Virus record (IMG/VR): IMGVR_UViG_3300034198_017889
Span: 1-64,000 of that record
Origin: a virus
Direction: 5' to 3' (one strand)
Length of the DNA: 64,000 nt
A program made the translations under genes and the position numbers. Of the stretch, positions 1 through 64,000 are shown one piece after another. Position 1 is the stretch's first letter; each line of letters opens with the position of its first letter. The notes below the pieces were generated by a model. That model worked only from the letters and a program-made list of their open reading frames with translations, searched no databases and had not been told where the DNA came from.

Positions 1-2
1 AT

Positions 3-80
3 AAAGAAAAGAAGCAAAAAGCAAGAAAAGACAAGCCAAAGGGCTATGAGGCTGTGCATAAGCAAGTTTCTGAGGAATAA
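3..80 (+). CDS. C-terminal tail of an upstream gene (partial)
   Basis: The frame beginning at base 3 is open from the window edge to a TAA at 78-80. It encodes about 25 very basic residues (KEKKQKARKDKPKGYEAV followed by HKQVSEE). Lysine-rich composition and the tight spacing to the next gene support a real C-terminus. The gene order would allow it to be another polymerase piece, such as the missing beta N-terminal half, but nothing in these residues shows that. Confidence 0.5.
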   Translation, partial: KEKKQKARKDKPKGYEAVHKQVSEE

Positions 81-107
81 CAAACTAGTAGCCTTTTAAA
101 TGGGCTA

Positions 108-116
108 TGCTAGAAT
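108..116 (+). promoter_or_regulatory. Putative extended -10 promoter, leaderless start
   Basis: TG-C-TAGAAT lies 6 nt before the ATG at 123. No -35 box is evident, so it would be an extended -10 type. Transcription would begin at or next to the start codon. Similar boxes precede other transcription units in the window. Confidence 0.4.
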
Positions 117-122
117 GTTTGG

Positions 123-3110
123 ATGAAAGAGTACAAATTCGTGTTGGACCACGGAAAACTCAAAAAAGTCCCTAAGTCAGCCAAAGTAGATTATAAGATT
201 CCGAGCACCACGGACTTCTTCTCTCCTGTTACTAATCTTATTCCCTCCCTGAGTAGTGTATCAGGTGCTCGTGTACTTATCGGAGATAAGAGCTCATTAC
301 AGGCAATGACTCTGGTTAACAGAGAAGCTCCGTTAGTTCAGTCCAGTGAAAGTCAGGATCACTCAAGTTTTATTGAGGAGTACGGTAAGAAGCTTGTTAG
401 TGTTTCTTCCAAGATAGGAGGAGAAGTGACTAAGGTTACTCCTCATGAGATCGTTATTAAAGGCTCAGATGGAAAAGACACCTCTCATCCATTATATCAA
501 AACTATTTAGTAGGTAGGGAGAGCTATATTCATCATACTCCTCTAGTTTCGGTTGGTGACCATGTTAAAAAGGATGAAATGCTGGCTACCTCAAACTACT
601 CAGACAAGCATGGTCACCTTGCACTAGGCATGAACTTGAAAACTGCGGTTATGCCGTATAGATCATATAACTTTGAGGATGCCCTTGTTATTAGCCATGC
701 CGCAGCTCAGAAGTTAGTAGCCGAGCAGCTTATCCCGGTTAGACTAGAAGTTGCCAGAGGACTTGAAACTGGTAAAGATAAGTATATCTCCTTGTTTCCT
801 AACAAGTACTATAACGACCAGCTAGATAAGCTAGACTCTAGTGGAGTCGCCAAGAAAGGTCAGACTTTGAAAATGGGTGACCCTATTATATTAGCTTATC
901 AACCAAAAACGCTAAAGTCTCTTGAGATTCAGTTAGGTAAGTTGTCCAGAGCCCTTAAGAACGCGTATAGCGACGTTACTCATACCTGGGAATACGAGCA
1001 TGACGGCGAGGTTGTGGATGTTAATAACACAGGTAAACTTATCACTGTTACTATCAAAACTAGTCGACCTATGGCGCAGGGAGATAAGCTAAGTAATCCG
1101 TACGGAGCCAAAGGTGTTGTTAGAATTGTGTCAGATAGTGAGATGCCTCAAGGAGAGGATGGTAAACCTATTGATGTTCTACTTAACTCTATGAGTGTTA
1201 CTAGTCGTGTTGCTCCTGGGTTAATTACCACAATGGCCACAGGAAAGGTCGCCCAGAAGTTAGGCAAGATAATCAAAACTACGCCTTTTACTGATGGCTC
1301 TACTGTTGACCAAACTATCAAGCTATTAGCTCATCACGGAATCAAAGATACGGAGAGTCTCTACGACCCCACCTCTGGAAAACATATCGAAGTGTTTACG
1401 GGTCCTTCATACTATACTCGTCTCCACCATATCGCTGAAGACAAGATCTCTGCTCGTAGCGCTGGAACTACATACGATATTAACATGCAGCCCTCTAAGG
1501 CAGGTTCAGTAGAGAAGAGTAAACGCCTTGGAAACTTAGCTACCACTGTTGCACTGTCTAACGATGCTAAAGAAGTTTTGAAAGATGTAGCAGTTATCAG
1601 AAGCACAAAGAACGACGAGTTCTGGAATGCTATCAAGCTAGGGTACACCCCTCCACCACCTAAGGTTCCTTTTATCTTTAATAAGTTCATTTCTCACCTT
1701 GAAGGCTCAGGTGTTCATGTTCGCCAAGAGGGATCAAGATTTAATATCTTACCGCAGACTGACAGAGACATTGAAAAGAACAGCCAGGGAGAAATACATG
1801 AACCACTCACATACAAGCTTAAGGGTGGTGAGTTAGTAGCCGAGAATAATGGGTTATTTGATCCTGTTAACACCGGTATTTATGGTGATAACTACAATCA
1901 TATTGAGCTAGCCGTTAAGATCCCTAACCCAGTTAGTGAGGAACCACTACGTAAGATGATGGGTGTTACCAAAGCTAAGTTTGAGGAGCTCCTTGCTAGT
2001 GGTGAGTTAGAGAAGCAACTAAAGAAAGTCAATCTTGATGATAAGATCACAGAGCTTCGAGGATATATTAAATCTAATAAAAAGACCGGAAGAGACGACG
2101 CAGTTAAAGTCTTATCTTTCTTAACTATGCTAAAGAGAGAGAACTTAAAGCCTGGAGACTTACTCCTTTCTAAGGTTCCTGTTATTCCATCACAATACCG
2201 CCCGATTACAGCACAAGGTAATCAGATTATGAGTGCTGATGTTAACGAGCTCTATAAAGATCTTATGCTTGTTAACAAGTCTTTCAAGGGAATTGATGAA
2301 CATACACCGGTAGAGCTAACTGGTGAAGCTCGTAAAAAGTTATATGAGGGAGTAAAGGCAATCTATGGGTTAGGCGAGCCTATCTCTGTACGAAGCAAAG
2401 AAAAAGGCTTCAAAGGCTTATTAGCCACAACATTAGGAACCCAAGGAGGAAGTGCAAAGTCCTCAATGTTTCAGGCCAAGGTAGTTAATAAACCTATTGA
2501 TCTCGTTGGTCGTGGTGTTCTGGTTCCTGATGGTAACCTACAACTCAACCAGGCAGGCATACCTCAATCAATTCTTTGGAGTGTGTATAATCCATTCATA
2601 ATTCGTAGATTAGTCAGACAGGGTGTTCCTGCTACAAAAGCCAGAGATTACGTTAAAAGTAAGCATCCTTTGGCTGGTCAAGCCTTACAGGAAGAACTCT
2701 TAGACCGCCCAGGTATTATTACTCGTGATCCTCAGTTGTCTAAGTACAACTTCCAAGGATTCTACCTAAAAGCTAACCCGGACCCTAAGGACTTCTCTAT
2801 TAAGTTAAATCCCCTAGTGTTCAAGGGCTATGGTGCTGACTCTGATGGAGACCAGCTAAACGTACAGGTTCCCGCTAGCGACGAAGCTAAGGAAGAAGTC
2901 AAAGACAAGCTCTTTCCAGAGAAGAACTTAATATATCACAGAACATTCTCACCCATTTATACTCCTAGCAATGAGGCAGCTGTTGGCTTGTTCGCGGCTA
3001 GTTATGAAGATAAAAAGAATAAACCAACTCATTATACTAATGCTGACCAAGTTGTTTCTGATTTCTTGGCAGGCAAGCTTGACATAGGCGATAGGATAGA
3101 ATTATCTTAA
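123..3110 (+). CDS. RNA polymerase: beta C-terminal half fused to beta-prime N-terminal half
   Basis: DNA-dependent RNA polymerase core piece of 995 aa. Residues about 50-500 align by eye to the C-terminal half of bacterial beta. They include a YNFEDALVIS block, the GDK...AKG pair (K322 and K330, the same spacing of 8 as the catalytic-site lysines of E. coli beta) and a TRLHHIAEDKISARSAG block. Residues about 600-995 match the N-terminal half of beta-prime. They include an IELAVKIPNPV segment, YRPITAQGN...DVNELYK, and the metal-binding GADSDGDQLNVQVP (NADFDGDQM in bacteria), with Asp 906, 908 and 910. The first beta-prime zinc finger appears absent. The Phe of the motif is Ser here. Beta and beta-prime are split in phiKZ-type phages and fused end to end in Helicobacter. 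A fusion of one half of each is unusual. The rest of beta-prime is at 4291-6153. No SD is evident. Confidence 0.92.
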   Translation: MKEYKFVLDHGKLKKVPKSAKVDYKIPSTTDFFSPVTNLIPSLSSVSGARVLIGDKSSLQAMTLVNREAPLVQSSESQDHSSFIEEYGKKLVSVSSKIGGEVTKVTPHEIVIKGSDGKDTSHPLYQNYLVGRESYIHHTPLVSVGDHVKKDEMLATSNYSDKHGHLALGMNLKTAVMPYRSYNFEDALVISHAAAQKLVAEQLIPVRLEVARGLETGKDKYISLFPNKYYNDQLDKLDSSGVAKKGQTLKMGDPIILAYQPKTLKSLEIQLGKLSRALKNAYSDVTHTWEYEHDGEVVDVNNTGKLITVTIKTSRPMAQGDKLSNPYGAKGVVRIVSDSEMPQGEDGKPIDVLLNSMSVTSRVAPGLITTMATGKVAQKLGKIIKTTPFTDGSTVDQTIKLLAHHGIKDTESLYDPTSGKHIEVFTGPSYYTRLHHIAEDKISARSAGTTYDINMQPSKAGSVEKSKRLGNLATTVALSNDAKEVLKDVAVIRSTKNDEFWNAIKLGYTPPPPKVPFIFNKFISHLEGSGVHVRQEGSRFNILPQTDRDIEKNSQGEIHEPLTYKLKGGELVAENNGLFDPVNTGIYGDNYNHIELAVKIPNPVSEEPLRKMMGVTKAKFEELLASGELEKQLKKVNLDDKITELRGYIKSNKKTGRDDAVKVLSFLTMLKRENLKPGDLLLSKVPVIPSQYRPITAQGNQIMSADVNELYKDLMLVNKSFKGIDEHTPVELTGEARKKLYEGVKAIYGLGEPISVRSKEKGFKGLLATTLGTQGGSAKSSMFQAKVVNKPIDLVGRGVLVPDGNLQLNQAGIPQSILWSVYNPFIIRRLVRQGVPATKARDYVKSKHPLAGQALQEELLDRPGIITRDPQLSKYNFQGFYLKANPDPKDFSIKLNPLVFKGYGADSDGDQLNVQVPASDEAKEEVKDKLFPEKNLIYHRTFSPIYTPSNEAAVGLFAASYEDKKNKPTHYTNADQVVSDFLAGKLDIGDRIELS

Positions 3111-3129
3111 AGCTTTATTAAACACTAAG

Positions 3130-3135
3130 TATAAC
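3130..3135 (+). promoter_or_regulatory. Possible -10 box (TATAAC)
   Basis: TATAAC lies 5 nt before the ATG at 3141, in the 30-nt gap after the polymerase fusion gene. It matches the recurring -10-just-before-ATG pattern of this window. There is no clear -35. Confidence 0.25.
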
Positions 3136-3140
3136 ATACA

Positions 3141-3341
3141 ATGATTGATGAAGAAATCTGGTCCAAGCTTTCTGCTGAAGAAAAACTGGCTGAACTCGAA
3201 AAGTACCTAAATGAGTTTAGACGGCTTGATTCGGGTGAGCACGAACTCAGAGGAACTTACCATGAAGGTAAAATAAAAACTTTAAAAACAGAGCTTAAGC
3301 AGAAAATAAACAAAATAATAGACTTGGAGTACATCAAATGA
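3141..3341 (+). CDS. Small charged helical protein, function unknown
   Basis: 66 aa, rich in Lys and Glu, predicted mostly helical with a heptad-like pattern (LSAEEKLAELEKYLNEF). I do not recognise it. Its TGA overlaps the ATG of the next gene by 4 nt (ATGA), so the two are probably translationally coupled. It lies between the two RNA polymerase genes, so a role with the polymerase or in the virion is possible but not shown. Confidence 0.7.
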   Translation: MIDEEIWSKLSAEEKLAELEKYLNEFRRLDSGEHELRGTYHEGKIKTLKTELKQKINKIIDLEYIK

Positions 3342-3958
3342 ATATCAGCAACCTAATCGAATCATATGATGCCTTGGTGAAGAAGGCATTCATACCCAAT
3401 CCCCAAGCTCAGCAAGAGCAGGGTCAACTTCAGCAGGCTCAGCAGCAGCTTATGCAGATTGTTCAGCAGCTTCCTCCTGAAGCCCAACAACAAGTTGGAC
3501 CTATGATTCAACAGCTACAACAGCTTCCACCTGAGCAGCAGCTCCAGCAGATCGGTCAGCTTACCCAGCAATTATCTCAAGGTGGACAACAACAACAAGA
3601 TCCATCCGCTCAAGGGGGTCAACCTCAGGATCCATCAGCACAGCGGCAGGATCAATCAGCACCAGCACAAGAGCAGGGAAACCTCAACGCCGAGAATAGC
3701 CTAGACAACACAAAGGTCACTCTCTCAGTACGTGAGCTTCTTGATCTCTCTAATGGTGGTAAAGCTACTCAGAGCTTGCTCAAGGTCAAGCAAATGGCCG
3801 AGGCCCACAATAAGAAAATGGAAGCAGCTCAGCAACAGCAGGACCAACAAGCAGCTCAACAGCAACAAGCACAACAGCAGCAATCCGCTATGGGTCAGGG
3901 TGGAATTTACTCCGCACCTATGGATGGCTCAGCCCCAATCGGAGCACCAGCCCAATGA
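3338..3958 (+). CDS. Glutamine-rich low-complexity protein
   Basis: 206 aa. Residues 1-20 form a short amphipathic start ending in LVKKAF. This resembles the K-x-A ends found in many head-region proteins here. About residues 22-110 and 155-190 are Gln/Ala/Pro tracts with repeated QQLPPE units. A short ordered part, about 118-150, carries VTLSVRELLDLSNGGKATQSL. Low complexity suggests a flexible virion or scaffold-like protein. It is coupled to both neighbours by 4-nt ATGA overlaps. Function unknown. Confidence 0.75.
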   Translation: MNISNLIESYDALVKKAFIPNPQAQQEQGQLQQAQQQLMQIVQQLPPEAQQQVGPMIQQLQQLPPEQQLQQIGQLTQQLSQGGQQQQDPSAQGGQPQDPSAQRQDQSAPAQEQGNLNAENSLDNTKVTLSVRELLDLSNGGKATQSLLKVKQMAEAHNKKMEAAQQQQDQQAAQQQQAQQQQSAMGQGGIYSAPMDGSAPIGAPAQ

Positions 3959-4287
3959 ACTCATTAGAGAAGATTAGCTCATATTTATCTAGTTTTGGTC
4001 CAGAGGAGCAGAACTACGATTACGTTTGCTATATCAAGACAAAGCTTGCTGATATGCAGGCAACTCAGTCCACAGGTGAAACTAGTAATGAGGATGATCA
4101 GGAAAATACTGATGCCTCAAAAGTAGAAGTAGCCGAGCAAGATAAGTCACAAAAAAATTTAGAGGGTGAGCTGATGGATGGAGCATTTAGAGATCTTGAT
4201 GTTCTGAATGACATTGAAGACGATAAGGTTGTTAAGAAGGCTTCTCCGATTACTGATTTTTTAAGCAAGTTATCTAACAAAAAATAA
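3955..4287 (+). CDS. Small acidic protein, function unknown
   Basis: 110 aa. It opens with an amphipathic helix-like segment (LEKISSYLSSFG), has a strongly acidic centre, and ends in a basic-hydrophobic tail (KKASPITDFLSKLSNKK). The start overlaps the preceding stop by 4 nt. The next gene, beta-prime C-terminal half, follows after 3 nt. No family is recognised. A scaffold-like or polymerase-accessory role is only a guess from position. Confidence 0.7.
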   Translation: MNSLEKISSYLSSFGPEEQNYDYVCYIKTKLADMQATQSTGETSNEDDQENTDASKVEVAEQDKSQKNLEGELMDGAFRDLDVLNDIEDDKVVKKASPITDFLSKLSNKK

Positions 4288-4290
4288 GTT

Positions 4291-6153
4291 ATGTCTGTTA
4301 CCACAGTTGGTCGTATACTTTTGAAGCAGTATACGCCTAAACACCTACACTCGCTAATAGACGACGAAGTTCTCGACAAGAAGGGAATTTCAATTTTGTT
4401 TAGTAAGCTTGTTGAACTAGAGCCAGATAATTATAGTAAGATTGCATCTGACTTAACTAGACTTGGATTTGAGATTGCCACGAGACAGGGTACCTCCATC
4501 ACTTTAAAAGATCTAGTTTCTCCTATTAATACTAAGGAGCTTTACGACAAGTTCGATGCCTTCCAGGTTAAGGTAAATAAGACTGATGATTCTCAGAATG
4601 TAAAAAATCAGAGAATCTTTGATAAATATAACACCATGATGGAGGATGTGAATAAGCACATTCTAGACGACGGACTTAAAACTAATAAGTCTCTTGCTAA
4701 GATCATACTTGCAGGCTCTAGAGGATCCCCAGCTCAGTACCGATCTACTATTGCTACTCAGGGTATTGTGGTGGATGCTGATGGTTTACCTAAGATGGAT
4801 ATTCCTGTTAAAAGCTCATTTGCTGAGGGACTTACTCTTCCTGAATACTTAGTAACATCTTTTGGTACGCGCTCAGGCGAAGTAGTTAAAAAGGTTGGTG
4901 TGGCACAAGGTGGATACTCTAGTAAGCAGTTCTCTAGAGCTTTGATGAATCTACAAATAACAGAGCATGACTGTGGAACTGCTAATGGAATATCTGTATC
5001 AACCACAGATAAGGATTCTGTCGGCGCTTATCTCGCTACTGCCATAGGAGGATATAAACGGAATAACGAGATCACTGCAAAAATGTTAAATGACCTGAAA
5101 GGTCAGAACATTGATAAAATCTTAATTCGTTCACCCATGACTTGCAGGGCCAGCAATAATAACCACTTTGGAGCGGTGTGTCAGTTATGCGTAGGTAAGC
5201 GCGAAAAGGGATTACCTGCCCCAGATAGTTATATTGGACTTGTTGCTGCTACTGCTGTTAGTGAACCTCTCACTGAGTATGCCATGAAATTAAGACATGG
5301 TGGAGGAGCAGCTACTAGCCTAGGTGGAGCAAGTGGTTTCAAGATGATTAACCAGCTTGCTAACATCCCTAAAACTTTCTTAAATAAAGCTCCTCTAGCT
5401 AAAGAGGATGGATATGTAACCCGTATCGCTCATGCAGCAGCAGGTGGTTACTTTATTGATGCAGGTACAGAAGAATATTATATTGGAGTTGGACAAGAAC
5501 CCAAAGTGAAGGTTGGTGACCATGTAGAGCAGGGAGATGTATTAAGCTCCGGCCTTGTTGATCCTAGTGAGGTTGTGCAATACAAAGGAATCGGAGAGGG
5601 GCGTAAATATTATGCACAAGCCATGAAGAGAGCCTTTGATGAGGGAAATCTTGGGGTTAACAGAAGAAACTTCGAACTGATCGCTAGATCTGCTATCGAC
5701 CATGTAAAAATTAATGATAACGATGGATTAGGTAATTTCTTACCTGACCAGATTGTTTCATACTCGGCACTAGAGAAGAGTTATGTTCCTAGAACAAACA
5801 GCAAAGATATTAGATCCGATTTGGCCTATGGAAAATATCTAGAGGCCCCCATACTACATTACACCATAGGTACCAGGGTCACTTCCTCTGTGATAGAGGC
5901 TCTTAAGGAGCAAGGAATTGAGTCTGTGCATGTTAACGACGACCCTCCACATTTCGAGCCTCACATGGTTCGACTTCTTGACGTTCCAGAGCATACAGAT
6001 GATTTCATGCATGTACTTTACAGTACCAACCTTGCAAAACGCTTTAGCAACGCCGTGAATGAGGGGGCGTCTTCTGATATTAATGGCCCTAGTCCTATAC
6101 CTGGATTAGCTTATGGTGTGGGGTTTGGAGAACACAGTAACTGGAAAGAGTAG
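4291..6153 (+). CDS. RNA polymerase beta-prime subunit, C-terminal half
   Basis: 620 aa completing the polymerase active site. The bridge-helix region (LAGSRGSPAQYRSTIATQG) and the trigger-loop region (FAEGLTLPEYLVTSFGTRSG) align with bacterial beta-prime. Four zinc-ligand cysteines of the second beta-prime zinc site are kept: C228 (DCGT), C285, C297 and C300. They are followed by the VAATAVSEPLTEYAMKLRHGGG block, the equivalent of the bacterial IAAQSIGEP segment. The fragment begins after the catalytic Asp domain, which is in the fusion protein at 123-3110, so beta-prime is cut between those two modules. No SD is seen. Interspersion with virion-type genes suggests, but does not prove, a virion-packaged polymerase as in phiKZ-like phages. 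Confidence 0.92.
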   Translation: MSVTTVGRILLKQYTPKHLHSLIDDEVLDKKGISILFSKLVELEPDNYSKIASDLTRLGFEIATRQGTSITLKDLVSPINTKELYDKFDAFQVKVNKTDDSQNVKNQRIFDKYNTMMEDVNKHILDDGLKTNKSLAKIILAGSRGSPAQYRSTIATQGIVVDADGLPKMDIPVKSSFAEGLTLPEYLVTSFGTRSGEVVKKVGVAQGGYSSKQFSRALMNLQITEHDCGTANGISVSTTDKDSVGAYLATAIGGYKRNNEITAKMLNDLKGQNIDKILIRSPMTCRASNNNHFGAVCQLCVGKREKGLPAPDSYIGLVAATAVSEPLTEYAMKLRHGGGAATSLGGASGFKMINQLANIPKTFLNKAPLAKEDGYVTRIAHAAAGGYFIDAGTEEYYIGVGQEPKVKVGDHVEQGDVLSSGLVDPSEVVQYKGIGEGRKYYAQAMKRAFDEGNLGVNRRNFELIARSAIDHVKINDNDGLGNFLPDQIVSYSALEKSYVPRTNSKDIRSDLAYGKYLEAPILHYTIGTRVTSSVIEALKEQGIESVHVNDDPPHFEPHMVRLLDVPEHTDDFMHVLYSTNLAKRFSNAVNEGASSDINGPSPIPGLAYGVGFGEHSNWKE

Positions 6154-6223
6154 CCAGCTCTATATTTAGAAGCTTGCATGTACGCCAAAAAATACGTAAT
6201 ATTAATTACAAATTCCGGCAAAC

Positions 6224-6229
6224 TATAAT
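6224..6229 (+). promoter_or_regulatory. TATAAT box abutting the 6232 start
   Basis: A perfect TATAAT sits in the 78-nt gap after the polymerase gene, but only 2 nt before the ATG at 6232. The usual transcription start would then fall inside the gene. It may be a chance match in an A/T-rich spacer, or a promoter feeding downstream genes. Confidence 0.25.
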
Positions 6230-6231
6230 TT

Positions 6232-8487
6232 ATGGCAAATTCCTCTAAGACAAAACTAGCCGCAGACGACTCTCTTGAACAGGCGTTCTTCCAACTAGCC
6301 TACAATAAGTTACAGGATAGTTTAAAAAACTTACTTCCTTTCTTGATTGGTTTTGAGATTGTTAAGAAGAACGAGGATAACACCAAGGCTCTTGGAGTCT
6401 TTGGATTTCGTTCACAGTCCGGACAGATTCTATATGTTCCCGCCTTCTTCATTGAGGGTAAGGTAAAGAACCTAGACCTCCTTTACTCTAAGAACAACGA
6501 GCAGTTCTATCCTCTGGATGAGGATTTTGCAGAGATGTTCCTCAAGGACGATATGACCGGCATTGGCGCGGTTGGTGGTGAACCCCGTCACAAGGTTCTT
6601 CAAGACATGACCCAAGGTGATTATCGCCAAATGACCATTCCTCCTCGTACCGGAAAGTACTCTATTGCCTCTGTTATTGATTACGTTAAAGATTCTGATA
6701 ACAAGACCAAGCAAGCTTTCACTAACCTCCTTGAAAAGGACGCTGAGTTCTGCGAGGCTGTTTTACGTTTTTACCCTATTGAGAAAGTTGCTGCTGCTGT
6801 TGTAAAAACAGAGGACGGTACAAAATACCGCAAGGGAAATGATGTTAAAGTTGTTATGAAGGACCAGAAAGCTGATGTTCTTAAGCTCTCCGATAAGGAG
6901 CGTGAAGATGTAATGACTCAAGGATTTGTTGTAGTAGATAAAAGAACAGCTGATAAGAAATCTAAATTTGGGGTAGTAGACTACGTTAAAAAGTTTCATA
7001 ATCCCACAGAATCGGGATTCTATCCTTACGTTACTCGTGTAGGAACTATCAACTATGGTCTTATCTTGGTTCGTCCTAAACAACTACAGCAAAATTTTTC
7101 AACTGACGATGCTATTGTTATCAACCTTGACGCTGATGTAAAAGGAACAGCTTATGTGGAGGATACCCACATGGTTTTCTCTAAAGACCAAATCAAAGTT
7201 GACGATTATTCGTTAGTTCATAAGATGATGGTAGATCCAGCCGAGGCTAAGCCCAGCTACACCTCGACTTACGTGCTTATCAACGAACACTTAAAGTCAA
7301 CCCAACCATTTAAAATCAATGCTAATTTTAAAGATGCTCAAGGGATTAGAAGAATTAGTGTTGAGCCATATTCCCTGTATAGAGATGCCGAGTCGGATTA
7401 CGCTTATCAAGATCATAACCGTGGCCGTGCTGACCGCCCAGGGAGTGTGCATGACTTACCTAGGGGTAATTTTTATAGCCATCCGAAGAAAGCTAAAGAA
7501 ATATTATTGGTTATGACCAAGAAGCCTGGTGACGATTTAGATTATCAGAACTGCACAGTTTACGTCCCCTCAGGCTACAAACTTCTAGAGGTTAAGTTTG
7601 ACGCATTAAACTGTTTTGATTGCAGTACAGATGCTCCGACTGATACTGATAAAGGAGCAACTACCGCAGCCACAGCTAAAGAAAAGTATTTACAGAATCG
7701 CCCAGGTGGAACCCATGCTCTTCATGCATTCTTGTCTAAGAACAACATTGTTCCTATGACTGTACGCACCAACGGGAGCGAGTACTTCAGCAACATTGCT
7801 GGAGTTAAGAAGAAGTATGAGAATCCGATGAAGGCCAAGATTGCTATGACAACTGAGGTTGGTCTTGATTTCAAGCAGGCTTGCGAAATTATTGATGGTC
7901 TTGTGGTTGATAAAACCCTAGAGGGACACGTTAAGCTGGCCTACACTGGTGATAACTATCCAATTCCTTATGACGAAGCTCCATATACCAATCAAATTGG
8001 TCAACCAACCTATACTGGTGTGGGTCAAGAGAGCCGCCTCCCTGGAGATAACACATACACAGGAGATCCCACAGCTCTAGGTTTAGGTACAATGCCTGAG
8101 ATTGAGGGAATTGGTCAAGGTGGGCAAGCTCACGAGATTGATCCTAGATATGTTAATCAAGCTACTCAGATGGCCCAGAATGGACAGAAGGAGATCTTTG
8201 ATGTTCAGACAATGGCAACACTTGCGAAGTATGTAGGAGTATCTGACAAGATCACTGAGTACGTTCCATCTCTTATCGAGGGAATGGATCGCTTAGGTAG
8301 AATTCTTTTCTTACTCAACTGGGACACTGATAAGTTTGTTCAGCTGTACGGCAGAAATGACCTTCCTGAGCTGGTAGAGCTCGTCACTAACGTATTCAAA
8401 AACCTAGGCGACTTAGTCATTTTCTTAAAGCGTAAATCTCCAGAACTCACGATTAACATGAGTAAAGATGAAGCGCTCGATGTCTAA
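6232..8487 (+). CDS. Large virion-like protein, function unknown
   Basis: 751 aa, mixed alpha/beta composition, no membrane segments. The N-terminal part (about 1-300) is regular globular sequence with a hydrophobic LLPFLIGFEIV core. A Gly/Pro/Thr-rich linker lies at about residues 580-640 (repeated YTG and GQ motifs). The helical C-terminus (KYVGVSDKITEYVPSLIEGM) ends in an acidic tail. I do not recognise a family. Size and position upstream of the head cluster fit a structural or ejected protein. The start is chosen at MANSSKTKL, the first ATG of the frame, with no SD. Confidence 0.75.
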   Translation: MANSSKTKLAADDSLEQAFFQLAYNKLQDSLKNLLPFLIGFEIVKKNEDNTKALGVFGFRSQSGQILYVPAFFIEGKVKNLDLLYSKNNEQFYPLDEDFAEMFLKDDMTGIGAVGGEPRHKVLQDMTQGDYRQMTIPPRTGKYSIASVIDYVKDSDNKTKQAFTNLLEKDAEFCEAVLRFYPIEKVAAAVVKTEDGTKYRKGNDVKVVMKDQKADVLKLSDKEREDVMTQGFVVVDKRTADKKSKFGVVDYVKKFHNPTESGFYPYVTRVGTINYGLILVRPKQLQQNFSTDDAIVINLDADVKGTAYVEDTHMVFSKDQIKVDDYSLVHKMMVDPAEAKPSYTSTYVLINEHLKSTQPFKINANFKDAQGIRRISVEPYSLYRDAESDYAYQDHNRGRADRPGSVHDLPRGNFYSHPKKAKEILLVMTKKPGDDLDYQNCTVYVPSGYKLLEVKFDALNCFDCSTDAPTDTDKGATTAATAKEKYLQNRPGGTHALHAFLSKNNIVPMTVRTNGSEYFSNIAGVKKKYENPMKAKIAMTTEVGLDFKQACEIIDGLVVDKTLEGHVKLAYTGDNYPIPYDEAPYTNQIGQPTYTGVGQESRLPGDNTYTGDPTALGLGTMPEIEGIGQGGQAHEIDPRYVNQATQMAQNGQKEIFDVQTMATLAKYVGVSDKITEYVPSLIEGMDRLGRILFLLNWDTDKFVQLYGRNDLPELVELVTNVFKNLGDLVIFLKRKSPELTINMSKDEALDV

Positions 8488-9409
8488 TTCAGAACAGCCT
8501 GACGATAGTCTGCTGAAAAGATACTTGGCCCTAAAGGCGCTCAGGGATAACGTACTTTATACAAAACCCCTCGCTGATACCGCTGGAGGCCTTATTGAGG
8601 ACATTCCAGGCCAGTTACGCGCATTAGGGGCCCCACTTGCTGATGCGGCTTCAAGTAGGTTGGTTATATCTCAGAATCCTGAAATACGAAGACAGCAAAT
8701 AGCAGCCGCGGTCGATAAAGTCAGAGGTGCCTCGGGAAGCAATACCGAGATGAAGAACCAGATGCTGGGTAATGCAGCCAGAATGGCTGCAGTTTCCGCA
8801 CCGGTTGGATTAGTTGCTGGGGGTTTGTTAAAATTAATCGGTAGAGGTAAAGGAATTGGGAGTAGGCTGTCTTTACTTAAAGCACCCACAGAAATTCTAT
8901 CTTCAGGTAAACTCAACAGAGCTGGAGCATATAAAAAGGTGTTATTAAATGCAGCTAGCGAAGGTGCTTTACAATCTGGGGCGTTAGGTGCTGTTGGTGG
9001 TGCTATGGGGGGACTAAATGCAGGCACATCCAAACCAGGAGAGGGCGATATAGCCGCGGCATCAAAAATCCTCCAAGACCACCCTTATACCTCAGCACTC
9101 CCAGGAGGAGAGATTTCATCTGTGTTCAATTCTTATGGTGATGGTATAAGCCCCGGGACCGGAGCAGCTATTGGTGCCGGATTAGGTGTAGGAGCAGGTA
9201 CCGCAGCTACATTCTTACCTCCCACCATAAAAGCAGTATCCAGAACTTTAGATAATCCTTTTAGACGGAATCCAAAGGCGGTAAATCTTCTTGATTGGTA
9301 TGCCAGGGCTGCAAAGGGACCAATGGCTAGAAACGCCCTAATCCTCGGAGGACTTGGCGGGCTTGCTGGTTACACAGTATCCAAACACACAAAACCTACA
9401 GATGCATAA
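8480..9409 (+). CDS. Glycine-zipper, membrane-interacting-type protein
   Basis: 309 aa. Three hydrophobic Gly/Ala-rich stretches are visible: about 100-120 (VSAPVGLVAGGLLKLIG), about 165-180 (GALGAVGGAMGGL) and 225-245 (GAAIGAGLGVGAGTAATFL). A fourth lies near the C-terminus (LILGGLGGLAGYTV). Such glycine zippers are typical of proteins that insert in or cross membranes. In a phage this suggests an ejection or pore component, which is inference. I prefer the ATG at 8480 to that at 8468: it gives the same 8-nt ATGxxTAA overlap used at 9402. Confidence 0.7.
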   Translation: MSNSEQPDDSLLKRYLALKALRDNVLYTKPLADTAGGLIEDIPGQLRALGAPLADAASSRLVISQNPEIRRQQIAAAVDKVRGASGSNTEMKNQMLGNAARMAAVSAPVGLVAGGLLKLIGRGKGIGSRLSLLKAPTEILSSGKLNRAGAYKKVLLNAASEGALQSGALGAVGGAMGGLNAGTSKPGEGDIAAASKILQDHPYTSALPGGEISSVFNSYGDGISPGTGAAIGAGLGVGAGTAATFLPPTIKAVSRTLDNPFRRNPKAVNLLDWYARAAKGPMARNALILGGLGGLAGYTVSKHTKPTDA

Positions 9410-10487
9410 CAAGAAAGTCATATGCCTCAACAGGGTGGGATCTTATCATAATTTCCCTAATTGGAGATATCAAATATACCTTAACCCAGCTAAAGCTAAC
9501 TTAGCTGACTGCGTTAGAAAACCCACTGACGGATCAGGAGCATTAAAAAGATATTGCGGCTATAAAGAAATGCGCGACGGAGTAGAGGGAAATTACTCCT
9601 TTCCTTCAAGATTTCAAAAAGTAGTTAACTCTATATCAGGTAAGAACCGTGAGGTTTTTTACAAACTACTTAATGATAAACTTAAAAGGGATGGCCATAA
9701 AAAGCTATTTTGCAAAACATTCGAAGATAAGATACTGGTTTGGAATGCTAGGTATATCCCGGCTATGTCTGATGAATATCTTAGAAAGCTACTATACCAT
9801 GTATCAAACATCAAATATGATCATGATATTCAATTTGCTGTGGGTCTAAAGCTATCTAAAGAGCACGCCCATATATTTAGAGCTATCGGATATCATATAT
9901 ACGCAGATCTCGGAGACCGCGAGATTGCTAAACGATTTAAAATGTATCCTGGCCAGATTGAAGCTATTAGAAACTTATTTTTTGACTTTACCGCATCCCC
10001 TAGAGACCCCGCCGCTCAGGCAGCTTATTTTACTCAACTGGTAGATAATAATATTATATCAGAAATGGATAAACGATATTATAAGCTCATTTCTGAATTA
10101 GGTGAGGTGGGACTTAAGGCTCACGCTAACTACCATACACTCACAGCAGAGCAGAGGGTTAAGGTTGAGGCGTATCTAGGTGATAGTATGCTTGAAAATG
10201 TACTGAGCTTAAACTTTGCAGTAACAGACATGAAAGATGCGATTAACTTTAACGGCGTGATCAATAACCTAGCCTCATTTTATATCAAGAAAGAGGAAGT
10301 TAACTACTACCGCTCCAAGGTTAGAAATTTGGATGCTAGCACTGCTAGAATAGTAAGTGATAGCAGTCAAGATGCTGGACTTATTGACTCTGAGGACCAA
10401 GAAGCGCTAAAATTGATAGGCACCCTGGCCCTTAGGGAAAACTCACTACCTGAATATAAATCAATTACGGAATTGAACTCTTTTTAA
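9402..10487 (+). CDS. Unknown protein with a helix-turn-helix-like segment
   Basis: 361 aa. The frame stays open upstream to 9354 only with a TTG and a 56-nt overlap, so the ATG at 9402 (8-nt overlap, ATGCATAA) is the likely start. A segment at about residues 165-195 (LGDREIAKRFKMYPGQIEAI) has the shape of a helix-turn-helix, as in sigma region 4 or small-terminase-type DNA-binding domains. The remainder is helical and charged. No further family signal is visible. DNA binding is inferred from that segment alone. Confidence 0.7.
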   Translation: MHNKKVICLNRVGSYHNFPNWRYQIYLNPAKANLADCVRKPTDGSGALKRYCGYKEMRDGVEGNYSFPSRFQKVVNSISGKNREVFYKLLNDKLKRDGHKKLFCKTFEDKILVWNARYIPAMSDEYLRKLLYHVSNIKYDHDIQFAVGLKLSKEHAHIFRAIGYHIYADLGDREIAKRFKMYPGQIEAIRNLFFDFTASPRDPAAQAAYFTQLVDNNIISEMDKRYYKLISELGEVGLKAHANYHTLTAEQRVKVEAYLGDSMLENVLSLNFAVTDMKDAINFNGVINNLASFYIKKEEVNYYRSKVRNLDASTARIVSDSSQDAGLIDSEDQEALKLIGTLALRENSLPEYKSITELNSF

Positions 10488-10492
10488 AAACC

Positions 10493-10501
10493 TGATATAA
10501 A
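10493..10501 (+). promoter_or_regulatory. Possible extended -10 promoter (TGATATAAA)
   Basis: TG-A-TATAAA lies in the 29-nt gap after the gene ending at 10487. Its end is 15 nt before the ATG at 10517, which allows a short leader of about 8 nt. No convincing -35. Confidence 0.35.
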
Positions 10502-10516
10502 TGGAAAGATAAAGCT

Positions 10517-11932
10517 ATGGAACAACCGAACTCACTTGTAAAAATTGCTCTCGCCGAAGTTGTGCAGAAAGTAAACAGCGGATCAAATCCCACAGTTGCA
10601 CTTAAGAAAGTGGCTACTGACCTTGATCTGAACCCTAACTATATTCACAGAGTTGGGGAGGCTTTAAACGTAGCTCTGCACTATAATCACTTTAAAACAG
10701 CATCAGACCGTTCATCACAGTTCGATATTGCTGATATCCCTACTGTTGTATCTTCTATTTTTGAAGGAACAGAAAAGACTTCAAGCCAGTACATCGCTGA
10801 TAACTTTGGTAAGAACGAAGCTAACGACGAAGTTTTTAACTACAACCGAGCTATTAGTAATCCTAAGTACAAGCAGGCTTATTTAGAGATCTCTGGAGCA
10901 ACAGCCACAGAGGAGTCTTATGGGCTTAGTATGCAGGGAGCATTTCATAAATCAGCCAACCTTATCAAGGATTTGGAGCAGGCTTTGGATAATTCTCTAA
11001 CTGAGAAGGTTGGCGCAGAACTCGCTGTTAATAGTAAGTTCTCTAAGCTAGCTCAGCATTTCCGTCGCGATGAGGGATACAGGTCATCTTTTGAAGAATT
11101 TGAATCCCAAGTATATAGCAAACATGGCGAGGCAGCTGTACCTTACTTAGATCTTATTTATAAGACTGCAGGAATTTCCGACGAGCGTGGAGTGCATGAC
11201 GACAAGTATGTTATGTTCACTCCTTCGAGTGAGCTGGGTATGTACGACAGCCTTATGAAAGCCGCTGCAGACCTTTTGGTTGCTGAGGAAACAGTTAAAA
11301 CAGCTGAGGCTGATTGTGCCTTTGAAAAGGAATATTATTCGGAGATTGGTAAGTTAGTTGCTGGTAATGGCTCTCTTTCTAAGTCCTCTGAAGATGAGCC
11401 TGTTATTAATTCTAAAAAAAAAAATAAACCTGTAGAGGTTAAAGAGGAGGTTGACCCCATCCTCGAAAGAATTAGCAAGAAGGCGGCATTAAAAAAAGAA
11501 GGGAATGTAGCTAATTTATTTGCTCTTTCCAATATACTAGGCGGCTCTAAAATTAGAGAGAGCGTTATGGAGAATGTCTCCGACCGCTTTAATCTTAATA
11601 GAGGGCCAGTAAGCTCAACCCCAAGAAACAACATGACTCTAGAGAATATGGAGCGCCAGCTTATTTTCCAGGAGCTAGTAATGACTGATCCAATTCTTTC
11701 CAGGGCTAACCCTCAAAAGGTCGCCAAAGCTTATGAGCAAATTTTAAGACTCTCTCCTCAAGTATCCAAAGAGAAAGAGGTTGTTAGGGCAATGCTTCGA
11801 CAAGCGGTGGCTTCTCAAGCTATCGCTCCTCACGACGCAGACCAATGGACAAAGCTTGATATGGATATTCTTAAGAGAAAAATAGTGTCTGATAACTATT
11901 TACGTGGTAAATTAGATGGAACAAAATTTTAA
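10517..11932 (+). CDS. Helical virion-like protein, function unknown
   Basis: 471 aa, mostly helical and charged. It starts with an amphipathic segment (NSLVKIALAEVVQKV) followed by a repeat-like KKVATDLDLNPNYIHRVGEA. Several K-[TI]-A motifs (HFKTASDR, TVKTAEAD) recall those in neighbouring head proteins and could be maturation-protease sites (hypothesis). Residues about 285-310 are a Lys/Glu-rich linker. No family is recognised. The next gene follows after 5 nt. Confidence 0.7.
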   Translation: MEQPNSLVKIALAEVVQKVNSGSNPTVALKKVATDLDLNPNYIHRVGEALNVALHYNHFKTASDRSSQFDIADIPTVVSSIFEGTEKTSSQYIADNFGKNEANDEVFNYNRAISNPKYKQAYLEISGATATEESYGLSMQGAFHKSANLIKDLEQALDNSLTEKVGAELAVNSKFSKLAQHFRRDEGYRSSFEEFESQVYSKHGEAAVPYLDLIYKTAGISDERGVHDDKYVMFTPSSELGMYDSLMKAAADLLVAEETVKTAEADCAFEKEYYSEIGKLVAGNGSLSKSSEDEPVINSKKKNKPVEVKEEVDPILERISKKAALKKEGNVANLFALSNILGGSKIRESVMENVSDRFNLNRGPVSSTPRNNMTLENMERQLIFQELVMTDPILSRANPQKVAKAYEQILRLSPQVSKEKEVVRAMLRQAVASQAIAPHDADQWTKLDMDILKRKIVSDNYLRGKLDGTKF

Positions 11933-11937
11933 TCAAA

Positions 11938-12312
11938 ATGAGCGCAATACTAAAAGTTACTAGAGATATTGAAAATGAGGTTTGGAAGCTCACCTTTTCA
12001 ATTGACCCATTAAAGCTATCAGAGAGTGATAAAGATCTTATAGCTAAGTTCGGCGAACCAGCGATTAACGTTGGTGGTTTATTCTTAAGTGGAGGAAATG
12101 ATACTTTTACTATTCCAGATAAATACGTACGTGTTCGCACAGATCTACCATTTACTCAAACCTTTGATTCAACAACGGCACCCTTTAATACTAATACTCT
12201 TGTTAAAGCTCAGGCTTTTCAAGATACTTTTGTAGATCGCTATACCACAGCTTTTGTAGAATTAAGAGCGAAAGCTGACACCTTCACGGGCGAGTATCTA
12301 TTTAATATATGA
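11938..12312 (+). CDS. Small beta-rich protein, probable virion component
   Basis: 124 aa, predicted beta-rich (VGGLFLSGGNDTFTIPDKYV), no membrane segments, moderately acidic. I do not recognise it. The stop overlaps the next ATG by 4 nt (ATGA). Position among capsid-cluster genes suggests a structural role. No SD. Confidence 0.65.
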   Translation: MSAILKVTRDIENEVWKLTFSIDPLKLSESDKDLIAKFGEPAINVGGLFLSGGNDTFTIPDKYVRVRTDLPFTQTFDSTTAPFNTNTLVKAQAFQDTFVDRYTTAFVELRAKADTFTGEYLFNI

Positions 12313-12740
12313 ATTTAGAAGATCCTAAAATTAAGGCTGCGTTTATCCGCGGATACTTAAATAAACAGGCTGAATCAGGACTGGAGAAACAGGCATTCCT
12401 CGGTCCTCTGATTGGGCTTTTAGGGGGTGTGGCCGGTCAGACCTTAGCAGGTAAATATTTAACTCCTAAAATTGTGGGGTTTGCTGAGAAGCAATTAGCC
12501 GGAAGAGCAGCCAAAGCAAGTATTAATCCAGGCGCTACATCTAGAATTGGGAAGGGTTATGATAAATTTTTAAACCATTTGGCTAAGCCTGTGGGTCCTA
12601 AGGGTTTAACTTCTAGAGGGGCGGGAGCCTGGGCTGAAAATATTGGATTTATGGGCGGCGGGGCGCTGGGTGGTGTGGCCGGTGAAATGTTAGATGGAGA
12701 ACAACCAAATCCCCAGGAATATCAACAGTACCAAGCATGA
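12309..12740 (+). CDS. Glycine-rich hydrophobic protein with paired GGVAG motifs
   Basis: 143 aa. The N-terminus (KAAFIRGYLNKQAESGLEKQ) carries the recurring G-[FY]-x-K-x-A type motif of this window. Two glycine-zipper hydrophobic stretches follow: IGLLGGVAGQTLAG near residue 40 and GGGALGGVAGEML near 120. The same GGxxGGVAG core occurs in the next gene, suggesting common descent or a common membrane-active job. Coupled to both neighbours by 4-nt overlaps. Confidence 0.7.
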   Translation: MNLEDPKIKAAFIRGYLNKQAESGLEKQAFLGPLIGLLGGVAGQTLAGKYLTPKIVGFAEKQLAGRAAKASINPGATSRIGKGYDKFLNHLAKPVGPKGLTSRGAGAWAENIGFMGGGALGGVAGEMLDGEQPNPQEYQQYQA

Positions 12741-13300
12741 AAAACAATTTCTTAAACGGATTCATTAAAGCTGCACAGTTCTCAGGATTATCCTCTGAGC
12801 ATACATTATCTTTTGTTAAGGAGGCCTTTTCTGACTTAACCCCTGCAGATATTGCACAGTTGAGAGAATCCCTACACGAGCAGGGAGCGAGCGCACCGTA
12901 CGCAGACCCATATGGCCCTACTAATGTTATGTATAACCAAGCTATTCTTAGTGAGCGTGATAGGAGTAATGCACAAGACCCAAATTTAGCGGCTGCCACA
13001 GAGGCTGCAAAGAAATCAATTAGTGGTGGAGCGGTTGGCGGCGTGGCAGGTAATACTCTTGGACATCTTATAAAAAATTATAAACCTAGTGCAGCTGGGA
13101 GCTTCTCACACGGAGTTAGAGGAAAACTACCATTAGCCCTTGGGGTTGGTGGAACAGTAGCCGGAGCCCTGCTTAGCGCAATTCCAGCCTACAATAAAAA
13201 GCAACAATCAGTTGCAGGTTTCCAAAAATTAAACGATCCTCAGAATATGCAGAGAATGATTGAATCTCTACAGACTGACAAAGCACTCTTAAACAGCTAA
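12737..13300 (+). CDS. Glycine-zipper protein with GF-K-A N-terminus
   Basis: 187 aa. It opens with NNFLNGFIKAAQFSGLSSEH, the clearest form of an N-terminal motif also seen at 16040 and, more loosely, at 12309 and 25769. A hydrophobic glycine zipper at about 95-110 (GGAVGGVAGNTLGHLI) and another at about 135-155 (LGVGGTVAGALLSAIPAY) suggest membrane association. It may be an ejected or internal virion protein (inference). Overlaps the previous gene by 4 nt. Confidence 0.7.
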   Translation: MKNNFLNGFIKAAQFSGLSSEHTLSFVKEAFSDLTPADIAQLRESLHEQGASAPYADPYGPTNVMYNQAILSERDRSNAQDPNLAAATEAAKKSISGGAVGGVAGNTLGHLIKNYKPSAAGSFSHGVRGKLPLALGVGGTVAGALLSAIPAYNKKQQSVAGFQKLNDPQNMQRMIESLQTDKALLNS

Positions 13301-13303
13301 TTT

Positions 13304-14548
13304 ATGCCAAACGAACCTATCTCATTTCAACAAGAAATCGACACACCAGGGGCAGGAACTGATTCTGAACTGTATAGGGCGGTATCTCCGTTGCTTGATT
13401 TAAACCGTATTCCAGAGTCTAAAAATAATTTTGATAGAGCCCGCATTGATAAGCTCAAGGAAGATTTACGTAAAGGTACGCTTGGATTAGAATATCTCAC
13501 AGGCCTAAAGAGCAACAAAGCTGAGACTTTTTACGATAACCACAAAGCTCAGGCTGTTACATCAGATGTATTAGCTAACTCGGGTGGAATAGGTTTAGGT
13601 GTTGGCGCAGGCAGCGCAGCTTTAAACTTCGCTCGTCAACGCGCAAACCTTCTTAAGACTGTACCTAAACATGACGCAAGACGAGGAGACGCAGTTCAAC
13701 GGATGGAGACAAAGCTGTCACCTATAGATCCTAAAGACGGAAGAGCTTTACCTGTTACAGATAACGATGCTTTGCGTATGTTTGGAGATACTTCACCAGG
13801 TACGACGGCAGCTCCAGCAAGTATTGATAATGTTATTAAGAGGGTTGAAAGCCTTGATGATATTGCTGCTGTTAAGGGAGATAAAGGTCCAAAGCCTTAT
13901 AAAGCGCAGCTTGAAAAAATTATAGGAGACGGAAAAGCATTAACGCCAGAACAGATCAAAGAGCTTACACCATTTTTAAGTAGCCTGCGAGGCACATCTG
14001 AGCACGGAACTTTAGGCCAATACGCGGAGCTTCATAAAGATCTTTTAGCTCATGGTAATAGCTTTAAAGCCCCGATGGGTGCCTCTTTAGGTGATAAATT
14101 TTATTCGAGTAGCTTAGGAGATAAGATGCAGCATTTACCTCAGGCTGTTCAAAACATAATTCATTCTCTTGTTCCACACAGCTTTAAGGGTCACGAAGAT
14201 TTAATTAATAAACATATTACTTCACATAATCCCAACGGTGTGAGTCCAGCACTATTGAGAAAAGTTCTAACCGACACAGGCTTAGACGAGGAGCAAATTA
14301 AGGTTGTTGAAAATGGTTTACTTTCCCGGCTTAAAAATCCAGCTAGTAGAAAATCTTATAGTAAGATACTCGAACATGTTGGGCGTCCTGCTCTTATTGG
14401 TGGGGGAATCGCCGCAGGTGGATTAGGTTTAAGCCATGTACTAAAAGCCCTGCAGGGTCAGGTATATGGTAAAGAAAAGATTAATGATTGGAAGCGTAAT
14501 ACTCTTCGCTCACGTGGTGAGTTTGAGGAGGCAAACAGAATTCAATAA
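13304..14548 (+). CDS. Head-cluster protein of unknown function
   Basis: 414 aa. Mostly helical and charged, with two Gly/Ala-rich hydrophobic stretches: about residue 92-106 (GGIGLGVGAGSAAL) and about 365-385 (ALIGGGIAAGGLGLSHVL). It lies just before the prohead protease and overlaps its ATG by 1 nt (TAATG), implying coupled translation. No family is recognised. Co-translation with the protease suggests a capsid-assembly or internal protein. Confidence 0.7.
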   Translation: MPNEPISFQQEIDTPGAGTDSELYRAVSPLLDLNRIPESKNNFDRARIDKLKEDLRKGTLGLEYLTGLKSNKAETFYDNHKAQAVTSDVLANSGGIGLGVGAGSAALNFARQRANLLKTVPKHDARRGDAVQRMETKLSPIDPKDGRALPVTDNDALRMFGDTSPGTTAAPASIDNVIKRVESLDDIAAVKGDKGPKPYKAQLEKIIGDGKALTPEQIKELTPFLSSLRGTSEHGTLGQYAELHKDLLAHGNSFKAPMGASLGDKFYSSSLGDKMQHLPQAVQNIIHSLVPHSFKGHEDLINKHITSHNPNGVSPALLRKVLTDTGLDEEQIKVVENGLLSRLKNPASRKSYSKILEHVGRPALIGGGIAAGGLGLSHVLKALQGQVYGKEKINDWKRNTLRSRGEFEEANRIQ

Positions 14549-15978
14549 TGATTAAATTCAACTCCACTAGCGATTGGAACTTTGATGTTCCTCCTGTTAA
14601 CATTGTAAACGAGGGAGCAGACTTGAAGAAACTAGCTGCTGTACATGATGAGCTTAAAGTAGAGAAGACTGCTAATCAAACTGACGTTCACGTTATTGCT
14701 TTAGGCTCATACGAGGGAATTGGTCAAAACAGAAACGGCGATCTATTCAAAGAAGCTGAATGCTTAGAACACTATAAGACCTTCATTCGCTCTGGTAAAA
14801 AAGGTAAGGATGGAAAATATGATGGAAGAGCCTTAAACCGCCACCACAAGAATAAACCAGAAGACCCTAAGTACGGCAATATCAAAGCCGCTGCTTATAA
14901 TCCTGATATGAAGCGCATAGAGCTGATCGTTGGATTAGACAATGATAAATGTGCTGAGGAAATTCAAAAGCTTTCCAAGGGCGATCAAATCAATGTATCA
15001 ATGGCTGCCAAGGTAGCTAGTGACGTTTGCACCTGGTGTGGTCATAACGCCAAGGATGATAGAGGGCGTTGCGAGCATGTGCCTAACCAGATCGGTGAAT
15101 TAAATAAGCGTGGTGAAATGTGCGGAATGGATAACATTGATCCTCACTGGTTTGAGCTATCAATTGTTGGTAGACCTGCTGATCGTATTGGTATGTCTCT
15201 CAAGCTTGCCTCAACCTATGCCCCGCAATTAACATCTGACTATCTTAAGATCTATTCTGACTTTAATGCTCCTTGTGATGTTCAAGACTTCCTTATTTCT
15301 AAGAAAGCTAGCGACAAGAGAAGCTTAGTAAGTAAGTTAGCTGAGATGGAAAAGCACCTTGAAGGAATAGCCACAAAGGGACCTAAAGATTCTAGCGAGA
15401 AGTATATTTCTAACGAGGCATCTAAAATCAATCATTCAGAGGGATTATCTGAGGAGACAATTGATGAGCTTAGAAAGCAGGACCCCAGCAAGCTATTAAA
15501 AGCATTAGCAGATAAGGGAATTGTTTTTTCTCCAGCTGACTTTGTTAAATATCTGTTTGGCGATAAGCTAGCAGATAATAAGATTATTGATAAGATGAAG
15601 AAACGTCTACCTTCAGGTTTCTCCCATATGGAAGAGGATGAAGACAAGGAAAACTCAGCTGTGAACAGTGAGCGTTTTGACCCTCAAGATTTAGGAATGC
15701 TGCCTCGTGAAATTAAATCGCTTGTCAGTGGGTTGTTTGATGGGCATTCTTTATTTGATCACCCTGCCCATGGAAGAGTAATGCGTATTACTATCATCAA
15801 GAATATTCCTGGTGGTTTAAAAGCAACTCCCCATAAGGAAGAGATCGAAAAAGATGCAGCTGCAGACGAACTAGCTGAGCAATACTTAAGCTATAAGTTA
15901 GCTGCATTACGATATATGGATGAGTGTGGAAAGTTAGATAATCAAACTATCTTGAACGCATTGATACAGAATCGTTAA
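14548..15978 (+). CDS. Putative prohead maturation protease (S78-like) with Cys-rich insertion
   Basis: 476 aa. The first 220 residues follow the layout of phage prohead proteases. There is a His-containing strand (RALNRHH, H99/H100), then a GDQINVSMAAKV strand with Ser151 as candidate nucleophile, then a WFELSIVGRPAD block equivalent to the family's L-x-EVSLV-x-x-PA segment. Between the last two lies a zinc-finger-like insertion with C161, C164, C175, H177 and C192. The enzyme would cleave scaffold and capsid precursors inside the prohead. The gene stands directly before scaffold-like and capsid genes, as expected. The C-terminal half is unrecognised and may be a targeting or self-cleaved region. 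The catalytic assignment is by pattern, not alignment. Confidence 0.7.
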   Translation: MIKFNSTSDWNFDVPPVNIVNEGADLKKLAAVHDELKVEKTANQTDVHVIALGSYEGIGQNRNGDLFKEAECLEHYKTFIRSGKKGKDGKYDGRALNRHHKNKPEDPKYGNIKAAAYNPDMKRIELIVGLDNDKCAEEIQKLSKGDQINVSMAAKVASDVCTWCGHNAKDDRGRCEHVPNQIGELNKRGEMCGMDNIDPHWFELSIVGRPADRIGMSLKLASTYAPQLTSDYLKIYSDFNAPCDVQDFLISKKASDKRSLVSKLAEMEKHLEGIATKGPKDSSEKYISNEASKINHSEGLSEETIDELRKQDPSKLLKALADKGIVFSPADFVKYLFGDKLADNKIIDKMKKRLPSGFSHMEEDEDKENSAVNSERFDPQDLGMLPREIKSLVSGLFDGHSLFDHPAHGRVMRITIIKNIPGGLKATPHKEEIEKDAAADELAEQYLSYKLAALRYMDECGKLDNQTILNALIQNR

Positions 15979-15992
15979 AAAAAACTTGGAAC

Positions 15993-15998
15993 TATAAT
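15993..15998 (+). promoter_or_regulatory. TATAAT -10 box before the scaffold-like gene
   Basis: A perfect TATAAT in the 61-nt gap after the protease gene, with no strong -35. Start of transcription near 16005 would leave a leader of about 35 nt that contains the SD GGAG at 16029-16032, 7 nt before the ATG at 16040. Confidence 0.5.
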
Positions 15999-16039
15999 AA
16001 ATATAAGCTAGTATATAAAACAATCCTCGGAGAAACACT

Positions 16040-16987
16040 ATGAATGAACATTTTTTAACTGGCTTTGTAAAAGCCGCTCAAGCCGCCGGAATCCCCGACG
16101 AGCAAATTGCATCCATGCTTCAACAGCAAGGCGGCGAAGCCCCTGAGGCTGCTATGCCACCTGCAGAAGCTCCTGAGGGATCTCCAGCTGAACAATCAAT
16201 GCTTGGTGGTCACGAAGAGGAGATTGAGCATCTTTTATCACAACTTTCTCCCGAGGAGCTAGAGCAACTTGTTAATGAGGTTACTCAAATGCAGCAGGGA
16301 CAAGGTCAAGGACTTGAGGGTGCAGTTCATGGTGAAGAAGCCGAGCAAATTCCGGGTGTGGCTGCAGGTATTGAGCAGCAGCTTTCTCAACATCCCGAGG
16401 TTGCAGAGCAGACAGCCCCACAACCAAATCCAGATGAGGCAACACTCGCTAAGCAGAGTGCTATTAATTTTATCAAGTCAGCCAACTATGTAGAGGGTTT
16501 CCTCGAGCAGGCTCTTGGTCGTGGTTTAGGCCTCAAGCAGGCTGTGGAACTTTATGACAGTGCGTTCACAACTACTTTCAACCAACTCAAGCAGAGTGAG
16601 CTGAAAGGTGATCAGCATAAGTTAGACGTTGATGGTGATGGAAAGATTGAAGGATCAGATCTTGCTGCTCTTCGTAATGGTAAGAAAAAGACTGAAGATT
16701 CAGTAGATGAAAAGACAGCAGCTTACTATGAGGGTGTTTTAGAGCGCGCTCGTGAGTACGGCATGTCCGACGCAGAAGCCATCCAGGTTGTAAAAGAAGC
16801 AATGGATAAGCAGGCAGGAATTGGATCTGCATTTGAACGTGGCATGACTTCTCTTAAAGAAGTAGGCCACGATACAATCAATTCAGCCAAGGAAATCGCC
16901 AAAAAGAAACCCAGAACTACAGCAGCGCTTGGATTAGGTGCTGCTGGTGTTGGTGGGGTAGCCTTAGGTAGGGCAAGTAAGGATTAA
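16040..16987 (+). CDS. Scaffold-like internal head protein with EF-hand-type calcium loop
   Basis: 315 aa. It starts with the NEHFLTGFVKAAQAAGIPDE motif shared with other head-cluster genes. Residues about 25-135 are Gln/Glu/Pro-rich and flexible. At residues 196-207 there is a D-x-D-x-D-G-x-I-x-x-x-D loop (DVDGDGKIEGSD), the canonical calcium-binding loop of EF-hands and dockerins, followed by a helix-like LAALRNG. Two FIKSANYVEGFLEQALG/YYEGVLERAREYG-type segments look like copies of the N-terminal motif. The C-terminus is a glycine zipper (ALGLGAAGVGGVALGRA). A clear SD and position suggest abundant expression as scaffold or internal protein. Confidence 0.65.
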   Translation: MNEHFLTGFVKAAQAAGIPDEQIASMLQQQGGEAPEAAMPPAEAPEGSPAEQSMLGGHEEEIEHLLSQLSPEELEQLVNEVTQMQQGQGQGLEGAVHGEEAEQIPGVAAGIEQQLSQHPEVAEQTAPQPNPDEATLAKQSAINFIKSANYVEGFLEQALGRGLGLKQAVELYDSAFTTTFNQLKQSELKGDQHKLDVDGDGKIEGSDLAALRNGKKKTEDSVDEKTAAYYEGVLERAREYGMSDAEAIQVVKEAMDKQAGIGSAFERGMTSLKEVGHDTINSAKEIAKKKPRTTAALGLGAAGVGGVALGRASKD

Positions 16988-17051
16988 TTTAAATATTTAC
17001 AACGAAGTCAACTTTAACTAAAATAAAAAAACCAATAGGAGAAATAACATT

Positions 17052-17960
17052 ATGGGCAAACTAACAAAACACGCCGAAGTATTAACTCAGCTTCATTCGC
17101 TGGTTAAAAAGCAAGCCGAAGAGGCTCAAAAGAACATTTCCGGAGTTCCAGGAGACGAGACCAAGCCAACCAGCGTATCCGCTGAGCACGAAACAACCAA
17201 CAAGAATTCCGTTGGACCTGAGAACGTTGCACAGGGTTATCACCAAAAGCCTAGCTCAGATCCTTCTGAGCCTGTTGCCAAAACAGCTGAGACACTCGGT
17301 AATGAGATTTTAGACATCATCCGTAAGCACGCCGATGTGCAGGATTCAGTATCTGGTGAGCCAGGTAAGGACACAAATCCTGAGAGCACTGATGATAAGC
17401 CTATCGACAAGAACAAGGTTGCCCCAGAAGACAACAAGCCCCAGACAACTGGTGAGCAGAAGCCTTCATCTGATAAGAGTGAGCCCGTTGCTTCCGCCAA
17501 GAAGGCTGAAGACGAGGTTGCTGACTTAGCTAGCAAGGTTGCTTCTTATGAGCTTGGTCGCCAATTCTGTGCAGCTCTGCTCAAGACAGCCTCACAAACA
17601 GTTTCTGATGAATCAACCCTCATGAAGGAAGCCGGTCGTAGAGATCTTGATCTCCTCATTGCACAGGCCGCTGAAGAGCTTGAGACTGAGGCTGCCGTTG
17701 AGTCTGAGAAGACAGCTGAAGCCGCTGGTGCCGCTTACTTTGAGGAGATCCTCAAGCAGGCAGCTCTTGACGAGGCAGTTAACGAGAATGAGTCACTCAA
17801 GGCAAAGATTGCTGAGCTCTCACAGACCGTAGAGCAGACACTCTCAAAAGAAGCCCAGGAAAAGAAGGCACAAGAAGACGCAGCAGCTCAAGTTAAGCTT
17901 GCTGAGTCAGTAGCCGCCATCGTTCTTGAGCGTCTTAAGTCCGAAGCCGGTAAAGAGTAA
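17052..17960 (+). CDS. Probable scaffolding protein with internal duplication
   Basis: 302 aa, highly acidic and flexible. An imperfect tandem duplication covers residues about 30-90 and 100-160. Both copies have SG-x-PG-x-[DE]T, NK-x-V-x-PE and KPSSD-x-SEPVA. The C-terminal 100 residues are a long coiled-coil-like helix (ENESLKAKIAELSQTVEQTL). K-[TQK]-A motifs occur repeatedly (KKQAEE, AKTAET, EKTAEA) and could be protease sites. Acidic, helical and placed just before the decoration and capsid genes with a strong SD (AGGAG, 17037-17041), it fits a scaffold. Confidence 0.6.
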   Translation: MGKLTKHAEVLTQLHSLVKKQAEEAQKNISGVPGDETKPTSVSAEHETTNKNSVGPENVAQGYHQKPSSDPSEPVAKTAETLGNEILDIIRKHADVQDSVSGEPGKDTNPESTDDKPIDKNKVAPEDNKPQTTGEQKPSSDKSEPVASAKKAEDEVADLASKVASYELGRQFCAALLKTASQTVSDESTLMKEAGRRDLDLLIAQAAEELETEAAVESEKTAEAAGAAYFEEILKQAALDEAVNENESLKAKIAELSQTVEQTLSKEAQEKKAQEDAAAQVKLAESVAAIVLERLKSEAGKE

Positions 17961-17974
17961 TTAAGTTCCAATTT

Positions 17975-18130
17975 ATGGATAGTTCTACAGAGGTCCAATC
18001 CCCCTTAGAGCTAGAATCTGTTAAGGCACTTACTAAACTAACCGACGCAGACAAAAGAAAAGTTTTAGAGTATATAGAGAGTTTAATTCTCCTAGAGGAA
18101 ACAACAAATGGACAAAGAGACATCCAGTAA
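17975..18130 (+). CDS. Short ORF between scaffold-like and capsid-cluster genes
   Basis: 51 aa (starts MDSSTEVQSPLELESVKALT), from an ATG 14 nt after the scaffold-like gene. It fills an otherwise empty 147-nt gap and overlaps the next gene by 23 nt. Helical and acidic in character. The long overlap lowers confidence, but codon composition looks coding and the gap is otherwise unexplained. Confidence 0.45.
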   Translation: MDSSTEVQSPLELESVKALTKLTDADKRKVLEYIESLILLEETTNGQRDIQ

Positions 18131-18503
18131 AATTGAAGAGTTCGTGAAGCAAGCCATGGAAGAAATTTCACAACTTCGCTCAGAACTCAAATCCCTCAAT
18201 GAGAAGAGAGCTGATGAGATTGAAGAGCGTGACGAAGAACTGACTCACGCCATCAAGCAAGCAGCCAATGCTCTGTATGATTCAGATTTTATTAGTGACG
18301 AATATGAAAAGCGCAAGTTCGTCAAGAAGGCAAAAGAAGATCCCAAGTATCTTGCTACAGTGATTCAGAAAGTTTGTGAGGCAGCTGATGTCTCCACATT
18401 CGGATCCGTAGCCTCGATCAAAACAGCAGGGGATAATGGATCTGACCCTGTAATGCGCAAAGCTTTTGGATACGATAATAATTATAATCTCTTAGATGAC
18501 TAG
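18108..18503 (+). CDS. Small coiled-coil head-cluster protein
   Basis: 131 aa. The N-terminal half is a long charged helix with heptads (EEISQLRSELKSLNEKRADE). The C-terminal part is more globular. SD-like AGAGGAAA precedes the ATG. Position between the scaffold-like protein and the decoration/capsid operon suggests an assembly or minor head protein. No family recognised. Confidence 0.7.
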   Translation: MDKETSSKIEEFVKQAMEEISQLRSELKSLNEKRADEIEERDEELTHAIKQAANALYDSDFISDEYEKRKFVKKAKEDPKYLATVIQKVCEAADVSTFGSVASIKTAGDNGSDPVMRKAFGYDNNYNLLDD

Positions 18504-18511
18504 GAATAGTA

Positions 18512-18540
18512 TTGACGTAACCTCAAATATTTGGAATAAT
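18512..18540 (+). promoter_or_regulatory. Promoter for decoration-capsid operon (TTGACG-17-AATAAT)
   Basis: TTGACG (18512-18517) and AATAAT (18535-18540) are 17 bp apart, a good sigma-70-type promoter. Transcription near 18547 gives a leader of about 105 nt, unusually long for this window. The leader contains a possible small hairpin around TCCCTTGATCGGGA. No known riboswitch is recognised. Confidence 0.5.
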
Positions 18541-18653
18541 TTTAGATATAACTTTAGCAATGCAGCTTGCGCTCCCTTGATCGGGACCGGTGTGAGAAAG
18601 CATAAGTGAAAAATCTATTCAGTAAAAACAACAAAATAAAAGGAAAAAAAAAT

Positions 18654-19130
18654 ATGGCTATCAACTTCAAAAAAGGCCCTGCTTTAAGCCTCGGACAATC
18701 TGACAAGGTTGCCGCTGCTTCAGGGACTATCGTAGCTGGTCAAGTTGTTCGTGTTAGAACCAACGGTTCAGTTGTAGAGGCCCTCGCTGGTGCTTCTGCT
18801 TCTCCCGCTCCTCTGGACGACCTTCTCGGCTTTGCTATCAATGACTCAACAGACGGCGATGTAATCGCTTCTGGTAAAATTGGCGTTTATCTTCTCGACG
18901 GTATCACCGTTCTTGAGACAGATCAGGCTGATTCAGCAATCAATCTCACTAACTACCCTCTCGGTTCACTTGTTTCTGCCACAACTGGCGGTCTCGTGAA
19001 GGTTGCGGGTGGTACTGATAAAGTAATCGGACAAGTAGAAGGTGTTCGTAATCTTCCAGCCGTTACCACAGTGAACGGTCGTAAGGTACAGGGAACTGCC
19101 CCCTTCTTAGGCATCAAACTCAAAGCTTAA
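18654..19130 (+). CDS. Head decoration-like protein
   Basis: 158 aa. The frame extends upstream to a GTG at 18606, but the ATG at 18654 follows an AAGGA-type SD and begins MAINFKKGPALSLGQS, so I use it. The sequence is beta-rich, low in charge and Gly/Val/Thr-rich (SGTIVAGQVVRVRTNGSVV), like small capsid decoration or stabilisation proteins encoded directly before the major capsid gene. That placement is exactly seen here: the capsid gene follows after 18 nt. Family assignment is from context and composition. Confidence 0.6.
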   Translation: MAINFKKGPALSLGQSDKVAAASGTIVAGQVVRVRTNGSVVEALAGASASPAPLDDLLGFAINDSTDGDVIASGKIGVYLLDGITVLETDQADSAINLTNYPLGSLVSATTGGLVKVAGGTDKVIGQVEGVRNLPAVTTVNGRKVQGTAPFLGIKLKA

Positions 19131-19148
19131 TTAGGAGAATATAACAAT

Positions 19149-20105
19149 ATGGAAAAAATCGCCGACGTAAAAGTATTCAACGACACATTCGTTGAGATGG
19201 TAAAGGCCGGTCAGGAAAAGCAAGCCGCTGTTTCTGCCCAGCAATTCACCCGCAATAAGCTTCGTGAAGAGAGCTTTGCTGAGAAGATCATCACCCCTAT
19301 CGACATCAGCAATGATGAGCTTGATAAGGCTGAGAATCCTGAGCTGCTCGTTAAGTGGAATGATCGTGAGCCTGACACAGCTCCTGCTAGCACAATCCCT
19401 CTGGGTGTTGTGCCTGAGGCGCTTCAGTTCTCTGGAACACGCTATCCTTCGTACTTCTCACGCATCACTTCTCCTAAGTATAACAAGGACATTGATCATC
19501 TTCGTACATACGACTATGACATCCGTGCAATCATGCTTGAGCTCAGCACCAAAGACATCGCCACAGAGATCGACTCACGTTTCATCTCCACGGTTGATTC
19601 AGTTCTTGGCACAGCTAACACAGCTAACGCCCTTAACGGTTTAGGTCTTCCTCAGAATGTTACCATCTCCGGTGGTATCACTCGTGAGACAGTTGCTGAA
19701 GCCTTCAAGGTTATCAAGCGTCTCCAGGTACCTTTTGGTCCTTCACAGCCAGATGGCGGTGAGTCCAAGGGTGTCATGTTGATGAACACCGTAACCGCTG
19801 ACGACTTCGTTAAGATGTCCCGCTCAGAGGTTGGTGGTGATCTTGCTCAGGATATGTTTGTAAATGGTCTCCCTTCCAAGACTCTTCTTGGTGTGAAGCC
19901 CATCTACACAATCAAGCGTGATCTCGTTCCTGATGGTACTATCTACCTCTTCTCTTCTGAGGAGTTCTTCGGTAAGTACTACAGGCTCCAGCCTCTCACA
20001 GTGTTCATGAAGAACGAAGCTTACTTCCTTGAGTACTTCCAATATCTGAACATCTCACTCTCTATCGGTAACGTTAAGGGTGCTGTTAAGGTACAGTTCA
20101 GCTGA
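19149..20105 (+). CDS. Major capsid protein (HK97 fold)
   Basis: 318 aa. It has the layout of HK97-fold capsid proteins: a charged helical N-terminal arm, an alpha-beta centre (YDYDIRAIMLELSTKDIATE), a peripheral part with GLGLPQNVTISGGITRE, and a C-terminal DGTIYLFSSEEFFGKYYRLQ followed by beta strands. The N-terminus contains a KQAAVSAQQ stretch like the K-x-A motifs elsewhere, so limited cleavage by the protease at 14548 is possible. Clear SD (AGGAG, 19133-19137). A strong terminator follows at once, which suits a very highly expressed gene. Confidence 0.8.
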   Translation: MEKIADVKVFNDTFVEMVKAGQEKQAAVSAQQFTRNKLREESFAEKIITPIDISNDELDKAENPELLVKWNDREPDTAPASTIPLGVVPEALQFSGTRYPSYFSRITSPKYNKDIDHLRTYDYDIRAIMLELSTKDIATEIDSRFISTVDSVLGTANTANALNGLGLPQNVTISGGITRETVAEAFKVIKRLQVPFGPSQPDGGESKGVMLMNTVTADDFVKMSRSEVGGDLAQDMFVNGLPSKTLLGVKPIYTIKRDLVPDGTIYLFSSEEFFGKYYRLQPLTVFMKNEAYFLEYFQYLNISLSIGNVKGAVKVQFS

Positions 20106-20132
20106 TCTTAATCAGAGATAAGTTAATAAGGT

Positions 20133-20166
20133 CTAGGGGGAGCTTCGGCTCCCCCTAGCTTTTTTA
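20133..20166 (+). terminator. Strong intrinsic terminator after the capsid gene
   Basis: An 11-bp perfect stem (CTAGGGGGAGC / GCTCCCCCTAG) closed by a TTCG tetraloop and followed by CTTTTTT. It ends the capsid operon. Confidence 0.95.
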
Positions 20167-20183
20167 TGCCTTGGTTATTTGTG

Positions 20184-20212
20184 TTCACAAGAGCAATATC
20201 TATAGTTATAAT
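20184..20212 (+). promoter_or_regulatory. Promoter TTCACA-17-TATAAT giving a leaderless mRNA
   Basis: TTCACA (20184-20189) and a perfect TATAAT (20207-20212) are separated by 17 bp. The ATG of the next gene is at 20219, 6 nt beyond the box, where transcription should start. This is the best-supported leaderless start in the window. Confidence 0.65.
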
Positions 20213-20218
20213 GAACGT

Positions 20219-20455
20219 ATGAAAGCCCTAGATGTATTAAACGATTTTTTAAAGCTCTCTGCATTTGGAGAGGCTCCACAGGTACCTACTAATAGCGCAC
20301 CTACTAGCAATATGGTGGAGGCACCTATCATGTCAGGTCAGCCCCCTATCAGGCCCACAATTGCATCTAACTCCCCTGTAGCGGTAGCGGAGAGTAGACC
20401 AGCGACTCAACCATTAAAGCCCGCCACAGACCTTAAGAATTTTAAAATAAAGTAA
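20219..20455 (+). CDS. Small Pro/Ala-rich protein, first gene of neck-tail operon
   Basis: 78 aa. An upstream start at 20171 would place the promoter inside the gene, so the ATG at 20219 is preferred. The N-terminus (LDVLNDFLKLSAFGEA) resembles the amphipathic starts of other virion genes. The rest is Pro/Ala/Thr-rich and probably disordered. Function unknown. It begins the neck/connector gene group. Confidence 0.65.
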   Translation: MKALDVLNDFLKLSAFGEAPQVPTNSAPTSNMVEAPIMSGQPPIRPTIASNSPVAVAESRPATQPLKPATDLKNFKIK

Positions 20456-20456
20456 T

Positions 20457-20903
20457 ATGGCTACTCCTATCATCACAGCAGAAGAGATTAGAATGTTCAT
20501 GATGGATAGGGCGGAAATGAATCCGCTCCTATTAGGTATTAGATTTACCCCTGAGATGATTAACCAGGCAATGATTAACACAGTTGATTACTACAACCTC
20601 ATGCCTCCCCCAATTGGAATTATGTACACCGTGGATAAGTTTCCGTTTAGAGGTCTACTACTCATGGGATCCGCAGGCTACTTACTTAGGTCTGCCGCAA
20701 TCAACGAGGCTAGTAATCAATTTAGCTATTCTTCTGATGGAGTACAAATCAATGATAAAGACAAAGCTCAAATCTTTAGCGAGCTTGGAAATAGCCTTTG
20801 GACTGAATTTAAAGAGTTAGCACAGAATATAAGAATTAATCATAACATAGCTCAGGTATACGGAACCAAGCATTCTGAATATCTTTACAGGAATATTGGT
20901 TAA
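20457..20903 (+). CDS. Probable head-tail connector/neck protein
   Basis: 148 aa, helical and compact (ITAEEIRMFMMDRAEMNPLL; RFTPEMINQAMINTVDYYN). Size, fold impression and location directly after the capsid operon and before sheath and tube suggest a head-completion or connector protein. I cannot name the family. The gene starts 1 nt after the previous stop, without an SD. Confidence 0.6.
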   Translation: MATPIITAEEIRMFMMDRAEMNPLLLGIRFTPEMINQAMINTVDYYNLMPPPIGIMYTVDKFPFRGLLLMGSAGYLLRSAAINEASNQFSYSSDGVQINDKDKAQIFSELGNSLWTEFKELAQNIRINHNIAQVYGTKHSEYLYRNIG

Positions 20904-20904
20904 T

Positions 20905-21105
20905 ATGGCTGAGCTTGATAAAATGCTTTTAAAGCTTGGGACAGCCATTGAAACTGGGGGTCAGGGGCGGTTATTGCGGGCTTTACAGGTTGCAGCCTTT
21001 AAAAAGAACGCAATTAATAAAATATCCACAGCATTACAGCATGTTCCTGGGGGCTTTGTTGCAGACTGGGCTATGAAAGACGTTTTAAAGATAAAAAAGA
21101 ACTGA
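20905..21105 (+). CDS. Small basic protein, function unknown
   Basis: 66 aa from the ATG at 20905, 1 nt after the previous stop. A TTG at 20896 is possible but overlaps. Basic and helical (LLRALQVAAFKKNAINKI), with a Gly-rich turn. Neck-operon position only. No family recognised. Confidence 0.65.
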   Translation: MAELDKMLLKLGTAIETGGQGRLLRALQVAAFKKNAINKISTALQHVPGGFVADWAMKDVLKIKKN

Positions 21106-21106
21106 G

Positions 21107-21916
21107 ATGAGCTACGCACAGGTATTCTCTAAAATATTCATGATTCCGGATTTTGTTCGTGGTCATTTTGTCCAATGGGAACTTGATCAATTCTTCAATG
21201 GTGTTGCTCCTTTTAAATTCACACTCCAGGTAAGCCAAACAATAGACTTTTCTGAGATTGCTTACGAGATACCTGTTGGTGATACTTTTTTTGCTATTGA
21301 TAAAAGCGGCAATAAGCAATCATGGTCCTTGAACTATAATTACAGGATCTTATTAGTTACTGGGGACGGCCAGAAATATTACTCTAGTCCAGTTATGTTT
21401 GGGCATACCGGCACACAGCAACGTAAATATGCAATGGCTAGTGAGATCATTAGAAAAGAATTTTTGTTGTGTAGATTTGCTGGACGCGAATCTTGGTTAC
21501 TAAAGAGGAAAAGCTACGGAAAGGCTTCTTCCTGCACAGTTGACCCTATCTCTGGAGTACCTATAGCTGATGACCGTAGCGCTGATTTAGGTGTGGGTAT
21601 TGAGGGTGGATATTTTTCACCGGTTCCGTGTGCTTATGTTGTGGATTCCGCACAAACAGATAAACAACTAGATCCTGCAGGTATGGGTGTTAAAGAAACA
21701 GCTGATGTAATAGCTAGGCTTCCAGGTTATCCAACACTAGATGTACATGATGTATTATGCACAAATATTGATGGATATAGATATAACGTACTCACCAAGA
21801 GCATCGTTTATTTTCCAAGCACAGGCATACCTATTAGCCAGAAAGTATCCTTGCGACTAATTCCACCGTCAGATACTATATACAGCATTCAAGTACCTGT
21901 TGACCTATATGAATAG
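21107..21916 (+). CDS. Probable neck protein
   Basis: 269 aa, beta-rich with aromatic content (FKFTLQVSQTIDFSEIAYEI), no membrane segment. It lies between connector-like genes and the sheath gene, where neck and tail-completion proteins are normally found. No family motif is recognised. The stop overlaps the next start by 8 nt (ATGAATAG). Confidence 0.6.
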   Translation: MSYAQVFSKIFMIPDFVRGHFVQWELDQFFNGVAPFKFTLQVSQTIDFSEIAYEIPVGDTFFAIDKSGNKQSWSLNYNYRILLVTGDGQKYYSSPVMFGHTGTQQRKYAMASEIIRKEFLLCRFAGRESWLLKRKSYGKASSCTVDPISGVPIADDRSADLGVGIEGGYFSPVPCAYVVDSAQTDKQLDPAGMGVKETADVIARLPGYPTLDVHDVLCTNIDGYRYNVLTKSIVYFPSTGIPISQKVSLRLIPPSDTIYSIQVPVDLYE

Positions 21917-22607
21917 TGAAATTAATTTAGAGTGCCCTCCGGTGGTAGGTTATGTTAATCCATTTTTGCGAGATGTAGACACCAGTAAAGAAGATGGAAG
22001 TAAGTTAATTCTTACTCCATGGACTGTTCAAAATATCTGCTACGAATTAGGCGCCAACTACATGCTATCTAATGATCCAAGAAGTCAGGGATACTTATTT
22101 GGACAGCGTTATGATAGAGATCCTAGAAAGTCAGAAATATTTTTAGATATAGCGTATAACTACAGGGATGATGTAGTCCAGAAGCGCCCCGCAGTATTCA
22201 TCAGCCGTGGAGACGTTAAATATAATTACCCCACGTTTAATCAGCAAATAGGGGGTAACTCCCAAAATTCAGAAAAGAACAAGATGGGAATTCTTCAAAT
22301 GCCTGTTCAGGTAACTGTGGTGGGCACGAACATAGGATTCACCGAGCAATTTGCTGAATATGTTTCTAGAGTTTTTATAGATCACTCAGAGGAAATAAGA
22401 AGAGATTTTTTTATGCGTGTATTTCGACTTGAAACTATGAGTGCTCCAACGCTATACTTAGAGTCTAAAGAACACTTCGCAGTGACCCTAAATTTAAATA
22501 CAACATTTGATATGGGCTTTACAATAACTGGAGATCATCTAAAATTAAAAACCGTGAGCTTCAGTGTATTTACCAGCTGTGCAGAATCCCCTCTCTTAAA
22601 TCAGTAG
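21909..22607 (+). CDS. Probable tail-completion or tail-terminator protein
   Basis: 232 aa from the ATG at 21909. The frame also opens at a TTG at 21900. Mixed alpha/beta, with QMPVQVTVVGTNIGFTEQF and a C-terminal beta part. It directly precedes the sheath gene, the usual place of a tail terminator in myoviruses. That role is inferred from order only. Confidence 0.55.
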   Translation: MNSEINLECPPVVGYVNPFLRDVDTSKEDGSKLILTPWTVQNICYELGANYMLSNDPRSQGYLFGQRYDRDPRKSEIFLDIAYNYRDDVVQKRPAVFISRGDVKYNYPTFNQQIGGNSQNSEKNKMGILQMPVQVTVVGTNIGFTEQFAEYVSRVFIDHSEEIRRDFFMRVFRLETMSAPTLYLESKEHFAVTLNLNTTFDMGFTITGDHLKLKTVSFSVFTSCAESPLLNQ

Positions 22608-22623
22608 TAGGGGAAATAAAATC

Positions 22624-22652
22624 TTGCAAACCAAGAAATACTGATTTAAACT
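22624..22652 (+). promoter_or_regulatory. Candidate promoter before the sheath gene (TTGCAA-17-TAAACT)
   Basis: TTGCAA (22624-22629) and TAAACT (22647-22652) are 17 bp apart. A TTGCAA -35 also precedes the gene at 26807. An SD AGGAG (22668-22672) lies in the short leader. Confidence 0.4.
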
Positions 22653-22682
22653 AATAAACAACAATCTAGGAGACAAAAAAAT

Positions 22683-25600
22683 ATGGCATACATCGTACCA
22701 AAAGTATTAATCCAACAGGAATTCACACAAATCCCTGTATACGCAGAGTTCCCTCTCGCAGCCTTTATCGTAGGCCCTCACTACTCACTTACTCGTTATG
22801 ACGTAGCTGATGAGAAGCCTTATACCAAGGTTTCAAATCCTAACGACCCTTCACTTGGTAATGCTTACCAGGCCACGGTTGATGTCACCTATGACGTTCC
22901 TAACGTTCCTGCCGGTGGAAATACTGATCCCACCTACACCAAGGTATTCTTTGAAGATGCAGTTGCTTCATACTTCCCTCTTGCTGAGCTTGGTGCCACA
23001 GTTAGCAGCTCAGACGATTATGTTGATTTTGTAGGTATTCCCAACCAGATGGCGAATTATAAGAACCGTGTTCGTTTTGAGACTAACACAGGTGCTCTTA
23101 AGACAGCTGATGGTTATAGCCGCTCACCTTTTCTTTCAGGTCGTGACGTTCGTGTTGGCGATTTAGTAACAATCACCGACCAAGACGGTGTAACTCTTAA
23201 CACTTCAGTTAAGTCACTCATCCGTGATACATATCTCGAAGATTGGGACCTCGGTGGTCGTGCCGGTTGGTGGGCCATCACAGTTGGTAATAATGATGCT
23301 TCCGTTGGAGGCTTCACATTAACTTCAGCAGGTTCAGAATTCACAGAAGACCTCACTGGTCAGTTTGTTACTATTGGTGGATCTGCAGCTAACGCAGGAA
23401 CATCTTACAGAATCATTGCAGTCCAGAACGCAACAACATTGCTTCTCGACCGCGCTGTAGCTGAGTCCGGGACCGGCGTTGAGTTCTGGGTTGGTGGTAT
23501 CTATCAAGATCCTAACAACATCCGTCCTACGGTTGATGTACATGGTGCTCCTCAATATTTCTGGAGAGGTCTTGGAGCAGATCCAGGTCAGGGTAACTTC
23601 AATGCTGTAGATAGCACAAGCTGCTACCTCGGTCACCGCAACCTTAGAATCGTGGAGGACACCTATACAGTTGTAATGACTTCAGGTAACTCCCCTATCA
23701 ACGCACGCTTCTCAATCACATCAGCCGCCGGAGCTTTTGCCCCTAAGACTGATGTAGCTCTGGTAGGAACTACACTTACTCTGGATCACGACGATGCAAA
23801 TGGTGCAATCACGATGAGCTTTGCAGGAACAACCTCATGGGTTGGTAATGTTGGAAAGGGATTCACAATGCATATTTCCACCAACACCCAGTCTGCCTAT
23901 GTTTGCTCCTCTGGAGATACATTCACGGGCAAGCACGATATCACTTACAAAATTACTGTTGTTCGTGGTGGTCGCTTCTTCGACGGAACAAATGGTGCGA
24001 CTTGCGCCAAGGTTTCAGTCACATCTTCGGGTGTAGACTCAAGTGCAGCCATCCCTGTTGCTTATAATACCTGGTTTAATCTCGGTAATCAGCACGTACA
24101 GGCCAAGTTCGACAGCGAACAAGGCTCAGCTCATCACGGACTTATCCTTGGTGACGCTTACTATGTCGAGGCTAAGGCCGCAACATTAGGTGCCACCCGC
24201 GTAATCGAGCTTAACAATGATCTCCCAGCCTCAACACTGGCCAATGGCAACGACATGCATATCAACCTGTCCCTTAAGAAGAACAGTGTAGAGGTAGGTA
24301 AGATTCGTGACCTCGAGGAGGGTACACTTAACTGGACTCAGGTAGAGAACTACGTAACTGTAAATTCCGGAGTCACAATTAGTGATTCCTCAATCACAGT
24401 TAATGGAGTAGAAGCCAAACTCACAGCATCAAAGGGAAATATCTTCGTTCACCACAGAGATCTTCTTCAGGACAATATTGTATCAATTGGTGCAATCACC
24501 TCAGAAGGTGAAGTGTCCCGTAAACTTGGAACAGTGCATCCTGACAATCCTCTCGCACAGGGCGTTTATGACGCTGTTCTTAACGCTAATGGTGCATTTG
24601 TTTACTTCCTCGGTGTTCAGACTGATGACCTTGAGGGTTATAATAATGCCCTCGAGATTGCCAAGAAGAGCGACAAGGTTTATGGATTTGTACCTCTCAC
24701 CTTTGATCGCGCCGTACATGACGCCTTCGTAGGTCACGTAAATGCCTTCAGCTCACCTTCAGTGGGTCTGTGGCGCGTGACCTGGCTCTCAATCCAGGAT
24801 GAGAAGAGCAGCACAATCTACGGAACAAAGGCTGATGGTAGCTCATATATCGGAACAATCACTCAGGATCCAGAAGCCCCTGCCACTCAACTAAATCTCG
24901 TCTCTGTCGCCGGAGCTTCATTCCTTGATGATGGTGTACGCCCAACAGATTCACTCAGACTCAACTTCCGCACTAATGCAGATGGAACAACATCATATGA
25001 TGAGTACATCGTTGATGAGGTAAGAACGCAAACAACTCTCACACTCACTACAAGTGTTGCCTCGGCAATCTCAAGTGGTGTTAAGGTCGAGATTGTTCGT
25101 AACTTCACTCGCGACGAGCGTGCAAATAACATTGCCCAGATTGGTGGAAGCTACATGAACCGCCGCGTGCGTGTTGTATTCCCTGACACCTACAAGCAAA
25201 ATGGTGTAGAGAAAGCCGGTTACTTCATGGCTGCCGCCCTCGCAGGATTACGCTCAGGCGTTGTTCCTCATCAGGGTCTCACCAACACGGTTGTACTCGG
25301 TGCAGACGATCTCAGTAAGGTTGTTAATGAGTTCACACAGGACCAACTCAACCTCATGGCTGAGCACGGTATCTGGTTGGTAGTTCAGGCTGTGGTTGGT
25401 GCAACACCTTATGTTCGCCATCAGCTTACAACTGACTCAACAGGACTCAACACATCTGAAGATTCCATCACCACAAACGTGGATAACATCAGCTACGCCC
25501 TCAAGCATACGCTCACCCCGTTTGTTGGAACTTACAATATCAATCCGGTCAACATCCAGATCATCAGAGATGCAATCATCAAGGAACTCGTGTTCAGAGC

Positions 25601-25769
25601 CACTCAAACCTTCACAGCTCGTGCAGGTAACCAGTTGGTAAGCTTCACACCTGCCACTGATATTATCTTGATTCAGCAAGACCCGACCTACAAGGATCGT
25701 ATCGACGTAGAGGTTAAACTCAACGTTCCTTACCCACTCAACTACATCAGCCTCAAGCTGCTTGTATAA
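22683..25769 (+). CDS. Tail sheath protein
   Basis: 1,028 aa. The N-terminus (AYIVPKVLIQQEFTQIPVYA) and the C-terminal third match contractile sheath proteins. The C-terminal part includes GYFMAAALAGLRSGVVPHQG and GLTNTVVLGADDL, then a conserved-type C-terminal domain ending in beta strands that would join neighbouring sheath subunits. The central 150-650 region is a large beta-rich insertion on the outside of the sheath, which explains the length beyond the usual 400-700 aa. Strong SD. The tube gene follows two small genes later, as in other myoviruses. Confidence 0.85.
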   Translation: MAYIVPKVLIQQEFTQIPVYAEFPLAAFIVGPHYSLTRYDVADEKPYTKVSNPNDPSLGNAYQATVDVTYDVPNVPAGGNTDPTYTKVFFEDAVASYFPLAELGATVSSSDDYVDFVGIPNQMANYKNRVRFETNTGALKTADGYSRSPFLSGRDVRVGDLVTITDQDGVTLNTSVKSLIRDTYLEDWDLGGRAGWWAITVGNNDASVGGFTLTSAGSEFTEDLTGQFVTIGGSAANAGTSYRIIAVQNATTLLLDRAVAESGTGVEFWVGGIYQDPNNIRPTVDVHGAPQYFWRGLGADPGQGNFNAVDSTSCYLGHRNLRIVEDTYTVVMTSGNSPINARFSITSAAGAFAPKTDVALVGTTLTLDHDDANGAITMSFAGTTSWVGNVGKGFTMHISTNTQSAYVCSSGDTFTGKHDITYKITVVRGGRFFDGTNGATCAKVSVTSSGVDSSAAIPVAYNTWFNLGNQHVQAKFDSEQGSAHHGLILGDAYYVEAKAATLGATRVIELNNDLPASTLANGNDMHINLSLKKNSVEVGKIRDLEEGTLNWTQVENYVTVNSGVTISDSSITVNGVEAKLTASKGNIFVHHRDLLQDNIVSIGAITSEGEVSRKLGTVHPDNPLAQGVYDAVLNANGAFVYFLGVQTDDLEGYNNALEIAKKSDKVYGFVPLTFDRAVHDAFVGHVNAFSSPSVGLWRVTWLSIQDEKSSTIYGTKADGSSYIGTITQDPEAPATQLNLVSVAGASFLDDGVRPTDSLRLNFRTNADGTTSYDEYIVDEVRTQTTLTLTTSVASAISSGVKVEIVRNFTRDERANNIAQIGGSYMNRRVRVVFPDTYKQNGVEKAGYFMAAALAGLRSGVVPHQGLTNTVVLGADDLSKVVNEFTQDQLNLMAEHGIWLVVQAVVGATPYVRHQLTTDSTGLNTSEDSITTNVDNISYALKHTLTPFVGTYNINPVNIQIIRDAIIKELVFRATQTFTARAGNQLVSFTPATDIILIQQDPTYKDRIDVEVKLNVPYPLNYISLKLLV

Positions 25770-26017
25770 TGGAGCAATTCAAAACAGGTTTTCTGGAATA
25801 CGCTATAAATGATGGGCTGTCTCAATCCGAGGCAGCTCATCTTTGGAAACGCGCTTCAGAATATCCAGGAACTGAACAAGTATTTAAGAATTTAGACATT
25901 AAATCAGAACAAACCCCCAACATACCCGGAGAAGATTTATCGACACTATCTAAACTGATGGAGCAACAGAAAGTTCAACAGGAACTACAAGCAATTAAAC
26001 ACCAACTAGGAATTTAA
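25769..26017 (+). CDS. Small protein with GF-motif N-terminus
   Basis: 82 aa. It begins EQFKTGFLEYAINDGLSQSE, a loose version of the F-x-x-GF-x-x-A motif of the head genes. An acidic middle and a Gln-rich helix (LMEQQKVQQELQAIKHQL) follow. The start overlaps the sheath stop by 1 nt (TAATG), so it is co-translated with the sheath. Function unknown. Confidence 0.65.
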   Translation: MEQFKTGFLEYAINDGLSQSEAAHLWKRASEYPGTEQVFKNLDIKSEQTPNIPGEDLSTLSKLMEQQKVQQELQAIKHQLGI

Positions 26018-26226
26018 TGAGAGTTGTAGTAACAGGAGACTTTAGGGAGCCCCTTCTTTTAGACACAAGCAAAGCAACAGGACTACTAATTTATTCAGAC
26101 GATGGATCGCCTAACGTGATCTATAGAATGATTGGAGATGGAAAAGCCTGGATAAGATACACAAAAGGAGAAGACGATAATTTTAACGATGTGGCTGGAC
26201 AATTAGGACTGATTAATTTAAAATAA
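26017..26226 (+). CDS. Small protein between sheath and tube genes
   Basis: 69 aa, beta-rich (MRVVVTGDFREPLLLDTSKA). The start overlaps the previous stop by 1 nt and has an SD-like AGGA. No family recognised. Conserved position between sheath and tube would suggest a tail role, but there is no direct evidence. Confidence 0.6.
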   Translation: MRVVVTGDFREPLLLDTSKATGLLIYSDDGSPNVIYRMIGDGKAWIRYTKGEDDNFNDVAGQLGLINLK

Positions 26227-26255
26227 GATAAAACAATAACAGGAGACAAACTACT

Positions 26256-26696
26256 ATGGCCGATCTATTTCAACGTCAGGATACCCAAATCAAATCACCA
26301 GTAACAGCTGATAGCTGCGTAATCACATGGGGTGGCGAGGTTGCCGCTGCTATGCAGGTTCAAATTTCTTATCAACAGCAGGTTCAGCGTCGCCGCACAA
26401 TCGGTAACAGAAATGCAATCATTTTCGCTACATATCCTGTAGGTCAGATCACTATTGCTCGCCTTATCGCTGAGGGCGCTGGAGATATCTTCAGTAAGGA
26501 GGGTTGGTCTTCCTGTACACCAGGCACACTTACCTTTGCTATGAGTGGTGGTAATGGTAGCAACTGCCCAGGTGCAGGCTATACTCTTACAGCCAAGGGT
26601 TGCATTGTTAGCTCATACAGTCTCTCTGCAGAGGCCGAGGGACTTACAGTTGTTGATAACATCACAATTGAATTCTTAGAGCTCAGCAACGGTTAA
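26256..26696 (+). CDS. Tail tube protein
   Basis: 146 aa, beta-rich and compact, with a central SYQQQVQRRRTIGNRNAIIF strand pair and a C-terminal LTVVDNITIEFLEL. Size, strong SD (AGGAG, about 26240-26244), position right after the sheath group and an immediate strong terminator fit the tube protein. The protein at 34019 looks like a relative with the same fold impression. Confidence 0.7.
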   Translation: MADLFQRQDTQIKSPVTADSCVITWGGEVAAAMQVQISYQQQVQRRRTIGNRNAIIFATYPVGQITIARLIAEGAGDIFSKEGWSSCTPGTLTFAMSGGNGSNCPGAGYTLTAKGCIVSSYSLSAEAEGLTVVDNITIEFLELSNG

Positions 26697-26726
26697 TCTA
26701 TAAAGAAAAGATAAAGTATAAATATA

Positions 26727-26764
26727 GACCCTCCTGGTTAATAGCCGGGAGGGTCTTTTTATTT
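26727..26764 (+). terminator. Intrinsic terminator after the tail tube gene
   Basis: An 11-bp stem (GACCCTCCTGG / CCGGGAGGGTC, one T-G wobble), 7-nt loop, then TTTTTATTT. Confidence 0.95.
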
Positions 26765-26765
26765 C

Positions 26766-26793
26766 TTGCAATATGGTGCTCTCTCATTATATT
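26766..26793 (+). promoter_or_regulatory. Promoter TTGCAA-16-TATATT
   Basis: TTGCAA (26766-26771) and TATATT (26788-26793) lie immediately after the terminator and 13 nt before the ATG at 26807. It would start the long spike-baseplate transcript. Confidence 0.5.
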
Positions 26794-26806
26794 TGAGCTA
26801 CAACAT

Positions 26807-29221
26807 ATGAGCGACGCCAAAACACTATTCTCAGATTTCCAAAGACTGTATAATGAGCAGCAGGGAGGAAACAAAGGGGAACTAAGCCTATTCACTGGAG
26901 TTGTAACAGCCTCCACAGCCGGGTCATACACAGTCTCTATCATGCCTGAAAGTTATATTACTAATCGGGCAGATGGCGGTAATACCATACAAGGAATAGT
27001 TGTATCTTCTCATCTAGCTTCATTCATAGGCTTCAAGGAGGTATCAATTCCTCAACCAGGAAGCCGTGTACTCTGCGCCTCAGCCGCATCAGCAATCATT
27101 TGCTATGTAGTTGGTATTATTCCTCAGGAAAACTTAAGCTCCGAGTTTGCACCGGGCAGGACAAATATAGGCCCAGGATGCGCCTCACAAGACGCAGCCA
27201 ATAGGATTGGACATACAGACAAGCACGCAGTTATACCTAACAATAGAAGACCTACTGACGTTGTGGATGGGGAGTACGTGGTAGCTAATGAGTTTGGGGT
27301 GTTAGTCGGTTTATTTCAACAACTAGCAACTTTGAAGGCTTCAGAGCTTGCCCAGGTTCAATGTTTCTTGTTGGACGATTTGGTCAGAGTAATTAGCCAT
27401 AACTTCCAGCACTACACAGCGATAGGCGAGTATAATATCTGGCACGACGGTAAATCATTAATGTCTGAGTTTGGTGCAACACATCTACCAGCAGAAACAT
27501 ACGGAAGGCCCTGTGTAAAATCAGACTCAGGTGGATCTCCAGTATTTGAAAAATCAGGAAATAATAAAGCTGACGACAGTGAGGACTTTTATAAAATCTC
27601 AGAAGATGAACGAATTAAATCAATTGAAAGATTCAAAGTATTCCTTGGAAGATTGGGGGATTTCTTACATATTTTCTTAGTTCGTCCTGACGAGGATGAA
27701 ATACGCACACTGAACCCTGATAAGAAGCCTACAAAGCCCGATACGGGGCTTTTTGACCTACACCTAGGTACAGACGGCGGTGTGCATATCCGAAGCGTTA
27801 AAGAGGTGTTTTTAGAGAAAACAAACTGGATCCGTGTGCCTACTCGCTACAGTGCTCCTGAAGACTCAAAAGGCGATGACGCGAACGAGATAAGCTACGA
27901 TAAGAAAGAAAAGTTTGAGTGGGATGACAGCTATAAATATGTGGGTAATCCTATGGCTTACTTCTTACAACTTAGAGACTATGTAGCCTATGCCTCGGAA
28001 AATAAGGCTTATAAGAATTTTAAAAAGCATGAAAAGGACTTCTACGTTAATGATGACATCGGTAATGAGAAGAACATTAAAGAAATTTCAGAAGTAGATG
28101 AGCACACCAAACTAGAGCAGGAACAGTATAAATTAAGAACTGCCGGTATATATCTAATGCCTAATGGTGGGATAACTATTAGAGATGCCTGGAATAGCGC
28201 TATTGTGTTAGAGGGTGGAAACATTTATCTTCAACCAGCTAAAGATTTTGTACTTCAACCCCTACGTAACTTCATAGCTAAGGTTGGAGGTTGGACCAGT
28301 ATTGCCTCTAAAGAAGATATCGACTTATCTTCCTCTGAAAAGGGATTTAGGCTTAAAACAGAGAAGTCACAGTACTTCTATAGTGATAACGCAGGTATTG
28401 TTATAGAAGCCCATAACGCAGGCGGTGGAACAGGAAGCCCAGACCCAGCCACTGAAGCAATTAATAATATTAACGGAATTGTATTTAAATCAGATAAGGG
28501 CATCTACAGTTATGCTGAAACTGAGATTGTTAATTATGCTACAAAAAATCTAGTTCTTCAGTCTGGTGAAAATGTATTTGTGGAGGCTGATAAGTTGCTA
28601 GGATTAAACTCTAAGAAAGAAATGGTTATGCATAGTACGGGCTCTATGATTATTGATGGAGAGAAATCTGCACTATTCATATCTTCAGCTGGATCAGGTG
28701 TGTTTGCTGGTCTCAGTAGCTCAGCTTTTGGTAATAAAGATGATTACCTAGGTATTGAATACGATACCAAAAGTATGTTTATTGACGTATTAAAGGGAGC
28801 TGTTCCTTTGAGTGATGTAATTCCTCAACTAGCCCCTATCTACCCAACAATAGAAAACCCAATCAGTTTCACCACATTCCAGAGTATCGATGACTATAAG
28901 AAGCTTAAGTTTAAATTCTTAGATTCATCTAGGTACGGTAACCTGGACCCACAGAAGGATGCAATTCCATCCACTATGGCTCAGCAGGATGACGAATTAA
29001 CTGGTCTATATAGTTTATCAGCCTGGGAAGAGAAAGAAGTAAACGAAACATTACCATTCCCCGGTAAAGATAAGTTTGAGAATTTCTACATGCATGGAGA
29101 AGCCCCCAAGAACTTAGAGAGTAATCAAACAGGCGATAGTTATTCAAACAAAGCAAAGTCAGAAACAAAGCCAGGTAAGATAGAGTTAAAATCTCTTAAA
29201 GAGTATAAGATACAAAAATAA
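26807..29221 (+). CDS. Baseplate spike/hub-associated protein
   Basis: 804 aa. The N-terminal part (about 25-110) has an OB-fold-like beta segment (ELSLFTGVVTASTAGSYTV; PQPGSRVLCAS), as in gp5/VgrG-type hub proteins. The C-terminal third shows short regular beta repeats (DIDLSSSEKGFRLKTEKSQ; NLVLQSGENVFVEADKLLGL) like a beta-helix or beta-prism spike. No lysozyme motif is seen. It precedes the chaperone-tape measure block. Role as central spike or spike carrier is inferred. Confidence 0.55.
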   Translation: MSDAKTLFSDFQRLYNEQQGGNKGELSLFTGVVTASTAGSYTVSIMPESYITNRADGGNTIQGIVVSSHLASFIGFKEVSIPQPGSRVLCASAASAIICYVVGIIPQENLSSEFAPGRTNIGPGCASQDAANRIGHTDKHAVIPNNRRPTDVVDGEYVVANEFGVLVGLFQQLATLKASELAQVQCFLLDDLVRVISHNFQHYTAIGEYNIWHDGKSLMSEFGATHLPAETYGRPCVKSDSGGSPVFEKSGNNKADDSEDFYKISEDERIKSIERFKVFLGRLGDFLHIFLVRPDEDEIRTLNPDKKPTKPDTGLFDLHLGTDGGVHIRSVKEVFLEKTNWIRVPTRYSAPEDSKGDDANEISYDKKEKFEWDDSYKYVGNPMAYFLQLRDYVAYASENKAYKNFKKHEKDFYVNDDIGNEKNIKEISEVDEHTKLEQEQYKLRTAGIYLMPNGGITIRDAWNSAIVLEGGNIYLQPAKDFVLQPLRNFIAKVGGWTSIASKEDIDLSSSEKGFRLKTEKSQYFYSDNAGIVIEAHNAGGGTGSPDPATEAINNINGIVFKSDKGIYSYAETEIVNYATKNLVLQSGENVFVEADKLLGLNSKKEMVMHSTGSMIIDGEKSALFISSAGSGVFAGLSSSAFGNKDDYLGIEYDTKSMFIDVLKGAVPLSDVIPQLAPIYPTIENPISFTTFQSIDDYKKLKFKFLDSSRYGNLDPQKDAIPSTMAQQDDELTGLYSLSAWEEKEVNETLPFPGKDKFENFYMHGEAPKNLESNQTGDSYSNKAKSETKPGKIELKSLKEYKIQK

Positions 29222-29226
29222 AAAAT

Positions 29227-29736
29227 ATGGAAAACGAGAACACAACAAACGAATTAGTAAATACCTCAACAACAGGAGGGTCATATATCTCAGAAAAGGA
29301 CAAAGAGAACTTCTTCAAGTCTGTTATTGGAGACATTCCATTCAAGGAAACAATCAGCTTTTTTGGAGGCAGAATGACAATGACTCTTCAAACGATGACG
29401 GTATCCCAGAACAGCGATATCGTGCAGCAAATTAATAATGATAAAGAACAAGGACTAGCCGAAAATAATGATGCTTATTTTATTACTATTGCAATGTACA
29501 GGCTCGCTGTTTGTTTAGTCGATATAGACGAAAAACCATTTAGTGATATTGATAAAGCCACGTTTAAAGAAAGCACGGAGGGTGTTACATATATCAGAGC
29601 TAGATCAGAATTAATGAGAGAATGGCCAACCTTCAAGTTATCCGCAATGTTGGAAGCTTTTAATGAATTTGAGGCTAAGGTTGTAAAGTTAACCAAAGAA
29701 GTAAAAACTGAAAATTTTTGGACGGCCAGCGCGTAA
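29227..29736 (+). CDS. Tail assembly chaperone (short form)
   Basis: 169 aa, acidic with a helical centre. It sits two ORFs before the tape measure gene, where tail chaperones (lambda gpG type) occur. Near its end the zero-frame codons read A-AAT-TTT (29712-29718), a canonical -1 slippery heptamer, and the -1 frame continues into the next ORF. Ribosomes that do not slip end at 29736. These chaperones coat the tape measure during tail assembly and are absent from the virion in known phages. Confidence 0.75.
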   Translation: MENENTTNELVNTSTTGGSYISEKDKENFFKSVIGDIPFKETISFFGGRMTMTLQTMTVSQNSDIVQQINNDKEQGLAENNDAYFITIAMYRLAVCLVDIDEKPFSDIDKATFKESTEGVTYIRARSELMREWPTFKLSAMLEAFNEFEAKVVKLTKEVKTENFWTASA

Positions 29737-29770
29737 GATCATTAACCAAAGGTTATCTTCGTGGCTGGCT
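29712..29770 (+). promoter_or_regulatory. Programmed -1 frameshift site
   Basis: The slippery heptamer AAATTTT (29712-29718) is in the right register (A AAT TTT). After a 5-nt spacer comes a stem, GGCCAGC (29724-29730) with GCTGGCT (29764-29770), which encloses a smaller TAACC/GGTTA hairpin. Slippage joins residue 164 of the short chaperone to the 29718 frame. Confidence 0.8.
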
Positions 29771-30086
29771 GGACTTCAATTATACCTTAAAAACATCAAA
29801 ATTAAGGGAAGAGGTTATCTTATACAATATTGAGCAGGAGGAGTATGAGCAGGTATTGCAGACCAGACTCTTGCGCGACGCTGTGCTCGTGGCTGGTGCC
29901 TACGAAAAGACAGAAAAGATGTTTAAAGATATAAATAGGACCTTTGAGTTATACCTTGGATTGAAATTGCCAGATCTCGCTAAGGAGCTTAAAATAGGGA
30001 ATAAAGCTCTGCCTTCTAGTCAGTCTCTCACAGAAATGCGAAAGATATTGGATGCTGCTAAAGCTGCCCCACCTAAATCTAAATAA
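29718..30086 (+). CDS. Tail assembly chaperone extension, made by -1 frameshift
   Basis: 122 codons in the -1 frame relative to the upstream ORF. There is no ATG at its start (first codon TTG) and no SD, so independent initiation is unlikely. It is translated as the C-terminal part of a fusion of about 286 aa (29227-29718 then 29718-30086). Sequence is basic-helical with alternating charge (LREEVILYNIEQEEYEQVLQ), as in gpT-type domains that bind the tape measure. The tape measure gene follows after 12 nt. Confidence 0.75.
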   Translation: MDGQRVRSLTKGYLRGWLDFNYTLKTSKLREEVILYNIEQEEYEQVLQTRLLRDAVLVAGAYEKTEKMFKDINRTFELYLGLKLPDLAKELKIGNKALPSSQSLTEMRKILDAAKAAPPKSK

Positions 30087-30098
30087 TTTTAATTAAAT

Positions 30099-33000
30099 AT
30101 GTCAGAATACGGAGATGTATTAAGTTCGCCAGGCTATGAGACATATAGCCAGGTAACTCCGCGCGGTCAATCCTTTGGAAATCCCATAATTGACACGTTG
30201 ATGTATGGAGCTTTCGGTAAGAATTATACCGCACGCCCCGGGGAGCAGCAGGATGTAACTGATGCGGAGATGCAAAAGCTTCGATCAAGGGAGGCCATGA
30301 ATCTCCAGGGAGAAGTATTTGCCAGTAACATGCTTTTTAAGCAGGCTGGATTCAATCCAGAAAATAATTTACTACAGTTTGCCGGTAGGAATGGTGCTTC
30401 CCCAGACAGCGCTGTCTCCAGAATGCTTGCACCGTTAATTGGCGGAAATCCAATGGCTGCTGCTCACCAGATGTATGCAGGACTGCAAGGAGCCAACATT
30501 ATGGGTGCTTTTGGACGCATCGAGGGCGTTTCTCCAAGGGAAACCAAGGAGATGATGGAGGTCTTAGAAAAGTCAGTATATAAAACCAGAGGAATGGATG
30601 ACGATCCAATTACTGGAAAGAAGGGCGTAACTAGCCAAATGAATAGTGAATTTATTGAATCATTAATAGCTGATCCTCAAAAAGCTAGAGATGAGAAGAT
30701 AGGTATGACATTAAATACTGATGGCACCGAAAACACCAAAGCTGCTGATAATTTCAGAAAGCTTGGAGAAGAGAGAAAGAAGAGTGTGGAACATTTACTC
30801 GGTGAAGCCACCACATTGGATGCAAATGAAGCCAAGCGTGGAACAAAAGACTTTAATGAGAAACTATCAAAAGACGTGAATGATAGGATTGAGAAGGTTC
30901 TTAAAGATGCCGGTAAAATTACTGAAGAAGAATTAAAAAAAGGACGTGATTCTCATGGAATACTTCGCCAAGAGGTGATTAAAGGTATAGCTGATAAAGA
31001 CCAAAAACGTGCAGTTGTAGAGAGTGCTGGATTAGACTTTGATAAAATCACAGGAGTAAAGCTTAGCGAAATATCTGAAAAGATCCATAACGACAGAAGT
31101 AAGAGAGATACTCACTTAAACTATGTCAGGATGGCTAGAGAGGACTATGGCAGGGCTGAGGATGAGCTTAATAATCTAGATCCAGCCTTTGATGGAACTG
31201 ACGCCCAGAAAAAGAAAAGAGAAGAACTTCGAGCAACCAAACAAGAATCCATGGTTGAGCTTGAAAAAAGACTTATCGCGGCCGGTGTAAAAGAATCCGA
31301 TATTAAGGCCAATAAGATAGAGAAGGGTGGCGGCTTTCATCTCGGACTCGGTAAGGAGGAGAAAGAAACAATTATTGATCCTAAGTTTCTGGAAGAGCAG
31401 CAATCAAAACTTCAACAGCACTCCTTTGTGGAATACAAAGCTGAGCAATATCGACAGTATAAAAAAGCCGGAGGTAAGTACGATGGAATCAATTTTGAGC
31501 AGACTCGTGGATTTGCTATGGAAGATTTAAGTGCAGGGTTCACTAAAGCTGCAGATCTTCAACTATTAGGTAAAAAGGGAGATCAAAAAGAAAAATTTGA
31601 AGGTTTTTTAAAAAATTCAACAGGAGCCACAGATGCTGCTAGGAGTGTTTTTGGCGATAAATCACAAAGTGAACTTGTAGGCAAAATTAGTGACCTTATG
31701 GGTACAGCCGCAGGAGACATGTCTTCCGCTAAGGGAGGGAGTGACATTGAGAAGTTCTTGAGAGACATGAAAGCTACCGCCAGGGTTGCAGGCACCAGCA
31801 TCAACGCTATGCTCTCAACAATTGACGCAGCTAGAGATTTAGCTAGAAATAACCCAAAGTTAAGCACACTTAGTAGTGGAGCTATATCTGACATGACCGT
31901 GAAGGCGTTTCAGACCACGGCAGCTATGTCTGGTGTTTTAAGCTCTACTGATATACGTAGAGCCGGAGGAACCCAGGAGCTTACAAATAAAGCTATTACT
32001 GAGGAGCAGAAAGTAATGAGTGGAGCGGCAGCCCAAGGATTATTAGGTATACAGCAACTTGTGTCAGGAGACTCAGATAAGCTTAAAGATGTTCAGGATG
32101 TAATGGATGAATATAAGGGTGTTGGATTAGAGGGTAAAAACCTATCTGAGTTTATTTCAAAGATTCAGAAAAAGAAATCAATGCAGGGTGTTTCCACCAA
32201 CGAATTAATGCATGCATTTAATGATCCTAATATGTCTGCACTGGGGGCAAAAAATAAGGACTTCTCAGACAGGGCAAGTGAGCTCACAAACAAGGCCCTT
32301 GATACTAAGTTTTACGATGATATAACTCGGGCACATTTAAACGGTGAGGGCAAAACCCCAGAGGAAAGAAATAAGATTATCGCTGAAGAAAGCCAGAAGT
32401 TTGAAACATCTTACTCAGAGGCCAAAAAACAAAATACTCAAGAGCGGGCGCAGGTAATTGATAGAAATAAAAAAACAGCCGCAGCCCTAACTGAAGCCAC
32501 AGGAGCTAAATTCACATCAAAAGATTTAGAGGATATTCCTGATTTAGACTACTCGCAGTATAGTAGCGGAGCAGCCGCAAAAAAAGAATTTAAAGATTTA
32601 GAAAATAAAACAAACCGAACAGCTGATGAGGATATAAAATATCAGTCCCTAAAAAATCTGAGTGACAAGGGACTGCTTAGTGATGCTGGTTTCGGCATAC
32701 TTAAAAACCTAGATCCCAAAGATAGGAAACAAATGCCAGAGGAATTAACTCGTAGAGATTTCTCCACAACCTACAAGCAGAAACAATTTAGTGACGCTTT
32801 TGACGTAGCCAATAAAAAAAGAAACGAGGAGATTGAGCAGGCTAAAAAAGAAGGTAGAAAGGGTCCAGAAGAACTGACTATGACTGACTTCGCCACGACT
32901 TACGCTCATGGGGACCGTCAAGTGATGATGCAGTTGAAAGACCTTGAAAGTAAGAAGCTGCTCAGTATGGCTAAACTCAAAGATCCTGCATACTTTAAGC

Positions 33001-34010
33001 GGCTTGATGAGAAGGTTAAAAGTGAATCAAAGATGGATACAGAGATGGCTAAAAAATATGCCAGTAGAAATGCTCCTCTAGTCACCCAGGCTATGTCTGC
33101 CCTCATGAGTGGAGACGCGATGGGTGAAGGTAAAACAAGGGATCTACTAAGTATATTCGGAACAGAGAATGGCTACTCAGCAGCACAATCTGAGAAACTA
33201 CAGACTCAGTTTGGTACAGCTATAAAAACCGCACACGAACACGACTTTAAGGGAACAGCTGCCGCTCTAAGCAGCGCCACAGGTAACAAATACTCAGAGG
33301 CCAGTTTAAAGGAGGCTGTTAATTTTGATGTTACAGGAATTGATAACGGAAAAGAAGCCAGAAAAGAGCTGCAAAATCTAAAAGATAACAAACATAGAAC
33401 AGCAGACGAAGAGCAAAGATTCAAAGCTCTTGATAATATGGATAAGCAGGGGTTTCTTTCTGACTCCGCCTTTAAGGTATTAAAAACAGCAACACCAGAT
33501 CAGAAAGCTAAAGCTGGAGCCTCAGTAGCCACCGCCGCAGCTATTGCCGCAGAGAAAGAAAAGAAGATTGTTGAGGAATTTGATGGCGCTGGTGGGTATG
33601 GTGCGAAAAGACTAAGTGAGGAGCAGCAGTTTTTGGAGAAGAGTGCAAAAGAGGCCACAGATCCTGAAGTTAAAAAAGATTTTCAATTCATACAAGATTA
33701 CTACAAGGGTAATACTAAGAAGATGTTTGAGGATGAGGCCGCTGGTGAGGGAGCCTTTAGTAAGTCGAACGAAAAAGCTAAGGCCGCTGGAATTGACCTG
33801 GGTTCTGAAAAATTTAAAGCTTACAGGGATAATATTAAAGAATCCGGAGATAAATACGAAAGCGCAAAACAGGCAGCCATAGGTGGAGGACCAACCTCAG
33901 CAAAAGATGGGGCACAAGACGACATGACTAAGCAAATGTCTAAATTAACAGAGGTCTTCTCAAAGAGCCCTCTAACAAACGCCATTGTAACTCTAGCGGG
34001 AAAGGTATAA
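30099..34010 (+). CDS. Tape measure protein
   Basis: 1,303 aa, nearly all helical, Lys/Glu/Ala-rich, with some Gly-rich hydrophobic patches. It is preceded by the frameshifted chaperones and followed by tail/baseplate genes. An internal duplication of about 85 residues is visible at about 794-880 and 1054-1140. Both copies have AAL-x-x-ATG-x-K, then NRTADE/HRTADE, then D-x-x-x-LSD-[AS]-x-F. At the usual length-to-tail ratio a tail of roughly 190-200 nm would be expected (0.15 nm per residue, general rule). No lysozyme or peptidase domain is visible. Confidence 0.8.
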   Translation: MSEYGDVLSSPGYETYSQVTPRGQSFGNPIIDTLMYGAFGKNYTARPGEQQDVTDAEMQKLRSREAMNLQGEVFASNMLFKQAGFNPENNLLQFAGRNGASPDSAVSRMLAPLIGGNPMAAAHQMYAGLQGANIMGAFGRIEGVSPRETKEMMEVLEKSVYKTRGMDDDPITGKKGVTSQMNSEFIESLIADPQKARDEKIGMTLNTDGTENTKAADNFRKLGEERKKSVEHLLGEATTLDANEAKRGTKDFNEKLSKDVNDRIEKVLKDAGKITEEELKKGRDSHGILRQEVIKGIADKDQKRAVVESAGLDFDKITGVKLSEISEKIHNDRSKRDTHLNYVRMAREDYGRAEDELNNLDPAFDGTDAQKKKREELRATKQESMVELEKRLIAAGVKESDIKANKIEKGGGFHLGLGKEEKETIIDPKFLEEQQSKLQQHSFVEYKAEQYRQYKKAGGKYDGINFEQTRGFAMEDLSAGFTKAADLQLLGKKGDQKEKFEGFLKNSTGATDAARSVFGDKSQSELVGKISDLMGTAAGDMSSAKGGSDIEKFLRDMKATARVAGTSINAMLSTIDAARDLARNNPKLSTLSSGAISDMTVKAFQTTAAMSGVLSSTDIRRAGGTQELTNKAITEEQKVMSGAAAQGLLGIQQLVSGDSDKLKDVQDVMDEYKGVGLEGKNLSEFISKIQKKKSMQGVSTNELMHAFNDPNMSALGAKNKDFSDRASELTNKALDTKFYDDITRAHLNGEGKTPEERNKIIAEESQKFETSYSEAKKQNTQERAQVIDRNKKTAAALTEATGAKFTSKDLEDIPDLDYSQYSSGAAAKKEFKDLENKTNRTADEDIKYQSLKNLSDKGLLSDAGFGILKNLDPKDRKQMPEELTRRDFSTTYKQKQFSDAFDVANKKRNEEIEQAKKEGRKGPEELTMTDFATTYAHGDRQVMMQLKDLESKKLLSMAKLKDPAYFKRLDEKVKSESKMDTEMAKKYASRNAPLVTQAMSALMSGDAMGEGKTRDLLSIFGTENGYSAAQSEKLQTQFGTAIKTAHEHDFKGTAAALSSATGNKYSEASLKEAVNFDVTGIDNGKEARKELQNLKDNKHRTADEEQRFKALDNMDKQGFLSDSAFKVLKTATPDQKAKAGASVATAAAIAAEKEKKIVEEFDGAGGYGAKRLSEEQQFLEKSAKEATDPEVKKDFQFIQDYYKGNTKKMFEDEAAGEGAFSKSNEKAKAAGIDLGSEKFKAYRDNIKESGDKYESAKQAAIGGGPTSAKDGAQDDMTKQMSKLTEVFSKSPLTNAIVTLAGKV

Positions 34011-34018
34011 CATAAATC

Positions 34019-34465
34019 ATGGCAGCTACATTTTATACATCACAGGGTGGAGATTTATTCAAGGGTCAGGCCGGTGGAGCCGACACCCTAGTACAGATAC
34101 CATCAGTAAACGACATTATAGGGGAATCCGGCTTAGCCGTATACTCCGAGGTTAGTGTACAGTTATCTGAAACTATTCAGTATTTTTTAACTTTTGATGA
34201 TGTGATTAAATTTATTCATTTTGGTAAAGGCTTAGGAAATATAACAGTAACAGGAACACTATTTTCTGATTGTTCTAACGCTATGCCTGGTCTAACTAAA
34301 TATTTTTCTGCATTTAGTGAATTGAGAGGAGAGGTCAAAACACTAACTATAGGCGGGCAGGCCTTTAAGGCTGTGGTAGCCAACACTAATTTAAATATAA
34401 CCTCAGAACCTGATACAATGGCTCAGTTTCAACTTGTATTTTCCGTGTTAGACCATAACCTGTAA
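34019..34465 (+). CDS. Tube-like baseplate or tail protein
   Basis: 148 aa, beta-rich (NITVTGTLFSDCSNAMPGLT; VKTLTIGGQAFKAVVANTNL). Length and strand pattern recall the tail tube protein at 26256, and such tube-fold proteins form the tube-baseplate junction in myoviruses. It lies just after the tape measure. Assignment by fold impression only. Confidence 0.55.
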   Translation: MAATFYTSQGGDLFKGQAGGADTLVQIPSVNDIIGESGLAVYSEVSVQLSETIQYFLTFDDVIKFIHFGKGLGNITVTGTLFSDCSNAMPGLTKYFSAFSELRGEVKTLTIGGQAFKAVVANTNLNITSEPDTMAQFQLVFSVLDHNL

Positions 34466-34470
34466 TAGCT

Positions 34471-35304
34471 ATGGTTAACCACTACGCCTCATTACTTTTA
34501 AACCTTCCTGGTGAAAATACCCCTGGTGGTGTTAGATCCTACCTAGTAAATAAAGACTATCTTCCAGTAAACCTACCTGTAAATCTCAAGCAATTTTATA
34601 GTATTCTTTTCCCTGACGGGGTTTCTGACTACCAGAAACAATTCCTGTGTTTTGCTTATCTAAGAATTCTAGAATCAACAGGATTAACAGACTTAGTTTA
34701 CTCAATGGATCCTAGAGTAACTTATGACCTGGACAAACTAACTGAGTATTTCAGAATAAGTCAAATATCCACACCCACAGCAACTGATGGTAATTTCAAC
34801 CTCTCAGTTTCAGGAACGTTCACCCCATCAATTAAAAATAACTACTATTATAATTCATTCACAGTCACACAGCAGGGATATGATTCCTCTTTGGTTGTTA
34901 GGTCTGATATCGATAAAGTATATTTAAATGGAAACATAACCAGGGATAATGTAAGCACAGATGTAACTATCCCTATAAACTATAGTAGCTCAGGTGGAAT
35001 GACTGATAGCATAGCTGTGGGCGGTACCGGATTGAGCTTCGTGATAACCGGACCAATCCAACTCTTCACACAAACTGCAAATAAGTCATGGAATTTCATA
35101 GCTGAAGCTCCATTCATTTTTAACTTTCCAGCTATTTTCAAGACCTTACAGACTAGACAGAACACTATTGATTATATGCTAAAGTATAGTCAACCATCAC
35201 CAGATATGACTAATGAGAACATCTGGAACAATCACTTTAATGATCTTTATAAATTTGCAGGATTATTAAACTGCTACGTAGCCAGAGTTAATAGCTTAAT
35301 TTAA
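34471..35304 (+). CDS. Baseplate-region protein, function unknown
   Basis: 277 aa. N-terminal helical part (QFYSILFPDGVSDYQKQFLC) and a beta-rich middle (FNLSVSGTFTPSIKNNYYYN). No family recognised. It lies between the tube-like protein and the hub candidate in a run of genes spaced by 2-8 nt, so it is probably a baseplate or tail-tip component. Confidence 0.6.
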   Translation: MVNHYASLLLNLPGENTPGGVRSYLVNKDYLPVNLPVNLKQFYSILFPDGVSDYQKQFLCFAYLRILESTGLTDLVYSMDPRVTYDLDKLTEYFRISQISTPTATDGNFNLSVSGTFTPSIKNNYYYNSFTVTQQGYDSSLVVRSDIDKVYLNGNITRDNVSTDVTIPINYSSSGGMTDSIAVGGTGLSFVITGPIQLFTQTANKSWNFIAEAPFIFNFPAIFKTLQTRQNTIDYMLKYSQPSPDMTNENIWNNHFNDLYKFAGLLNCYVARVNSLI

Positions 35305-35306
35305 AG

Positions 35307-36986
35307 ATGAGCCAGAAAAAGACAGACGTAAAGCTCACTGTTTCCCCTCTTCCGGGCGTTACCCCGATTGGTATTAGCTTAAACTTTAGTGTGGGTGCAA
35401 TTCCTGTCTGTCTTGTTGATTTCGCACCAGGACTACCTAGCGCTGTTAAGATAGAACCTGGAGTTGGTCTAGGGGTACTCCAGAATCCAGATCAATATAA
35501 GCGACTTGAGGAGATTGACGTTGATATAAATGTTAAATCTAGAACTGGTTCAGGCTCTGAAATATCCCACAGCCTTAAATGGAAAGGACTTCTTGATGGT
35601 ATAAATTTAAGTAATAATATTGGAGGTAATACCTACCAGGCTGTACTCAAGGGAAAAGCTCAAACATTACTAGAGCTAACCACTATGACTCCAGGGCTTA
35701 TCCCGGGATCTATTGATATTTATAAAAATCCATACACATCATTTTTATTAGACTGTAACTCAGGACCTGATAATGCTTATATGGCTTGGTCGGAATTTTC
35801 TGTACAAGAAGGATTAAACTTAGAAACAAATCCACTAGATTTTTATGTTAAGTTGATGGGGAAAGTGATTGAGGATCAGCTCGGTAAATACTCTCAATAC
35901 CTAGGTAAAGAGGAAACAGTTTATGAAAGTCAAGTTCTTGAGAAGCTATTCACTGAGAATAGGTATCAAAAAGCTCTCCAAAAGGGGAAAGATCTTATTG
36001 ATAAAATTGATATAAGTGCAGTTCAGTCGGGCACGATAATGGGTATAACCACAGCTTCTGTTGGTGTGGGTGATGTTGTTAAGGATTATTTCTTTTCAGG
36101 TCCGCCTGTTATTTTAGAGAATTTGATGAATTTTTTAAACTTTCTTGGATGCACACTTGTTTTTGGTAGTGAAAAAATTTGGGTAGTTCCTGAGAGATCA
36201 TTCATAAAGCAACAAGGTCCTAAACCTGGAGAAAAAGAAGAATCAACACTTTATAACGCAGCATATCCAGCAGACTACAACGGTTATAACTATAGCGATA
36301 ATGGATATAAAGATACCATGGCAGTGGTGCTTAGCCAAACTGTTACTGTCGGAGGTGTAGCTCTAGCCTCAATCCCAAAAGACCCCGCCCTCGTGGGATT
36401 CTATAAAGACGAGAACGAATTAACCAATGCTTCTGGGGTATTAGTTCTCCCCGACCATCCGTTCGCTTTATCTGCATTTAATAACAATGCCAATCCTACT
36501 AATTCCAAAGAATTTAAAAATAAGGCTGACGGGGATGAGTCATACATGCCTGAGCCTAAAAAATATGGCGATAATGAGACTAAAGAAGCCCAGTCTCAAA
36601 AGGCTGATGAGAATAAAGAAGAGTATGTTTCTACACTATCCCCTAGCCTTAATAACTACGCAGAGATCAAATTTTATCAGGCACGTTATGGAGACAGGCG
36701 TGGAAGTATAAATTTATCTTTTAATCCAAATTGGATACCTGGAACAGCAGGAACCCTGTTTGTAAGAGAGACAGGCTTTAATTTAGACTTCTGGGTAGAG
36801 AGTGTAACACACAGGATAGATGTATCCCCACCAGCCGGAGGATCAGCTATGACTATTGTTAACTTCTGCTGTGGTAGAATGGGTACATCTCCTGTGGGTG
36901 TTGAAAGTGATAAATTTTTAGGTTATGATCGCGGAATGGAATCAAGTGTGCAATCCGCCTTCGTCTCCGACATAGGAGGAAACTAA
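35307..36986 (+). CDS. Baseplate hub candidate
   Basis: 559 aa. Beta-rich N-terminal domain (VDINVKSRTGSGSEISHSLK; LKGKAQTLLELTTMTPG), a helical centre, and a C-terminal beta domain (GSINLSFNPNWIPGTAGTLF; FNLDFWVESVTHRIDV). The last part resembles the gpD/gp27-type hub domains, in which a late beta domain states where vectors are attached (WVESVTHRI-type strand). Gene order after the tape measure fits. Specific family is not certain. Confidence 0.55.
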   Translation: MSQKKTDVKLTVSPLPGVTPIGISLNFSVGAIPVCLVDFAPGLPSAVKIEPGVGLGVLQNPDQYKRLEEIDVDINVKSRTGSGSEISHSLKWKGLLDGINLSNNIGGNTYQAVLKGKAQTLLELTTMTPGLIPGSIDIYKNPYTSFLLDCNSGPDNAYMAWSEFSVQEGLNLETNPLDFYVKLMGKVIEDQLGKYSQYLGKEETVYESQVLEKLFTENRYQKALQKGKDLIDKIDISAVQSGTIMGITTASVGVGDVVKDYFFSGPPVILENLMNFLNFLGCTLVFGSEKIWVVPERSFIKQQGPKPGEKEESTLYNAAYPADYNGYNYSDNGYKDTMAVVLSQTVTVGGVALASIPKDPALVGFYKDENELTNASGVLVLPDHPFALSAFNNNANPTNSKEFKNKADGDESYMPEPKKYGDNETKEAQSQKADENKEEYVSTLSPSLNNYAEIKFYQARYGDRRGSINLSFNPNWIPGTAGTLFVRETGFNLDFWVESVTHRIDVSPPAGGSAMTIVNFCCGRMGTSPVGVESDKFLGYDRGMESSVQSAFVSDIGGN

Positions 36987-36987
36987 A

Positions 36988-37620
36988 ATGAATAACTCAA
37001 TAAATAAACTATTAGATGAGCATAAAAAACTCATAGAGTCTGAGGCTAAGAAATATAGTACGAATATTCCTCTCATAACTGCACAGATTGAGGCATACAA
37101 ATTAGCCAGGCAGGCTGCTGAATCATATTCACCATCTGTTGGTAAATTCAGCACCCACCTAGTAAATAACCTTAAGAAGCTTTCAAGACTATCAACCCAG
37201 TATGGCAGCTCAATACGTCTCCCAGAGAACACACAGTTTGGGATAAATAAGATAAACCAAGTAGAGAAGCAATTAGAAAGTGAGTTTGGCAGGTCTCCCA
37301 CAACGGCAGAGATAGCCGACTATGCGGGGATGAATATAAAGATGGTGGACAGTCTACTTAAAAACAAAAGGTCTATTATTTCTTTTACGAATATGCTGGA
37401 AACCCCCACCATCATGGACAGCTCTAATGATGAGTGGGCTACTTTTGTTTATCATGACCTAGCGCCTAGAGATAAATTAATTTTTGAACACATGACTGGA
37501 TTTGGTGGTAAAAAAATAATCGAGTCTGACAAGATAGCTAAGAAATTAAAAATCACTCAACCTCAGATAAACCAAAGAATTAAAATCATTGGAGACATGC
37601 TCAACAAGGGCTGGAAATAA
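36988..37620 (+). CDS. Sigma-70-family-like transcription factor
   Basis: 210 aa. The whole protein reads as a short sigma factor. Region 2-like residues about 35-75 contain YKLARQAAESYSPSVGKFST and a following helix. Region 3-like residues 77-135 contain IRLPENTQFGINKI and the typical EFGRSPTTAEIADYAGMNIK. Region 4-like residues 155-205 contain LAPRDKLIF and an HTH KIAKKLKITQPQINQRIKI. It should confer promoter specificity on an RNA polymerase, either the host's or the phage's own enzyme encoded at 123-6153. It lies among baseplate genes, 1 nt after the hub gene with a good SD (GGAGG, 36975-36979), so it is made late. Confidence 0.8.
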   Translation: MNNSINKLLDEHKKLIESEAKKYSTNIPLITAQIEAYKLARQAAESYSPSVGKFSTHLVNNLKKLSRLSTQYGSSIRLPENTQFGINKINQVEKQLESEFGRSPTTAEIADYAGMNIKMVDSLLKNKRSIISFTNMLETPTIMDSSNDEWATFVYHDLAPRDKLIFEHMTGFGGKKIIESDKIAKKLKITQPQINQRIKIIGDMLNKGWK

Positions 37621-37622
37621 AT

Positions 37623-38045
37623 ATGAGTGATATTACGAAACTAGATGAACTGATGAGTACCATTAAAAAATGGTACCAAGAGGATATCCCAGAGGCCAGA
37701 ACGTCAAAGCTGGACGGAAATGGACGAAAATGGTTCTTGGATAGTATTAAATGGGATAAGACATTAAAGATGGAGGATCTGAGGAAGGCCACCGACAGAA
37801 AAGAATTAAATTCAACTTACACTGAAAGGTACAAGGAAACAGACCCCAAGGCCAGGAAAGGAATTGCAGCCATTAAAATTGAAATCGGTCAGCTATACTC
37901 ATATAATAAGTGCTTCGTACAGAGATATAAATCCAGAATGCAATACTACAAAGACGACTTATCTCAGAAAGGTGGAAGAAATATGTATAATGTTTGGCAA
38001 TCCGTGGCTACATTTAACACGTTTAAAACCAATTTAGATTCATAA
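37623..38045 (+). CDS. Small basic protein, function unknown
   Basis: 140 aa, basic and helical (FVQRYKSRMQYYKDDLSQKG), no membrane segment. It starts 2 nt after the sigma-like gene with no SD. It could act with the sigma factor or belong to the baseplate. Sequence alone does not decide. Confidence 0.6.
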   Translation: MSDITKLDELMSTIKKWYQEDIPEARTSKLDGNGRKWFLDSIKWDKTLKMEDLRKATDRKELNSTYTERYKETDPKARKGIAAIKIEIGQLYSYNKCFVQRYKSRMQYYKDDLSQKGGRNMYNVWQSVATFNTFKTNLDS

Positions 38046-38049
38046 ACTT

Positions 38050-38529
38050 ATGGCTATTCTAGCTGAAACCTCAGATTATACAGATAGAACTGTGGATGTT
38101 AGCATCTTACAGTATCCTGAGGCATTGGCTGTTGGAACCCAGGTGATGACCCCCTCTTTTGGTAACCCATCTAATCTCTGTGCAGGTCCTCAAAAGCTAA
38201 TACAGAGATATACAATATTAATGCTAACCAATGTGGGGTCTCAACCTGAGTACCCTGAGTTTGCAGCTGATTTCCTTTGGCGGCTCCAGGCAGGTATAGG
38301 TCCCACAGACACAATCAGAGCTAGGCAGATATTTACGTTAGCTGACTTTGATGTGGTTAACATTATAAAGCGATATCAAATAACAAACCCAAATTTACCA
38401 TTAGACGAGCAGTTGGCTAACACAAAACTGGTTAACTTGAAGCTGGCCAACAGTTATGTAGGATTCGACGTACTACTCACAACATTGGCTGGCTCCTCTG
38501 TAAATTTCCTGGTACCATTACCTAAATAA
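38050..38529 (+). CDS. Baseplate wedge protein, gp25-like
   Basis: 159 aa. The segment GPQKLIQRYTILMLTNVGSQ followed by a FLWRLQAG turn resembles T4 gp25 / P2 gpW, the small wedge protein that starts sheath assembly. Its position directly before a gpJ/gp6-like gene is the canonical order W-J-I. Identification is by motif and order. Confidence 0.7.
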   Translation: MAILAETSDYTDRTVDVSILQYPEALAVGTQVMTPSFGNPSNLCAGPQKLIQRYTILMLTNVGSQPEYPEFAADFLWRLQAGIGPTDTIRARQIFTLADFDVVNIIKRYQITNPNLPLDEQLANTKLVNLKLANSYVGFDVLLTTLAGSSVNFLVPLPK

Positions 38530-38531
38530 AT

Positions 38532-40145
38532 ATGAGTGAACCAGTACAATCAACCGCAGATAGGTTAACTACCTTTATAGCTAATAATTACAGCAATGCT
38601 GATACCTCTCCAGGATCAGTAATAAGTGAGCTTGTGGTTAAGCTGGCTGCGTCACTACAGAATGCTCAATACAACACAATAGTAGGTATTTCACAGAGCT
38701 CTGCAATCAGTCAAGCACTCGACTCCACAACAGACACTTATTCTAACCAAATAGACTTAATTGCTTCTAATTACAACACCTCAAGAAGTGAAGGAAGGTA
38801 TTCCACGGGTAATATACAAGTAAGGGTTTCTTCACAGAACACCTACAACATAGGCGCAACCCTACAATTCACCCAACCTGCATTAGGTTTAACATACAAG
38901 GTGAACAAGCAATTCAAGGTATCGCCCACACCAGATCTTAACCTAGGGGAGCTTCAACTATTTAGTGAGAATGGTCAGTACTACTTTATACTTCCGGTTA
39001 CCGCCACAGAAGTAGGAACAACCTCACAGGTTTCCTCAGGAACCACATTCTCTGTATTACGCCCTAGCTCAATCTCTAGCTTTGTATCCGCCAAGGCTTA
39101 TGGCAACTTTACATCAGGCCTCCCAAAAGAAACCGACAAGCAATTAATATCTAAATTTAAAAATACTCTAGGTAGTAGCCGGTTTGAATCCCCCGCAGGC
39201 ATGGCCAACAGACTATCTAAAGATTACCCTACATTTCAGACACTCTCAATCTGTGGAGCTAATGACCTAGAGATGACAAGATCAAAGCAGAATGCCTTAG
39301 GAATTTCAACCTTTGGTATGGCAGATGTTTACGTAAGAAACTCAGTAGGACCAGAGACATACAGCACAGCAGTACCAGCCACAAAGACCGGACCCGGAGT
39401 TTGGGAATTAAACTTAGATTCTTCATACTGTGCAGGATTTTACAACGTTTTCTCTATCATACCCAACACCTCAAAGTTAACTGGTGGTACTCTTCCTATC
39501 ACAAACACATCTTTTAGCTACAGACTTTTTACCGATACTAAAAACAATGTAATTACCTCCGCATCCGATGCCAGGTTCTCTAAATACCAAACAGCCAAGA
39601 TCGTATTTACGTATAATGAAGCGCCTGAACTTGAAGTTGGTTCAACGGCGAGTTTTATAGTTTCAGCAAACTATCAACCAAACATCGGAGATATCCAGGA
39701 TCTCATCACATCTAGCGACGAGCGTTTAGCTTGTGCGGACTATCTTGTGAAAGCTGCTCTTCCTTGCTTTGTATCACTAAATATCCCCCTGGTTCTTAAA
39801 AACCCCAACGACACATACGACTCACTCAAGCTCAACAATCTTAAGCAGGAAATATTCAATTACGTTAACACCATCCCCTTCGGAGATGACCTGTATGCAT
39901 CTAAAATTATAACAATTTGTCATAACTACAATATCTCTAGAGTTGATCTACCTATAACTTTAAAAGGTAATATTTTATGCAATGACGGAACCTCTATAAA
40001 CATCGTTGATAATGACTATTTAAAAATACCTACCAATATCCCGGTAGGTGTTTCACCCAAGACTACTCAATTTTTTATAAACTACTACGACACCTCTATA
40101 GGTGGAACAAACGTACTAGATAATATAGGTCTTGAATTACGATAA
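38532..40145 (+). CDS. Baseplate wedge protein, gpJ/gp6-like
   Basis: 537 aa. The N-terminus has the family's typical start, in which a helical segment is followed by TSPGSVISELVVKLAASLQN. A beta-rich body and a C-terminal NVLDNIGLEL follow. In known contractile tails this protein forms the ring of wedge dimers around the hub. Its stop overlaps the next ATG by 1 nt (TAATG). Confidence 0.75.
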   Translation: MSEPVQSTADRLTTFIANNYSNADTSPGSVISELVVKLAASLQNAQYNTIVGISQSSAISQALDSTTDTYSNQIDLIASNYNTSRSEGRYSTGNIQVRVSSQNTYNIGATLQFTQPALGLTYKVNKQFKVSPTPDLNLGELQLFSENGQYYFILPVTATEVGTTSQVSSGTTFSVLRPSSISSFVSAKAYGNFTSGLPKETDKQLISKFKNTLGSSRFESPAGMANRLSKDYPTFQTLSICGANDLEMTRSKQNALGISTFGMADVYVRNSVGPETYSTAVPATKTGPGVWELNLDSSYCAGFYNVFSIIPNTSKLTGGTLPITNTSFSYRLFTDTKNNVITSASDARFSKYQTAKIVFTYNEAPELEVGSTASFIVSANYQPNIGDIQDLITSSDERLACADYLVKAALPCFVSLNIPLVLKNPNDTYDSLKLNNLKQEIFNYVNTIPFGDDLYASKIITICHNYNISRVDLPITLKGNILCNDGTSINIVDNDYLKIPTNIPVGVSPKTTQFFINYYDTSIGGTNVLDNIGLELR

Positions 40146-41938
40146 TGGACTTTGGGTTTTTATCATCTCAATATCCCGCTAAAGACTATACCAGCGGAGA
40201 TAGACTCCTTTTGTCATTAGGGTCGTTTTGGACCCAGATATTCCAGGAGCAGGGTACATTACGTGGGTACACCCTAGGTATGGCTGAGGAACTAATCCAG
40301 AGCTACTATACATTAATAGAGACTCTGAATAGTTACTCTATTAAAGATATCCCTGTACTCTCAAAAACCAAATGGCAGCCAATAATCATAAAGCGCTCTA
40401 CATTTAACCAGACTCCTTTTAAGTTTAAGAGTAACGAGGCTGTATTCGGGTCCCAACCAGAAAGTGATAAGTTTTACAGGAACGAGACATTTAGATTCGG
40501 TAAACCCCAAAGCCCCACTGGAACTGTTTTTAGTTTTACTCCAGACTTCCAGCTCCGTAAGTTTTCAATCATAGCCGATAGAATAATTAATCCTACTTGT
40601 GTTTTCACGAACGGTGTAGACATCACGATGGATGAGTCAAATAATTTATATTTCAACGTAGACTTATTTAGTAATTTAACAATTCCTAGAGCTTCCCTAG
40701 TAGATTCGTCTGGAACTCCTGAAAAATATATACTTCCTGACGGAACAATAGGTAATGACGAATTCATAATTCTATGGTGCTATAACTCTGAGAGTGATAC
40801 AGAATACGTATATTCTAATTTTGGTAAACTGTTCGACTTTAAACTACCCTCTAGTGAGGTGTACAAAGGGATGCTCAAATCTATTTTCAATCTTTTTGTA
40901 TCTGGCCCTACAGTTAACTCTATTAAGTCAATAATGGCGGCGTTTAACGGAATCACTCCAGTTATATCCCCAGTGGAGACAATAGAAGGAATACACAGTG
41001 ACAATCTACTCAACTATGTAATTACTGATAAGCATGTTTATAAGTTCGAAACTCATCAAGAGTTAAGGTCAGAGATCAAAGTGGGAGATGTGGTTTATGG
41101 TGGCGATATTCTTGTTAACACAGTGGAATATTACGACAACATGACCGACTACGAGTGGTGGAAGACAGCCATAGCCACCCCCAAACTAGGTATATCCTCT
41201 CATGTGTTTTTAGGTAACTATAAGCACCAGCTTTTCTTCTCTACCTCTCCAGAGATGGCCACTCTTTCCGCTGATGACAAAGTAAACTTTCCTGTGCATG
41301 GTGAGATAGAGGATGTAGCGGAATTTCAAAAATATATAAACCTACCTGCTAATAAGTCAGCGGTTAAAAAATCTCTAGGCCTCAAGAATCCTGGTAACGT
41401 AGCAATTATTACTCCCCTAAACTTCTTGTTTGATAACTTTTTTAAAAATAACACAGCACTACTAAAATTTAACTTTTATAGCCCGGAAGAACTTGCAGTT
41501 TTCTTTAGTTATTTTCCAATGATGAAGAACTATCTTCCATCACACGTTTATATTCTATTGTACGTTAATCTTAATTTACCATCATTGGAATATGGTAGAA
41601 TGAACTCCAGATATAGTTTACCTCAGTTCAATAACGCTAAGTTGAGCTTAGATGGCTCAGATAGCTCAGGTTTACGCCCAGAGTTATTGCCTGCCGATCC
41701 AGAGTACTACAAAAGCTACAAAGACAGATTGTTCTGTATAAGTGAGTCACCCCAGGCTATGGATCGCAATCCATTATTTCACCCCTCTAACTTGGAACGC
41801 GTTACATTAGCAAATAATGAAAGAATGGCTGGTATTACTAGGGCGATAGATGGTAAAGTTTTTACAGCTATTCCTAACACCGTACCTACCCCTACAAATA
41901 AAGAAATTCCTACAGTGTTATTAATCGACTTTTCTTAG
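40145..41938 (+). CDS. Baseplate wedge protein, gpI/gp7-position
   Basis: 597 aa, mixed alpha/beta. The N-terminal helical region (LGMAEELIQSYYTLIETLNS) resembles wedge proteins encoded right after gpJ. A central RASLVDSSGTPEKYILPDG and a long C-terminal globular part follow. Assignment rests on order and on the 1-nt coupling with the gpJ-like gene. The sequence itself is not diagnostic. Confidence 0.6.
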   Translation: MDFGFLSSQYPAKDYTSGDRLLLSLGSFWTQIFQEQGTLRGYTLGMAEELIQSYYTLIETLNSYSIKDIPVLSKTKWQPIIIKRSTFNQTPFKFKSNEAVFGSQPESDKFYRNETFRFGKPQSPTGTVFSFTPDFQLRKFSIIADRIINPTCVFTNGVDITMDESNNLYFNVDLFSNLTIPRASLVDSSGTPEKYILPDGTIGNDEFIILWCYNSESDTEYVYSNFGKLFDFKLPSSEVYKGMLKSIFNLFVSGPTVNSIKSIMAAFNGITPVISPVETIEGIHSDNLLNYVITDKHVYKFETHQELRSEIKVGDVVYGGDILVNTVEYYDNMTDYEWWKTAIATPKLGISSHVFLGNYKHQLFFSTSPEMATLSADDKVNFPVHGEIEDVAEFQKYINLPANKSAVKKSLGLKNPGNVAIITPLNFLFDNFFKNNTALLKFNFYSPEELAVFFSYFPMMKNYLPSHVYILLYVNLNLPSLEYGRMNSRYSLPQFNNAKLSLDGSDSSGLRPELLPADPEYYKSYKDRLFCISESPQAMDRNPLFHPSNLERVTLANNERMAGITRAIDGKVFTAIPNTVPTPTNKEIPTVLLIDFS

Positions 41939-41946
41939 CCTTAAAG

Positions 41947-41952
41947 TATAAT
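41947..41952 (+). promoter_or_regulatory. TATAAT -10 box for the adhesion gene cluster
   Basis: A perfect TATAAT 10 nt before the ATG at 41963, leaving a 0-4 nt leader. No clear -35. Confidence 0.45.
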
Positions 41953-41962
41953 TAAAGAAAAT

Positions 41963-42532
41963 ATGGGAACCCTAGAAAAAAGTAATTTAAACAAGTCAAT
42001 CTCAGGTTTTGTGAAGATTTGGAAGTCCTGCCCTGTAACTGGAGCAGTGGAAGTTGTTGTAGATCAACCTAATATGATTCTTTATGGCGGTGCCAGGCTT
42101 ATGGCTTATGCCCTTGGAGGTAAACCCAATACAGGAATTTGGGGTATGTATATCGGATATAATAATAACCAAACATTCAGCAGACCAACTATTGACACTG
42201 CTTACTCTCAAACATTCGCAGGTTTCGACGCTGCCCAGGGTTTTGGATATCTAAGAGAACCCCTTACATTTACCCCTAATTACCTGTCTGACGCCAGTTA
42301 TCAAGACAACACGGTTTTGTTTAGCACAATGATAACATCCTCCACCTCAGCTGGTGGTGCCTTATTCCAAGACGGTGTTAGTAATATTTACGAGGTTGCC
42401 TTGGTGGGCGCACAAGACCCATCGAATAGTAACAAGGATATTGTGTTTTCTAGAACAGGATTTAACACAATTAAATATGATTCCACGTTTAACTTTACCA
42501 TAACCTGGGGAATTAAGTTCCTCGTAGATTAA
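41963..42532 (+). CDS. Tail or fibre-associated structural protein
   Basis: 189 aa. It has a beta-rich fold with a helical start of the type N-x-I-x-x-G-[GA]-R-x-x-[ML]-A (QPNMILYGGARLMAYALGG) and a late FNFTITWGIKFLVD strand. Many phage fibre/baseplate-linked proteins share this general pattern. It heads the adhesion cluster under its own promoter. Confidence 0.55.
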   Translation: MGTLEKSNLNKSISGFVKIWKSCPVTGAVEVVVDQPNMILYGGARLMAYALGGKPNTGIWGMYIGYNNNQTFSRPTIDTAYSQTFAGFDAAQGFGYLREPLTFTPNYLSDASYQDNTVLFSTMITSSTSAGGALFQDGVSNIYEVALVGAQDPSNSNKDIVFSRTGFNTIKYDSTFNFTITWGIKFLVD

Positions 42533-42537
42533 TATTT

Positions 42538-44682
42538 ATGTCTGTAACACCCTGGGTACCTACGGTACAACTAATTCAAGATGGTCAGGACGTTTCACAA
42601 GCTGTAGTAAACGTTCCATTAGAGCAGCTCATTCAAAGAGACCAACATCTCTACGACGAATTTGCTGAGCTTCAGGGTAAGTCTGTACTTATCAGCTTTG
42701 GTGACCCTGTATACCCGGGAGATACGCAGGGAAACAGCCCCATTTTGGACGGTGAGTTAAATGTAGTTTATTTTAGAGATGACCAAGGTGGTAAGGGGTT
42801 ATCTAGGGCACAGACTGGGTTTTCGTCCTCTAATACATCAAGCATGTTCTCTCCTAACAAGTCTAACTACGCTTTTGGTATTGTTAAATCAGTTAGCTCT
42901 GATAATTTGGTGGATTGCTTTATAGAGGGTGTGTGTGAGTTTAATACTCCTATGGATGACCCTATAAATGGCATACTCGAAACTTCCAGGGACATAAATG
43001 GTAACCCTGTATCAGAGGTTTTTGAGACTGGTCCATACTATCTCTCAAGAAAGCTTCCAGGTAAACTCACTAAGAATCCTGACGGTGTGCCAGTGTATGT
43101 GGGCTATGCATTATCACCTACTAAGTTCTTACTACACCCGTCTGTTGATGAATTCTCTCAGTTCTTCATAAACTATAGGTATACCGTTTTAGACCGTCCG
43201 GTGTATCCTCCTGTTCTGAGTGAGGATGGAACAACTTGGACAATACCAACACCACCAGGCCAGCCAGCTAACCCAAACAGACTAGGCTGGATAGCTGCAA
43301 GCCAAGCTAATCTTCCTGGCTATACAATTCCTACAAGCCCTCTAGGTGTGCAGGCTAAGTTTTTCTATCACATACCTAATAACATAAAAGACCCGGCATC
43401 TCCTGACTTCATTCATTTAAATAATGACGAGAGAGTTGAGGCCGCTGAGCTAGGTAGTTTGCTTCCTCCGGTTCCTTCTAATTTTGTTGAGCTTATGTCT
43501 AATGGTGTGGATCAACGCTACTGTGATGTTTACTCCCCTGACGGCATTTACTCAGTTGATGACTATGGTATATGGTGGTTCACCGATCAGGCTGGTTTGC
43601 AACCCTGGGCGGACGATATTCTTTCACAAGGTAACTGGGATCCCACAGACTGGGATACCTACAAGGGAAGCAACTTCAGAAGACCAAGATTATTCATATC
43701 TTTTGCTAAATTTAATCCCGCCCTTAGAACACAATTAGTAAGCTCTCTCAGACCATTTAATAATTTAGCAGATCAATCTATAGGCGTGGGGCAAACTCGC
43801 AATAATAGCTCAAACTTCATAACTTTTTACACAAAAGATAACCCTAGTGTTATTTCTCCTACTGGTGACTTACTTGTAAAGGTTAACCCTCAGTTCATCC
43901 CTGCTGGGTTATCCGCTAACTTAGCCTCAGTCCCGTCTAGTGTTGTTAATAATCAATATACTACATCTCCAGGGTATACCGCAGGAAGTGCTGTAGCTGA
44001 TATCACTTTTGATCAAGTCCAAGGCAAGTTTATCAAGACCGTGACTCCAGTTGTATCCAAGCTTTCAGGTGTTGGAGGAATTAATGTTTCCCCTGTTTCG
44101 GGTGAACCAGGAGCTTATAATGTATCTTATCTAACCAGGGGAATATATGGCCTTGTGGATTCTATCGAACCTGTTAACTCTAGGTTAGAATTCAGGGGAT
44201 TAAACTCATATATCAGGCTACCATATTCAAAACCTGTGACTGTTCCTTACGGACTTATAGGCAAGGTGGTTCTCACAAAAGAAGCTATTAACAATGTACC
44301 ATTAAACCTAACTATGCAGGTTTTTGGTAATTCTGGATATACCTCAGGTAACTCTAACACAACACTCACATTCACTTTTGAATATTCTGCAACAACAGCT
44401 CAAAATTCATCAGCCCCTAGTGGAACATTAGGTATTAATAACTTAGTAAGTTTGACCTCTGTTGGAACATCAACCATAACTTTAAATATGCCAACCTCTG
44501 GAGGGTATGTCGCTTACACACCTATCAATTTGGAGGGTGTATTAACAATCCCAGCTCAGTACATAGCGGAGGACACAGTTGTTAATTTTAAAATTGTAAG
44601 AATCTTCTCCAGCACCGGAAACGATTATGCGAGTGATATAGGTATTCTCGGCATATACTGGGGTATCACCAACGTTCAATAA
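42538..44682 (+). CDS. Large tail fibre-like protein
   Basis: 714 aa. The N-terminus (AVVNVPLEQLIQRDQHLYDE) is a fibre/baseplate attachment motif of the kind [VI]-N-x-P-[LI]-x-x-L-x-x-R-D-x-x-L. The rest is beta-rich with Pro-, Ser-, Thr- and Asn-rich stretches and a C-terminal jelly-roll-like region (LTMQVFGNSGYTSGNSNTTL; IKFVI-like strands absent). It lies at the start of the fibre block. The stop overlaps the next ATG by 1 nt. Confidence 0.6.
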   Translation: MSVTPWVPTVQLIQDGQDVSQAVVNVPLEQLIQRDQHLYDEFAELQGKSVLISFGDPVYPGDTQGNSPILDGELNVVYFRDDQGGKGLSRAQTGFSSSNTSSMFSPNKSNYAFGIVKSVSSDNLVDCFIEGVCEFNTPMDDPINGILETSRDINGNPVSEVFETGPYYLSRKLPGKLTKNPDGVPVYVGYALSPTKFLLHPSVDEFSQFFINYRYTVLDRPVYPPVLSEDGTTWTIPTPPGQPANPNRLGWIAASQANLPGYTIPTSPLGVQAKFFYHIPNNIKDPASPDFIHLNNDERVEAAELGSLLPPVPSNFVELMSNGVDQRYCDVYSPDGIYSVDDYGIWWFTDQAGLQPWADDILSQGNWDPTDWDTYKGSNFRRPRLFISFAKFNPALRTQLVSSLRPFNNLADQSIGVGQTRNNSSNFITFYTKDNPSVISPTGDLLVKVNPQFIPAGLSANLASVPSSVVNNQYTTSPGYTAGSAVADITFDQVQGKFIKTVTPVVSKLSGVGGINVSPVSGEPGAYNVSYLTRGIYGLVDSIEPVNSRLEFRGLNSYIRLPYSKPVTVPYGLIGKVVLTKEAINNVPLNLTMQVFGNSGYTSGNSNTTLTFTFEYSATTAQNSSAPSGTLGINNLVSLTSVGTSTITLNMPTSGGYVAYTPINLEGVLTIPAQYIAEDTVVNFKIVRIFSSTGNDYASDIGILGIYWGITNVQ

Positions 44683-45572
44683 TGCCCTGGGTAGACTCAC
44701 TAGACTATTTAGACTTAAACTCACTACGGCGCTACCCAATAAGGGAAAACACCTCTGTAGTGAGTCAGGATGGTGTATTTCAAATTCCTGACAACCTTAT
44801 TGTTGATTTCTCGCTATCAGCGTCTAACGATATATCTAAAAGATTCTACATTTCACGAATATTCAATAAACTGTTTTCGTGTACGATCGATATAGCTGAC
44901 TATAGCAATTATTCTATTGTTGGTAGTTTTGAAATAGATTTTAATAAACATAAACTTAACGATACCTATTATCTATCTGGTGTGGGTGACTATGTGGGGG
45001 CTAATGGTAAAATTACCATAGGTAGAGGGAATGATTTACAACTACAACCTGCAGGTAATTTCACGTTCAACCCTGAGTCTACTGAGTTTGAGACCAGGAC
45101 AATTATTCCTGGTTTGGCTGGAGTGTCTAGTATCAAGTATATAGACTCCAAGGGTAGCAGTAGAACTCTCACAGGAGCCGTTACAATGCAGGCTAGATCA
45201 AACATGGCATTCTCATTTGACGCCCTTAGTAACACGGTAGCTATGGATGTAGGTGATAACTTAGGGCTTAACAAGATTTGTACAACGAACAATTGCGTTA
45301 AAAGAATTAACGGTGTTGCTCCAGAGCCTACAACAGGTAATATCAGCTTTATCGGGATGGATTGTATGCAGGTATCCAGCAGCGCTGCCTACACTATTAA
45401 GTTTGAGGATACCTGCTGTACTCCCTGCTCAGGTTGCTCAGATCTATCAACACTCACAACCAGGCTCACAAGTCTGGAGAATAGTTTTATTGACTTAAAG
45501 AATTATTATTCTACCCTCAATGGACAGCTGACCAATTACTTAACAACTGTTAATTCTAATTGTTCTTGCTGA
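44682..45572 (+). CDS. Tail adhesion protein, YP-module family member 1
   Basis: 296 aa. Starts with the shared N-terminal module (YLDLNSLRRYPIREN, then DGVFQIPDNLIVDFSLS). Later comes the second shared motif (CVKRINGVAPEPTTGNISF), and the protein ends in a Cys-rich stretch (CCTPCSGCSDL) and a helix (LEN-x-x-x-DLKNYY). The same three parts occur at the head of the giant protein that follows, which suggests duplication. Probably a baseplate-bound fibre or its adaptor. Confidence 0.65.
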   Translation: MPWVDSLDYLDLNSLRRYPIRENTSVVSQDGVFQIPDNLIVDFSLSASNDISKRFYISRIFNKLFSCTIDIADYSNYSIVGSFEIDFNKHKLNDTYYLSGVGDYVGANGKITIGRGNDLQLQPAGNFTFNPESTEFETRTIIPGLAGVSSIKYIDSKGSSRTLTGAVTMQARSNMAFSFDALSNTVAMDVGDNLGLNKICTTNNCVKRINGVAPEPTTGNISFIGMDCMQVSSSAAYTIKFEDTCCTPCSGCSDLSTLTTRLTSLENSFIDLKNYYSTLNGQLTNYLTTVNSNCSC

Positions 45573-45588
45573 TAATTAGACTAACAGT

Positions 45589-48500
45589 ATGCCTGCACTA
45601 GAGTATCTAAGTGGAAACAGTTTAATCTCTTACCCGTTCAAAGATGGGAGAGCCGTTAATTCTTATCTACCTTTAGGAGATGATACATTTCTCGACGCTC
45701 TTTTCGTGATTAGTGGTGAAGTCGGAATTTCACGACCATATATAAGCCACATCTCAACAGCTCAGAGTGTTATAACCTTCGAGCTTAGTGACGTTGTTGG
45801 TGGTTTATTCGGTGTAGTTGAACTTCCAACTAGCTCAGCAGTAAACCACCTTGATAGTGTGGGGGATAATTTTTTCCATGTAACCAACTCCACTTGGTCG
45901 GCTAAGTTTGTATTTGGTCCGGGAATTTTTGAACTACATACTCCAGGTATAAACATACAATTCACCCCGGACGAGACTGAGTTCTCGCCGTCTGTAGTAA
46001 TTCACACTGTACCTATGGTGACTGCTCTTAATTTTGAATCATACCATAATGACGGTACACTCGCAGCACAAACACCCGAGGCTGTTCATATATACTCACC
46101 CGGTGAAGAGGCCAAGATGACCAACGGGTCTAATAATGTTTTTAATTTCTTGTCTCCTGAGACTATGTATCTAGATATACAGCGAGGAGCAGGAACAGGA
46201 TTACATGACCCATGCGCCTCTGGAAATATCACCGATATTTACAGTATTAATAGAATCACTCCGGACAGCCAGGGTAGTATGTTTTTCTCTGCATCTGATT
46301 GCTACTCTATGGAGCTTCTTACGTATAATGACACTCAACTATACAGCTTCATACCAGATATCGCTAGCCGATATGGAGACTTTGCAACACCTATACCCCA
46401 GATAGGAAATACCCCTGGATATACCCAGTATTTTAATGCTATTGCTCCTGAGATGGGTGGTCACGGCCTTGTGATGCAGAACCACTGCCAACCAAAATGT
46501 CCCCCGCAAAATTTAAACGCTTTTGCTGAATATCTTAACCGAGTTACTGATGGAGCAGCTGAATTATATAAGTTTGTAAGTAATTCATATGAAACATATG
46601 GAACAGGTACGTTATCAGGTGATATTTTCACGGTAGAAGTATTCTGCGGTACAACTCTTCCAGATAACTGGGTTTCAGGTGTATGTAGTGGATCTTTTAC
46701 AAAATACTTCCACGAGGGCAAAACACTGCAAATTAGATATGACTCAACCACAATAAAGTCATACAAAATTTTGGATGTTCTTAGTAATAGTGCTGTAAGA
46801 CTAAATCTTGAAGCTACAAACCCACCCACCATTAATGTTTCCGGACCAGCACCATTTAAAATCTTAGAGCTTGGTATAAAAAATAAGCTAAATTCGGCCA
46901 TTCTTACTAACAATGAAAAGCTTCTTACAAAAAATGTACCATCTATAGATATTAACTACGGAACAGTTGAGGCATACAACGCAGTTAAGGATTACGGAAC
47001 ATTCATAACGGCTATTGTTGTTATTTATAACCCCACCCCAGCACCACTTAACTTTTCAGTGAGCTGGGACACAAACAATATTACGAAAGTCGTGCCTAGC
47101 TCAATAAAAACTAAAACCAGTTCTGGTGTGATTAGTTATGGTGGCACCGTAGGAATTATAAATTGCAAAGACTACGCAACTTTTGAGGCAATCTTCTTCA
47201 TACCATGCTCAACTTCCGAAAATAGTCCTAACGAGGGAAGCGTAACTTTCAATGTACTGAATACCGCCGATAATCTAGACCTGGAGAATTCACCCAAATC
47301 AGTAATGGCAACCGCCGCGACATGCGTATCTGCGGACCAAGCTATAATTTATGTAAAAGCTTTAGAGGGTGCACCTTTCTCATATTATCTACCAGTTGGT
47401 CCTGGTGTTACTTCCTTATCGTTTTCGGGAAATGCGCCCAATTGGCTAACCTTTGATAACTCAATCACACCAGGAGCAGGCAATCTACACGGAACTCCCA
47501 CAGGAAGCGTAAGTGGGTCATACACGATAAGCGCAGGAATAAACTCAGCTGGTGGATCAACAGCACAAACCATTGTGCTTACGTACGTGGCTAAACCTAG
47601 GATTGTGTACCCTGAGGATTCTTCTACCATACAGATCTACCCACCAGACACAAATAGCAGAACATACACAGAGGGAGCCCCACTCACACCTATAGTGGCC
47701 ACAAATTCACCGAGCGGTTACTCTATAGTGGGTGCGCCTCTAGGGCTAAGACAAGTAGGAAATGGGCTTATCGGTCAGATAACCCTAGGATCAAATCCCA
47801 CCTTCCCAATTAACTATGTGCTCACCATGTCTGCCTCTAACGAGGCCGGTGAATCTCTACCGGTTACGGTTAATCTGGAATTAACCAATGTACCTATATC
47901 CACACCTGCGGCCACATATGGAACACAATTTTGCTATTCTATTATATCCGGGCCAGAGGTGTTATCTCAGTCTGTTATCACGTCACTACCTAATTGGCTA
48001 TCATTTAATCCGGCCGTAAACCTAGTCTCAAGTACCACTCCCCCAGTATGTTCCCTATCCGGGATGAATACATCATACTCAGGAAAACCAGAGATAGTTA
48101 TAGTTAGACAAAATCTTAAAGGTGGAAGCTACAGATTAGTACAATATATAATTCCATACTCATCAATTCCCAACATAACATACCCAACACCAGGGGCAAT
48201 ATTCAACGTATACCCACCTAACTTTGTTAATAGTGGCGACGGCGCTACCGTGTTCACCGCAGCATACCCGCTATTAAAGGTATACTCCACGAACACCACA
48301 ACGTCATTTAACGCCACCGGATTACCCTTAGGGCTATCTATAGATAACTCTGGTAATATAGTTGGAAAAATTACCTCAGGAGCGGGAATATACAGCACCA
48401 CAATTACCGCCACAAATTCAGTTGGCACATCTCCTCCGGTTACTTTTAGTTTTGATCTTTTAGACCAAGTACCCACTATTAACGCATATCAAGGAAAAGC

Positions 48501-51500
48501 TTTCTGTTATAAATTTCCTATACTTAATAACGCCAGCTCCTTCTCTATCTCTGGGGATATTCCACCATGGCTGACTGTTTCATCAAGTGTTAACACATCA
48601 TGCCATATCAGCTCGGCTAAATTGAGTCAACCGCAAAGTCAGAGTTACAATTTGCTAGTTAGTGCCGACATCAACAAAGCAAACATATCTCAAGCGCAGA
48701 TCATTAATTATGTAGCTCTCCCGAAAATTTCTTATCCTACCTCAGGCCAAGTTATAAACCTAACAGCTGCAGATTACCAAAATATATTATTCACTACCGA
48801 TTTCCCACTGGCAACAATCATAGCTTCTAACTCCCCAACCTCTTACTCCGCCTCCGGCTTACCTACCGGACTATCAATTACGCCGAATGGGAAAATCATA
48901 GGAAAAACATCAGCAACAGCTGGTGATTATGATGTTGTATTAACTGCCACCAATGGTGCAGGCAGCGAATCCATTTCTGTAACTTTTCATATATCCAGTT
49001 CCGGAATTAGGGATTTAGCTTTCCCGAATATGCCTTACTGCTACAAGATCGCGGGATTTGGGGCGGTAGATCGTTACGAATATTCAGGAACCCTACCAGA
49101 CTGGTTAACTTTTGATGGAAGCCCTACCGCACTGTGTAATTTATATGGAACAGGCACAGGTACCACCGGCGAGGTTTATGATTTAACGCTAACGGGCTAC
49201 AATGGAACCAGCTCTACATCCCTGCCGTACACATTGAGTTATGCTATTACTCCCACCATAACATATCCCATTGCTGGGTCCATATTCACAATTACTCCAC
49301 CAGACTACAACAGTAAGGTGTTCACATTGAATTCACCCCTCTTCAAGGTTACGGCGACTAATAACCCAACCACATTTAGAGCCACAGGTTTCCCATCTAA
49401 TACATTCAGTATAGATCCAGCCACAGGGTCTATTATAGGTTCCACCAGAACCGTGACCACCAACACACCAACACCCATAACAATAACCGCAGTCAATGCC
49501 GCTGGAACATCTGAGTCTATCACAGTTTATTTGGTTGTGAGTTCCACAAGTCAAACACTAGGCATAGACGGATCAACAGGTGAAGTTTGTTCATTATTAA
49601 GTTTAGCTGATAATCCAACCGGACTAACTTTGACAGGCTTACCGTCTTGGCTTACGTTCAGCTACCCCGCCGTTAATAATTGCAACATTTCTGGAACCAT
49701 TCCCACCGGTCAGGTATCAACACAATCATTTACTGCACAGTTAACGAGAATTTATGGAACTGGATCTACCGTCCAGAATTTATTAATTAGTATTACACGA
49801 CCACCTGTAATTACTTCTCCAGATCAAAACATCTACGATATAGCTCCGCCTGATTTTAATAGCAGAATATACACCACGCTATTACCACTATTAACAGTTC
49901 AAGCCACTAACAACCCGACGAGCTTTAGCGCCACAGGGCTTCCTCCGGGATTAACTATAAATTCTTCAGGTAGAGTAATTGGTGGACCCGTTACAGTGGT
50001 AGGTGATTATGCTGTGAGTATAACAGCCACAAATTCGGTAGGCTCATCATCAACAGCCCTATGCACAATATCAGTTACTAACAGCATAAAAAACATCACG
50101 GTGGCAAGAGAAACAGCGATATGTGAAAAGATCATTACCGCCGACGGTGCCACGGTTTACTCCACTGTCGGTAAGTTACCATCAGGAATATCCTTTAATG
50201 GCTCTCCAAATATTAACTGCAATTTTTCGGGGACTCCATTGGTAAGTAACCCTGTGGGTGTGTACCCGATTAATATAACTAGTAAATATCTTGGAGGATC
50301 TAGCACCAGCACTACGAATTTAAACCTAATAGCTGTACCTAAGATAACTTACCCGATCAGCTCAGCCATATTTAAAATATACCCACCAGACTTCACCGCT
50401 GTATCTGGGGATTCAACAACATTCACTGCGGGATACCCACTACTTACTGTACTAGCCACGAACTCACCCATTTCCTTCTCAGCTACTGGATTACCATCAG
50501 GATTAACCATAGATAACTCCGGAAATATAGTTGGAAAAATTACCTCAGGGGTTGGAACATTCAATGTTTCAGTTATTGCAACAAACTCAGTAGGTACATC
50601 TTCAGCATTATCATTTAGTTTATCTCTAGTCAACACAGTTCCAATTATCAGCGCATACCAGGGTAAGGATCTCTGCTATAAGTTTCCAATTCTAAGTAAT
50701 GCTACCGCGTATTCATTATCTGGTGATGTTCCACCCTGGGTTACGGTTAATACATCCGCCAGTGCAGCCTGCCACATTAGTGCAACAAATCCATCTTTAA
50801 ACGCTAGCACCACTTATGAGCTTGTATTGAGCACTGTGATTGGTGGCGCAAATATCAAGCAAAGCCAAGTTATTAAATACACTGCATCGCCGAAGATAAG
50901 CTCACCACAGGCTAATTTGGTAGTTAGCGTATCTGACTTAATAACTTTCACAGAAAACTATCCAGCTGTGGCTGTTTTTGCATCTAACTCCCCAACTTTA
51001 TACTCCTGCACCCCAGGATTACCAGCAGGATTAAGTATCACAAAAACAGGCAAAGTTATAGGTAAAGTGGGTGCGACGGCAGGTAATCATAATGTAGCAA
51101 TATCAGCTACTAATGCAGCCGGTAGTGACTCTGTTGTTGTAACTTTTAATGTTGTGCGAAGTTCAAATAACACGCTGTCTTCAGCTGCTATATTTGGAGA
51201 ATCTTATTGTTTCAAGATTCAAGGTATGGGGACCGCAACTAGCTACGGGTACTCAGGAACACTACCAGAGTGGTTAACATTTAATAGTGATGTTGGTGCA
51301 ACCTGTAATTTATATGGAACAGCAACAGGGCTAACTAATGAAATCTATAATATAACATTAATAGGCTACTATGGAGATTCATCGGTATCCTATAACTTCA
51401 GTTTGCAGTATTCAGCCAAGCCAACTATAACTTATCCAATTGCTGGATCTGTATTTACAATTACTCCCCCAGACTACAAAAGCAAGACATTCACGCTAAC

Positions 51501-54500
51501 TGCACCACTATTTAAAGCAGCCGCAACTAATAATCCAACATCTTTTACAGCTACCGGATTTTCTGAAAATACACTTACAATTGATGCGTCTTCAGGAGCT
51601 ATTATAGGATCCACCAGAACCGCGACCACTAGCTCACCCATACCTATAACAATAACTGCTATTAACGCAGCTGGATCATCTGCACCTGTTATAGTTTACT
51701 TGGTCGTGAAATCCACAACCCAAATACTGAATATTAATGGAAGTAATGCCACGATCTGCCAACTATTAGATAACACAGATAATCCAACCGGACTAACTTT
51801 GACGGGCTTACCATCTTGGCTTACATTCAACTACCCAGCCGTTAATAATTGCAATATATCTGGGACTATTCCCACCGGTCAGGTATCAACACAATCATTT
51901 ACTACTCAGTTAACAAGAATTTATGGAACTGGGTCCACAGTCCAGAATTTATTAATTAGTATTACACAACCACCTGTAATTACTTCTCCAAATCAAAACA
52001 AATACGACATAGCTCCACCTGATTTTAATAGCAGAGTATACACAACCAGTTCACCATTACTCACAGTTCAAACCACGAACTCACCCATTTCCTTCTCAGC
52101 TACAGGTCTCCCACCAGGATTAACCGTGGATTCTCTAGGCAGAGTAATTGGTGGACCTGTTACAGTGGTAGGTGATTATGCTGTGAGTATAGCAGCCACA
52201 AATTCAGTTGGTTCCTCCGCACTAGCTTATTGCACAATAGCTGTTACTAGTAACTTAAAAAACATAACATTAACTAAAGAAACTCCCGTCTGTGAGAAAA
52301 TTAATACTGAAGATGCTGCAACAATATACTCCATTTCAGGTAAGTTACCATCAGGAATATCCTTTAATGGCTCCCCAAGTATTAACTGCAATTTCTCGGG
52401 GACTCCCCTGGTAAGTAATACCGTGGGTGCATATCCAATTCTTATAACTAGTAAATATCTTGGAGGATCTAGCACTAGCACTACGAATTTAAACCTAATA
52501 GATGTACCTAAGATAACTTATCCTGTTAGTGCAACTACATTTAAAATATACCCACCAGACTTTACTACTTCAGGGGCGGACACAACCACATTCACAGATG
52601 TATCCCCGCTCCTGACTGTACTAGCCACAAACTCACCCATATCTTTTGCGGCCACCGGGCTTCCATCCGGTTTATCCATCACCAACCAGGGAAATATAGT
52701 TGGAAAAATTACAGAGAGCAGCGGAACATTCAATGTTTCAGTTGTTGCAACAAATTCTGTAGGAGCGTCAGCTTCATTAGTATTCAATCTGTCTCTCTCC
52801 AATGTTTCCCCAACTATAAACGCTTATCAGGGTAAGGATCTATGCTATAAGTTTCCAATTCTAAGTAATGCTACCTCGTACTCATTATCTGGTGATGTTC
52901 CACCCTGGATAACAATAAACCCGTCCACAAAGGCAACCTGCCACATCAGCGCCACAAGCCAAACCATATCAGCTAACAACGTTTATAACTTTGTGCTAAA
53001 CGCTGTGATTTCTGGCGCGAACATAAAGCAAAACCAAACCCTTAATTACACAGCAATACCACAGATATCCTCACCTTCTACTAATTCTACCGTTGGTGTG
53101 GTTGATTTAGTGACTTTTACAGAGAATTATCCAGCAATTGCTATTACAGCTAATAATAACCCAACAACATACACATGTAACCCTAGTTTGCCGGCAGGCC
53201 TTAGTCTATCAACATCTGGAAAAGTTATAGGGAAAGTATCAGCCGCTGCAGGTAATTATTCAGTTACATTAAGCGCTACTAACTCAGCCGGCAGCAGTTC
53301 AGTTGTTGTTAATTTTGTTGTGTCACGAACCACCAACAATACTTTATCGTCAGTCGCAACCGAGAATAACCAATACTGTTACAAGATCTCAGGTCTGGGG
53401 TTAGCAACAAGCTACGGATATTCAGGCACATTACCACCATGGCTAACTTTTGATGGGGGTGTGAGCGCAACCTGTAATTTATATGGAACCGGAGAGGGAG
53501 CTACTAACGAAACATATAATCTAACATTAATAGGCTACTATGGAAATTCATCTGTGTCTGTTAACTTTAGTTTGCGCTACTCAGCTAAGCCAACCATAAC
53601 ATATCCGATTGCTGGGTCTATATTCACAATTACACCACCAGACTACAACAGTAAGGTGTTTACTCTGGCGTCCCCACTTTTTAAAGCTGCGGCAAGTAAT
53701 AATCCGACTTCATTTGAGGCCACCGGATTTAATGCGAATACACTTAGAATTGACTCAGCTTCAGGGGCAATCATAGGGTCTACCGGCCCATTGGTGATCA
53801 ACACCCCAGTACCTATATCAATCACAGCGATTAATTCAGCTGGACGCTCACAGCCTGTCACAGTTTATTTGCAGGTGAATTCCACAAGCCAAACAATAAA
53901 CATTGATGGGAGTAGTAACTCTGTTTGTTCACTATTAAACTTATCGGATAACCCCACGGGTTTAACCATCACAGGTTTACCCAGCTGGCTTTATCTCAAT
54001 TACCCAGCTATTAATAATTGCACTATCTCTGGGACTATTCCTTCGTTAATAACCACCAATCAGACATTCACAACCCAACTCACTAGAAGTTATGGGGTTG
54101 GAGCAACACTACAAAAGATAACATTTAATGTGGTGAGACCGCCCGTGATCACTTCCCCAAATCAAAACAAATACGACATAGCTCCACCTGATTTTAATAG
54201 CAGAGTATACACAACCAGTTCACCATTACTCACAATTCAAACCACGAACACACCCACAACCATAACCGCTACAGGTCTCCCACCAGGATTAACCGTGGAT
54301 TCTCTAGGCAGAGTAATTGGTGGACCTGTTACGGTTACGGGTACTTATAACCCAGAATTCACAGCACATAACTTCGCAGGATCTTCCACAGCTAGCTGTG
54401 AGATATTAGCCACCAATATTACGGAAGTAATCAGCGCCTTGGAGGGTGTGGCTTTGTGCAAATCAATAATAACCCGTGATGGTGCAACAAGTTATTCACT

Positions 54501-57237
54501 CTCAGGAGCTTTACCAACAGGCTTGGTATTTGACGGTTCACCGGCTGCCCCATGCTCCTTCTCAGGAACTCCCACAGGTGCCAGCAATACTGGAGTATTT
54601 CCTGTGGATATATTAAGTACATATATAGGAGGATCCAGCAAAACCACAGTTAATTTTAATTTCGTGGCTGTTCCCAAAATAACCACAACAACCGCCACAT
54701 ATAGGATTTTACCAAGTACTTATATTTCAGGATCACCCTATACAGACAGTCAACCAATCATAAGTATATCATCTTTAAACGACCCAACCGCATTCTCCGC
54801 AACGGGGCTTCCACCAGGATTAACCGTCACATGTTACGGTAACATAGTTGGGTCACTGTCCGCACAGTCTGTGGGGCTATACTCTGTATCGGTAACCGCA
54901 GCAAATAGTGCGGGAACTTCAAAAATTTATAAATTCAGTTTAGACTTAACTAAGAAAAAATCAATTATATCTTGGTCTAATCCTCAACCGATGGTTTACG
55001 GTACGGCTCTCAGTGAAACCCAATTAAACGCCGAAGCCAAAGACTCAGCAAATATCGCTATACCTGGGATATTCACATATTCACCTTCTGCAGGTCAGGT
55101 GCTCTCAGCTGGAACAAAAACGCTGTCTGTTACGTTCACACCAAATAACTCCGTAGATATAGACATAGCCACAAAGTCAGTAAGTATAAATATCTCAAAG
55201 ATAACTCCTACTATAACTTGGGCTAACCCAAACCCGATAGATTTCGGCACCTTACTCGGAGACACACAACTTAACGCCACGGTTGATGGTGCTGTGGTGG
55301 GTGGTCAAAATATTTCTATAGCCGGAAAAATGGTTTATTCACCTGCTCCGTTATCCACGCCAAACGCCGGAACGGACACCCTCACGGCCACCTTTACCCC
55401 TACTGACACACTCAACTATAGCACTGCAAGAAAGACTGTGACTATATTAGTTGAGAAGATACATCCATATGTGAGTTGGCCAACACCCTCAACCATTATA
55501 TACGGAACAGCCCTAACCAATAGTCAGTTAAATGCTAAAGCTTATTTATCTGAGTCGAATACCGCAACAACAGTATCCGGCACTTTTACGTATAGTCCGA
55601 TATTAGGTTCAGTTCTTGATGCACCAGCTCAAACCTTAACTACTACTTTTATACCTACCACGCCAAGTAATTACCTCCCTGATCCTGTTGTCAAAACTGT
55701 GCAAATTACCATAGAGAAAGCTACTCCAACAATTGTTTGGCCTTCACCAGCTAGTCTAACATATGGAGAATTTCTAAGTTCAACCCAACTCAACGCCTCA
55801 GAGAAAAACTCAGTACCTGGAGTTTTCTCTTACTCTCCAGCCTCTGGGGTAAAACTTAACTCAGGATCATCCCAAACACTATCAACTACATTCACACCCA
55901 CAGCCTCAAATAACTATAAAACAGTTAGTACTACCACAAAAATTACTGTAAATAAAGCCACTCCAACCATAAACTGGGACACACCTTCTCCTATATCCTA
56001 CGGAACACCACTTAGCACAACTCAGCTGAATGCATCAGTTCAGGAAGCTGTTCCTGGGGTGTTTGAATATTTGCCAGCTATAGGAACCGTGCTTGCGGGT
56101 GGGTCTAAATCATTACAAGTTACTTTCACCCCTGAAGATCTTTTAAATTACAATAAGGTGACTAGAACTGTCTCAATACTTGTAAATCCAGCTACCCCGG
56201 TGATCACGTGGCCCGCAATCACTAGTATAACGTATGGAACATTGATTGGTGTTACCCAGTTAAACGCTGAAGCCAGAAACCCTAATGGAGATAACTCGAT
56301 TGCCCCTGGAACTTTAACATACTCGGTGAGCTCTGGTACAAAATTAAATGCGGACACATACAGCCTAACCGTCTCCTTCACACCATCAGATATAAAAAAC
56401 TTCAACTCAGTCACAGGTACAAACACATTAATTGTTAATAAAGTGATTCCTAGATTATTGTGGGGTAGCCTTAAAGATATTACATATCCTAAGGTTTTAA
56501 CAACAGAACTCAACGCCACCGCCGTTGAGGGTACCTCCACAACCGTATCAGGTACTTTTGAATATACTGATAGCGGAAATAATATTTTAACCACAGGATC
56601 GCTACTCAACGCCGGATATAACACAATAACAGCAAAATTCTCACCCACCGATACAGTTAATTACGCAATACCAGCTAATATAACAAACACTCTCCAAGTA
56701 CTCAGGGGCTTTCCTTATGTTACTTGGGAGACTAGGTCCCCCTCTACCTTACCGTACTCAAGTAAATACCTGGGACTGGACCATATCCTAGGAGCTTATA
56801 CTGCATCCACAGGAGCCGTCGCTGTTCCTGGTGTTTTTTCAAAATCCCCAGAATCACTCACAAAAAATACAACCAGCATAACTCCACCAAACAACACCCT
56901 GCAAATCTCAGGAGGTTTCACACCAACAGATACCGCAAATTGGTACTCTGTGAGTAAAGCACAAACAATATATTCTAGTATATGTTCTCCCACAGTTACA
57001 TGGAGTACACCGGCTCCATTAAGTTTAGGAGGCAACACATCAGTAACTCTCACAAGCGCACAATTAAATGCAGTTGTGACTGACTGTGGTGGCGACCCCG
57101 CCTTGGGTACGATTGTGTATACACCACCAATAGGTTCAACTATTTCCGAAACAACAGTTGTTTATATGGAATTCACATCATCCAACGATAAAATCCTGAA
57201 TGCTGTGGTGTATCGTACTGTTGCGGTTACCTCTTGA
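45589..57237 (+). CDS. Giant multidomain Ig-like tail adhesin
   Basis: 3,882 aa, the largest gene here. Residues 1-590 hold the YP module (YLSGNSLISYPFKDG), the INRITPDSQG variant of the INGV motif, and a Cys-containing helix segment. Residues about 590-3120 are pairs of putative-Ig (He_PIG-type) and Cys-pair domains, each about 180 aa per pair. The first is recognised by ITYP...PPD[YF] and ATN[SN]P-[TI]-SF-x-ATGLP-x-GL. Residues about 3124-3882 are nine shorter Ig-like domains with [IV]-x-YG-x-x-L-x-x-x-QLNA and F-x-Y-[ST]-P signatures. The protein likely projects from the baseplate as a long fibre and binds the host surface. It contains the 2,169-bp super-repeat listed separately. Confidence 0.8.
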   Translation: MPALEYLSGNSLISYPFKDGRAVNSYLPLGDDTFLDALFVISGEVGISRPYISHISTAQSVITFELSDVVGGLFGVVELPTSSAVNHLDSVGDNFFHVTNSTWSAKFVFGPGIFELHTPGINIQFTPDETEFSPSVVIHTVPMVTALNFESYHNDGTLAAQTPEAVHIYSPGEEAKMTNGSNNVFNFLSPETMYLDIQRGAGTGLHDPCASGNITDIYSINRITPDSQGSMFFSASDCYSMELLTYNDTQLYSFIPDIASRYGDFATPIPQIGNTPGYTQYFNAIAPEMGGHGLVMQNHCQPKCPPQNLNAFAEYLNRVTDGAAELYKFVSNSYETYGTGTLSGDIFTVEVFCGTTLPDNWVSGVCSGSFTKYFHEGKTLQIRYDSTTIKSYKILDVLSNSAVRLNLEATNPPTINVSGPAPFKILELGIKNKLNSAILTNNEKLLTKNVPSIDINYGTVEAYNAVKDYGTFITAIVVIYNPTPAPLNFSVSWDTNNITKVVPSSIKTKTSSGVISYGGTVGIINCKDYATFEAIFFIPCSTSENSPNEGSVTFNVLNTADNLDLENSPKSVMATAATCVSADQAIIYVKALEGAPFSYYLPVGPGVTSLSFSGNAPNWLTFDNSITPGAGNLHGTPTGSVSGSYTISAGINSAGGSTAQTIVLTYVAKPRIVYPEDSSTIQIYPPDTNSRTYTEGAPLTPIVATNSPSGYSIVGAPLGLRQVGNGLIGQITLGSNPTFPINYVLTMSASNEAGESLPVTVNLELTNVPISTPAATYGTQFCYSIISGPEVLSQSVITSLPNWLSFNPAVNLVSSTTPPVCSLSGMNTSYSGKPEIVIVRQNLKGGSYRLVQYIIPYSSIPNITYPTPGAIFNVYPPNFVNSGDGATVFTAAYPLLKVYSTNTTTSFNATGLPLGLSIDNSGNIVGKITSGAGIYSTTITATNSVGTSPPVTFSFDLLDQVPTINAYQGKAFCYKFPILNNASSFSISGDIPPWLTVSSSVNTSCHISSAKLSQPQSQSYNLLVSADINKANISQAQIINYVALPKISYPTSGQVINLTAADYQNILFTTDFPLATIIASNSPTSYSASGLPTGLSITPNGKIIGKTSATAGDYDVVLTATNGAGSESISVTFHISSSGIRDLAFPNMPYCYKIAGFGAVDRYEYSGTLPDWLTFDGSPTALCNLYGTGTGTTGEVYDLTLTGYNGTSSTSLPYTLSYAITPTITYPIAGSIFTITPPDYNSKVFTLNSPLFKVTATNNPTTFRATGFPSNTFSIDPATGSIIGSTRTVTTNTPTPITITAVNAAGTSESITVYLVVSSTSQTLGIDGSTGEVCSLLSLADNPTGLTLTGLPSWLTFSYPAVNNCNISGTIPTGQVSTQSFTAQLTRIYGTGSTVQNLLISITRPPVITSPDQNIYDIAPPDFNSRIYTTLLPLLTVQATNNPTSFSATGLPPGLTINSSGRVIGGPVTVVGDYAVSITATNSVGSSSTALCTISVTNSIKNITVARETAICEKIITADGATVYSTVGKLPSGISFNGSPNINCNFSGTPLVSNPVGVYPINITSKYLGGSSTSTTNLNLIAVPKITYPISSAIFKIYPPDFTAVSGDSTTFTAGYPLLTVLATNSPISFSATGLPSGLTIDNSGNIVGKITSGVGTFNVSVIATNSVGTSSALSFSLSLVNTVPIISAYQGKDLCYKFPILSNATAYSLSGDVPPWVTVNTSASAACHISATNPSLNASTTYELVLSTVIGGANIKQSQVIKYTASPKISSPQANLVVSVSDLITFTENYPAVAVFASNSPTLYSCTPGLPAGLSITKTGKVIGKVGATAGNHNVAISATNAAGSDSVVVTFNVVRSSNNTLSSAAIFGESYCFKIQGMGTATSYGYSGTLPEWLTFNSDVGATCNLYGTATGLTNEIYNITLIGYYGDSSVSYNFSLQYSAKPTITYPIAGSVFTITPPDYKSKTFTLTAPLFKAAATNNPTSFTATGFSENTLTIDASSGAIIGSTRTATTSSPIPITITAINAAGSSAPVIVYLVVKSTTQILNINGSNATICQLLDNTDNPTGLTLTGLPSWLTFNYPAVNNCNISGTIPTGQVSTQSFTTQLTRIYGTGSTVQNLLISITQPPVITSPNQNKYDIAPPDFNSRVYTTSSPLLTVQTTNSPISFSATGLPPGLTVDSLGRVIGGPVTVVGDYAVSIAATNSVGSSALAYCTIAVTSNLKNITLTKETPVCEKINTEDAATIYSISGKLPSGISFNGSPSINCNFSGTPLVSNTVGAYPILITSKYLGGSSTSTTNLNLIDVPKITYPVSATTFKIYPPDFTTSGADTTTFTDVSPLLTVLATNSPISFAATGLPSGLSITNQGNIVGKITESSGTFNVSVVATNSVGASASLVFNLSLSNVSPTINAYQGKDLCYKFPILSNATSYSLSGDVPPWITINPSTKATCHISATSQTISANNVYNFVLNAVISGANIKQNQTLNYTAIPQISSPSTNSTVGVVDLVTFTENYPAIAITANNNPTTYTCNPSLPAGLSLSTSGKVIGKVSAAAGNYSVTLSATNSAGSSSVVVNFVVSRTTNNTLSSVATENNQYCYKISGLGLATSYGYSGTLPPWLTFDGGVSATCNLYGTGEGATNETYNLTLIGYYGNSSVSVNFSLRYSAKPTITYPIAGSIFTITPPDYNSKVFTLASPLFKAAASNNPTSFEATGFNANTLRIDSASGAIIGSTGPLVINTPVPISITAINSAGRSQPVTVYLQVNSTSQTINIDGSSNSVCSLLNLSDNPTGLTITGLPSWLYLNYPAINNCTISGTIPSLITTNQTFTTQLTRSYGVGATLQKITFNVVRPPVITSPNQNKYDIAPPDFNSRVYTTSSPLLTIQTTNTPTTITATGLPPGLTVDSLGRVIGGPVTVTGTYNPEFTAHNFAGSSTASCEILATNITEVISALEGVALCKSIITRDGATSYSLSGALPTGLVFDGSPAAPCSFSGTPTGASNTGVFPVDILSTYIGGSSKTTVNFNFVAVPKITTTTATYRILPSTYISGSPYTDSQPIISISSLNDPTAFSATGLPPGLTVTCYGNIVGSLSAQSVGLYSVSVTAANSAGTSKIYKFSLDLTKKKSIISWSNPQPMVYGTALSETQLNAEAKDSANIAIPGIFTYSPSAGQVLSAGTKTLSVTFTPNNSVDIDIATKSVSINISKITPTITWANPNPIDFGTLLGDTQLNATVDGAVVGGQNISIAGKMVYSPAPLSTPNAGTDTLTATFTPTDTLNYSTARKTVTILVEKIHPYVSWPTPSTIIYGTALTNSQLNAKAYLSESNTATTVSGTFTYSPILGSVLDAPAQTLTTTFIPTTPSNYLPDPVVKTVQITIEKATPTIVWPSPASLTYGEFLSSTQLNASEKNSVPGVFSYSPASGVKLNSGSSQTLSTTFTPTASNNYKTVSTTTKITVNKATPTINWDTPSPISYGTPLSTTQLNASVQEAVPGVFEYLPAIGTVLAGGSKSLQVTFTPEDLLNYNKVTRTVSILVNPATPVITWPAITSITYGTLIGVTQLNAEARNPNGDNSIAPGTLTYSVSSGTKLNADTYSLTVSFTPSDIKNFNSVTGTNTLIVNKVIPRLLWGSLKDITYPKVLTTELNATAVEGTSTTVSGTFEYTDSGNNILTTGSLLNAGYNTITAKFSPTDTVNYAIPANITNTLQVLRGFPYVTWETRSPSTLPYSSKYLGLDHILGAYTASTGAVAVPGVFSKSPESLTKNTTSITPPNNTLQISGGFTPTDTANWYSVSKAQTIYSSICSPTVTWSTPAPLSLGGNTSVTLTSAQLNAVVTDCGGDPALGTIVYTPPIGSTISETTVVYMEFTSSNDKILNAVVYRTVAVTS
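48175..54678 (+). repeat. Three tandem 2,169-bp in-frame super-repeats
   Basis: Anchors recur at an exact spacing of 2,169 bp (723 codons). ITYP start of unit C: 48175, 50344, 52513. ITYPIAG-[ST] start of unit A: 49261, 51430, 53599. ATCAAAACA of unit B: 49822, 51991, 54160. Each period contains four domain pairs (C, D, A, B). The period holds to within one codon at the end, where the next C-like unit starts at 54679, 3 nt early. Copies are diverged overall, but segments such as 51991-52078 versus 54160-54247 are nearly identical, a sign of gene conversion. Confidence 0.9.
54958..57234 (+). repeat. Nine YGT-type Ig-like domain repeats
   Basis: C-terminal part of the giant adhesin. The repeating signature is [TS]-P-x-[IV]-x-W, then YGT-x-L-x-x-x-QLNA, then FxYxP-x-x-G, then a LNAG-[ST]-x-[TS]-L-x-x-x-FTP strand and a closing [TS]-[VI]-x-I-x-[VI] strand. 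Length per unit is about 80-90 residues. The last three units are degenerate (missing YGT). Confidence 0.85.
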
Positions 57238-57278
57238 GGTTAATCAAAAAACACATATTAACTATAAAAAAATACAAT

Positions 57279-57306
57279 TTGATGTTGTGCTATGTGCGCG
57301 TATAAT
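57279..57306 (+). promoter_or_regulatory. Promoter TTGATG-16-TATAAT
   Basis: TTGATG (57279-57284) and TATAAT (57301-57306) lie in the 83-nt gap after the giant gene. Transcription should begin near 57313, 8 nt before the ATG at 57321. Nothing else is seen in the gap. Confidence 0.65.
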
Positions 57307-57320
57307 CAATATTTAAGACC

Positions 57321-58646
57321 ATGGCAATTAACACTCTAAATTTTTTAAACAAGAACCAGTTTAGGAACTACCCCATCAAGGCGGAATCCGAGTTAATGGC
57401 TATTGATGGTAAGAAGATAACCACGGAACTTTTAGTGGGCTGCAGCATATCTACCACCAAGAACAGGCGTAATCTATTCATACACCAGGTCACTGTATCT
57501 TCTAATAACATATCTATTGTTGTTGCCGCACACTTAGATAACGGAGATTTTGAGAGTTTGGGTATTTTTTCTGGTCTGGTGGTTTCAGATTTCACAGAGT
57601 TACAATTGAGCGCTTTTTCTCCTTTCGTGAGTGGGAGTATAATAATTGGCTCTGTTGAGGCTATGAGAGCCTTGAGTGGGGTGTATACTTTTCCTGAGGA
57701 CGCTCTACCTCTAGAGGAATCAACTATTTTTTACTACACACCGCCCGCCGTAACCAGTGTTGTTAATAACCATTTGAGTCTCAGGGGTAATGTAAAATTT
57801 GGAGTATTGAACAATCTAGTAAAATCTAGGGATGGTAACAATATTCTTTTTGGTGTTATTGATTCAGCGAGTGTAGCCAGCTTGGCAGATACACACTCAT
57901 CGTTCAATAACTGTAGTACACCAGTTATTAGATATGTGAATGGTGCTGTGCCATTCTATGACAATTCTGAAAATTACGAAGATCTACAGGGAAATCTTTT
58001 TATGGTGGGTGTGTCGCCAATTGTTTTCTACGGCAAACAAGGTGAAAATACCACAAATGGTGAAAATTTACCTGTATTTAATGGTAGTATAGCCACAGGT
58101 ACTGTAGCAATTTCTGGAGCCCCACTAACACTACAATCGCTATGCACCACACGTAATTCAGTTCTACCACCTATATCTCCAACGTATATCCACAATATGC
58201 CAAATGATATTAGTGACAACCCAACCTTCATAGGTAAGAAGAATTATTATTCCAAGTCAGAATATACTCCGGTTAATTTCATTGACGCAGATATGCCTGA
58301 GTTTTCGTGGTGGCCTCAATTCTTAAAAGGAATAACTCCATTAAGGCCAGTAACTGCTAGTCAGCTATCATCAGCCACCATAGGTACAGCGCCAGTTCTC
58401 ACAGATACCAAAAAAATTCTGGCTGTTACACTTATAAACACCGGTGAGGCCCAGATTTCTGTAACAATTAAAATGGACGGACTAGCCCTGCCGGATTACA
58501 CAGAGATAATTTTAGAGCCTCATAGATCCACCACAATTAAAGGAAAACTAGAGACTCTGGTTGTATCAGGTAGTTTGTTTACTATATACTTCAATAGTGT
58601 GACTGGTGGGAATTCTTTCGTACAGCCATACGTATTCTATAGATAA
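57321..58646 (+). CDS. Tail adhesion protein, YP-module family member
   Basis: 441 aa. The N-terminus is FLNKNQFRNYPIKAE plus an IDGKKITTELLVGCSIS segment, the YP module. The second motif is VIRYVNGAVPFYDN...GNLFMVG. The remainder is beta-rich and ends in hydrophobic strands. It is one of five successive proteins with this N-terminal module. Fibre or adhesion role inferred. Confidence 0.65.
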   Translation: MAINTLNFLNKNQFRNYPIKAESELMAIDGKKITTELLVGCSISTTKNRRNLFIHQVTVSSNNISIVVAAHLDNGDFESLGIFSGLVVSDFTELQLSAFSPFVSGSIIIGSVEAMRALSGVYTFPEDALPLEESTIFYYTPPAVTSVVNNHLSLRGNVKFGVLNNLVKSRDGNNILFGVIDSASVASLADTHSSFNNCSTPVIRYVNGAVPFYDNSENYEDLQGNLFMVGVSPIVFYGKQGENTTNGENLPVFNGSIATGTVAISGAPLTLQSLCTTRNSVLPPISPTYIHNMPNDISDNPTFIGKKNYYSKSEYTPVNFIDADMPEFSWWPQFLKGITPLRPVTASQLSSATIGTAPVLTDTKKILAVTLINTGEAQISVTIKMDGLALPDYTEIILEPHRSTTIKGKLETLVVSGSLFTIYFNSVTGGNSFVQPYVFYR

Positions 58647-58648
58647 TC

Positions 58649-59416
58649 ATGGCAGACTACACCGTACTAGGTTGGCAAAACGAAAATGGGCTAAGTAATT
58701 ACCCATTCATAGATCCTTTTGATATACAGGACCTATTCGTGGATGCTGCGTTCATTCAATTTGATAATTTTACTCCTACACTCTCATCAGTACAGGTAGG
58801 AACAAATTATATAGATGTATCTATAATTTTTGATGATGGATTAGCTAAGAGCCGCTACACTTCCTCTGAAAATAATGCAGGAGTGCGAGAGTTAAGATTT
58901 TACAGTGAGATTGATGATAGATATTTAGGAGTGATTACTCTTGGTAGCGGTGTATCCACAGCCTGGAGTTATCACACAGGACAAAACCTACAAAAAAACC
59001 TAAAATTTATCTCTACCACTGTTAGAAGCATACCTTCTAATAGTGCAGTATATAAACTGGATGGTTCATATGGAGATATAACCCTAGGGGCAACCCAAGA
59101 CTTGGCAGATGTATACACAGAGATTGGTGGTATAGTTTACCAGTCCTCAGCGGGAGGAAACACCGTATTTTATAATTTTGAATCTATTAAAAAAAATATA
59201 ACATTCAACGCAGTTGCTAATCACAAGATACCAGCCAACAATGGTATCTACCCCCTTAAGAAGATTAATTTAGTTAATCCTATAAAAAATAATGTATATA
59301 TTTCTAGCAACGATGTAATTAAGTTTAGTTCCATTAATAATCAAAACTTAAGCATATACCTGGTAGGTCAGAACATTAGTGGGTCAGCTATTCTACCCTC
59401 AACATTAGCTAATTAA
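58649..59416 (+). CDS. Tail adhesion protein, YP-module family member
   Basis: 255 aa. YP module is WQNENGLSNYPFIDP, followed by an FVDAAFIQFDNF strand. The INGV motif is missing, replaced by VYKLDGSYGDITLGATQDL. Beta-rich, no membrane segment. Starts 2 nt after the previous stop without SD. Confidence 0.65.
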   Translation: MADYTVLGWQNENGLSNYPFIDPFDIQDLFVDAAFIQFDNFTPTLSSVQVGTNYIDVSIIFDDGLAKSRYTSSENNAGVRELRFYSEIDDRYLGVITLGSGVSTAWSYHTGQNLQKNLKFISTTVRSIPSNSAVYKLDGSYGDITLGATQDLADVYTEIGGIVYQSSAGGNTVFYNFESIKKNITFNAVANHKIPANNGIYPLKKINLVNPIKNNVYISSNDVIKFSSINNQNLSIYLVGQNISGSAILPSTLAN

Positions 59417-59417
59417 T

Positions 59418-60302
59418 ATGGAAGTAATTGAATGGCTTAACGAGAATGAATTGAGAGCTTATCCTCTCGTGGAGGGTAGAACATACACGGCTGTGCCTGA
59501 AAATGCATTTTTGGACCTACAACTAGTTCTAGATTCTCAAACTTCCCCTATACTAGCCCGTTTACTCGATATCCTGGTAACATCTAGTGAAATCACAATA
59601 CATTTTACTGGAAATGAGTTTAAATTAACCTATCAAGATATTGAGACACTCCAATTTCCTCAATACATAAGAAATAGCCAGGGAAGTTTGGTTGTTTTGG
59701 GGTCTGGTATAAAAAATATTCCTATGGGAGAAATTTTAAACTGTCCTGTGCCTGTGGAGCCGGCTACTGTGTATCAGTTTGGTGGAGCTTGGTTAGGTGT
59801 ATCAAGTATCAATGGTAACCCTAAGTATTTAACCACCGTGGGTACTATAGACCCAAAACTTCCTCTAGTTCCTGATTTATCATCAGAGGGATTAACAGGA
59901 GATGTAAATTTTTCGCCAGGATACAACTACAGAATAAACTTTAACAATAACCTCATAAATATGGCTGTGGGTTTTGGATATGGGTTACAGATGAGCTGTA
60001 ATACTAATTTTATAGATCCAACTCTACTGGATTGTGGTGATATTGTTTCGTATATTAATGGTGTACCACCCGACAGCTCAGGAGTGTTCAGGTTCACAGC
60101 AGGATCCAACATATACTTGTTTGATGGAAATTCTGTTGCTTCACCAATATACGACGATAAGGTAACCCCAACGTTGACTACTTATACAGATCTATCCGGA
60201 AATTCCCACGACGGGCTCAACGCAAATACAATTTTTGTTGGGTTGACATTCCTTGAAACCGATTTATGCTCTCCTGTACAACTGTTACCCACAAATAACT
60301 AA
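59418..60302 (+). CDS. Tail adhesion protein, YP-module family member
   Basis: 294 aa. YP module is EWLNENELRAYPLVEG, followed by NAFLDLQLVLDSQ. The second motif is IVSYINGVPPDSSGVFRF. Beta-rich, ends in a Cys-containing tail. Starts 1 nt after the previous stop. Confidence 0.65.
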   Translation: MEVIEWLNENELRAYPLVEGRTYTAVPENAFLDLQLVLDSQTSPILARLLDILVTSSEITIHFTGNEFKLTYQDIETLQFPQYIRNSQGSLVVLGSGIKNIPMGEILNCPVPVEPATVYQFGGAWLGVSSINGNPKYLTTVGTIDPKLPLVPDLSSEGLTGDVNFSPGYNYRINFNNNLINMAVGFGYGLQMSCNTNFIDPTLLDCGDIVSYINGVPPDSSGVFRFTAGSNIYLFDGNSVASPIYDDKVTPTLTTYTDLSGNSHDGLNANTIFVGLTFLETDLCSPVQLLPTNN

Positions 60303-60303
60303 T

Positions 60304-60627
60304 ATGAATATACAACCAGGAAAAAAAAGGCTGGTACTCACCAGTGTTAACCAAATATTAACGTTAATAAGGGCAAACCCGGCGCTGCAGAGCCTACCTA
60401 GATTCAAGGGTCTCCAAGACAAAGAATTAAGCACAACACCTGTAAAAAGCTGCAATTGTGCTAAAAACATAAAAACACCAGACGTTAACAAGCAGATCCT
60501 AGAAAACACGCTCTCTTCGCTTAATACTCAGGACTTTCAAGCCGTGAAGAATGCACTTGGATTGGATGAGCTCTGTTATTACAACAGAGATGCATCTACT
60601 AAGAAATTAGAGATGATTTGTGTTTAA
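60304..60627 (+). CDS. Small protein with a Cys-rich patch and helical C-terminus
   Basis: 107 aa from the ATG at 60304, 1 nt after the previous stop. An upstream start at 60253 would overlap the adhesion gene. It contains PVKSCNCAKNIKTPD, reminiscent of the Cys-rich segments in the 44682 and 45589 proteins, then a helical C-terminus (LNTQDFQAVKNALGLDELCY). Function unknown, probably part of the fibre group. Confidence 0.6.
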   Translation: MNIQPGKKRLVLTSVNQILTLIRANPALQSLPRFKGLQDKELSTTPVKSCNCAKNIKTPDVNKQILENTLSSLNTQDFQAVKNALGLDELCYYNRDASTKKLEMICV

Positions 60628-60632
60628 TTAGC

Positions 60633-60641
60633 TGATATACT
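60633..60641 (+). promoter_or_regulatory. Extended -10 promoter (TGATATACT), leaderless
   Basis: TG-A-TATACT ends 6 nt before the ATG at 60648, so transcription would begin at the start codon. No -35 is evident. Confidence 0.45.
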
Positions 60642-60647
60642 CTGTAA

Positions 60648-61307
60648 ATGGAAGAAAATCAACAGCATCACGCATTTTACGTAACAGACATCGACGGAAA
60701 GGCTGTTCCTCTCCCTCTATTGGCGTCTGACGGGGTATTAGAGGCTATTTCAAGTAGAGTAGCTAGTAGAAAGCATACCACCCTTAAAGAGTATGTGTCA
60801 CCACTAGGAACACACGGCTTTCCAGGTATCCCATTCGAGGGCGGTGAGCCTAATCCTACTGTTTATAAGCAGGGTGAGGATGTGATTTTGGATCTTTTTC
60901 TATATTACAGTGGCCGTGCCGTAAACCATAACAATTTTAAGATCAAGGCTGTGATGAAGTCTGATGTTCATGCTATTGAACCGGTGTGGGAGGGTGAATT
61001 GGATCACGGCATATACATAACCGACCGTGAGGGATTTTATGAGCTTTGGATACCTAAAGCAGTTACTTCCGACTTATTAGCCGGAACATATACAATAGGT
61101 ATTGTGATTATTGAACCTGTGGGTACAGGTAGTGGCCCTGTGGATAGAACTGTGTTTCTATTAGACTATTCATTGAGTATTGAATACGGTGTGGCTAGTC
61201 CTAACCCAGAAAGCGCCACACCTAATAGAAATTCCAACAAAAGGTCAACTGGTCCTAATACTTGGCCTAATTCACCAAACACCATAGGAACTAGCTTTCC
61301 TTTGTAG
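60648..61307 (+). CDS. Probable virion surface protein
   Basis: 219 aa. Starts with a HAFYVTDIDGKAVPLPLLA strand region, a beta-sandwich-like middle (EGEDVILDLFLYYSG-type strands; GIYITDREGFYELWIP) and a Ser/Pro/Asn-rich C-terminal tail. The tail suggests a flexible, surface-exposed end. No family recognised. It stands alone under its own promoter after the fibre genes. Confidence 0.6.
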   Translation: MEENQQHHAFYVTDIDGKAVPLPLLASDGVLEAISSRVASRKHTTLKEYVSPLGTHGFPGIPFEGGEPNPTVYKQGEDVILDLFLYYSGRAVNHNNFKIKAVMKSDVHAIEPVWEGELDHGIYITDREGFYELWIPKAVTSDLLAGTYTIGIVIIEPVGTGSGPVDRTVFLLDYSLSIEYGVASPNPESATPNRNSNKRSTGPNTWPNSPNTIGTSFPL

Positions 61308-61346
61308 ATTTAATAACCCCCCCATTGGGTTAGTGGGTTGTGTTGG

Positions 61347-61352
61347 TATAAT
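61347..61352 (+). promoter_or_regulatory. TATAAT promoter with 12-codon mini-ORF
   Basis: TATAAT 61347-61352, with a possible weak -35 TTGGGT at 61325-61330. The expected start is near 61359. An ATG at 61360 opens a 12-codon frame (MAYFRCLFFNP and stop, ending 61395), 8 nt before the next gene. A hairpin, TAACCC/GGGTTA with a 7-nt loop, lies just upstream at about 61313-61331 without a T-run. Confidence 0.4.
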
Positions 61353-61402
61353 ATATTAGATGGCGTACTTTCGCTGTTTATTTTTTAACCCATAACACCC
61401 AC

Positions 61403-61684
61403 ATGCATATAGCGAAGTTTATTAGAGTAATTGAAGATTGGAAGAGTGATGCGAAGTTGTATGCACTCTCGGTTCCGTTAGAGGAAAACTCCCACGTAGT
61501 TGTGGCATCATCAGCAGTTGAGCATATACCGGGAACTCCACCCATCAGGGAGACGCTTATTTTTGGTTCAGATTCTGACGGTCATGTACTTACCTTTGAT
61601 GAGTTACCAGGAAGCTACATCGGCGACCTAAATCATGAGGAGGCCCTGAGGAGAGCAGGGTACACAGTATTCTACACCCCATAA
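61403..61684 (+). CDS. Small unknown accessory protein
   Basis: 93 aa, alpha/beta (IAKFIRVIEDWKSDAKLYAL; GSDSDGHVLTFDELPGSYIG). No SD or family signal. It begins a group of four short genes that end at a terminator. The group probably serves a non-structural or accessory role. Confidence 0.6.
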   Translation: MHIAKFIRVIEDWKSDAKLYALSVPLEENSHVVVASSAVEHIPGTPPIRETLIFGSDSDGHVLTFDELPGSYIGDLNHEEALRRAGYTVFYTP

Positions 61685-61685
61685 A

Positions 61686-61886
61686 ATGAGAGATAAATAT
61701 CAAGTAGACTGTATAACTAGAGATTCTGCATTATCTCTAGGATTCAAAGAATCGCCACACAGGAAGTGGCCACAAGAAGAAGTTTTCCTAACTGCAAAGT
61801 GTGGGGTTTTTTTAGACCTCATGTGGAAAAGAGAAATATCAGATAAAACAGACTTAGTGTACTTAACAACAATTATTAATAAATGA
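61686..61886 (+). CDS. Small unknown accessory protein
   Basis: 66 aa, with a conserved-looking LSLGFKESPHRKWPQEEVFL segment and a mixed charged C-terminus. Starts 1 nt after the previous stop. Overlaps the next gene by 4 nt (ATGA). Function unknown. Confidence 0.55.
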   Translation: MRDKYQVDCITRDSALSLGFKESPHRKWPQEEVFLTAKCGVFLDLMWKREISDKTDLVYLTTIINK

Positions 61887-62164
61887 CAACGATCACGAAC
61901 AAAGATGAAATGCCAACGATAATTAACAAAGAGGTAGAAAGACCGCAAATGGAACTAGATGCATCATGTAACGCAGAAGAATTAAGACAGGTTAGAGCTG
62001 AAAATGCTAAGCTAAAAGAAAAAGTAGAATACTTAGAGAGTGATGCTCCCAGATGGAAGACACATAGCGACCAAACATTTATATCTATTGATGACTTCTT
62101 CAATCTTAGAAGAGCTATGAAAAATAAGATAGATCACCTGGAGAAAATGCTAAATGGAAAATAA
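61883..62164 (+). CDS. Small coiled-coil protein
   Basis: 93 aa. Heptad-like helix at about 30-57 (EELRQVRAENAKLKEKVEYL) and a second helix at the C-terminus (LRRAMKNKIDHLEKMLNGK). Coupled to both neighbours by overlap (4 nt upstream, 11 nt downstream). Function unknown. Confidence 0.6.
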   Translation: MTTITNKDEMPTIINKEVERPQMELDASCNAEELRQVRAENAKLKEKVEYLESDAPRWKTHSDQTFISIDDFFNLRRAMKNKIDHLEKMLNGK

Positions 62165-62504
62165 TACACTTAAGGAAATGAACAAAGAAGCAGTTGAAAT
62201 AATTAGAGGTCTTATTGACGTACAAAAGCAGAATGGCAACTATAACTCTAATGAGTATATGTATGGTATGCTCATTGGAATGGAGTGCGCTTACTATTGT
62301 TTGTTAGGAGAAGAGGCACAGTACACAGAGAGGCCAGAGAAGTGGTTGGAGGATAATAAAGCCTATAATGACTTTGTTGAAATGACTGAGGAAGAGAGGG
62401 AGTCTTTAGATGAGTTTACTTGGAATGAGTTAAAAGAAGCAAAGCTAGAGATAGCTGAGCTTAGAAAGCTTGTACCTGAGTATATTGTTCCTTCACGGCT
62501 ATAA
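62154..62504 (+). CDS. Small acidic helical protein
   Basis: 116 aa, Glu/Lys-rich. It contains an aromatic-rich central part (EYMYGMLIGMECAYYCLLGE) and a helical C-terminus (FVEMTEEERESLDEFTWNEL). An internal ATG at 62178, preceded by AAGGAA, is an alternative start that avoids the 11-nt overlap. A terminator follows directly. Function unknown. Confidence 0.6.
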   Translation: MENNTLKEMNKEAVEIIRGLIDVQKQNGNYNSNEYMYGMLIGMECAYYCLLGEEAQYTERPEKWLEDNKAYNDFVEMTEEERESLDEFTWNELKEAKLEIAELRKLVPEYIVPSRL

Positions 62505-62508
62505 CATA

Positions 62509-62535
62509 CCCCCCCAGTTATTGGGGGGATTTTTT
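62509..62535 (+). terminator. Intrinsic terminator ending the protein-coding region
   Basis: Six to seven C then AGTTATT then GGGGGG and ATTTTTT. Strong GC stem with T-run. The next promoter begins 4 nt later. Confidence 0.9.
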
Positions 62536-62538
62536 AGG

Positions 62539-62544
62539 TATAAT
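62539..62544 (+). promoter_or_regulatory. TATAAT promoter for the structured ncRNA
   Basis: TATAAT immediately after the terminator. The expected start is near 62551, followed at once by the first RNA hairpin (62570-62583). No strong -35, which would lie inside the terminator stem. Confidence 0.55.
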
Positions 62545-62550
62545 AGATTG

Positions 62551-63126
62551 ATAACAGTAGAGATGTTTGGCTTCCTCGGAAGCTAACGTTTCATTTCAGT
62601 ACTGATATCACCCAAAATAAAACAAAACAAATTACGAACCTTTTTATAGGTTACGTTACATTTATTAGCCCTTTGGTTTGGACTCGTCTATGCGAGTATA
62701 AATAGCCAATTAGGCATAGAGCGTCCTGGGCCTCGGTCCGGGGGATTGGGCGCAGCAAGGATAGACTATCGATGTCTATTGAAAGGTAAGTGGTAAATAA
62801 CCCCACAAGATGACAACCTCACTGGTGACTGCAAGAAGCCGTGAACAAACCATCCGCCTCGCTTATGAGACTTGCAGGTATCATAGCAGGAACGCGCCCA
62901 CCTTTTTAGGAGGTACCGAGACAGACCAATAATTAGTATATGTATATTAAGATCTCGAGTACCTCCGAAATTTTAGAACTAGTGAGTAGAGCATGGAGAG
63001 ATCCCATGACACAATGATAGTTTAATTTATAACAACTTTGCTGGTTGGAGTTAGACTATCGTTTGGTGATGATCACACGAGTTCGTTTTTAGTTGAAATA
63101 GTTACCCCTGAGGGTTATTATTTTTT
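62551..63126 (+). ncRNA. Large structured ncRNA, candidate ornate RNA (ROOL/GOLLD-like), about 580 nt
   Basis: No convincing ORF. Stems seen: GCTTC/GAAGC with a CTCG loop (62570-62583); ACTCG/CGAGT (62682-62697); CCTGGGC/GTCCGGG with a CTCG loop (62725-62742) inside GCGT/GCGC (62721/62753); ATAGAC/GTCTAT (62761-62779); a 13-bp helix with one bulged A, GGAGGTAC+CGAGA (62909-62921) with TCTCG+GTACCTCC (62953-62966); and GATAGTTTAA/TTAGACTATC (63016-63025/63051-63060). Own promoter upstream and a terminator at the end bound it. Length, density of helices and phage location next to a tmRNA fit the ROOL/GOLLD type of giant phage-associated RNA. The class is not proven. Confidence 0.6.
63099..63126 (+). 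terminator. Probable terminator of the ncRNA
   Basis: Imperfect 9-bp stem (TAGTTACCC / GGGTTATTA, one mismatch, loop CTGA) followed directly by TTTTTT. It ends 9 nt before the tmRNA 5' end, so either the tmRNA has another promoter or read-through and processing produce it. Confidence 0.55.
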
Positions 63127-63135
63127 AGTATTTAC

Positions 63136-63570
63136 GGGGGCGTAACAGGCACTCGAGCTTACAAATAGATATCACACCCACATGCGGAGGACTCCAGTTG
63201 GCCTCCTTAATCACCTGGAACAAAAAATAAAAGCAAACTCTAACGAGATGCTTGCTCCTAGCCTCGCCGAGGCAGACGCCATTCTTAATCAGTTTGGCTA
63301 TGCTGACCGTGAGCTCCTCGCTGCCTAACCGCAGCGGAGAAATCCGCTAGTTGCAATAACGGTACAGGGACGCCCGATGCCCAGTACTTCAAACGGGTAC
63401 CTCAATTATCTCGTGAGGGTATAATTTAGATACGCACCTATTGCGTTAAGTGGGAAATCTGAGTTACGCATTTACACATTATTGTAACTCTTATATTAAA
63501 TGTGAAAAGCATGTAAACGGTTGGTTGAAATAAGTAAGTGACAGGGGTTCGATTCCCCTCGCCTCCACCA
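63136..63570 (+). ncRNA. ssrA: tmRNA (transfer-messenger RNA), 435 nt with CCA
   Basis: The 3' end is a classic tmRNA T-arm and acceptor: ACAGGGGTTCGATTCCCCT then CGCCTCC-ACCA. The 5' GGGGGCG (63136-63142) pairs with CGCCTCC (63560-63566, one G-T). AAGCATGTAAAC near the end matches the tmRNA AAGCATGTA block and can pair with GCTTACA of the 5' side (P2). The CCA is encoded. A resume-codon context AAAAAATAAAA-GCA-AAC is followed by a tag ORF. A GAAA tetraloop hairpin (AGCGGA/TCCGCT) follows its stop. It tags and releases proteins from stalled ribosomes. Other phage-encoded tmRNAs are known in some mycobacteriophages. Confidence 0.92.
63233..63328 (+). other. tmRNA tag-coding ORF, 31 residues
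   Basis: Resume codon GCA at 63233, stop TAA at 63326-63328. Tag: ANSNEMLAPSLAEADAILNQ then FGYADRELLAA. It ends in LAA, as in host tags recognised by ClpXP-type proteases, and starts AN like most tags. At 31 residues it is longer than typical tags (about 8-15, some longer). An internal GCCTCG/CGAGGC self-complementary stretch lies within it. Confidence 0.85.
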
Positions 63571-64000
63571 ATTTGATTATAGAAAAGATTCCGAGGTAAT
63601 GCTCGGTCGTGGGTAACATCGTCTAAAGCCATGGACCTATAATCATTATTTTTAAGATGTCGAACCCCGTCGGCCCCTTGTCCAATACCATGGACTGGGG
63701 TCGACAACATTTTGACCTGCACAGGGGTTAACACCTGTACGCTAAAGCAGGATAGAGAACATAGCGTGACTTCTCTCGCTCCTCCTGGCGGCGTTATAAC
63801 TGCCCAGGTTCATATTCTCGATGAGTGATGCGTTCTTTGTTTTCAGCCGCGTCGCTCTGGTTGGCCCATGAGGAGATGGTTTGAGAAAACTCCTATGACA
63901 CTCGGGAAAGACCGGGACACTTTGACTAGGGCGCAGGTCTAATATTGCAAAAAGACTCCCGCGACAGGCGATAGCGAAGCACTCGGCCGGGTGAACGTGT
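63571..64000 (+). ncRNA. Second structured RNA region, runs off the window
   Basis: About 430 nt with no supported ORF and many helices: GATTATAG/CTATAATC (63575-63582 with 63637-63644) enclosing CCGAG/CTCGG; TGTCGA-A-CCCC/GGGGTCGACA enclosing GTCCA/TGGAC (about 63658-63709); CCTGC/GCAGG with ACAGG/CCTGT; CCTGG/CCAGG; AGGAG...GTTT-GAGA-AAAC...CTCCT (GNRA loop); CTCGG/CCGGG; AGGTCT/AGACTC. Two loops repeat CCATGGAC. No tRNA is recognised. It could be a 3' extension of the tmRNA transcript, or a second giant RNA of the GOLLD type. Incomplete at the edge. Confidence 0.5.

What the first reader, a model, noticed from the sequence alone, without database searches (positions are those of the whole stretch)
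123..6153. RNA polymerase with a beta-C / beta-prime-N fusion and a separate beta-prime C-terminal half
One 995-aa protein carries the beta lysine pair K322/K330 and, after it, the beta-prime metal motif GADSDGD (D906, D908, D910). The bridge helix and trigger loop are in a second gene. So the cut points of beta and beta-prime are both shifted relative to bacterial enzymes, and the two halves are fused across the subunit boundary. phiKZ-like phages split both subunits, and Helicobacter fuses them whole. This combination looks different, and the metal motif has Ser for the bacterial Phe. The genes are interleaved with virion-type genes, so a virion-packaged polymerase is possible.
Basis: partly seen in the sequence, partly recalled or inferred. 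Interest (0 to 1): 0.85.

Follow-up and report, generated by a model that had tools for sequence, protein, structure and literature searches.

The report
Phage RNA polymerase fused across β/β′
This virus of bacteria encodes a bacterial-type RNA polymerase whose two halves are joined end to end where cells keep them apart and cut in places where cells keep them whole; in a cultured relative the fused enzyme and its sigma-like factor are found inside the virus particle, so it probably starts viral transcription right after injection.

Summary
Window 123-3110 is one intact 995-aa frame: the C-terminal half of β (both catalytic lysines, β C-terminus) followed by the N-terminal half of β′ up to the metal motif. 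4291-6153 is the rest of β′. Close relatives share it. In them β is cut further: two separate genes of about 217 and 230 aa encode the β N-half, so the enzyme is four polypeptides; here those genes lie beyond the contig's left end. The sister group (Salmonella phage Arash, Vibrio phages D69/D148/D181) has whole β::β′N (about 1525 aa) plus β′C. Deeper relatives encode whole β::β′ as one chain of 2063-2162 aa. In 64 of 64 records where the β/β′ junction is visible it is fused, while cuts elsewhere vary. Published virion mass spectrometry of Arash places both subunits and a sigma-like protein in the particle; the homologue of that sigma is window 36988-37620. Each genome tested has one such polymerase and no clear α or ω. 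The enzyme is thus a β/β′-tethered, probably virion-packaged RNA polymerase. Packaging of the Arash enzyme was published; the fusion, the four-piece form, the single-chain forms and the lineage appear undescribed in the literature I could search.

The parts
123..3110 (+). βC::β′N fusion, 995 aa: β C-half (about residues 1-536, K322/K330), short linker (about 537-553), β′ N-half to just past the metal motif GADSDGD (D906/D908/D910)
4291..6153 (+). β′ C-half, 620 aa: bridge helix, trigger loop (H336), zinc site C228/C285/C297/C300, to the β′ C-terminus
36988..37620 (+). sigma-70-like protein, 210 aa, homologue of Arash virion protein gp10
   Evidence: Sigma70_r3 7.5e-12; phrog_351 sigma factor over residues 4-201; blastp and phmmer to Arash gp10; homologue in 17 of 18 lineage records
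3..80 (+). Lys-rich C-terminal end of an upstream gene cut by the contig end; not the β N-half, judging by gene order in relatives
3338..3958 (+). Gln-rich 206-aa gene between the two polymerase genes, kept in relatives (199-308 aa); no domain found
3955..4287 (+). 110-aa gene just upstream of β′C, kept in relatives; function unknown
6232..8487 (+). 751-aa protein, homologue of Arash gp218 (called a structural protein after virion mass spectrometry)
19149..20105 (+). major capsid protein homologue (Arash gp226)

Best explanation
The window belongs to a myovirus-like phage of the Arash/D69 lineage, probably 165-205 kb, of which this contig holds 103.8 kb. It encodes a bacterial-type RNA polymerase in which the C-terminus of β is joined to the N-terminus of β′ by under about 20 residues (shown). 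The catalytic core is assembled from four polypeptides: βN1 and βN2 (shown in close relatives, inferred here because the contig ends), βC::β′N and β′C (shown). The enzyme is built into the virion together with a small sigma-like protein (shown by published mass spectrometry in Arash; inferred for this virus from homology and gene neighbourhood), injected with the DNA, and transcribes the first phage genes from promoters chosen by the sigma-like protein (inferred). The covalent β/β′ tether probably does the work of the missing α dimer and ω, keeping both catalytic barrels together (inferred). The lineage most likely began with a single-chain β::β′ enzyme that was later cut in β′ after the metal-binding barrel and, in the window clade, twice in β; decay of inteins or introns is a plausible cause of the cuts (inferred).
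For: Domain content and catalytic residues. AlphaFold model of the fusion with a 31-row alignment: mean pLDDT 85.6, pTM 0.74; its best PDB matches are bacterial β chains, E down to 5e-39. Junction fused in 64 of 64 distinct records. βN1 and βN2 as stand-alone genes in 8 of the 9 closest relative records, the ninth cut by its contig end, and βN2 in six more of the clade. One β gene per genome in 15 of 15 records. No α above cut-off (one sub-threshold match, E 0.04) and no ω in 13 records. Arash virion: Gp206 128, Gp216 40 and Gp010 24 unique peptides, that is 8.4, 6.6 and 10.3 per 100 aa, against 9.8 for the capsid protein and 0.2 for DNA primase (PMC10585845; densities are my arithmetic). Sigma homologue in the window and in 17 of 18 records. 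Tree with bacteria as outgroup: single-chain forms branch outside the β′-split group, which has 100/98 support (quick trees, agree). Inserts at cut sites: an intein after β′N position 84 in L153, at the place where the L030/L114 group is cut; a group I intron in β of L025.
Against: No virion data or transcription assay exists for this virus. The Arash authors note that enzymes may be carry-over from infection. Promoter specificity of the sigma-like protein is unknown; a few gaps before genes of this contig look like ordinary -35/-10 promoters (by eye), so host polymerase may serve them. The root of the tree rests on long branches (0.84 on each side of the root), and the fork that puts L141 deepest has 89/92.
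Confidence: 0.82

Rival explanations
1. The fused enzyme is a non-virion polymerase made after infection for middle and late genes; its presence in Arash particles is carry-over.
For: The Arash authors raise carry-over themselves. Many non-structural enzymes appear in the same table with few peptides.
Against: Gp206 has the most unique peptides and spectra of the proteins whose counts I read, above the capsid protein, whereas DNA primase, DNA ligase and two helicases have 2 unique peptides each. There is only one polymerase per genome, and its genes sit among head and tail genes in window, Arash and D69.
Confidence: 0.12
2. The fused protein is cut by a protease into β and β′ parts, as phage head proteins often are, so the mature enzyme is not tethered.
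For: Phages often process virion proteins (general knowledge); a head-maturation-protease-like gene lies at window 14548-15978.
Against: The linker is short, and the single-chain relatives extend the fusion instead of restoring separate genes. Not directly testable here.
Confidence: 0.12
3. The fused frame is an assembly or sequencing artefact joining separate genes.
For: The contig begins right before the fusion gene.
Against: The same fused junction occurs in 64 distinct records, among them finished isolate genomes, with proteomic coverage of 100% in Arash.
Confidence: 0.01

Closest known systems
Salmonella phage Arash Gp206/Gp216/Gp10 and Vibrio phage D69/D148/D181 polymerase (annotated only as 'subunit beta' or hypothetical)
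   Same: Homologous over 94-100% of both window proteins at 26-32% identity; β/β′ fused; β′C separate; virion location shown for Arash; sigma homologue shared.
   Different: β is whole in the fusion (about 1525 aa) instead of cut into three; DYDGD instead of DSDGD. The passages of the Arash paper I read do not report the fusion.
phiKZ/AR9-type jumbo phage virion and non-virion RNA polymerases
   Same: Bacterial-type β/β′ in several pieces, no α or ω, virion enzyme for early genes, β′ cut after the metal barrel (PMC7598289, PMC7824862).
   Different: There β and β′ pieces are not joined to each other, there are two enzymes per phage, and no sequence-recognisable sigma. Here the β/β′ junction is fused, there is one enzyme, and a sigma-70-like protein is present.
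Yeast cytoplasmic virus-like element polymerase (K2ORF6p + K2ORF7p)
   Same: Same topology as the Arash type: β fused to part of β′, with the β′ C-part separate (PMC6211774).
   Different: Its authors liken that β′ division to the one in some archaea, and argue for a viral origin of the enzyme; here the cut resembles the cyanobacterial one and the sequence is bacterial-type.
Helicobacter/Wolbachia rpoB-rpoC fusion (own knowledge)
   Same: Covalent β::β′ junction.
   Different: Those are the sole cellular polymerase, about 2890 aa, uncut, with α and ω. The single-chain phage forms here are 2063-2162 aa.
crAss-like phage, YonO and P23-45 single-chain polymerases
   Same: Both catalytic barrels in one chain; virion enzyme in crAss-like phages and P23-45.
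   Different: crAss-like and YonO enzymes are too divergent to recognise as β/β′ by sequence; here the entire β/β′ domain order is kept and recognisable.
mReC phages (PMC7481178)
   Same: Tailed phages with bacterial-like multisubunit polymerase, also found in IMG/VR.
   Different: Described with β and β′ as distinct subunits; whether any mReC contig is of this lineage could not be checked (supplement not available).

Membership tests
Bacterial-type two-barrel (β/β′) RNA polymerase | β lysine pair and β′ DxDGD triad in homologous barrels | tested here: met
Bacterial-type two-barrel (β/β′) RNA polymerase | bridge helix, trigger loop and their conserved histidine | tested here: met
   (H336; SSFAEGLT...DCGT)
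Bacterial-type two-barrel (β/β′) RNA polymerase | bulky residue x in DxDGD | tested here: not met
   S/C/N/T in the window clade, F/Y elsewhere; the triad itself is intact
phiKZ/AR9-type jumbo phage polymerase | β′ cut after the metal barrel | tested here: met
   β′C residue 23 aligns to residue 3 or 10 of cyanobacterial β′ (RpoC2), fusion end to residues 553-556 of the 624/625-aa γ chain; site shared with phiKZ per PMC7598289
phiKZ/AR9-type jumbo phage polymerase | β and β′ pieces on separate polypeptides | tested here: not met
   fused in 64 of 64 records (plus L153)
phiKZ/AR9-type jumbo phage polymerase | two paralogous enzymes per genome | tested here: not met
   one β match in each of 15 records; several records are incomplete
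phiKZ/AR9-type jumbo phage polymerase | no recognisable sigma factor | tested here: not met
Virion RNA polymerase | present in the particle | not testable with these tools
   shown for the Arash homologues in PMC10585845; not for this virus
Arash/D69 phage lineage | homologous capsid, terminase, baseplate-region, sigma and polymerase genes | tested here: met
   tree
Helicobacter-type whole β::β′ fusion | whole β and whole β′ in one chain | tested here: not met
   not met in the window; met in deep relatives L135, L151, L152
Sigma-70 family | region 2-4 homology | tested here: met
   region 3 clear (7.5e-12), near whole-length match to phrog_351; region 2 not found by Pfam in the window protein but weakly present in Arash gp10

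The most novel reading that the evidence does not exclude
In this phage lineage the β/β′ boundary, the one place where cellular RNA polymerases are normally cut, is never cut, while several other places are. Single-chain enzymes of about 2100 aa sit at the base and the split forms are derived by repeated cutting, perhaps through intein or intron decay. Split phage polymerases would then be secondary products here, not relics of a pre-cellular multi-piece enzyme, and the lineage would carry a virion-packaged multisubunit-type polymerase together with a recognisable sigma-70-type factor, which I found described nowhere else.
Probability: 0.5. Interest if true: 0.86.

Novelty: new variant of a known kind. 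Interest (0 to 1): 0.76.

Why it matters
It adds a family of minimal bacterial-type polymerases (about 2060 residues in all, no clear α or ω) in which nature varied the cut sites while always keeping β tethered to β′. That makes two open questions testable: what the α/ω platform is for, and whether split viral polymerases are primitive (argued in PMC7824862) or derived. A packaged polymerase plus sigma from an isolated Salmonella phage is a practical system for purifying a multisubunit virion polymerase; PMC7598289 said none had been purified from a jumbo phage by 2020.

Tried and rejected
Assembly artefact: rejected (64 records). β N-half as the gene just upstream: rejected; in relatives it is two genes 7-16 kb upstream, one on the opposite strand, and neither is on this contig. 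A second polymerase in these genomes: none found. α and ω: none above cut-off. A first AlphaFold run with 17 rows was poor (pLDDT 62, pTM 0.37) and was replaced by a 31-row run. Promoter discovery in the gaps between genes gave only ordinary-looking sigma-70-like sequences by eye; not pursued. Some 'phage' database hits (for example Acinetobacter phage MD-2021a) are bacterial chromosome stretches with rpoB/rpoC; that one was used only as a bacterial outgroup. A plasmid search with the Arash fusion DNA found nothing; the β′C protein search there found no place covering more than 80% of the query and looked like ordinary rpoC. The viral structure library held no close match to the whole fusion (best query TM-score 0.37). 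The exact β N/C cut of phiKZ and AR9 was not aligned to this one.

Full report
Observation. The window is the first 64,000 bases of a 103,844-base IMG/VR virus contig. The frames at 123-3110 (995 aa) and 4291-6153 (620 aa) are intact. The first matches RNA_pol_Rpb2_6 and then Rpb1_1 and Rpb1_2; the second matches Rpb1_5. Against solved structures, a profile of the 995-aa family aligns positions 1-527 to the C-terminal half of bacterial β (E 7e-85) and about 637-1008 to β′ (E 4e-73). The 620-aa family aligns to the rest of bacterial β′. The lysine pair K322/K330, the triad D906/D908/D910, the bridge-helix motif, the trigger-loop histidine H336 and a four-cysteine zinc site are conserved. By comparison with the β and β′ termini, the linker between the two parts is under about 20 residues (inference from the alignments).

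Is it real? In Salmonella phage Arash and Vibrio phage D69 the same junction lies inside one frame of about 1525 aa that also holds the β N-half; phages D181 and D148 match likewise. A survey of IMG/VR with the fusion, with β′C and with a single-chain form, followed by profile dissection, found 63 distinct records in which the β/β′ junction is visible, plus L153: 64 in all, all fused, none separate. The clear non-fused phage polymerases (L032, Cobetia phage Carin-5, Rhizobium phage TM39) are distant from this lineage.

The cuts. In the window clade the β N-half is split again: βN1 (217-221 aa) on the opposite strand about 7-9 kb upstream, and βN2 (230 aa) on the same strand about 11-16 kb upstream. 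Both were found in 8 of the 9 closest relative records; the ninth contig ends before them, as does this one. βN2 is also a stand-alone gene in six further records of the clade. The enzyme of this clade is therefore four polypeptides, about 2060 residues in total. Other layouts in the lineage: whole β::β′N plus β′C (26 records with the whole frame); β::β′N cut again near β′N position 83 (L030, L114, L116, L147 and others); and whole β::β′ in one frame of 2063-2162 aa (L135, L151, L152; L141 is the same but interrupted within βC). The β′N/β′C cut lies close to the cyanobacterial γ/β′ cut, which PMC7598289 reports as the phiKZ site too.

Direction of change. A careful tree of 24 rows with three bacterial outgroups places L141 and then L135/L151/L152 outside a group of all β′-split members (support 100/98; the fork below L141 89/92). 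Two quick trees, one wider, agree. Hence a single-chain ancestor and later cutting is the better reading, with the caution that the outgroup branch is long. Mobile inserts mark some cut sites: L153 carries an intein after β′N position 84, where the sister group is cut; L099 has an intein at the metal motif that coincides with a frame break; L025 has a group I intron in β. This supports intein or intron decay as a source of cuts but does not prove it.

Virion and sigma. The published Arash virion proteome lists Gp206 (128 unique peptides, 3516 spectra, most of all proteins by spectra), Gp216 (40; 1210) and the sigma-annotated Gp010 (24; 467), while DNA primase has 2 unique peptides (PMC10585845). 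Per 100 residues this is 8.4, 6.6 and 10.3 unique peptides, against 9.8 for the capsid protein (my arithmetic). The paper calls Gp206 'β' and Gp216 'β′' and in the passages read does not mention the fusion. The homologue of Gp010 in the window is the 210-aa protein at 36988-37620, with Sigma70_r3 at 7.5e-12 and a near full-length match to the phage sigma family phrog_351; it occurs in 17 of 18 lineage records. Each of 15 genomes has a single β gene. No α above cut-off and no ω was found in 13 records. I conclude that the virus most likely packages a polymerase with its own sigma-like factor. For this virus the packaging step is inferred, not shown.

The metal motif. The residue between the first two aspartates is described as bulky in multisubunit polymerases (PMC7598289). 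Here it is Ser, Cys, Asn or Thr in all 15 readable members of the window clade and Phe or Tyr in every other sequence (the further S/C/N rows listed there are second copies of the same contigs). The change is fixed in the clade, so it is not an error; its effect is unknown.

Structure. With 31 aligned relatives the 995-aa fusion is predicted with mean pLDDT 85.6 and pTM 0.74; the best PDB matches are bacterial β chains (E down to 5e-39). In the viral predicted-structure library nothing covers the whole fusion well (best query TM-score 0.37).

Comparison with what is known. It works like a virion RNA polymerase of the phiKZ kind, but it is not a member: that family keeps β and β′ pieces apart, has two enzymes and no sequence-recognisable sigma. 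The topology of the Arash form equals that of the yeast virus-like-element polymerase, whose authors called its β/β′ fusion unique (PMC6211774), but the sequence here is bacterial-type and their β′ division is likened to the archaeal one. I found no paper describing the fused lineage, the four-piece form or the single-chain forms; the search covered open-licence PMC papers only, and the mReC supplement (PMC7481178) could not be read.

Noticed in passing
window 62682-62749: Pistol ribozyme, 61.3 bits, E 1e-8, on a phage contig about 400 bases before a tmRNA gene.
   Followed up: no
window 63136-63570: Phage-borne tmRNA (Rfam 86 bits; ARAGORN) with an unusually long predicted tag, ANSNEMLAPSLAEADAILNQFGYADRELLAA.
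   Followed up: no
L104 5274-6146; L105 4766-5524; L111 4925-5407: An inorganic pyrophosphatase domain (Pfam InPase, E 3e-31, 3e-6, 2e-36) is inserted in the β part of the fused polymerase at one site (about βC position 115): a polymerase with a built-in pyrophosphatase.
   Followed up: partly
L022 from about 12700; L099 5941-7659; L153 12016-13263; L129 5696-8752; L097 3562-4494; L095 9989-12295: Inteins or homing-endonuclease inserts in phage polymerase genes, two of them (L022, L099) at the β′ metal motif.
   Followed up: partly
L025 9050-9331: Group I intron between the β N-part and βC::β′N frames of a D69-like phage, so that this 'split' is probably spliced.
   Followed up: yes
L135 3544-9855; L151 8992-15183; L152 1514-8002: Whole β::β′ RNA polymerases in single phage frames of 2103, 2063 and 2162 aa.
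   Followed up: partly
window, about 1755-1920 (residues 545-600 of the 995-aa protein): The first β′ zinc ribbon (Zn1) of bacteria appears to be missing; the segment GLFDPVNTGIYGDNYNHIELA is short and lacks cysteines (by eye).
   Followed up: no
window 18504-18605, 22608-22682; contig 86195-86263: Gaps before genes with ordinary-looking -35/-10 sequences (for example TTGACG, about 17 bases, then TAAT), suggesting host-type promoters (by eye).
   Followed up: no
window 45589-57237: A 3882-aa tail-type protein (weak match to phrog_8763 tail protein).
   Followed up: no
L032 9470-15216: A different phage polymerase with β′ (901 aa) placed before β (1009 aa), separate genes, very short subunits.
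   Followed up: no
L018 13014-14459: Extra 481-aa frame right after the fusion gene in one relative, absent in the window; possibly a mobile endonuclease (not tested).
   Followed up: no
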